Below are positions 1 to 26,596 of a stretch of 26,596 bases of DNA, in pieces. The stretch covers positions 1 through 26,596 of IMG/VR virus record IMGVR_UViG_3300050821_009289. One strand, given 5' to 3'. A model generated the notes under the pieces. It did not search any database and was not told the origin of the DNA. It saw nothing but the letters and a program-made list of their open reading frames with translations. The translations under genes and the position numbers were made by a program. The first letter of the stretch is position 1. Each line of letters begins with the position of its first letter. Source of the DNA: a virus.

Positions 1-174
1 ATTGGCATAAAAGCCTTTCGTTAAAAGGAAGCTTGGCACCGAAACCACTCGATGCCAAGCACTGTATGGCCCACCCAAGAATGGTTGCGTGGTTAAGGGG
101 GATTTGGTAGAAAGATCGCGACGAGCATCCGTTTCAGCGGAGTGCCCGTCACTTGCAGATAACACGTAACTGTT
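1..174. other. Left-edge segment without a firm gene
   Basis: No recognisable gene. An 8-bp perfect inverted repeat pairs 31-38 with 53-60 around a 14-nt loop, but no T-run follows, so it is a weak terminator candidate. A second imperfect hairpin lies near 125-144. On the minus strand a frame is open from an ATG at 128 (or an upstream in-frame GTG) to the left edge, about 43 codons. Its predicted peptide is hydrophobic and proline-rich and I do not recognise it. It could be the start of the next leftward structural gene after the capsid gene, or chance. Confidence 0.3.
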
Positions 175-819
175 ATGCCAAAGAAAATATCTCTGATTGG
201 AAGGAAGTTTGGAAAGCTTAAAGTGATCACAGAAGCACCGCGACGAATAGTCGCTGGTGTTCCAAGGATTTATTACTTGTGCCAATGCGACTGCGGAAAC
301 CAGAAAGAAATCCTGAGCGGAGGACTCAGTTGCAATGGCGTTAAGTCTTGTGGGTGCGGGATAGCTGAAAGTGTTCGGGAAAGGATGACGACCCATGGTC
401 ACTCTATCCATGGAAAAAGTACTCGCACGTACAACATTTGGGTAAAAATAAATGTCCGTTGCTATAACCAAAAGCATGAACAATACAAAGATTACGGAGG
501 AAGGGGGATTAAAGTGTGCGACCGATGGAGAGCGTCTTTCGAAAACTTTCTTAAAGACATGGGTGAGTGTCCTCCAAATCTTTCGATAGATCGTTATCCA
601 AACAACGATGGAAACTACGAACCGGGTAACTGTCGTTGGGCTACGACCGGAGAACAACATCGAAACATGAGAACAAATCGAATCGTTGAATTGTACGGAT
701 TCAAAGGATGTTTCAAAGACGCTGCTGCTCATTTCAATATTCCAATCAGCACTGCCGCTTCTCGGCTGCGTTACGGTTGGACTTACGAACAAATTTTTCT
801 AACTCCGGTGAGACATTAA
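175..819 (+). CDS. Free-standing HNH-type homing endonuclease with N-terminal zinc ribbon
   Basis: This 214-aa protein belongs to a phage family usually annotated as HNH or homing endonuclease. Residues 36-61 hold a cysteine cluster (CxCxC, then SCGC) resembling a zinc ribbon. The nuclease-like core carries YGGRGI (107-112), CDRW (115-118), SIDR (137-140) and GNYEPGNCRWAT (146-157), the family hallmarks. The C-terminus (about 170-212) looks like a helix-turn-helix DNA-binding unit ending in a GWTYEQIFLTPV motif, which recurs in the protein at 9377-9985. By family it should nick or cut DNA to spread its own gene. It points against the capsid gene, and its stop codon lies in the loop of the hairpin at 803-833. 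No Shine-Dalgarno is seen before the ATG. It looks more A+T-rich than its neighbours, consistent with mobility. The exact nuclease clan is uncertain. Confidence 0.85.
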   Translation: MPKKISLIGRKFGKLKVITEAPRRIVAGVPRIYYLCQCDCGNQKEILSGGLSCNGVKSCGCGIAESVRERMTTHGHSIHGKSTRTYNIWVKINVRCYNQKHEQYKDYGGRGIKVCDRWRASFENFLKDMGECPPNLSIDRYPNNDGNYEPGNCRWATTGEQHRNMRTNRIVELYGFKGCFKDAAAHFNIPISTAASRLRYGWTYEQIFLTPVRH

Positions 820-833
820 ACATCTCACCGGAG
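803..833. terminator. Perfect 11-bp hairpin between convergent genes
   Basis: Bases 803-813 pair perfectly with 823-833 around a 9-nt loop. The loop contains the TAA stop (817-819) of the HNH-type gene, and the right arm ends 11 nt before the capsid gene stop at 844. Position and symmetry suggest a two-way terminator for the convergent pair. Neither strand has a clear T-run after the stem, so efficiency as an intrinsic terminator is uncertain; it could instead act as an RNA 3'-end stabiliser. Confidence 0.6.
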
Positions 834-843
834 CGTGAAACTA

Positions 844-2487
844 CTACACCTGAAACGGGAGCGAAAATGAAGCGCAGGGGCCCGTCAATTGAATCTGTGT
901 TGCGTTCAACACGCTCCACGTCCCGGCCACATCCAACACGAAGTTCAGTTGAGTGACCAACGCAGCCAAGGTGTTGGTTCCACTGATTTGACCATGCTCA
1001 ACTGGTCCACCCTCGCAAATGGCGCTGTTAGGAGCCACTTGGTACGTGTTGCTGACACTGTTAAGAGTCGGCGTGAAGGTGATGACCGTGTTAATCGGGA
1101 ACGGACTGGTGCCAGTGTGTTCGTCAACACAACTGGTGTTGGCGCTGTTGTAGCTCTGGACCGGGTATCCCGGATCGGCATTGCAGGTATTGATTTCAAT
1201 GACGCAGGAAGGCTCGCGTTTGTGGAACATGAGCACGCCAAATTCAGTGTGGTCAGGAGCAATCGCCTGCTTGAAGTCGGCAATGAACTGGCCTTTGTTT
1301 CGCCGTTTGTTTTCAATCACGCAGCCGTTTACGTCCGCACCGAGATTATCCATGACGAACTGCCATTTGCCGCCGAAGTTACGAGCTGCGAAAGGCATCT
1401 CGGGATTGACAGGTTGCGCTTCAGACACCAGCACTTCCATCACCTTCGGATGCCAGATGTAACTGAAACCGTATTGCGCGGCGTCAAAGTCAGGATTGGC
1501 AATCGACTTGAGACCAGCGGCACTGCCTGCGCCCGATGACGGGATGTTCCTATAAGGCAGAACAATCTGGTAACGGTATAACCCGTTGACAAGGCCGACG
1601 AAGTTGAAGCGCAATCCCATCTGGTCAATGCGAACCGCGAAATCACCAAGTTGGCCGGTGAAGCCGTACATCCAATACTTGCTTTGAGAGTCCCATTGAG
1701 TGAATCGCCAGTTGCCGGTGACAGACGGCACGCCGCCGACACCCTGTTGACCTCCCAAGCGATCCAATTCCCACTTGGTTTCGTTGTCGGTCACAAGCTG
1801 AATCATTGGCGGATGTTTTTCTCCGTAAGGATTCTTTCCGCCATAACCGATACGCAGCAACGGATCGACCATGCGCTGCAACATCTGAGGTGTCAGCTTG
1901 AACACTGAGGTGGGTGGCGCGTTGGTGTCGATGTAGATTTCTTCGTCGCCAGCGCCAGCAATTACGAAGTTGAACACGAAGTTGCTTGGGGCGAACCCAA
2001 AATTGCGATTGCAAATGAACTTGTTGTCAACATAGAGCGCGGCCCGTTTGCGGAGGAAGTTGTCCTGAATGAAGGTCGTCGCCGGTTTGAGAATGTCGCT
2101 GATGATGTAGCTCCACTGCTTTTTCGCGTGGGTAATGTGCATCTCCTGATCGAAGCACAGCAGGTCAGACTGCCAGCTTTGCTCCTCAAGGAACTCCGTT
2201 ATCCGCGTGCTGCCCCAACCGATGCGATGTTCATTCTTATCGCAGGGCGTTCCAAGACAGTTGCCGGATGCCGTGGGTATCCATGTCTTGGTGGTATTGG
2301 GAAACACATTGTTGAATCGGTCGCGTGTGTGCTGAACGCCGCTCCATGCTTCCCATGTGCCGCTGGTGACGTGCGGTATCCAGCCCGCGTAGGTCGGGCG
2401 AATATCCTCGATGATGTACTTGTCGTAAACCGGCTGTTGATCAACCAGAAATTGTGTGAACTGACTGCAACTTAAAATTCTTGCCAT
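844..2487 (-). CDS. Probable major capsid protein
   Basis: A 547-aa protein encoded just downstream of a typical scaffold-like gene, in the same leftward run as the portal. It has no enzyme motif, signal peptide or membrane segment. It is rich in aromatic residues and in G/N/P, as beta-rich virion proteins are. The N-terminal ~200 residues look alpha/beta and the last ~120 residues are threonine/serine/asparagine-rich with several cysteines, perhaps a surface domain. The call rests mainly on gene order (portal, small proteins, scaffold, then this gene), on size, and on its being the last gene of the run before a hairpin. The ATG at 2487 has no obvious Shine-Dalgarno. An HNH gene and a 224-nt noncoding stretch separate it from the scaffold. 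Another abundant head protein is the main alternative. Confidence 0.72.
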   Translation of the reverse strand: MARILSCSQFTQFLVDQQPVYDKYIIEDIRPTYAGWIPHVTSGTWEAWSGVQHTRDRFNNVFPNTTKTWIPTASGNCLGTPCDKNEHRIGWGSTRITEFLEEQSWQSDLLCFDQEMHITHAKKQWSYIISDILKPATTFIQDNFLRKRAALYVDNKFICNRNFGFAPSNFVFNFVIAGAGDEEIYIDTNAPPTSVFKLTPQMLQRMVDPLLRIGYGGKNPYGEKHPPMIQLVTDNETKWELDRLGGQQGVGGVPSVTGNWRFTQWDSQSKYWMYGFTGQLGDFAVRIDQMGLRFNFVGLVNGLYRYQIVLPYRNIPSSGAGSAAGLKSIANPDFDAAQYGFSYIWHPKVMEVLVSEAQPVNPEMPFAARNFGGKWQFVMDNLGADVNGCVIENKRRNKGQFIADFKQAIAPDHTEFGVLMFHKREPSCVIEINTCNADPGYPVQSYNSANTSCVDEHTGTSPFPINTVITFTPTLNSVSNTYQVAPNSAICEGGPVEHGQISGTNTLAALVTQLNFVLDVAGTWSVLNATQIQLTGPCASFSLPFQV

Positions 2488-2711
2488 ACTCGCTAAAAGT
2501 TTTGCGTTTACCGCTATGCTCCTGAACGCAACAAATGCGCAGAAGACTTACGACTTTTAGGAGTACCTCTCCTTCCTTTACGGCTTGCGTCGAAGACGTT
2601 CGACTTTCGGTTGGACTGTCCTTTCCAACAAGGGTTCGGATAGATGCTGCGCCGAACGATATACTAACGCATCATGTCGGGACCATCGACTTATCAGCTA
2701 ATGGAGCAATC
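2488..2711 (-). promoter_or_regulatory. Structured noncoding leader upstream of capsid gene
   Basis: 224 nt without a credible gene between the HNH stop and the capsid start. Three consecutive perfect 6-bp hairpins occupy 2589-2657: 2589-2594 with 2599-2604, 2610-2615 with 2624-2629, and 2634-2639 with 2652-2657. On the minus strand a purine-rich GGAAGGAGAGG tract lies between them and the capsid ATG but is far too distant to be its Shine-Dalgarno. A perfect -35-like TTGACA (2734-2729, minus strand) lies in the end of the HNH gene but has no convincing -10. The region could be a 5' leader raising capsid expression or a remnant of the HNH insertion. No group I intron core could be recognised by eye. 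Confidence 0.4.
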
Positions 2712-3149
2712 TCACAACACCGCCATAGTGTCAACAACCAACTTTTGCCGCTTTTTGATTGATTCAATTTCACCATGCAGGGCTTTTAACAGTTTTTCCT
2801 TTATACGGCCCACTCGTTCTGGAAATTTGCTTAGGCGGTCACAATTGGTTCTTAAATAATAAGTGCTATGCTTTTTCCTATAGTTTTTCATCTTCGACAA
2901 ACTCATTCCATCGAAAATGTGTTCATGTATTTCGTCGTGACACTCCCTACATAAACAAACGCAATCTTTGTGAGTCGTGTTCCATATATTTGCGGGATAA
3001 CGATGATGGTGAACATCATTTGAAATACTTCTAAACCCACAAATCCAGCAACAGGCATCACACTTGGCGAGGACGGAAAACCTCACGTTCTGCCACTGTT
3101 CAGATTTTAGGTAGCCGAAACGGTAGGCGTGTTTGCGTGCGATGCTCAC
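2712..3149 (-). CDS. HNH endonuclease (classic Cys4/His type)
   Basis: A 145-aa protein with a canonical HNH site: CWIC (34-37), VHHHRY (46-51) and CLCRECHDEIH (65-75). The paired CxxC motifs should hold a structural zinc, and the histidines of VHHHRY with H71/H75 form the metal-binding catalytic beta-beta-alpha fold. The N-terminus (KSEQWQNVR) and basic C-terminus could contact DNA. The start is GTG at 3149, placed directly after the TGA stop of the scaffold gene (TGAGTG), so it is probably translated by reinitiation. It splits scaffold from capsid, a spot where tailed phages normally have no nuclease, so it is most likely a free-standing homing endonuclease rather than a packaging nuclease. 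Confidence 0.88.
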   Translation of the reverse strand: MSIARKHAYRFGYLKSEQWQNVRFSVLAKCDACCWICGFRSISNDVHHHRYPANIWNTTHKDCVCLCRECHDEIHEHIFDGMSLSKMKNYRKKHSTYYLRTNCDRLSKFPERVGRIKEKLLKALHGEIESIKKRQKLVVDTMAVL

Positions 3150-4412
3150 TCATCTTCTGCTCTCCGTTGCCATGGCTTCCAACATTTGGTCGGGCGTTTT
3201 ATCCTGCGGAACTGGCGTGCGCCCATGTCCATCGCCATTGCCCGGAACGCTAACTTCAAAATCAGCGAGCTTGCTCTTGAGGTCTTTGATTTCCTTGAGC
3301 GCCAGCGCAAGGCTACGCGCGACTCTCGGGAAAGCTATGGCTCCATTTCGAATCTGTGCAGTGGCCTTGGCCAATTCTTCATTCGTCCATTGCTTCTGGC
3401 CTTCTTTTAGCGGGACTCCACCTCGCATCACGCGCTCAAGCGCCTCGCGTCCGAGTTCGAGGAGTTGCGCGCTCTTGGGATCGGCGTCATCTGGTTTGAA
3501 GAATTGCGGATACTTTTCGGTTGCCGCTGCCATCTCACGTTCCACCATTGAGGAAGCATCCTTCTGCCATTTCTCGTGTTGCTCACGAAATACTTTCTCC
3601 CGTTCAGCACCTTTCTCGCGGTATTCTTTGACGGCATTGGTAGCGGCCCCATTTAATTCGTTGGCGCGTTCACGATGATAGAGAACCATCGGCGCTTTAT
3701 TGCCGAACATCTCAGCGGCTTTATCGGCAGCAACATCGTCATCGGTTATCCGCATCAAGGCATCGAAATCTTCGGCAGTCCCTTGTCGGCCTTGCTGCAA
3801 TACTTCGCCTTCTTCGCCCTTGCGTTCAACGACTTTGAGCGCAGCCGCTTTGGATCGTCCAGCGAGGTAAGCAGTCTCGAAAGGCTTCTGATACTTTTCC
3901 TTATATTCCTGAGATTTTTCGTACTGAGTGAATCTAAGTTCGGTTTCGTATTCAGCAACGCGCTTGCGTTCCGCTTCAAGTTCTTTTTGATGTTGAGAAA
4001 TCTTTTCGTCGTATGTCTTTTTCTCAGGCCATTCAGTAGGCGTCTTGAGCTTCGCTTCATAGTCAGCCTTTTGTTTAACCCATTCCTCACGCTCTTTCTT
4101 CAAGGCATGATAATGCTTGGCGAGTTCCCCCGCCTTCATCTTGTTCGGGTCAACCTCTTTGGATGGTTCAGGCTTGGGATATTCGGCTGGCTTCTCAACC
4201 TTTACGAATTTACCTGACTGTGGGTCTTTAGGTCGTGCAGGAGTGGCGGTGGGTGTCTCGGGCGATGATGGTGTCGCATCGTCGCCTCCAAGGGCATCCA
4301 GAGCATCCCATGCGCCACTACCAGCGGTAGGCGAACTCGGGACGGGTGCCGATGCCTCGGTTGCAGGAGCAGTAGGCGCGGCGGGTGGTGTGACTACAGC
4401 TTCTTCGGGCAT
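3150..4412 (-). CDS. Probable head scaffold protein
   Basis: A 420-aa, very hydrophilic and highly charged protein. The first ~80 residues are a low-complexity P/A/T/S-rich tail; about 90-180 and 250-310 are long charged helices with coiled-coil character (K/E/R/A-rich); the C-terminus is basic. This composition, with position between portal and capsid genes, is typical of phage scaffold or assembly proteins that fill the procapsid and are expelled or cleaved. No protease motif is visible, so it is not an obvious protease-scaffold fusion. The ATG at 4412 follows the upstream stop by 3 nt. An internal virion core protein is an alternative. Confidence 0.75.
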   Translation of the reverse strand: MPEEAVVTPPAAPTAPATEASAPVPSSPTAGSGAWDALDALGGDDATPSSPETPTATPARPKDPQSGKFVKVEKPAEYPKPEPSKEVDPNKMKAGELAKHYHALKKEREEWVKQKADYEAKLKTPTEWPEKKTYDEKISQHQKELEAERKRVAEYETELRFTQYEKSQEYKEKYQKPFETAYLAGRSKAAALKVVERKGEEGEVLQQGRQGTAEDFDALMRITDDDVAADKAAEMFGNKAPMVLYHRERANELNGAATNAVKEYREKGAEREKVFREQHEKWQKDASSMVEREMAAATEKYPQFFKPDDADPKSAQLLELGREALERVMRGGVPLKEGQKQWTNEELAKATAQIRNGAIAFPRVARSLALALKEIKDLKSKLADFEVSVPGNGDGHGRTPVPQDKTPDQMLEAMATESRR

Positions 4413-4415
4413 ATG

Positions 4416-4694
4416 TTAAACGGAATGGTCGAGATTGCCAATGTCGGCGCGTTCAACGTGGAGTGGTTTTGGTGTCGTTAAGTTCATTAACTCCTCTGCA
4501 AACAAACGAGCGCCTTCCATTCGAAAGGTGTTCTGTTGCACTTGGAATCCGTCTTTCGCGTAACCTTGATTGGATTGCATTTGCAACATGGCAGCGTTAA
4601 CGGCAGCAATGAACACCTCGCTTGCTGAGACATTCTCCCACGTTTTAGCGTGCGGACTTTCGGCAAATGCTCGACGGTGATCTATTGTTATCAT
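4416..4694 (-). CDS. Small head-module protein, function unknown
   Basis: 92 aa, not recognised. It is mostly helical with a Gln/Met/Asn-rich centre, without cysteines, signal peptide or membrane segment. The ATG at 4694 overlaps the previous stop in an ATGA, and its stop lies 3 nt before the scaffold ATG, so it is translated with the head genes. Its position just upstream of a scaffold gene suggests a minor virion or assembly role, but nothing in the sequence shows one. Confidence 0.75.
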   Translation of the reverse strand: MITIDHRRAFAESPHAKTWENVSASEVFIAAVNAAMLQMQSNQGYAKDGFQVQQNTFRMEGARLFAEELMNLTTPKPLHVERADIGNLDHSV

Positions 4695-5062
4695 ACTTCC
4701 GCCAACAACTCTGCCGGTCCTGTCAGTTGTTCGGCAATAGATTTAGGGGTGGGGGTGACCTTTTCTCCGTCAACGATTGCCTTAACAGTTTTGTCCGCGT
4801 CGGGATATGCAAGGTCAATTCCAACAACCACCTTCCCCTGACCACTCGTGAGCTTCACAGGTTCCTTCGCTCGTTCAGCCATCAACGCATCAGCGTAACG
4901 AACGGCGTGTGTCGCTGTAAGTTCGTACTTGCCGATTTGTTTCAATGCAATCGCTTGGTCGAGCAACTTTCCAAGGGCGATGCCGATGAAGCCATCACGA
5001 GCGTTGATATCGGAGAGCGAACGCTTTGCAGGTTCGGGTTTGGGTTGTTCAGTGGTTGCCAT
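4691..5062 (-). CDS. Small head-module protein, function unknown
   Basis: 123 aa, not recognised. A charged, proline-containing N-terminus is followed by a helical stretch (about 25-70) and a C-terminal part with a VVVGIDLAY beta segment. No catalytic motif, no cysteines. It overlaps the preceding gene by 14 nt and the following gene by 4 nt (ATGA). Likely an accessory head protein by context only. Confidence 0.75.
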   Translation of the reverse strand: MATTEQPKPEPAKRSLSDINARDGFIGIALGKLLDQAIALKQIGKYELTATHAVRYADALMAERAKEPVKLTSGQGKVVVGIDLAYPDADKTVKAIVDGEKVTPTPKSIAEQLTGPAELLAEV

Positions 5063-5336
5063 AAATTAACAGCGGTAGTCGTTTGCGTTTCAATGTGCGG
5101 TAGGGTTTTTCAATAGGGATTTGCTTGATCTCTACTTCCTTGCACACCTTTCCGATATTTTCGTGTTGTCCAAACCTTGCTGTGAGTTGTGCAACAGTGC
5201 AAACCAACTTCCGTTGTCTGGAAGATTCATCTGCAAATTGCAGTGCCAAATATCTGGCGTCAGGCCCATCGAATTGCGCCATGCGAGCGTTCATTGATTC
5301 GTCTTCAAGAACGACGATGTAGCTAACGTTTTCCAT
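5049..5336 (-). CDS. Small head-module protein, function unknown
   Basis: 95 aa from the ATG at 5336. That start is chosen over the in-frame TTG at 5342 because an AAGGA Shine-Dalgarno lies about 8 nt upstream, one of the few good ones in this window. The protein has beta-rich segments (a YIVVLEDE-like start) and a very basic C-terminal end. It is not recognised. It overlaps the upstream gene by 14 nt and the downstream gene by 14 nt. Confidence 0.72.
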   Translation of the reverse strand: MENVSYIVVLEDESMNARMAQFDGPDARYLALQFADESSRQRKLVCTVAQLTARFGQHENIGKVCKEVEIKQIPIEKPYRTLKRKRLPLLIYGNH

Positions 5337-5550
5337 GAACAATTCCTTTTCCAGCAGGCGCTTTGCCTTTGGGTCTGTTGGTTCCGAACTTCATTTTCTT
5401 TGCCGCCACTTTGAACAACATCGAACCCAACTTTTGAGGCGAGAAAAACTCATTGTAGGGAACGCCTTTGGGAGTGGGGATGCTGACATGATCGGGCCGA
5501 TAATCACGATGGGTGAAATCGGGCGTCCATTTGACTGGTGGTTCAGCCAT
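5323..5550 (-). CDS. Small basic protein at start of capsid sub-operon
   Basis: 75 aa, proline-rich in the first half and strongly basic (K/G-rich) in the second, with no recognised domain. It is the first gene after a 41-nt gap that holds a good -35-like TTGACA, so it may open a separate capsid transcript. A DNA-binding or virion-interior role would fit the basic tail but is a guess. Confidence 0.65.
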   Translation of the reverse strand: MAEPPVKWTPDFTHRDYRPDHVSIPTPKGVPYNEFFSPQKLGSMLFKVAAKKMKFGTNRPKGKAPAGKGIVHGKR

Positions 5551-5558
5551 AAAGTCAC

Positions 5559-5586
5559 GTTATCGTTAACGAAAGAGAATTGTCAA
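5559..5586 (-). promoter_or_regulatory. Candidate sigma70-type promoter for the capsid genes
   Basis: On the minus strand a perfect -35 TTGACA (5586-5581) is followed after 16 nt by GATAAC (5564-5559), a 4/6 match to TATAAT. A palindrome TCGTTAACGA (5563-5572) lies between and partly overlaps the -10. This is the longest gap between the ATP-grasp gene and the small head genes. A start site here would leave almost no leader before the ATG at 5550, so the call is tentative. Confidence 0.4.
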
Positions 5587-5591
5587 GCAAA

Positions 5592-6896
5592 TCATGTCGA
5601 TTCAAGCACATCGGCGGGTTCCGGCATCTCTTTCTCAGTAAACGGTATGCCCTGTTTCTCCGCTTCCTCGATTTCGGCAATCAAATCTGCCATCGGTTCG
5701 ATGTGCAAATCCACTGGCTGATCCTTGAGTGCCTCTTGCAGTTCTTTGAGACGGTCAATGACTTCGGTGGGAGTGTCGCCAATGGCCACAGCACAACCAA
5801 TCGCGTCCGGGTCTTGCGATGGTGGGAAATGGTAAGCGCCGTCTTCGTAGGCGCACGCATACAGTTTCACCCATTGCTGAATCTCTTTTGGCACCACAAT
5901 TGATTTCCAGGATTCTCGGTCGCTGGTTGAACTGATGACGGCTTCACCGCAGAATTCACCAGCCCATTCTGGTTGCACCAATTCACCGTGAGCGCCAGCA
6001 GCAACAATCTTTGGGAAGTTGAGCAGCATTTCGAGTTGTTCCTCGCCAGCAGGTGAAGGAGTTCTGAAACAAGGGTCAAGCCAGCGCCCTTCGTCATCAT
6101 CTGGCACTCTCACCTCTGATGAAATGAAGTTTGCGTAACGGCGTTCTTTCAACAGCCATTTTATTGCTTCGGCGCAAGCCCATACCTGCTCGGGCATCTC
6201 ACTGCGTTTTTTGACAACTGCCAAATAGCTTTCGGCCTTGCGTTCGTAGCCAAGAATTACTTCGTCTGGGTATTGGCCCCAAATGTTGTAGCTGTCTGCA
6301 CCACTTTCGATTTTAGTTTCAACTGGTTGCTGAACGTAAAACTTCAATCTCTCTTTCAGTGGTCCCCACTTGGCCGTGTAATAATCAATCTTGTTCTGAA
6401 CGAATTGAATGGTCTTGGCTTGCCAAGTTTCCATGTCACCACGGATGCGACTGATTTTTACGAATGGCTTTTCGTCAATGTGGTCCTTCAAATAGGCGTG
6501 GAGATTGGTCAGCCCACGAACGACTTCGGTTTTCGGAAATGGCAGACCAGACTGTTTGCACACGTCCATCCATTGACCTCGCATTTCCTCAATGGTGCCA
6601 GTTGATTTAGAACCCCAGACTGGATAGCCTTGGCTCTCTAATTCCAATTGCTCTCCGCCGTCCTTGCAATCGGGAAATACGAAAACGTCTATCTCCTTTT
6701 TGAGCGGCCAAAAGTCAGTGGTGAATTCAACATTGTCGTGTCCACTGCCCTTGCACAATTCAGCCAATGTCTCGAAGGACTCTGCATTTGGGCGGTGATA
6801 AATAATGCGCTTGGCTTCACGCGCCAACCGTTCAGCAACGGGAAAGAAGATGCCTCGGTCACTGACGCAAAACGTTGTGTCGGAAATGTCCTTCAC
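5592..6896 (-). CDS. ATP-grasp ligase resembling PurD (GAR synthetase-like)
   Basis: 434 aa from a GTG at 6896, chosen because it overlaps the stop of the zinc-ribbon gene in a GTGA; the frame stays open for ~50 codons further, but that part is the shadow of the zinc-ribbon gene. The layout follows ATP-grasp enzymes: an N-terminal pre-ATP-grasp region (1-100), then SKSTGTIEEMRGQWM (96-110) where PurD has its lid start, PFVKIS (144-149) with a probable ATP-contacting Lys147, a metal-site-like FISSEVRV (257-264) and RWLDPCFRTPSP (271-282). The C-terminal domain resembles that of PurD. Such enzymes ligate a carboxylate to an amine through an acyl phosphate. No other purine gene is present, and the gene lies between portal and capsid genes, so amide-type modification of a virion protein or small molecule is more likely than purine synthesis (inference). 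Confidence 0.75.
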   Translation of the reverse strand: MKDISDTTFCVSDRGIFFPVAERLAREAKRIIYHRPNAESFETLAELCKGSGHDNVEFTTDFWPLKKEIDVFVFPDCKDGGEQLELESQGYPVWGSKSTGTIEEMRGQWMDVCKQSGLPFPKTEVVRGLTNLHAYLKDHIDEKPFVKISRIRGDMETWQAKTIQFVQNKIDYYTAKWGPLKERLKFYVQQPVETKIESGADSYNIWGQYPDEVILGYERKAESYLAVVKKRSEMPEQVWACAEAIKWLLKERRYANFISSEVRVPDDDEGRWLDPCFRTPSPAGEEQLEMLLNFPKIVAAGAHGELVQPEWAGEFCGEAVISSTSDRESWKSIVVPKEIQQWVKLYACAYEDGAYHFPPSQDPDAIGCAVAIGDTPTEVIDRLKELQEALKDQPVDLHIEPMADLIAEIEEAEKQGIPFTEKEMPEPADVLEST

Positions 6897-7123
6897 CTCG
6901 ACACCTCGGCAAAACGTTTCTCGTTCCACATCTTGACTGCATCGGAAAGCGTGTTGGCAATAATCTGGATGCAGCCGTATTTGAAACAGGTGATTTGAAC
7001 TTGTCCGTGACGCTGTTGAACATCTGGATTTCCACCACAACCCGGACACTTCTTAATCTTCATCGCAGTCTGTTTCATCCGGTTCTTCCGTATCATCTTC
7101 GGCGTCACCTTCCGGCATATCAT
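6893..7123 (-). CDS. Lar-like zinc-ribbon protein
   Basis: 76 aa. After a basic leader, residues ~24-70 follow the Lar / restriction-alleviation-like pattern: CPGCGG, a beta strand with ITC, FKYGC, then an A-V-K-M-W-N-E-K helix. Phage Lar of Rac modulates type I restriction, but many phage members of the fold have no known role. The ATG at 7123 overlaps the portal stop (ATGA) and its stop overlaps the GTG of the ATP-grasp gene (GTGA). The ATP-grasp reading could therefore depend on translation of this gene, and the two products may cooperate. Internal Met codons are alternative starts. Confidence 0.7.
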   Translation of the reverse strand: MICRKVTPKMIRKNRMKQTAMKIKKCPGCGGNPDVQQRHGQVQITCFKYGCIQIIANTLSDAVKMWNEKRFAEVSR

Positions 7124-9405
7124 TCATCAAACAGATTTAACCGACTCTTGGAAATTTCAATCGCTGCCTTTTGACCTTCGATCTTCATGTCAAGAGCGTG
7201 TTTCTCTTGGGCTTGGCGTTGCTTTGCCTCAAATTGCAATTGCCTTTCCGCTGTGCGCTGAGCATGACTCTTACTGCGTATCTGTGAATCAGTTTGCGCT
7301 TCGAGCATCTTCGCCTGAATCTTAGCCGCATCTTTCGGATCTAGTCCACCGTTCCCTTGCTCTGCCTTCTGTGCCGCTTGCTGCTGACGTTGAGCCATTC
7401 CCTTCACTTCGTTCGACTCGTTCTTGAGCGCGTCATTCAGTTCTTTGACCAACGCCTTTTGAGTTTTGTCTTGAGCGAGTTGCGCGATGAACGACTGTGT
7501 GTATTGAATGGCACCAGCCAAGCCTTTGACTTCCTGAGGTGTACCAACCCCACCAGATCGCATGATTTCCTGAACCTTGGCCTGAATCAGTTGCAACATG
7601 GTTTGAGAAACTTCAATCGGGTTTAGTCCCGGTCGTGGACGAACCGCACCACCAGCGAGGAAAGTTCCAAACGTCTGTTCGGTATCGTGCATTGAGTCAC
7701 TGACATGCGGAGCCTCGGGATTGAGCGACATGGCCAGCTTCCAATCGCCAGTGATAGCCGCATCGAACTTCCGTTGAATCTCAACTTGCGCCTCGGGGCC
7801 GTGCGCGGCTTTGGTCGCATACAATTCCTTGGCAATAGACACTTCAAGCATCTTATTGCCGCCGCCCATCACGCGATTGATTTGCAAATCCCAACGCTCG
7901 TGATTGAGAGCATCTTCGGGCACACCATCCTTGAGACATTCGACACGGAACTTACGAACGTCAGGGTCTTTGGAATTGGCGATGCAAAAGCGTCGGGCGT
8001 ATTCACGGTAACGAAATAGCTCCCGCGCATACATGCTGTTAATCATGCTGCCCACCAATGACGCCTGACTATTGACTTTGGCCATCGTCCGAGTGGCTGT
8101 CTCGCCGTCGCCGCTTTCTTCGTCGTACTCCTGAGTAAAGGATGCTGACTGGTCAGACATGGTTTGGCGTAGCCGCTCGAATGCACGTTGAACTAACGCC
8201 TCATTCACCTGCCAGCGTTCTTCGGGTCGAACAAACTGCATTCCCTCGGGTAGAAATCCTTTGTCAATAAGGTCCACCTTTTGAAGTCGATCAACATCCT
8301 GTGGATTGTTGATTCGAAAATACTGCATCAACGCTTCAAACACCGAATCAGTGAATCGACAGTTCAAACGATTCTGCAAATGACACACAGCGTAGAGCAG
8401 GAAGCCAAGACTGCGTATGGAGTGATAACGGAAGGGGGCTACGGCGCTAGCGTCACCGAATTGGAAGTGAATGATTTTGTCGAGCTTGTCAGCGTAAACA
8501 CGTTTGCCGCTGTCATAAAGGAACTCGCCTTTAGACCAATCAAAGCGGCGGTTATTGGCATCGGGTTTACTGAATACCCCACCAACTCCTGGTTGTCCCC
8601 AAGCATCCAGAATAATCCTCCGATTCCAACCGCTTTGTTTTCCATCATCGTTCCAAAAATAAAAATCATAACAATCAATGGTAGGCACGGCATCCGATGC
8701 GAATAGTCCTGAGTCTTGCTTTACTCGTTCCTCAAACTTTTCAGGCATCCAATACTCAGGCCAATTTTGACCGAGCAAAGTTCGCGCCTGTTGGTCGGCC
8801 CATTTCAACGCTTGGTCAACAACCGGCATGTTCCACGCAGGATCAACTCTCGGACCCTTGGTCATCTTGTACAATTGGTTGGCCGAATACTGGCGGAAGA
8901 TTGTGAGGAAAGGCAGATTGTCCAACGAGCGCAAGGTGTTCGATGGAACAAGCACATCTTCAATGCCCAACTCCGCTTGCATCCAAAGTTGTTTGTCTTC
9001 CCATGTCGTTGGCCCAACACCATGAAGCACAACCGACGCGCCGGTTCCTTCGCGCAAGTCGAGGAACTTGGCGGAGTTAATCATCGGCTTATTCCATTCC
9101 TTGGTGATCTTCGCACCCCACTGCGCTCGTTTGTGAGCAGGACCGTAATCGAGATTGACTGTCACCAACGGATCGGCGGAAGTCAGGGCGTTCGAAATCT
9201 GGCGGCGTGCCGAATGGTCGAGATTAGTTGCGCTCAAATCGTTGTAATTCGTTGCAATCTTGTTATCCCGCATCTGGTCTGCGGAGTAGGGTGGAGCGCC
9301 ATTGAACAGGGCGTTGATACGTGCGCGATTGTTGGCGCGGGGGAATTCAGCTAAGAGCAATTGATAAATAACCTGCTCACAAGCCGCCGCTGTCGTAAAC
9401 TGCAT
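7120..9405 (-). CDS. Portal protein (head-tail connector)
   Basis: 761 aa, the size of large portals of short-tailed phages. The N-terminal half carries the conserved portal-like pattern: early Arg/Asn-rich helices, an ATNYND motif, alternating alpha/beta segments and aromatic WNDDGK loops. The middle (about 400-480) is a long helix rich in Q/R with SMINSMYARELF. The last ~170 residues are a long Q/K/A/E-rich coiled coil like the barrel of P22-type portals. It forms the dodecameric ring through which DNA is packaged. The ATG at 9405 lies inside the 3' end of the HNH gene (29-nt overlap), with no well-spaced Shine-Dalgarno. Its stop overlaps the next start by 4 nt. Confidence 0.85.
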   Translation of the reverse strand: MQFTTAAACEQVIYQLLLAEFPRANNRARINALFNGAPPYSADQMRDNKIATNYNDLSATNLDHSARRQISNALTSADPLVTVNLDYGPAHKRAQWGAKITKEWNKPMINSAKFLDLREGTGASVVLHGVGPTTWEDKQLWMQAELGIEDVLVPSNTLRSLDNLPFLTIFRQYSANQLYKMTKGPRVDPAWNMPVVDQALKWADQQARTLLGQNWPEYWMPEKFEERVKQDSGLFASDAVPTIDCYDFYFWNDDGKQSGWNRRIILDAWGQPGVGGVFSKPDANNRRFDWSKGEFLYDSGKRVYADKLDKIIHFQFGDASAVAPFRYHSIRSLGFLLYAVCHLQNRLNCRFTDSVFEALMQYFRINNPQDVDRLQKVDLIDKGFLPEGMQFVRPEERWQVNEALVQRAFERLRQTMSDQSASFTQEYDEESGDGETATRTMAKVNSQASLVGSMINSMYARELFRYREYARRFCIANSKDPDVRKFRVECLKDGVPEDALNHERWDLQINRVMGGGNKMLEVSIAKELYATKAAHGPEAQVEIQRKFDAAITGDWKLAMSLNPEAPHVSDSMHDTEQTFGTFLAGGAVRPRPGLNPIEVSQTMLQLIQAKVQEIMRSGGVGTPQEVKGLAGAIQYTQSFIAQLAQDKTQKALVKELNDALKNESNEVKGMAQRQQQAAQKAEQGNGGLDPKDAAKIQAKMLEAQTDSQIRSKSHAQRTAERQLQFEAKQRQAQEKHALDMKIEGQKAAIEISKSRLNLFDE

Positions 9406-9985
9406 TCCCGTGTATCTGGGATTTAACGGGTGTAGTCAAGGCTTTCTCAATTGTCCAACCATCATACAATCTTTTGCAGAGAGTTTTTACCTGAATGTTT
9501 TTTAACTCAGCCCATTGAGTGATTGAACGAGATTCTCCACCAAAAGCAATTATGCTTCCTTTGAAAATTGGTTCCGTCAAAGCCCTTTCGGTGCTCCATC
9601 CATCTCGAATTCGCTTCCCCAATGCTCGTGAAGACATGCCTAATTCTTTCGCCCAATCTTCGACGCACTGAGTTTTCCCGTTCCATGTTAGATTTACATT
9701 TCGACTGTAATTTCGATTTTGTTGTGCTGGCGTCTCCCATCTGCAATTCTCTTTGCAGTAATGACCGCTGCTGTCGATTCGACCAATGGTTAAACCATCC
9801 GCGTAGGTTGGACCCATATCACGTTCAAAATCCGAAAAGCGATCCCACAAAACCTTGATGCCTTTCGCGCCGTAATAATTGAAGCTGATAGCCTTTGGAT
9901 AATTGCAACGCTGCAACATGCTTTGGAAAATCCTGTAAATACGTTTTGGATTTCCCTTGGGATTGAATCCGTGTTTGAAGTTCAC
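9377..9985 (-). CDS. HNH-type homing endonuclease overlapping the portal start
   Basis: 202 aa, same family as the 175-819 protein but without the zinc ribbon. The core has YYGAKGI (37-43), DFERDMG (52-58) and IGRIDSSGHY...ENCRWET (67-85). Two C-terminal units (about 98-139 and 145-187) repeat the pattern W-x(n)-G-K/R-x-L-x-K-R-x-x-D-GW-x-x-E-x-A-L-T-x-P and probably bind DNA. It starts with GTG at 9985, overlapping the VRR-NUC stop (GTGA). The last ~9 codons read through the first codons of the portal gene in another frame, so its C-terminal tail is made of portal sequence. This looks like an insertion immediately in front of an essential gene. Confidence 0.85.
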   Translation of the reverse strand: MNFKHGFNPKGNPKRIYRIFQSMLQRCNYPKAISFNYYGAKGIKVLWDRFSDFERDMGPTYADGLTIGRIDSSGHYCKENCRWETPAQQNRNYSRNVNLTWNGKTQCVEDWAKELGMSSRALGKRIRDGWSTERALTEPIFKGSIIAFGGESRSITQWAELKNIQVKTLCKRLYDGWTIEKALTTPVKSQIHGNAVYDSGGL

Positions 9986-10350
9986 ACAAACAACTTCTCA
10001 AATTCTTGCATCGACCGAATCACATGCACGACATGCCCGTTCTTCTTCGCGTGAGCAATGAACCCTTGTTGGTCAGTTGAAAGCTTGCCGGTCTTTGACT
10101 TTACTTCAACCATCCTCAATTGGGAGCCGTGGGCGAGAATGATGAAATCGGGTTCGCCACGAGTCCGGTGAGTGCGTGTAGCCATTGAACCATGCAAGTA
10201 TTGCCATCCTTTTTCCATACAGTAACAAATGATTTCGTTGTGCAAGGCTGATTCGTCTTGAAAGGGTTCGGCCAAGACTTTTTGAATGTGCTGCGAACTG
10301 TATCGCCTTGCCTCAAAGTCGCGTAACTGTCCGTAGGTCCAATTGGGCAT
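9982..10350 (-). CDS. VRR-NUC domain nuclease
   Basis: 122 aa, the usual length of single-domain phage VRR-NUC proteins. The PD-(D/E)xK-type motifs are visible: ESALHNE (33-39), GEPDF (65-69), VEVK (81-84) and KLSTDQQ (89-95), followed by a beta strand and helix that complete the fold. Relatives include the nuclease domain of FAN1, which acts on branched or flapped DNA; phage members may process packaging or recombination intermediates. The ATG at 10350 lies one nt after the methyltransferase stop. The stop overlaps the GTG of the HNH gene. Confidence 0.88.
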   Translation of the reverse strand: MPNWTYGQLRDFEARRYSSQHIQKVLAEPFQDESALHNEIICYCMEKGWQYLHGSMATRTHRTRGEPDFIILAHGSQLRMVEVKSKTGKLSTDQQGFIAHAKKNGHVVHVIRSMQEFEKLFV

Positions 10351-10351
10351 A

Positions 10352-10930
10352 TCACTTTTTCCTCATCACGCAGAGTTCCCTAGAAAAATAGATTGAGTCA
10401 AGTGCGCTATTCGATCCGTGAATAGCTCCAGACAATCTTTCCAGCCATATCTTGGCTTCGTTAGCGGCGTTAAGGTCTTCGATTTCGTAAAACCCGCCAC
10501 GCTTGAGATGTGCCCAAAGGGAATTGAACGTCGTCATTATGTCACTGCTGATATGCGAGCCGTCATCAATGATAATATCAAACTCCAAGTGATGTGTCTT
10601 GGTTAGCTCCTGCCAAAATCCGGGGTCTGACTGATTACCTTGAATGAAAGTATAACGCTCGTGAACGTTTGAGTTGGGAGTGTTCCACGGATTGGTCGAA
10701 TGAACAATGTCCACGCTGTAAACGTGAGCTTTGGGAAAGTATTCAAGCCATGTCCGAACTGATTCCCCGCCCCCGCAACCTATTTCTAGCAGTTCGACTT
10801 CCTTGTCACGCATCGGCTCAAAGAACCGTTCGACGTGCCGAAGGTAATCGTGAGGCTTGGCGTAGGTTCGCGAGAACTGAGAGGCTTTGTCGGTCTGGTG
10901 GGCGGTGCCTATTTCGTCAAGAGATTTCAT
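10352..10930 (-). CDS. Class I SAM methyltransferase, macrocin/mycinamicin O-methyltransferase-like
   Basis: 192 aa from the ATG at 10930, chosen because it overlaps the upstream stop in ATGA; a longer start at 10972 lies inside that gene. Motif I is LLEIGCGGGES (47-57). DEIGTAHQTDK (5-15) and YSVDI (71-75) match the opening seen in MycE/TylF-like sugar O-methyltransferases. DIIIDDGSH (118-126) resembles the metal-binding acidic loop of that group. Such enzymes methylate hydroxyls of sugars, using Mg and SAM. With glycosyltransferase-like genes upstream in the same run, methylation of a glycan is the likeliest job; the acceptor is unknown. Confidence 0.8.
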   Translation of the reverse strand: MKSLDEIGTAHQTDKASQFSRTYAKPHDYLRHVERFFEPMRDKEVELLEIGCGGGESVRTWLEYFPKAHVYSVDIVHSTNPWNTPNSNVHERYTFIQGNQSDPGFWQELTKTHHLEFDIIIDDGSHISSDIMTTFNSLWAHLKRGGFYEIEDLNAANEAKIWLERLSGAIHGSNSALDSIYFSRELCVMRKK

Positions 10931-11118
10931 TTTGAAAGCAGACCTACTTGGGTCTGAAAATCTGCAATGCAATCATCTTCAGTTTTACCGCGTCCAAGAA
11001 TCCCAAGCTTCGATAGTTTGCAGTGCCACCAAGGGCAACCAACTGCCCACGTCCCTGCCATCTTTCCAAACGTCACGGGAAACGCAAACAACTGTTTTTT
11101 GCACGAAGGGCATTTCAT
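10927..11118 (-). CDS. Zinc-ribbon miniprotein (Lar-like)
   Basis: 63 aa from the ATG at 11118, with GGAA a few nt upstream; an in-frame TTG at 11127 is less likely. It begins MKCPSCKK and has GTWAVGCPWWHC about 25 residues later, then a helix ending CIADFQTQ. The two cysteine pairs and length fit a Lar-type zinc ribbon, though the WNxR end of classic Lar proteins is missing. The start shares one base with the preceding stop (TGATG); the stop overlaps the methyltransferase start. Function unknown. Confidence 0.65.
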   Translation of the reverse strand: MKCPSCKKQLFAFPVTFGKMAGTWAVGCPWWHCKLSKLGILGRGKTEDDCIADFQTQVGLLSK

Positions 11119-11225
11119 CAGTTCCAAAAGAATCTATACTGACACTCGTAATAATCCGTTCGCCACGGTTTTTTAACCAGCACTGTGGCGTATCCGTTCA
11201 GCATGCAAACATACATGTGCTTCAC
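11118..11225 (-). CDS. 35-aa peptide coupled to the radical SAM gene
   Basis: A short frame filling the only gap between the radical SAM gene and the zinc-ribbon gene. GTG at 11225 overlaps the radical SAM stop (GTGA); an ATG three codons later is an alternative. Its stop TGA (11120-11118) shares its last base with the next ATG. The peptide has a basic KKPWR centre and an aromatic end (DYYECQYRFFWN) with two cysteines. It is not recognised. Exact fit between neighbours supports translation. It could be a minor protein or a substrate of the enzyme encoded just upstream (speculative). Confidence 0.5.
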   Translation of the reverse strand: MKHMYVCMLNGYATVLVKKPWRTDYYECQYRFFWN

Positions 11226-12307
11226 GGCTCCCACTTCTCCCTGTCAACAAGATGAAAGTACATATTCAATTTCCTGCTCTTACACTCTTTACAAAAGCTG
11301 TGATTCACCCGCTGCTCAATGAACTGTTCTGGCGTCGTATCCAAATAATCCGCGAGCTTCAATCTCCTGTCAGCCGTGCAAGCGCACAGCGAAGTCTGAC
11401 CATCGTGACGGATAAATACAAACATCCCGCCAGCGCCAATCGGACAGACTTTCGACTCTGGAATGTCGGCATACATCTCCCGCGCCTTCGTCGGTGGGAT
11501 TTTCAATCTCTCCATCGCATTGATATAAGTATCACCAGATGGGGGAAGCACCTTATTCCAGTCAGGCTGACCTTCCTGAATTTCGAACGGTGTGACATCG
11601 GGGTCTTTGGAGCGGCAATACTGAATGGCGTTCTCCATTGAAATCGCACGCGCCATGGAGGTAAAGAAACCAAGACCGAGATTCTTAGCATACTCACGCA
11701 TGGGCGCAATCTCATGTTCGTTATCGTTATAGATGTGGTAGTTCACGAGGATTTTAACCCGCTTTTCCTCTGCGATAGCGTTATTGCATTCTGCGAGCGT
11801 CCTCATGTTCTCTTTGACTCGTTCGATATTTCCGCCAGCGTGACCGCGAACGTAAATGTCTTGGGTGAATCCACTGAGAGAGATGATGATGAGGTCCGGT
11901 CGAGCGTTCAGCACTTCAGGCACTCGATTGAGCACGTTGAGGTTGGTGGACATTTCGGGATGCAAACCATAACGATGGATCGCATGAATGCACTCAGGAA
12001 GATTTGGATGCAGAAACGGTTCAGAGTTGCCGTAAAGGAAGACGATTGCATTAGGGTTCTCTGATGCAATCTTTTCAAGAATGGCGTCCATCAGCATCGG
12101 GTCCATGAAACCGCTCTTGTGCTCGTAACGCAGTCCTTCAATCGGACGTTGGTTGCCTTTCGTGCACGTTGGGCAGAACAAATTACATGCGCTATTTATC
12201 TCCAAGAATACCCGCCACGGTTTTAGCTTCACCGTATCAGCACTGATAGCGCCGTCGATAAACGGAATGCAGGAATCGGCGTAGGCTTGTTGGAGGGCGG
12301 GGGTCAT
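11222..12307 (-). CDS. Radical SAM enzyme with SPASM-like C-terminal cluster domain
   Basis: 361 aa. CNLFCPTC (41-48) is the CxxxCxxC motif holding the SAM-binding 4Fe-4S cluster; LYGNSEPFLHP further on matches the glycine-rich SAM site. The C-terminal region has C288, C308, C310, C339 and C342 in a SPASM-like order (CxxG...DGxxxxCxC...CxxC), implying at least one auxiliary cluster. SPASM enzymes often modify peptides, and others act in sugar or cofactor chemistry. It sits between a glycosyltransferase-like gene (ATGA overlap) and a 35-aa peptide gene (GTGA overlap). Its lengthy N-terminus before the cluster motif is normal for the family. The substrate is unknown. Confidence 0.88.
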   Translation of the reverse strand: MTPALQQAYADSCIPFIDGAISADTVKLKPWRVFLEINSACNLFCPTCTKGNQRPIEGLRYEHKSGFMDPMLMDAILEKIASENPNAIVFLYGNSEPFLHPNLPECIHAIHRYGLHPEMSTNLNVLNRVPEVLNARPDLIIISLSGFTQDIYVRGHAGGNIERVKENMRTLAECNNAIAEEKRVKILVNYHIYNDNEHEIAPMREYAKNLGLGFFTSMARAISMENAIQYCRSKDPDVTPFEIQEGQPDWNKVLPPSGDTYINAMERLKIPPTKAREMYADIPESKVCPIGAGGMFVFIRHDGQTSLCACTADRRLKLADYLDTTPEQFIEQRVNHSFCKECKSRKLNMYFHLVDREKWEP

Positions 12308-12987
12308 GTTGCAATTGGCCCCGCATAACGGTTGCTCACAATTGGCACTCGTGGACCATTCCCAAGATGCACTTCTGCCTCAAATCGACTATCCACAGAA
12401 TCAATCCCAGAATCCTTGATGCGTTGCCGCGTCATCACACTTGGAATCGTTCTAAAGAAGGACGCTCTCACCCAAAAGAAGGTGCCTGCAAAATAATGCT
12501 GAGAGTGGTCCCACCCTTGCCCGGTCAACCAGTGGCATCCTGCCGCTTCTTTAATCTCAAGGTCACGCACGCAGAAACGCCACTTCTTAACACACTCGTG
12601 CATCATACGATTTCTCCACGGCGTAGACATGGTTTGGGCGTAAGAAGAATCAGGATCGTGACTCACGCCCTTACTATGGAAACTCAATATATAAGCCTCG
12701 GGTTTGAAATTGCGGCACCAGTCTTCAATCATCAGCAATGTGCGAAGTTCGTTGCGACATTGCAAACCGTGATAGGTGACAATCGCTTTTGAAGGTATGA
12801 ATGCTTGAACAAACTGTTCACTCTCTTTTCCTCCGTTGACGCCAACGCGGAATTCGTCGCAGGCGTCAAGGACTCCGCTGTTTTTGAGAGTCGTCATCTG
12901 GTCGTGGACAATGCGAGGCGCGGCGGGTAACACTTTGTCTCCGATTTGAAAGAGGCAGTGGTAGAAAATAATGATGGGTGGCGTCAT
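12304..12987 (-). CDS. Glycosyltransferase-like protein
   Basis: 227 aa from the ATG at 12987, picked because it overlaps the upstream stop (ATGA); a TTG at 12999 is less likely. It contains YILSFHSKGVSH, then PWRNRMMHE, then a Trp/Cys-rich part and HYFAGTFFWVRASFF. These resemble sugar-processing GT-A-like proteins in which an H-x-K-G loop and the G-x-F-W strand surround the donor site. No clear DxD motif is visible, so donor and metal use are uncertain. It lies directly upstream of the radical SAM gene and downstream of a second GT-like gene of identical predicted length. Confidence 0.62.
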   Translation of the reverse strand: MTPPIIIFYHCLFQIGDKVLPAAPRIVHDQMTTLKNSGVLDACDEFRVGVNGGKESEQFVQAFIPSKAIVTYHGLQCRNELRTLLMIEDWCRNFKPEAYILSFHSKGVSHDPDSSYAQTMSTPWRNRMMHECVKKWRFCVRDLEIKEAAGCHWLTGQGWDHSQHYFAGTFFWVRASFFRTIPSVMTRQRIKDSGIDSVDSRFEAEVHLGNGPRVPIVSNRYAGPIAT

Positions 12988-13667
12988 GGATGTGGCCAAT
13001 AGGCACCACTTGTAAGACGATCCCCCACAAGCAGATTATGTTGAGTGCCCTGATGAAACCCGCCAGCCATTGAATCGCACTGACTCAACGGCAACACGCA
13101 ATCCCACCCCACGATGTAAGCAGGCTTGCTTTGTGACAGCGCATAGCTCGTCAACCCATCCACGCCATGTTCGAATGGATAACGCTGGCTGTTATCACTC
13201 ACCCTTAACGGATGCTCATTAACTAGCCTTGGATTGCACCAGAACCCCGTTGTGCGAACGTGCGGCCACACATTGAAACGAGTGTCGCCTTGATTACCCG
13301 TACAACCGTACAAGCCATCACCGTAGCATTTGTAAACGCTGACCATTCGGCGCAACCATCCTGGACGGCGAAAATAACTACTACCGCCAAAGAACACCAT
13401 CAGATCGCATTCAACTTTGGCGGCAGCAAACTGATACGAACCAATGTCCATGCCAACATTGGCGCGTTGCAGGAACATCGTGCCTGAGATGTTCGAGAAC
13501 TGTTCAATGGCTCTGGCGTCAGGGTGACCACCATTACTGACAACAATCATGTGATGGTCGCACAGCGGTGGGTTGGAGCAATAGGTGGTCACGAAGCGTT
13601 CAGCGTAATCGGCGTGCTCTGGTCCGAAGTTTGGAGTGGGATAGTTATAGACCGTGCAAATCCTCAT
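12984..13667 (-). CDS. GT-A-like glycosyltransferase
   Basis: 227 aa from the ATG at 13667, which overlaps the stop of the 33-aa peptide gene (ATGA); the longer GTG start at 13712 lies within that gene. It opens MRICTVYNYPTP, then HMIVVSNGG, NVGMDIGSYQFAA, a hydrophobic strand with LMVFFGGSSYF, and GCTGNQGD with RTTGFWCN. The nucleotide-binding strand, acidic loop and glycine-rich acceptor loop are those of GT-A fold proteins found in polysaccharide clusters. A single-Asp donor site is possible. Acceptor and sugar unknown. Confidence 0.65.
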   Translation of the reverse strand: MRICTVYNYPTPNFGPEHADYAERFVTTYCSNPPLCDHHMIVVSNGGHPDARAIEQFSNISGTMFLQRANVGMDIGSYQFAAAKVECDLMVFFGGSSYFRRPGWLRRMVSVYKCYGDGLYGCTGNQGDTRFNVWPHVRTTGFWCNPRLVNEHPLRVSDNSQRYPFEHGVDGLTSYALSQSKPAYIVGWDCVLPLSQCDSMAGGFHQGTQHNLLVGDRLTSGAYWPHP

Positions 13668-13765
13668 TCCCCACCGTCCCACCAGCTTAGGAACCAAGCC
13701 AATGCCAGCCACGCAATCAGCACGAGTTGCTTGAAGACACCGCGTTCTTCGTATTCGTCGTTCAT
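13664..13765 (-). CDS. 33-aa single-span membrane peptide
   Basis: A previously hidden small frame. An acidic N-terminus (NDEYEE) is followed by one Trp/Leu/Ala-rich membrane span (about residues 11-29) and a short DGGE tail. Both ends overlap neighbours by ATGA: start on the stop of the 49-aa gene, stop on the start of the glycosyltransferase-like gene. That double coupling is the main support. It may anchor a neighbour product at the membrane or affect the membrane late in infection; a holin-like role is only a guess. Confidence 0.62.
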   Translation of the reverse strand: MNDEYEERGVFKQLVLIAWLALAWFLSWWDGGE

Positions 13766-13911
13766 CTGAGCAGTATACACTTGTTTACTTCGTCGCCGGT
13801 AACACTGCAAACCTGATCGTGGCATTCTTGGTCATCTAACCACAAAACGGTTTGGTCTCCCACCTCTGTGATTGCTCGTTCGAGTTCTTTGATAAGTTCA
13901 GTTGCTGTCAT
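13762..13911 (-). CDS. 49-aa small protein, function unknown
   Basis: A short frame from ATG 13911 (overlapping the upstream stop, ATGA) to TGA 13762 (overlapping the start of the 33-aa peptide, ATGA). It begins with an amphipathic helix (TATELIKELERAI) followed by a strand with VLWLDD and a C-terminal half with three cysteines. This fills the apparent gap between two longer genes exactly. It resembles small phage proteins of the MTVNELIEELE type, whose function is unknown. Confidence 0.66.
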   Translation of the reverse strand: MTATELIKELERAITEVGDQTVLWLDDQECHDQVCSVTGDEVNKCILLR

Positions 13912-14198
13912 GGCTGGTTTCGAGTTTGATTGTGATAACCGTCAGTCGTGTCGGTGAGCGTGTCGGCCAAAGTAACAGGTTCGAACTCGTCTGAATCAGT
14001 CACGTAAAATGTTTCATTACAAAACCGGCAAGAAAAATGTGACCCTTCGTTGTAGTAACCGTATCGGTTACACTTCGGGCACTCGATGACCATAATATCA
14101 TTCGCACTCCTGCCATCTTTGAGTGCTTCGCACACCATTGGGTCTTTCCAAATATCGTTTGGAAGTTCTTGACCGCAACTTTCACATTCTTCGTTCAT
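13908..14198 (-). CDS. Multi-CxxC zinc-finger protein
   Basis: 96 aa from the ATG at 14198 (ATGA overlap with the upstream stop). CESC (5-8), CPKC (40-43) and CRFC (57-60), plus C23, suggest two small zinc-binding units. The acidic, Thr-rich C-terminal tail is probably unstructured. Likely binds nucleic acid or protein; no specific family recognised. Confidence 0.7.
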   Translation of the reverse strand: MNEECESCGQELPNDIWKDPMVCEALKDGRSANDIMVIECPKCNRYGYYNEGSHFSCRFCNETFYVTDSDEFEPVTLADTLTDTTDGYHNQTRNQP

Positions 14199-14380
14199 AA
14201 TCCTCGCGCTTCGATAAACCAATCTGGAAGCTTCACGTCATGCTCGTCACCGCGTTTGGTGGTGTGTTCTATGACGGATTTGGGTATCCAAATTTCATTA
14301 CCTGTTCGATGAATGTCCTTCGGGTCTGTAGTTGAATACAAACGCGCATTTTCAGTTTCACGCAATAGCCAAAATCTCAC
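14195..14380 (-). CDS. 61-aa small protein, function unknown
   Basis: 61 aa starting with GTG at 14380, overlapping the upstream stop (GTGA). The composition is soluble, with a beta-type ARLYSTTD start, GNEIWIPKSVIE in the middle and an LPDWFIEARGL end. Similar short proteins with an IWIPKSVI segment occur in many phages without assigned function. It ends in an ATGA overlap with the zinc-finger gene. Confidence 0.68.
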   Translation of the reverse strand: MRFWLLRETENARLYSTTDPKDIHRTGNEIWIPKSVIEHTTKRGDEHDVKLPDWFIEARGL

Positions 14381-14574
14381 GGTTTTTGCGCTCCAATCTT
14401 CGCAAGTATCTGCCTGCCGATTTTAGAGTTGATGGGGACTTCTGTGTAGCCCCACGACTGAACAAGAGCCTGAGCTTGAAAAAAATCCTTCGTTGGCTTT
14501 GCTCCATACCCAAGATGATTGTATGGAACATACCGTTCAAACACTCTGTCGTAGAGAATGATGTAAGGTGTCAT
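14377..14574 (-). CDS. 65-aa small protein, function unknown
   Basis: 65 aa from the ATG at 14574 (ATGA overlap with the stop of the large fusion gene). Aromatic-rich first half (YIILYDRVFERYVPYN) and a basic helical end. No motif recognised. Stop overlaps the GTG of the next gene. Confidence 0.68.
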   Translation of the reverse strand: MTPYIILYDRVFERYVPYNHLGYGAKPTKDFFQAQALVQSWGYTEVPINSKIGRQILAKIGAQKP

Positions 14575-15932
14575 GCTTTCAATTCTTCCGGCACTCCATA
14601 AATCGCACCCTCTCTAACGATTTCACAGTTAGAATTTTTAGGCCAACACTCAACAATCACCTTTTTGTAAAGACCATGAGCTATGGCCAAGGCCAACGAT
14701 TGGTTTCCGCAAAACAGTTTACAACCTGCTATGACCCTCGCCAACTCCAAAGCATCCTTCGTTGGTCGATAATCAAACTTGCAATGCGGCGCGAATCCAC
14801 AGAACACTTCATATTCTTGAGGCGTGCCAACAAATGTCATCTGCCGGTGAAATTTCTCAATGAAGCGAGTCCAGGGGAAGTCCCAATTTTGATAACGCGC
14901 GGTGCGGTTCACCACAATCGGTGTAGTTACAATCGGGTCATTGACTCTCAGCCATGGCTCCGTTGGAAGTGGCAAATGGAAAGCGTCCATGTGGAGCTTC
15001 AGTATTGAATCGAAGTCACGCGCACTGCGCCGTCCCCAAGGGATGCGGAATCGGTTTAAGTCGCAATCAGTGCTGAACGGAGTGCCGTGGGTATAGCGGC
15101 AACTGACAACATAATCCTGAGCCTCAATTAGTGGTCGAAGATTATCTACCGTGTCAGCTTCGCCGCCCATGCGCTGCCAGCGGCTTGCGAGTGGATATGG
15201 AAATTTATTGTCAGGAGAGACGAATAGCGCCCCACCCCCAAGGGCTTTCATCCCTGCTAGACCGTAAATGCAATCTCCTTGGTCGAGAGAATGATGGAAT
15301 ACCTTGAATGGCTTTTTGTCTGGAGGAAGCACACTCAACAGGCTGTGAAACCCAAACTGCCCGCGCCATTGATTGGGCACTCCCTGCCACTCCTTGGTAT
15401 TCCACGAGCGCCCCTCGAAAGAAAATTGCCTAGCCAATTCTGGCGGCATGAAATTCATGCCTTGAGCTTCGAGTTCTTTTCGAAAGCGAACTGAGATGCA
15501 CGAGTCCTCGGGATGGTCTTGACCTATTGGAAGTTTCGAGCAAGCTTCAAGCAGTCGTTTGGATCTCCAACTAAAGCCGCCGTTGCCGACAGTATTAGTC
15601 GGTTGAAACGGAGCGCCACCGAAATCGTAGTTGTAAAATTGATCGGTCCAAGCACTTCCATTAAGGACGAATCCATCAGCCTGAACGAGAAGGCAATACT
15701 TCGTATCAACATAACGGTGAAGGTCACGAATGCAGAATTTTGAATAGGCTTCCAATCCATTGAGTGGTGGGATTTTAACCGTGTAATGGGTTGGAATTGG
15801 TTTGTCGGTGAGCAGCTTGACGGACTGCACTTCAATTTCACACAACGACCGTTCGATAGCTTTCAACGCCAAGTGAACCTTGGGGGTTGTATCAATGGCA
15901 ACGAGTGTCGTATGGAAAAGGATAGTCTTCAT
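14571..15932 (-). CDS. DUF5672 domain fused to a GT-B/GT9-like glycosyltransferase domain
   Basis: 453 aa, two domains. Residues 1-~210 match DUF5672: LVQADGFVLN where the family has a YDG-type acidic loop, FGGAPF, VGNGGFSWRS and HPEDSCIS, ending LARQFSFEG. This domain is found in predicted glycosyltransferases of polysaccharide clusters. Residues ~245-453 resemble the C-terminal half of heptosyltransferase-like GT-B proteins: IVVNRTARYQN, MTFVGTPQEYEVF, ELARVIAGCKLFCGNQS and LAIAHGLYK form a nucleotide-sugar pocket. The fusion would add two linked sugars, or one domain may bind and one transfer. ATGA overlaps join it to both neighbours. Of the GT-like genes here it is the surest. Confidence 0.82.
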   Translation of the reverse strand: MKTILFHTTLVAIDTTPKVHLALKAIERSLCEIEVQSVKLLTDKPIPTHYTVKIPPLNGLEAYSKFCIRDLHRYVDTKYCLLVQADGFVLNGSAWTDQFYNYDFGGAPFQPTNTVGNGGFSWRSKRLLEACSKLPIGQDHPEDSCISVRFRKELEAQGMNFMPPELARQFSFEGRSWNTKEWQGVPNQWRGQFGFHSLLSVLPPDKKPFKVFHHSLDQGDCIYGLAGMKALGGGALFVSPDNKFPYPLASRWQRMGGEADTVDNLRPLIEAQDYVVSCRYTHGTPFSTDCDLNRFRIPWGRRSARDFDSILKLHMDAFHLPLPTEPWLRVNDPIVTTPIVVNRTARYQNWDFPWTRFIEKFHRQMTFVGTPQEYEVFCGFAPHCKFDYRPTKDALELARVIAGCKLFCGNQSLALAIAHGLYKKVIVECWPKNSNCEIVREGAIYGVPEELKA

Positions 15933-16138
15933 CCAAACGGGTTAAGTATCTTGTTCGCCAAACATTCAGGGTGATGCCCACGGCCTGTGCTGTCCAATTG
16001 CATCTCACAGCAATTGCAAACGGGAAATCCGTTTTCTTCGTTGAATCCAATCATCTTACTGGCGGCGGAGAGCAGTTCTGCATGACGAGCTTTCAACCGA
16101 GATAACTCGTCCATGAGGTTTTGAACAGTCTCACTCAT
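15929..16138 (-). CDS. Small coiled-coil protein with a Cys/His cluster
   Basis: 69 aa. Residues 1-32 form a heptad-like helix; CNCC (41-44) with HHPEC (55-59) make a probable zinc site. Small phage proteins with a leading helix and a PVCxCC...HHPxC tail are common and uncharacterised. ATGA overlaps at both ends. Confidence 0.68.
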   Translation of the reverse strand: MSETVQNLMDELSRLKARHAELLSAASKMIGFNEENGFPVCNCCEMQLDSTGRGHHPECLANKILNPFG

Positions 16139-16521
16139 CGAAGTGCAACGCCGCGATATTGACCAAGCACTTCTGTCATCGTTCTCGTTTTCATCGCAGC
16201 CAGAACTTCGCCCAATCGCGGTAGCGTCTTTTCCATGATGCGAGTGTGAGCCTTGGCCTTCTTTTCTGCCTCCGCCTTTTTCTTCGATGCGTCAATCTCG
16301 GTAACGCGCTCGCGAGTTTCAAGTTGGGTGCGTTTGCCTTTGGTCAAGTCAGAGCGCATTAACTCAAAGCGCGTCTTCTCCAACTCACCAAACAGTTCGG
16401 CGGATTCTTTCCGTAACTCGGTTTCTTCGACAACCAAACTTTCGGCCTTGCGATGAGCACGTTCGATAGCGTGAAGAACCTGATCCTCAGTTTTCCAGAT
16501 TTTGGCGGGGCGGGAGTTCAT
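16135..16521 (-). CDS. Coiled-coil protein, function unknown
   Basis: 128 aa from the ATG at 16521 (ATGA overlap with the 33-aa peptide stop), preferred over the ATG at 16539, which lies inside that small gene. It is almost all charged helix (about 15-110), K/E/R-rich. Could be an assembly or DNA-associated protein; no family recognised. Confidence 0.68.
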   Translation of the reverse strand: MNSRPAKIWKTEDQVLHAIERAHRKAESLVVEETELRKESAELFGELEKTRFELMRSDLTKGKRTQLETRERVTEIDASKKKAEAEKKAKAHTRIMEKTLPRLGEVLAAMKTRTMTEVLGQYRGVALR

Positions 16522-16619
16522 CGTTTTTCCCAAGGCCATTTTTCAGTTACAAGCGTGCAAATTACGAAAGCACCACAAATAATCCCGACGCATAACGCAA
16601 TTGAATCTGGCCAACTCAT
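16518..16619 (-). CDS. 33-aa single-span membrane peptide
   Basis: A short frame with ATG 16619 overlapping the upstream stop and TGA 16518 overlapping the next ATG, both as ATGA. One hydrophobic span covers about residues 6-24 (SIALCVGIICGAFVICTLV), followed by a basic, Trp-containing tail (EKWPWEKR), so the N-terminus is probably outside. Same length as the membrane peptide at 13664 but not similar in sequence. Possible small lysis or membrane-associated peptide; unproven. Confidence 0.62.
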   Translation of the reverse strand: MSWPDSIALCVGIICGAFVICTLVTEKWPWEKR

Positions 16620-17308
16620 TTCGCTTCCTCCAAAATCCAACAACTCGGATGCAACTGCGCCTTAATGTCTTCGCTCATATGCTTGACAATGAATGGCAGT
16701 GGGAACCACGTCTTGAGCCTCAACGGGCAGAGGCATGCAGAACAAATGTTCAACAACGCATCCTTGCTCGTCTTCAACCCGCGCTTTTCCTTCACCTCAA
16801 TCTGTTTCCGAATGCGTTCAGCAGCAGGGATGGTAAAGAACCTGCTCAAATCCCCGCGCTCGTTTAATGGACACGACACACACACCGCTGCGCGTTTCTC
16901 AGCCAACTCCTGCGAGACTGGCGATTCTCCGCTGTCCATGAAATCGGTGATAGTTTCAGCCCCGACACTAACCGCTTTTACCGCCGCAACAAGCCGATGC
17001 GAGAGATTGGGTGCCGGGGCTTGATGAAAAGACGGTGCTGGATCTGCCATGACGTAGCTTTCAGCCCCCGGAAGTGCGGCAACGCGAGTGGCGTTCACTG
17101 AGTTGACTTCGTTTTGGATGGCTGTGAGGTCCGTATTGAGCTTGAACTTTGGATTTGAAAGTCTGTGCTTTTGAAGTTCCTGACACAGCAGCTTGAAATC
17201 CCAAACGCTAGCAGGAACCACGGACCAATTTTGCCACCCGGTAAGAGCCTGCCGATACAAGAAGCCCCCCGGCGGGCATTGTGTTGTTGATTTAAGTTTG
17301 TAACCCAT
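16616..17308 (-). CDS. Cys-cluster protein of unknown function
   Basis: 230 aa. The N-terminal third has CPPGGFLYRQALTGW (11-25), then KHRLSNPKFKLNTD (47-60), a pattern seen in uncharacterised proteins of environmental phages. A Pro/Ala linker covers 80-102. The C-terminal part has CVSCP (143-147), C189-x-x-C192-x-C194 and C223, likely a metal site (zinc or Fe-S). ATG 17308 follows the 52-aa gene stop by 2 nt. I do not recognise the function. Linkage to the radical SAM and GT genes raises the possibility of a redox or partner role. Confidence 0.72.
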   Translation of the reverse strand: MGYKLKSTTQCPPGGFLYRQALTGWQNWSVVPASVWDFKLLCQELQKHRLSNPKFKLNTDLTAIQNEVNSVNATRVAALPGAESYVMADPAPSFHQAPAPNLSHRLVAAVKAVSVGAETITDFMDSGESPVSQELAEKRAAVCVSCPLNERGDLSRFFTIPAAERIRKQIEVKEKRGLKTSKDALLNICSACLCPLRLKTWFPLPFIVKHMSEDIKAQLHPSCWILEEAK

Positions 17309-17310
17309 AA

Positions 17311-17469
17311 TTATTCAAAACAGTTGTTACCCACCCATTTAGTGCCGTCTGCGTGAATTGTGAGAAGCTGTCTCCAATTCGATTTACGCTTTCTCTTGTC
17401 TGGAAACCGTCGCTTCTCGCCAGTGAAGAAAGCCTCACGGTCGTTCTTCTTACGATTCGGTATCTTCAT
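17311..17469 (-). CDS. 52-aa very basic protein, first gene of the leftward run
   Basis: A short frame, ATG 17469 to TAA 17311. 15 of 52 residues are Lys or Arg, concentrated in the first 33 (KRRFPDKRKRK); the rest is a small W/H-containing end. Likely nucleic-acid binding. It is the first leftward gene beside the divergent control region and lies 2 nt ahead of the next gene. No good Shine-Dalgarno. Confidence 0.6.
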   Translation of the reverse strand: MKIPNRKKNDREAFFTGEKRRFPDKRKRKSNWRQLLTIHADGTKWVGNNCFE

Positions 17470-17548
17470 GCTGTGGTTTTACACCATCCAAAATCAGAAC
17501 GCAAGATTTTTCTTGCACTAGTTGCACGTTTGTGTTAATCCTCACCGT
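17470..17548. promoter_or_regulatory. Divergent control region with repeat operators
   Basis: 79 nt between divergent genes. A perfect inverted repeat GCAAGA-TTTT-TCTTGC covers 17501-17516. A direct repeat TTGCAC-TAG-TTGCAC covers 17513-17527, with 9-bp spacing that would suit a ribbon-helix-helix dimer pair; such a protein is encoded at 17549. Leftward, TTGCGT (17504-17499) and TAAAAC (17481-17476) are 17 nt apart; rightward, TTGCAC (17513-17518) and TAATCC (17536-17541) also have a 17-nt spacer. Both are weak promoter matches and place starts very near the start codons. Confidence 0.5.
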
Positions 17549-17686
17549 ATGGCAAAATCTGTCAAACACATTCGCATCACAGTTCCAAAGGATATTCACA
17601 GCAAATTAAAAGGCCAAGCTGCTTTCTGCGGCAACACGTTGGCTGAATGGATTGTGAAGATCCTCAAGACTGCGGCCTACAAATGA
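17549..17686 (+). CDS. Ribbon-helix-helix (Arc/CopG-like) regulator
   Basis: 45 aa, a typical minimal RHH length. The basic strand HIRITVPKDIHSKLK gives the DNA-reading beta ribbon; GNTLAEWIVKILKTAA is the second helix with the usual hydrophobic pattern. Such proteins form dimers that bind short repeats. It lies next to repeats in 17501-17527 and so may repress both divergent operons (inference). Start ATG 17549; its stop overlaps the ATG of the methyltransferase (ATGA), so the two are co-translated. Confidence 0.7.
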   Translation: MAKSVKHIRITVPKDIHSKLKGQAAFCGNTLAEWIVKILKTAAYK

Positions 17687-18180
17687 ATAGCGTCCACTAT
17701 AGCAGCAACAAAGACGAGTGGGAGACACCTCCTGAGATTTTCGATCCGCTGGATGCGGAGTTTGATTTTGATTTGGACCCTTGTGCCGATGCTCGAAACA
17801 GAAAATGTCAGTTATACTTGAGTAAAGAAACCGACGGTCTGTCACAAGATTGGAGTGAGTGTGTTTCAAAATCTGGATGGAGTTCTGCCTTCATAAATCC
17901 GCCTTTCAGCACACTAAAATCGTGGATTGAAAAGTGCGCCAAAGAATCCAAGAAAGGCATGACCTGCGTAATGCTCATTCCCTCTCGCACTGACACTCGC
18001 GCTTGGCACACTTACATCTACGACGCAAAGCTGTGGAGATTTAGACCGGGTGTTGAAGTGCGATTCCTTCCGGGAAGGGTAACATTTTGGGAGAACGGCA
18101 AACCGGCAGTATCAAAGAAAACGGGGAAACCGCAATGTGCTCCGTTCCCATCGTGCATCGTGATTTTCAGACCAACATAA
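17683..18180 (+). CDS. Phage DNA N6-adenine methyltransferase (Dam-type, PF05869-like)
   Basis: 165 aa, the normal size of this phage family. DEWETPPEIFD (11-21), LDPCAD (31-36) and NPPF (72-75) are visible. NPPF is the catalytic (D/N)PP(Y/F) motif; LDPCA lines the SAM site; MLIPSRTDT (97-105) and PGRVTFW (130-136) complete the pattern. It methylates adenine N6 in DNA, probably shielding the phage from restriction. The start at 17683 is chosen from the 4-nt overlap; the frame is open further upstream. Co-transcribed with the RHH regulator. Confidence 0.9.
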   Translation: MNSVHYSSNKDEWETPPEIFDPLDAEFDFDLDPCADARNRKCQLYLSKETDGLSQDWSECVSKSGWSSAFINPPFSTLKSWIEKCAKESKKGMTCVMLIPSRTDTRAWHTYIYDAKLWRFRPGVEVRFLPGRVTFWENGKPAVSKKTGKPQCAPFPSCIVIFRPT

Positions 18181-18194
18181 ACAAAATCAAAACT

Positions 18195-18608
18195 ATGAAA
18201 AACCTACTCGCACTTATCGTCCTATTCATCGCGTCCGTTTGCTTCGCGCAACAGCCGCCTATCGCCATCTGCCTCACGAACATCACAATCACAATAACTG
18301 ACACCAACGCTGCTGCTAATGGCACCAATACGGCTACCATCGGCAACAACACAACCATCGACCTTCATTACAACGGGTGTCCGTGCTCCGATACGGTGGT
18401 TGGATTTGTTCAATTTCGGTGCGACACCAGCAGCACCTGCGGAGGCGGTTGCCAGTCAGGCGGCAGCTTTACTCTGACGATGCCAAGAGGTGTCAACGAT
18501 ATGAGTGTGCGGATATATTCTATTTTTGGGTGCTGCACGCTAACGCACACTGATACGGTAACTCAATTTGGACATTGCGACTTGAGCAACTGTGGAGGTT
18601 GTCAGTAA
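18195..18608 (+). CDS. Secreted Cys-rich protein, function unknown
   Basis: 137 aa from ATG 18195, chosen because it opens a clear Sec signal peptide (KNLLALIVLFIASVCFA, cut near residue 18); the frame reads further back only into the methyltransferase gene. The mature part is Thr/Asn-rich, then has about 11 cysteines in GCPCSD, CGGGC, GCC and CGGC groups, consistent with disulfides outside the cytoplasm. No family recognised. An exported protein in a phage accessory island could alter the host surface or block superinfection, but nothing shows this directly. Confidence 0.7.
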   Translation: MKNLLALIVLFIASVCFAQQPPIAICLTNITITITDTNAAANGTNTATIGNNTTIDLHYNGCPCSDTVVGFVQFRCDTSSTCGGGCQSGGSFTLTMPRGVNDMSVRIYSIFGCCTLTHTDTVTQFGHCDLSNCGGCQ

Positions 18609-18635
18609 CCACACCGAAATAACGATTGAGAAATT

Positions 18636-18722
18636 ATGAGTGAATCCTGTCATCCACGCCTCAAGCGATTGGCCGAACACGGCTGCTGCGCTGCTGAAGA
18701 ATTATACGCTTGCAACTTTTGA
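18636..18722 (+). CDS. Possible 28-aa Cys-rich peptide
   Basis: Short frame from ATG 18636 to TGA 18722, four nt before the next ATG. It has a basic helix (PRLKRLAEH) and four cysteines. A GAG 7 nt upstream is a weak ribosome site. Supported only by tight fit in the gap; the overlapping GTG at 18640 in the next gene's frame is the alternative use of this DNA. Confidence 0.35.
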   Translation: MSESCHPRLKRLAEHGCCAAEELYACNF

Positions 18723-18726
18723 ACCC

Positions 18727-19062
18727 ATGACCCCAATCGAACAGGCGGCTAGAGAGTTGGCAAACGAAATTTGGAAAGATGTTCCAGAAGACGTTTTGAA
18801 CAACGGGCTGAATATCATAACAAAGGAACCGTGGTTTCCAGAAGTTCTTGCTATCATCACCCGCCACCTCCCCTCCCTTACCAAACCCCTTGAGGACGAG
18901 AACAAGAGGCTGAGGGAGGCGTTGGAAGGCGTTACCGCAGCATGGGAACGGCACAGTGGACGAATAATAGAATCACGTGGAGGGCTAGATAACGATAATC
19001 GGGTCAATGAAGTTAATGACTCCATTGAGAACGCAGCAAAAGCCCTCACCAAACCCACATGA
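18727..19062 (+). CDS. Helical accessory protein, function unknown
   Basis: 111 aa from ATG 18727. It begins TPIEQAARELANEIW, common among uncharacterised environmental phage proteins, with a leucine-containing charged coiled coil (about residues 58-78). A longer GTG start at 18640 is possible. Its stop overlaps the next start by ATGA. Confidence 0.62.
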   Translation: MTPIEQAARELANEIWKDVPEDVLNNGLNIITKEPWFPEVLAIITRHLPSLTKPLEDENKRLREALEGVTAAWERHSGRIIESRGGLDNDNRVNEVNDSIENAAKALTKPT

Positions 19063-19466
19063 ACTCACTCGAACACGCCAAAGCGGCTGCGGAAGAAATG
19101 GACATGACCGACAATCCATACTCGATTGCCATCATCCAAAAGGCCATGGATGCGTATGCGAAAGAAGTGCTGGCAGAAGACACCAAGTCCAAAGGCACTC
19201 TGATAGTCGAAAATCACCGGCTCAAAAAAGCAAACCGTGAGTTGCTGAAAGACAAGGAGCGAGTGATGGAAGTTATCAAAAATGTTTTGCACACCAATGG
19301 TGGGCCAATTGAAGCGAATGAAACTATAGATGAATGCGAATACGTAATGGTCAATCGAAACGCCTTCAACGAGTTAGAAGCCCTCGACAAAGCCGCCCTC
19401 AGGCACTGTTCGCATAACCGACGACAGCCAAATTTAACCCATGCAACAAGACGAAATGTGGATTGA
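19059..19466 (+). CDS. Coiled-coil accessory protein, function unknown
   Basis: 135 aa. An N-terminal helix with AIIQKAMDAYAKEVLAE is followed by a long K/E-rich coiled coil (about 45-80) and a basic end. No catalytic motif. The ATG at 19059 overlaps the previous stop (ATGA), and the 3' end is overlapped by the 58-aa gene (26 nt). Confidence 0.65.
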   Translation: MNSLEHAKAAAEEMDMTDNPYSIAIIQKAMDAYAKEVLAEDTKSKGTLIVENHRLKKANRELLKDKERVMEVIKNVLHTNGGPIEANETIDECEYVMVNRNAFNELEALDKAALRHCSHNRRQPNLTHATRRNVD

Positions 19467-19617
19467 GGTAAAGTGCAAGCATAATGACACTCGAATGACA
19501 CGAACCGCACCTCCAGATCCAAACACTATGATGATGCGAAAGATGGAATGGTGTGGGGAGTGCGGAAAGTTATTAGACGACCGGGAGTGGAGAGTTCCAC
19601 TTGTGGAGGACGATTAG
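19441..19617 (+). CDS. 58-aa zinc-finger-like protein
   Basis: Short frame from ATG 19441 (or 19456) to TAG 19617. It contains CKH near residue 12 and CGECGK near 40, a possible four-ligand metal site, and a Met-rich middle. It runs into the terminase 3' end, sharing the TTAG at 19614-19617, with both stops overlapping. Not recognised; probably real given the codon frame and tight junction. Confidence 0.55.
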   Translation: MQQDEMWIEVKCKHNDTRMTRTAPPDPNTMMMRKMEWCGECGKLLDDREWRVPLVEDD

Positions 19618-21398
19618 GAATAGTTCAACTCGTACGACTCGCGAAGCTTCCGAGACTTCTCGATCAAGTCAGTAATCCATTCGTGGTTTGAGTCATCTTC
19701 CTCGGTGTTCACCATCTTCTTGATTTGAAAACCACGCCGCCGTGCGCCTTCAAGCACAATCGCCGCCCAATCGTAAAGGTCGGGGCTTTGGCCTGTGCGT
19801 TCCTTCATCTTGATTTTTGATTCCACCTCTATTTTGTTGCTAGAAACCTCCTGCCACTCGCGCATACAACCATCGTCAATCACATCCTCGGTCAATCCGC
19901 GCACTTGACCGGCGACAATTGCATAGCGCGTTGACCACCACAGTTCAGTTACGAACTTTGAGTAATGCTCCTTGCAGGTCTTGAGCCGCCTCACGCCATT
20001 ACGGTCCATTATGTAATGGTCCATCGTCACAGGCCGGTCACTTGGACTGCCTCCAAACTCAACGGGATTGATATTGGCGCTCCAAACGCGAGCGAGTGAC
20101 GGCCCAAGAGAACCACGACCCGTAGAATCGTAAAACATGTTCTCTGCCGATATGCCGTTGCTCTGACAAAAGTTCCTGACCCATTCAGCGATTTGGTCCT
20201 CGGGTAACTTCGGAAGGTTTATCACAATTGGAATTATGACCGGCTTCCAGTATTTCAAAATCGTAGTGCCGGTTGTGTCTCGTCCAAACTCACCATAGCC
20301 GCCCACACAGCGATCACCACCTGCGCCACCGTAGGCGGCGTCCAATCCAAATATCTTCACTCTCGGACTTCCATCCCAAATCACATCTTCGAGAGCATGG
20401 TTCTGTTTGCACAGTTGAAAACTGATAACGCGCTTGGCGTTCAACCCACTCTTGCGAACGCCCAATGCCTGAGAATAATATTGGTGTGAGTCCTTCCCGT
20501 AACCAGCGATTACGCGCTCAATGCTGTCTTGATTTAGCATCCCTGGATATTTGTCAGCGCAACCTTCATCGAAAGTCGGACTATCCAAACCGTAGAGACA
20601 AATCGTTCGACTATTTAGGAAACGGCGATTCTTCCAAACAGCGGTCTTCGTCGGCTCGGGCATGGACTCCCAACCACACTCAGGCTCGGAGAGCTTATCG
20701 AGTGGATCATTCTGACCGATGGGATTGCCGTCGAAGATTCCTTTGTAATCGCCGCTGTTCATATTTCCGATAGACTCAAGCATTCCCGGCCCCATGAACT
20801 GCATTTCATTTCCGAGGTGGCGACGGCGCTTCTGCTTGATGCCAACGTAAGGCGCTATCGACTGAAACTCACCAGTGGCGCTCTTACAAGCAACGCAGAG
20901 CAGGCCCTTACGCATCTCACGAATTGATGCGTCGTCATCAAGGTCATCGGTCATTATCGCTTTCTTGGCGTCGAGGACGTTGCCAGCAAGCCATGGATAC
21001 TTGGTGCGTGCCTGACGAAAGAGCATTTTAATATCACCCCAAATGCGAGTTTCGATTGCAACGAGAGTTGTTGATGAAATCAGGATGAGTGTGTTGTCTG
21101 GAAACGCCCAATAGTCGGTGAGTGCATATTTGGAAATCGATCTCGTCTTGCCCGTGTCCTTCGGCCCTGTGACAATCGTGATGGTGTTATTGAGAATTTC
21201 AGTAAGAATCAAATCCGTCCAACGATTTTCATATTCGGTTGGCCAAAGAAGTTTCTCCGCTTCGCGGTAGTGAAAGAACAAACCGTTGCCCACGTCTTTT
21301 CCTTTGTGCTTGAACCTACCCCCATGCTGTATCATGTGGAACTCAATTACCAATGGGTCAGTTTCATCCGGCCATTCGGTTCCATAACGCTCAAACAT
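19614..21398 (-). CDS. Terminase large subunit
   Basis: 594 aa. Walker A is GPKDTGKT (78-85), a terminase variant; NTLILISST (102-110) is the following strand, and E198 in LGNEMQF may act as the catalytic carboxylate. The nuclease half has FGLDAAYGGAGGDR (350-363) with D353 and D362, FYDSTG (422-427) with D424, and SPDLYDW near 545-551, the usual RNase H-like acidic triad. It pumps DNA through the portal and cuts it. It lies about 10 kb from the portal gene, separated by the plus-strand island and the modification cassette. It is on the portal's strand but converges with the island; no small terminase was found. Confidence 0.93.
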   Translation of the reverse strand: MFERYGTEWPDETDPLVIEFHMIQHGGRFKHKGKDVGNGLFFHYREAEKLLWPTEYENRWTDLILTEILNNTITIVTGPKDTGKTRSISKYALTDYWAFPDNTLILISSTTLVAIETRIWGDIKMLFRQARTKYPWLAGNVLDAKKAIMTDDLDDDASIREMRKGLLCVACKSATGEFQSIAPYVGIKQKRRRHLGNEMQFMGPGMLESIGNMNSGDYKGIFDGNPIGQNDPLDKLSEPECGWESMPEPTKTAVWKNRRFLNSRTICLYGLDSPTFDEGCADKYPGMLNQDSIERVIAGYGKDSHQYYSQALGVRKSGLNAKRVISFQLCKQNHALEDVIWDGSPRVKIFGLDAAYGGAGGDRCVGGYGEFGRDTTGTTILKYWKPVIIPIVINLPKLPEDQIAEWVRNFCQSNGISAENMFYDSTGRGSLGPSLARVWSANINPVEFGGSPSDRPVTMDHYIMDRNGVRRLKTCKEHYSKFVTELWWSTRYAIVAGQVRGLTEDVIDDGCMREWQEVSSNKIEVESKIKMKERTGQSPDLYDWAAIVLEGARRRGFQIKKMVNTEEDDSNHEWITDLIEKSRKLRESYELNYS

Positions 21399-21440
21399 CT
21401 GTATTGACCTTATGGGAAGAAAGGCAGAGAGTCGAACATT

Positions 21441-22319
21441 ATGGACCCGGCTTCATGCTGCTCGCCTTGTGATACCCAAGTTGCTCCCGTCGCGGTGGTC
21501 GGTCCACAGGGCGCTACCGGACCTGCTGGAACCAACGGCACCAACGGCGTCAGTGCGTTCACGACCACCACCGCTCAAGTTGGACCAACACCGGGAGACA
21601 CAACCACGACCTACAATCTTCCCGTAGCAAACTCGACTTCATTTGTTGTCGGTCAGGATATTATCGCAGGGCAAGGACCGGGCGTTATTCTCGCCAATCC
21701 GGGTCCGCTGGCAATGGTCATCACAGCAATTCCATCTCCCGTCAGTATCACAGTTAAGAATCTTCGTGTGGCTGACCAAGGCGTGACCTTGAGCAGCGGT
21801 GCGGTGGTGTCTATGAGTGGATTTCTGCCGGCAGTTCCCATAAGCATCGCTCAAGGTGGAACGAATGCTATTACTAAAGCGGCTGCACAGACCTCTTTAG
21901 GTGTTGGTCAAAACTCAATTATTTCAAGTGCTGCCACAGGAACAGCTCAAGTCATTACCAACGGTTTCGTTCAGGTTGCAGCGATTGACGTTCAACTAAC
22001 GGCTACGGGAAGTTACGAATTGCGGGGTCATATTGTTGTCGATTTCAACGCGGTGACTTTCGCCGCGAGCCGTGTCATTAGCGCAAAGATTCGCAACATC
22101 ACTCAGGGCGTTGACCTCGCAACGGGGGTCATCAACACGCAGATAGTGACAACGACTAGCTTTCCGAGTCATCACCTCATCATCCCGCCCGTCCTTTACG
22201 CTGGAGCCGTGGCAAATGATCACCTTCAAATCCTCGTACAGATCTCAGTAATTAATTCGGCGGGCACCCTGTCCGTGGATTCAGGAAGCCTTGAGGCAAT
22301 TCCGTTACGCCTAAGTTAA
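21441..22319 (+). CDS. Collagen-like tail fibre / receptor-binding protein
   Basis: 292 aa. After an SCCSPC N-terminus there are G-x-y repeats (GPQGATGPAGTNGTNG, 21-36). The motif AQGGTNAITKAAAQTSLG (137-154) is a close variant of the AQGGTGATTAADARTNLG repeat seen in many phage tail fibres. Residues ~165-292 alternate strands in a C1q/TNF-like jelly-roll pattern, a common receptor-binding tip. The start ATG 21441 is 42 nt from the divergent terminase start, with GAGAG 9 nt upstream. It likely trimerises. Confidence 0.85.
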   Translation: MDPASCCSPCDTQVAPVAVVGPQGATGPAGTNGTNGVSAFTTTTAQVGPTPGDTTTTYNLPVANSTSFVVGQDIIAGQGPGVILANPGPLAMVITAIPSPVSITVKNLRVADQGVTLSSGAVVSMSGFLPAVPISIAQGGTNAITKAAAQTSLGVGQNSIISSAATGTAQVITNGFVQVAAIDVQLTATGSYELRGHIVVDFNAVTFAASRVISAKIRNITQGVDLATGVINTQIVTTTSFPSHHLIIPPVLYAGAVANDHLQILVQISVINSAGTLSVDSGSLEAIPLRLS

Positions 22320-22325
22320 GGTAAT

Positions 22326-22922
22326 ATGGTTGGTTACGTAAATAAATCGGTGTTTCCAACATCTCTAACACCGAAACAAAATACGTGCGGAGTTTATGGA
22401 ATAATAAGCAATGCTGACGGCAGGATTTACGTTGGTGGTTCTGCTGACTTAGGCAGGAGATTTTCCACTCACAAATACGACCTATCAAAACGAGAGCACT
22501 GCAACCCGCATCTTCAAAGACTCCACGACGAGAATCCATCATCGTTGGAGTTTTTTGTAATCGAAGAAGTTCAAGACAACTCTCAGCTTCGAAATCGAGA
22601 ACAGTTTTGGATGGATTTTTACAAATCGTACCTGATTGAAAATGGTTTTAACACAAATCCAAAATCAGACTCTTCGAAAGGGTATAAGCACCAACCAGAG
22701 ACGTTAGCCAAGTCAAGTCTTACAAGAATTAAAAACGGAAGGCGAGACAACCGTGCCGTGATACAAATGGATTTTCAAGGGAATGAAATAGCAAAGTTCA
22801 AATCCATTACGGAGGCAGCCAACAGTATTGGAATTGTGGAAAGTTGCGTTCGCAGATGCTGTAATGGAGAGCGAAATCATTCAGGTGGTTTTAAGTGGAA
22901 ATATGCCGACTCCACAAAGTAG
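22326..22922 (+). CDS. GIY-YIG homing endonuclease with NUMOD domain
   Basis: 198 aa. The nuclease shows CGVYGI (21-26), IYVGGS (34-39), GRRF (43-46) with the catalytic Arg, H49 and E92 in REQFW, as in I-TevI/Seg-type enzymes. A linker leads to a NUMOD-type DNA-binding module (143-195): AVIQMDFQGNEIAKFKSI, then helices and GGFKWKY. It is free-standing: no group I intron core is seen. Its last 20 nt overlap the start of the tail gene. It is A+T-richer than its neighbours. It probably spreads by cutting fibre/tail DNA of related phages. Confidence 0.93.
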   Translation: MVGYVNKSVFPTSLTPKQNTCGVYGIISNADGRIYVGGSADLGRRFSTHKYDLSKREHCNPHLQRLHDENPSSLEFFVIEEVQDNSQLRNREQFWMDFYKSYLIENGFNTNPKSDSSKGYKHQPETLAKSSLTRIKNGRRDNRAVIQMDFQGNEIAKFKSITEAANSIGIVESCVRRCCNGERNHSGGFKWKYADSTK

Positions 22923-25017
22923 CCAACTAACTCCTAACACGGTTACTGATTCACTTTTTTCATTCGAAAATGGGATGAACTCGGGAGTTTCTCCCCTGCT
23001 TTTACCCAAGAATCAGCTTGCGTGGGCAAGTAATTCCACAACCAGAGGTAACTTACTTCACCCGAGACCGGCAAGGAGGATTCTAACTCTTAATTTTGGT
23101 GGGAACTCAGCTTTGCAAACGGCGGTAACAACAGGATTATTTCAGGGGTACGTATACTATAAACCAGATTTAGGAAATGAGATGTTGATCGCCTCTATTT
23201 CTGGAAGACTGTACAGCTTCACCCCTGTCGGCACCACAGCTACAGTCGCCGACGTTACTGGGGCCAATCCGCAGTCAGCAACGGCCCTTCAAGCATGGCT
23301 CATCCAAGCTGAGAATTACGTCATTTGGACTGATGGGGTTAACTTGCCAGTGTTTTTCGATGGGACCAACACAGCCAGATCTAACGGCACTCCACCTCCA
23401 CCTCCACCGGCGGCAATTTACAAATCTACAGCACTGTTCACGATACCTGGAAATTACAACGGATTTTCAGTTCCTCCGCCTGCGCCAATAACGATTGCGT
23501 TAAACTCTAATTTCCTCGGACCAAACGGAGATACGATTGGAGTCAACTTGGGAAGTAGCACCCCGCTCACTGGAATAGTCGTTTCTGGAACAGGCACCAC
23601 CAACATCGGAGTTACGTTTTATATCCAGAATAACAATCCTCCGTTTAATATCAACGTGCCCACGGGGGCGGTAGTGCAGGATACTACGTTTCCAAACCCA
23701 CCGGTTTTTCAATTCCCGATTGGAAGACAGACAGCCTACGTTCGAAATCGTGTTTGGATGGTTCTTGCTGACGGACTTCAATACATGGCTGGTGACATTG
23801 TTGGTGGACCGTCGGGAACCAAGGCGCTCAACTTCCGTGATGCGATTCTTAATATCACCGAGAACCAATACCTAGTTGGTGGTGGAACGTTCCGAGTGCC
23901 GGGAAGCATCGGCGCAATTACCGCGATGATAGGCACCGCTCAAATTGACGTTTCGCTCGGTCAGGGGCCATTGATGGTATTCACCGCTACTCACGTATTT
24001 AGCTGCAACGCTCCAGTTGACCGAACGACTTGGCAGAACCTCACCAATCCCCTTGTGACCGAACCCGCGATTGGAAACGGCGCTCTTGGGCAGTACTCAA
24101 CCTTCCTCACTAATAGTGATACAATTTACAGATCGCCTGATGGTATTCGTTCACTGATTCTCGCAGCCCAAGACTTCAATTTGTGGATTAGAACTCCAAT
24201 CAGTCGTGAAGTTGCACGGATTCTCAGCTTCGACAACGCAGCGTTGCTCGCTTTTGGAAGTGGTTGCTTTTTCGACAATCGAATCCTGATGACAGCCGCT
24301 CCTGTTGCGACAGCATCACAGGGCGTTTATCACCAAGCGTTGGTTGTGTTGAATACCGATCTGATTTCTACTGTGCGTGAAAAGGAATCGCCAGCTTACG
24401 ACGGCGCTTGGCCTGGTCTGAATATCATGGGAATAACTACGGGGTTGTTCGCGCTAGTCCAACGGTGTTACACGTTCGTTTTCAATCCAGTGCTCTCGGT
24501 TTTAGAGCTTTGGGAACTAATGCCGGAAGCGGCGTCTTCCGTTGAAAATAATCCCAATCCACCGTTGGTTGGAGACAATGGAACCGATGCTATTACATGG
24601 TGGTTTGAAAGTCCAGTTCTGTTCAAAGAACAGACACCGGCACAGCGCACTTTCAAGCGGTTGGACAATGGGGAAATATCTGTGGATAAGTTGGTGGGGA
24701 GAGTTGATTTTCAGGTGTTCTACAAACCCGATCAATACCCGTGCTGGACTTTATGGCGAGCTTGGAGTCAATGCGCTATTCAAAACACTGGACAGCCAAC
24801 AGATAATTCCAAACCGGGGTTTGTGCCTCGCGTTGGACTCGGAACACCATCGGGCGATCCTTGTGATTCTTTTACGAATAGACCGATGAGGGAAGGATTC
24901 AACTTCCAAGTCAAAGTTGTGATAACCGGACAGTGTGAATTCATTGGTGCTCGATTTGAAGCGTTGGTTATACCGATGCCGAAGTATGCGCCTCCAATTT
25001 GTGCGCCGGTTTGTTGA
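22903..25017 (+). CDS. Large tail / virion stabilisation-type protein
   Basis: 704 aa from ATG 22903, preferred because earlier in-frame starts lie within the GIY-YIG gene. The beginning (NSGVSP.LLPKNQ.AWASN.TTRG...RPAR) follows the N-terminal pattern of phage stabilisation/tail proteins, and the rest is repetitive beta-rich sequence likely forming a propeller-like or barrel body. A proline stretch covers 164-169. The C-terminus ends PPICAPVC. No enzymatic motif. Four nt before the next ATG. Neck, tail hub or base plate roles are possible; sequence alone cannot choose. Confidence 0.7.
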   Translation: MPTPQSSQLTPNTVTDSLFSFENGMNSGVSPLLLPKNQLAWASNSTTRGNLLHPRPARRILTLNFGGNSALQTAVTTGLFQGYVYYKPDLGNEMLIASISGRLYSFTPVGTTATVADVTGANPQSATALQAWLIQAENYVIWTDGVNLPVFFDGTNTARSNGTPPPPPPAAIYKSTALFTIPGNYNGFSVPPPAPITIALNSNFLGPNGDTIGVNLGSSTPLTGIVVSGTGTTNIGVTFYIQNNNPPFNINVPTGAVVQDTTFPNPPVFQFPIGRQTAYVRNRVWMVLADGLQYMAGDIVGGPSGTKALNFRDAILNITENQYLVGGGTFRVPGSIGAITAMIGTAQIDVSLGQGPLMVFTATHVFSCNAPVDRTTWQNLTNPLVTEPAIGNGALGQYSTFLTNSDTIYRSPDGIRSLILAAQDFNLWIRTPISREVARILSFDNAALLAFGSGCFFDNRILMTAAPVATASQGVYHQALVVLNTDLISTVREKESPAYDGAWPGLNIMGITTGLFALVQRCYTFVFNPVLSVLELWELMPEAASSVENNPNPPLVGDNGTDAITWWFESPVLFKEQTPAQRTFKRLDNGEISVDKLVGRVDFQVFYKPDQYPCWTLWRAWSQCAIQNTGQPTDNSKPGFVPRVGLGTPSGDPCDSFTNRPMREGFNFQVKVVITGQCEFIGARFEALVIPMPKYAPPICAPVC

Positions 25018-25020
25018 CGT

Positions 25021-25932
25021 ATGACCACCCCAATTTGCAATCCATGTCTTGGAATTCCGTGCGACAATCCACCTGACCTTGCGTCGGGCATTGACGGCGC
25101 AATTTATTCGGCCCTCGACTATAGTTTCATCGTCCAGTGCCCGCCGCTCTGCTTTTGTCCCGCTGGCGTGTTCCCTCAAACGATTTCGATTCTCGCCAGC
25201 ACAATACATCCCGTAATTCCGCCCATACCAGAAACCGGATTACCGATAATCCTTCGTCTTCAAGGTTGCTCTGCGCTCATCACACGCACGCTTCCGTTTG
25301 GTTCGACTCAAGCTACCATCGCCGCCGCCGCGCAGTCGATGCAAGCGGAGTGGGCGGGACAACAAGCGTTGTGCAACGCGTTGCTGGTGCCGGGTGTAAG
25401 TTGTTTGGCTCCCGCCAGCTTTGTTGATGTGTGCAATGACGCTCAGAATTTTGTGTGCCCCTACAACGGGCTTACGGTCAGCAATCCAGCGGGACTTTAC
25501 TGCCAGAGATTGTCCACCATCGGGTTGACTCCCTCTCAAATTACTACACAGATTGCAGCCATAAAGGCAAACCTTAACAATCTTGCCCAAACGATAGGAA
25601 ATTGCCAATTTATCCATGTTGTTTGTAGTGTCGTGGAGAGCTTCAATGGAATTCCTGGTGGAGATGTTATAAATCTGTTTTGCAACAATGTGGGAAACAC
25701 AGCATTTGATAGTTCCGGTTTTCAGGTATGTCATCCCGACGGCACTGGTTGTAGTAATTCATTGCACGCCTCAACTCCTCCAAACACACAGATTTTGATT
25801 CAATCAGTGTCATCGGCTTTTTTTGCAACCAATGGTTTCAGTATAAAATTCAACGGGTTTTTTCTTTTAGTGGACAACAATTCTTCCACAATCGACCGCC
25901 AAGTTGTTGTGACGGTGGGTTGCGGGGTGTAA
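25021..25932 (+). CDS. Cys-rich virion protein of unknown function
   Basis: 303 aa with about 18 cysteines, unusual for a phage protein. The N-terminus has PICNPCLGIPC, matching the end of the upstream protein in style. A helical central part (about 95-200) carries AAAAQSMQAEWAGQQ and IAAIKANLNNLAQ; the C-terminal 100 residues look like a beta sandwich. No enzyme motif, no signal peptide. Position in the tail block suggests a tail or surface protein. Confidence 0.68.
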   Translation: MTTPICNPCLGIPCDNPPDLASGIDGAIYSALDYSFIVQCPPLCFCPAGVFPQTISILASTIHPVIPPIPETGLPIILRLQGCSALITRTLPFGSTQATIAAAAQSMQAEWAGQQALCNALLVPGVSCLAPASFVDVCNDAQNFVCPYNGLTVSNPAGLYCQRLSTIGLTPSQITTQIAAIKANLNNLAQTIGNCQFIHVVCSVVESFNGIPGGDVINLFCNNVGNTAFDSSGFQVCHPDGTGCSNSLHASTPPNTQILIQSVSSAFFATNGFSIKFNGFFLLVDNNSSTIDRQVVVTVGCGV

Positions 25933-25976
25933 ATAACATTGACCATTGTGAAGAATAGAACTATTGAGGCTTTGCG

Positions 25977-26596
25977 ATGTTAACTGTCTCCGAAGCCCAA
26001 AGCAGCCGACTAAACCGAATCTCGGGTGTCTGCGCTGGCTCTGCGGATTGGTTCCAACTTTTGAACGATGCCACTCGCCAGTTGATGCGTCGTGGTAATT
26101 GGTGGGGGACACTCAAGGTCATGCGCGGTTGCATTTACAACGGATGTATAGCGTGGCCGAGACAAGTTGGCACCGTTCTCGCCTTCGACCGCTGCGGCAG
26201 TGCGCCTCCTAAAAACCAATGGGCCGAATTCAATGCAGTACTTCCCGAACATGTACACCAATTCAACCGTGACGGAGAGTTTGGCTGTGCTCGCGACCTC
26301 GCTTTGGTTGACCACGGCACGAGTCCGGTCTTTAACCAAATCGCGTGCGGCCAAAATGTTTATATCCGATTCATGCCGGTTCAGCCAACCGACGTGGGTA
26401 AAACTATCACTGTTTTCGGATTGGATTCTAACGGTGTGGAAATCATCACCACAAGAAGTGATGGAACAATACAACCGGGCATTGTGCTCACGCTTGAAAT
26501 CCCATTTGTTCAGACGCCATTCGCCATGAGACGAGTGGATCGTGTCATCAAAGCTGCCACGGACGGTCCCGTTTACGGATACCAAGTAAGTGTAAC
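25977..26596 (+). CDS. Partial virion protein, cut by right edge
   Basis: Open from ATG 25977 to the window end, 206 codons with no stop, so the 3' end is missing. NDATRQLMRRGNWWGT (30-45), GCIYNGCIAWPRQV (51-64) and NQWAEFN (80-86) form a recognisable conserved block seen in uncharacterised virion proteins of environmental phages. A beta-strand-rich part follows, with TITVFGLDSNG and FVQTPFAMRR-type segments. Probably a tail or tube protein; not firmly assigned. Confidence 0.7.
   Translation, partial: MLTVSEAQSSRLNRISGVCAGSADWFQLLNDATRQLMRRGNWWGTLKVMRGCIYNGCIAWPRQVGTVLAFDRCGSAPPKNQWAEFNAVLPEHVHQFNRDGEFGCARDLALVDHGTSPVFNQIACGQNVYIRFMPVQPTDVGKTITVFGLDSNGVEIITTRSDGTIQPGIVLTLEIPFVQTPFAMRRVDRVIKAATDGPVYGYQVSV

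Follow-up and report, generated by a model that had tools for sequence, protein, structure and literature searches.

A 26,596 nt fragment of an uncultured phage, IMGVR_UViG_3300050821_009289 (the window), carries a run of five large minus-strand ORFs that we interpret as a modular rare-sugar glycosylation cassette, active late in infection and most likely directed at a virion protein. We assign this reading a probability of about 0.55. The ORFs encode a DUF5672 protein, GT4, GT3, a radical SAM enzyme and an O-methyltransferase (Table 1), confirming the five-gene leftward run described in the initial annotation. Gene content and enzyme families argue well for a glycan product.

Table 1. Features of the cassette and its flanks in the window.
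Feature	Position	Strand	Remarks
Portal-like protein, 761 aa	7120-9405	-	downstream slot border
VRR-NUC nuclease gene and HNH endonuclease gene	9377-10350	-	PF08774 1e-7; phrog_3377 3e-53
Cassette, five large ORFs	10352-15932	-	DUF5672 protein, GT4, GT3, radical SAM, O-methyltransferase
Putative MycE/TylE-type sugar O-methyltransferase, about 192-206 aa	10352-10972	-	profile matches
66-aa Cys-containing ORF	10927-11127	-	between radical SAM and methyltransferase
Predicted Twitch-domain radical SAM enzyme, 361 aa	11222-12307	-	PF04055 3e-7
GT3, putative glycosyltransferase, 231 aa	12304-12999	-	GT-A-like/nucleotide-diphospho-sugar transferase superfamily
GT4, predicted GT-A glycosyltransferase	12984-13712	-	probable start ATG 13667, giving 227 aa
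Four small linking ORFs	14377-14574, 14195-14380, 13908-14222, 13762-13911	-	span 13762-14574
DUF5672 protein, 453 aa	14571-15932	-	N-terminal DUF5672 domain and C-terminal ~250-aa domain, fold unproven
Conserved Cys-rich 230-aa protein	16616-17308	-	upstream slot border in nearly all relatives

A variable gene slot in a phage lineage

The terminase (terL) and the portal-like protein of the window had no match among 50,697 annotated phage records. A genome scan returned one distant cellular homologue only and no provirus of the lineage, and the search for the host found no tRNA genes. The term portal-like reflects size, position and conservation in the lineage; no profile named the protein. 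The cassette had been described as running into the portal gene, but VRR-NUC and HNH genes intervene. ATP-grasp was rejected as an assignment for positions 5592-7049, where similarity to PurD was only weak.

The interval from the packaging end to the portal-like gene was fully visible in 30 relatives. GT4 was present in 28/30 and GT3 in 27/30 of these slots. The radical SAM enzyme was found in 19/30, the O-methyltransferase in 18/30, a C-methyltransferase in 17/30, and the DUF5672 gene, an optional member of the cassette, in 7/30. Only 4 contigs, of which the window is one, carry this exact set of five genes. Gene order is kept in more than 20 other contigs, far beyond chance, and the order GT4-GT3-radical SAM-(MT)-(C-MT) is retained across portals that are only ~35% identical. 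Co-occurrence of the genes in other phages had been suggested as a check, and the GT4-GT3-radical SAM-methyltransferase core does recur, in order, across the whole lineage.

Cassette genes have been exchanged between phages. The window and one relative (L009) share 86% identity in the radical SAM enzyme, 62% in the portal and 49% in terL, and the radical SAM tree disagrees with the portal tree. A C-methyltransferase-radical SAM-GT4 run is carried by an unrelated phage (G015). Gene content, enzyme families, order, variation and exchange are all directly visible in the loci compared. Variable content, interspersed HNH and VRR-NUC genes and a radical SAM gene exchanged between relatives would also suit loose, host-derived cargo genes with no joint product. 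We consider this highly improbable given the order retained across such divergent portals and the invariance of the cluster-binding Cys residues.

The junctions had been described as 4-nt overlaps or tiny linking genes. Overlaps of 4 nt were found between the DUF5672 gene and the ORF at 14377 and between GT3 and the radical SAM gene, but GT4 and GT3 overlap by 16 nt, and a 94-nt gap plus the 66-aa ORF lie between the radical SAM and methyltransferase genes. The four small linking ORFs are not conserved across the family.

Enzymes of the cassette

The DUF5672 protein matched PF18922 at residues 57-176 (2e-13, 50.6 bits against a cut-off of 24.4) and has full-length homologues in ~16 contigs. 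A nucleotide-pattern search with this single protein found no DUF5672 loci, while an alignment-based search gave 59. Its C-terminal half had no Pfam, PDB or phage match. When that half was compared with GT9-like relatives, neither BLAST nor hhalign was significant (hhalign 1%), and motif positions appeared shared by eye. The DUF5672 part of the proposed DUF5672-GT-B fusion is confirmed, and the GT-B half is a candidate assignment.

GT4 is confidently predicted to adopt a GT-A fold. Its AlphaFold2 model (pLDDT 92) was matched by Foldseek to the fucosyltransferase WrtF (4e-8) and to SpsA (2e-7), and its homologues match PF00535 (1e-4) and RgpF. No match to GT4 was found among annotated phages. 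The predicted structure of GT3 (pLDDT 89) gave weak matches, at the superfamily level, to cytidylyltransferases and heparosan synthase (E 2e-5, TM 0.4-0.5), and no glycosyltransferase Pfam family matched across 19 members. Of the two GT-A-like proteins of equal length reported earlier, GT4 is borne out by its predicted structure, whereas GT3 is GT-A-like only at the superfamily level. Their equal length is incidental: hhalign detected no significant homology between them, and the likely start codon of GT4 is the ATG at 13667.

The radical SAM enzyme had been called SPASM-type. The SPASM motif has seven Cys residues, CX9-15GX4C-gap-CX2CX5CX3C-gap-C (PMC6231123). In 22 aligned homologues the cluster motif CX3CX2C (Cys 41/45/48) is invariant, and all 22 contain an auxiliary motif CX12-14GX4C...X30...CX2C, which reads CX14GX4C...CX2C in the window. 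The CX5CX3C segment and the last Cys are absent in 22/22. With the first four SPASM Cys only, the enzyme is assigned by its Cys pattern a Twitch domain, a truncated SPASM domain predicted to bind one auxiliary cluster. BtrN-type Twitch dehydrogenases share CX3CX2C and one auxiliary CX9-15GX4C...CX2C, and their substrate is carbohydrate-like, as is proposed here.

All PDB matches of the enzyme (DesII, anSME, BtrN, BlsE) were weak. The top match, DesII from macrolide deoxysugar tailoring, reached 7e-5 over just a portion of the radical SAM core, and BtrN 1e-3 over ~65 residues. The DesII equivalog score was 24.9 against a cut-off of 450, and NCBIfam also matched a tungsten-cofactor maturase. The enzyme thus has partial, weak matches to the DesII and BtrN subfamilies and no full-length specific similarity to either. 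Such weak matches, in which sugar enzymes are mixed with others, weigh against the glycosylation reading. We propose a sugar-modifying oxidoreductase, epimerase or lyase.

A small peptide had also been suggested as the target. Here the radical SAM enzyme would mature a small phage peptide and the other enzymes would decorate it, as in RiPP pathways; Twitch radical SAM enzymes do include the sactisynthase SkfB (PMC6231123), and the cassette contains small ORFs. Several observations make this most improbable. The radical SAM core starts by residue ~31, leaving ~30 residues before it and so no room for a peptide-binding RRE; the domain is Twitch rather than SPASM; and the neighbours are sugar enzymes. 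Across the family no conserved precursor ORF adjoins the enzyme apart from shadow ORFs, mostly within the C-methyltransferase gene of close relatives, and the 66-aa ORF has no homologue adjoining other radical SAM genes.

The earlier suggestion of a sugar-O-methyltransferase-like enzyme agrees with profile matches to MycE (3ssm, 2.5e-26) and demethylmacrocin O-methyltransferase, TylE (8ia9, 3e-22), which place the O-methyltransferase among MycE/TylE-type sugar O-methyltransferases. The enzyme has a class I methyltransferase domain, and IDDG.H, in the region of the family's IDDGSH active site, is invariant in 14 homologues. A C-methyltransferase accompanies the radical SAM gene in 14/26 radical SAM loci; one example (L029) matched TylC3 (2e-77) and TcaB9 (9e-53) over its full length. 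TylC3 is the D-mycarose 3-C-methyltransferase. RmlD-like genes occur in 4 of the radical SAM loci and an RmlB-like gene in 1. Relatives thus carry C-methyltransferase, RmlB-like and RmlD-like genes; the annotated genes of the 26.6 kb window, which is a fragment, include none of these, and this counts against the glycosylation reading. MycE, TylE and TylC3 tailor macrolides in bacterial antibiotic pathways and belong to the same families as the cassette methyltransferase and the C-methyltransferase of its relatives. The literature search found no phage deoxysugar C-methyltransferase system.

Phage DNA glycosyltransferases are well known, and Dam-type and other DNA methyltransferases are present in the lineage, as would suit glycosyltransferases acting on a modified base for restriction evasion. 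We felt that such DNA hypermodification was very unlikely. The substrates of MycE- and TylC3-type methyltransferases are sugars, no glycosyltransferase matched a known DNA glycosyltransferase family, and no base-hydroxylating or base-modifying enzyme was found among 35 further unannotated proteins from two nearly full-length relatives.

Candidate product and acceptor

Under the glycosylation reading, the cassette would occupy a slot in the head and packaging gene run, and would build and attach a glycan. A nucleotide-activated sugar would be drawn from the host, and in several relatives RmlB-like, C-methyltransferase and RmlD-like steps may lead to a dTDP-6-deoxysugar. Transfer would be carried out by one or two GT-A glycosyltransferases (GT4, GT3), joined in some phages by the DUF5672 protein. 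The Twitch radical SAM enzyme may alter the sugar by oxidation, epimerisation or deoxygenation, and the MycE-type enzyme would O-methylate it, probably as a cap. The cassette proteins had no transmembrane segments; membrane-bound glycosyltransferases, flippases and other membrane proteins are absent from the cassette. Given presumed late expression and the lack of membrane parts, a structural protein of the phage would most likely receive the product while still in the cytoplasm, and gene swapping would give related phages different virion coats. We infer the substrates, the radical SAM reaction and the virion as acceptor.

The virion is the most likely acceptor by analogy, from the position in the head run and from an unrelated marine phage group in which glycosyltransferases, a C-methyltransferase, GT3 and a MycE-like methyltransferase lie between the portal and capsid genes. 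In these phages GT3 homologues adjoin the C-methyltransferase and the MycE-like methyltransferase. Any late function would suit a place in the late operon, which to that extent counts against a virion acceptor.

The same chemistry could instead place the glycan on the host surface (O-antigen, capsule or flagellin), blocking other phages or changing receptors. Pelagimyophage glycosyltransferases and radical SAM genes have been interpreted in this way (PMC7029224). The one cellular homologue found, which also supports the sugar chemistry as such, forms a fusion with a methyltransferase and lies in a glycosyltransferase island next to flagellar genes, and a GT3 homologue of cyanophage S-SRM01 adjoins a sulfotransferase, a nucleotide-sugar epimerase and a tail fibre gene. 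Both the lack of membrane parts and the presence of the slot among the head genes of two phage groups unrelated to each other argue against a host surface product, which we regard as possible but rather unlikely.

The statement that no described phage system has this combination was too strong, in view of pelagimyophages (PMC7029224) and Mimivirus (PMC10117803). In the pelagimyophage host-recognition cluster a single variable region contains both glycosyltransferases and radical SAM cassettes; it differs in sitting with tail fibres and in being read as host O-chain modification, and the portion of PMC7029224 available describes no GT-GT-radical SAM-MT order. The Mimivirus MycE-like methyltransferase R132 is proposed to act on a virion-fibril sugar (PMC10117803). 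Megavirinae fibril pathways resemble the cassette in rare deoxysugar synthesis, MycE-type O-methylation, glycosyltransferases and clade-specific composition. They belong to eukaryotic giant viruses, their chemistry was measured, and the portion of PMC10117803 available describes no radical SAM enzyme, whereas the cassette is known from sequence. In mycobacteriophages Che8, Corndog and Myrna, phage glycosyltransferases modify capsid and tail-tube proteins (Freeman et al. 2023, as cited in PMC12363180). Those systems use one or a few glycosyltransferases, whereas the cassette is multi-enzyme, with a radical SAM enzyme, an O-methyltransferase and, in relatives, a C-methyltransferase. We found no described case of radical SAM chemistry in such a phage set.

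We tentatively put forward, at somewhat less than even odds, a mobile pathway, not described before, that the uncultured lineage shares and that unrelated phages have in a related form: the Twitch radical SAM enzyme would produce a rare sugar for subsequent methylation and display on the capsid. The few known cases of phage virion glycosylation involve simple gene sets. The present lineage as a whole, without a close relative in the phage records searched, keeps a dedicated glycan slot next to the head genes and reshuffles it often; an unrelated phage group carries an analogous set at the equivalent place in the head run. The radical SAM enzyme is new, probably acts on a sugar and has accessible partner genes. 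Should the product prove to be on the virion, it could be tested whether phages vary their surface sugars to alter adsorption or escape recognition. If the shared head-run position in unrelated phages has this meaning, exchanging cassettes to vary virion glycans would be a strategy general to phages.

The slot between packaging and portal-like genes

The cassette lies within the window, a complete IMG/VR record 26,596 bases long. Neither its terminase-like nor its portal-like protein had a tblastn match at E 1e-3 in a collection of 50,697 phage records, which therefore contains no annotated relative of this lineage. The labels portal, terL, scaffold and capsid were assigned by size, order and conservation, not by named profiles. 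Contigs of this undescribed lineage reach ~58 kb.

Features of the window, with cassette genes and portal-like group in gene order
Feature	Coordinates	Strand	Remarks
DUF5672 protein	15932-14571	minus	first of cassette
Four small ORFs		minus	between DUF5672 protein and GT4
GT4	13712-12984	minus
GT3	12999-12304	minus
Radical SAM gene	12307-11222	minus
66-aa ORF		minus	between radical SAM gene and methyltransferase
Methyltransferase	10972-10352	minus
VRR-NUC gene		minus	after methyltransferase
HNH gene		minus	after VRR-NUC gene
Portal-like gene	7120-9405	minus	761 aa; after HNH gene
Terminase-like gene	19614-21398
230-aa protein	16616-17308		CPPGGF N-terminus, Cys-rich C-terminus; adjoins cassette in almost all relatives
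430-485 aa protein	5592-7049		3' of portal-like gene; kept in ~9 contigs
HNH genes, Dam-type methyltransferase, GIY-YIG homing-endonuclease-like gene	175-819, 9377-9985, 17647-18180, 22326-22922

The protein at 5592-7049 is possibly ATP-grasp-like in sequence, with weak similarity to PurD; the true start codon of the window copy is probably further downstream. HNH and AP2-HNH genes are also dotted through the cassettes of relatives.

Searching with the radical SAM protein identified a first four contigs, all with the order terL ... GT4-GT3-radical SAM-methyltransferase ... portal-like. A radical SAM alignment gave 26 loci, mostly 48-58 kb contigs of the window's lineage, and more contigs were gained using GT3 and DUF5672 alignments. 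The cassette reported in the initial annotation is real. The slot, taken as the stretch between the terL/230-aa-protein end and the portal-like gene, was fully seen in 30 relatives, counted as contigs that include near-duplicates (e.g. L024/L027, L077/L086) and not as independent events. GT4 was present in 28/30, GT3 in 27/30, the radical SAM gene in 19/30, the methyltransferase in 18/30, a C-methyltransferase in 17/30, DUF5672 in 7/30, an RmlD-like gene in 5/30 and a GT9-GT2 fusion in 2/30. The exact five-gene set was found in the window, L009, L010 and L029, while two relatives carry only DUF5672 with other sugar-type genes. Given this variable content, the slot is a mosaic glycan locus, and the window version is one state of it.

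Several slots hold further genes. In L135, a DUF5672-only relative, a GroES-like ORF (10411-10734) and a cytidylyltransferase-like ORF of RfaE/HldE type (10686-11246) are candidates identified by motif. Two DNA methyltransferase genes (PF00145 and PF01555) are inserted within the cassette, around a GT4 copy and GT3, at L014:4247-6848. L010, the closest relative of the window, has an extra 320-aa methyltransferase-domain protein between GT3 and radical SAM (L010:6959-7993, equivalent to L003:9031-9993).

The module is exchanged between phages. The radical SAM proteins of the window and L009 are 86% identical, the portal proteins 62% and the terL proteins 49%. The trees conflict, pairing the window with L009 for radical SAM and with L010 for portal, each with support of at least 99. 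The phage G015 (L025/L026) carries C-methyltransferase-radical SAM-GT4 in one run, and terL, portal and capsid of the window's lineage were undetectable there.

Sugar chemistry and the radical SAM enzyme

In profile searches the window methyltransferase matched MycE (2.5e-26) and demethylmacrocin O-methyltransferase (3.4e-22). A C-methyltransferase-type gene was present in 14/26 loci, 3' of radical SAM and directly after the O-methyltransferase where that exists; its product combines a zinc-binding domain (PF08421) with a methyltransferase domain (PF13489) and a C-methyltransferase domain (PF08484). The L029 copy matched D-mycarose 3-C-methyltransferase TylC3 (2.2e-77) and TcaB9 (9e-53) over its full length. 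RmlD-type reductases occur in the same region of four loci, and an RmlB/GDP-mannose-dehydratase-type dehydratase in L013. Judged by family membership, the relatives' genes comprise a predicted dTDP-6-deoxysugar toolkit.

The GT4 model (pLDDT 92) has GT-A proteins as its top PDB matches, WrtF fucosyltransferase (4e-8) and SpsA (2e-7), with TM ~0.55, and GT4 homologues match PF00535 at 1e-4. The GT3 model (pLDDT 89) matches nucleotidyltransferases and heparosan synthase more weakly, and GT3 is a putative glycosyltransferase judged by its fold superfamily and its gene context. In the DUF5672 protein, the domain of that name is certain; a GT-B fold was looked for in the other half and no supporting match was found.

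In 22/22 aligned homologues, the radical SAM enzyme has CX3CX2C plus CX12-14GX4C...X30...CX2C, the latter being the first four cysteines of the SPASM motif (defined in PMC6231123), and the remainder of that motif is absent. This pattern marks a predicted Twitch enzyme, not a full SPASM enzyme; BtrN and MoaA are examples of the Twitch type (PMC9012708). PDB matches were DesII (7e-5), anSME (2e-4), GDGT-MAS (3e-4), BtrN (1e-3) and BlsE (0.06), and the top NCBIfam entry, a tungsten-cofactor maturase, fell far under its cut-off; these PDB and NCBIfam matches placed the enzyme in no subfamily. The single cellular homologue found in genome contigs has 27% identity and forms a fusion with a methyltransferase; around it are glycosyltransferases and further methyltransferases, adjoining flagellar genes that we take from sequence to be fliG/fliF/fliE-type. 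In another viral contig, a distant homologue (L033:1513-2589, 29-36% identity) keeps exactly the four Twitch cysteines, and no sugar genes were recognized nearby.

The acceptor

The initial annotation allowed for glycan or peptide modification. The glycan interpretation is strongly supported by the sugar methyltransferase, glycosyltransferase and deoxysugar families. Peptide modification is unlikely, as none of the small ORFs next to the radical SAM gene is kept across the family (recurring hits were mostly shadow ORFs of close relatives) and the enzyme has no space for an RRE. Modification of DNA bases was also considered, but Pfam searches of 35 otherwise unannotated proteins from two relatives found RecT, helicases, nucleases, a transposase and other such proteins; an enzyme for base modification was not among them.

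The acceptor could lie on the virion or the host. No transmembrane segments were predicted in the cassette proteins, which disfavors classical membrane-type O-antigen conversion. In an unrelated marine phage group, ~20 contigs combine glycosyltransferase genes with a C-methyltransferase, a MycE-like methyltransferase and a GT3 homologue, adjoining genes that we recognized as, and presume to be, portal and DUF2213/major-capsid-type, and lying between them where seen in full. The terL, portal and capsid profiles of the window's lineage had no match in this group (L090-L128), whose conserved run has three glycosyltransferase-like genes (e.g. L094:2196-7181, L121:2172-7163). Similar sugar cassettes amid head genes in two unrelated groups favor a head or virion protein as the glycan acceptor, although late expression alone could explain this position. 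Action on the host surface is a competing reading, given for pelagimyophage glycosyltransferases in PMC7029224. For a virion acceptor, PMC12363180, citing Freeman et al. 2023, describes virion glycosylation in mycobacteriophages, and PMC10117803 names a MycE-like methyltransferase of giant viruses as a candidate for methylating a fibril sugar. Virus-encoded glycosylation is thus already known; here it would involve a Twitch radical SAM enzyme and a swappable gene slot.
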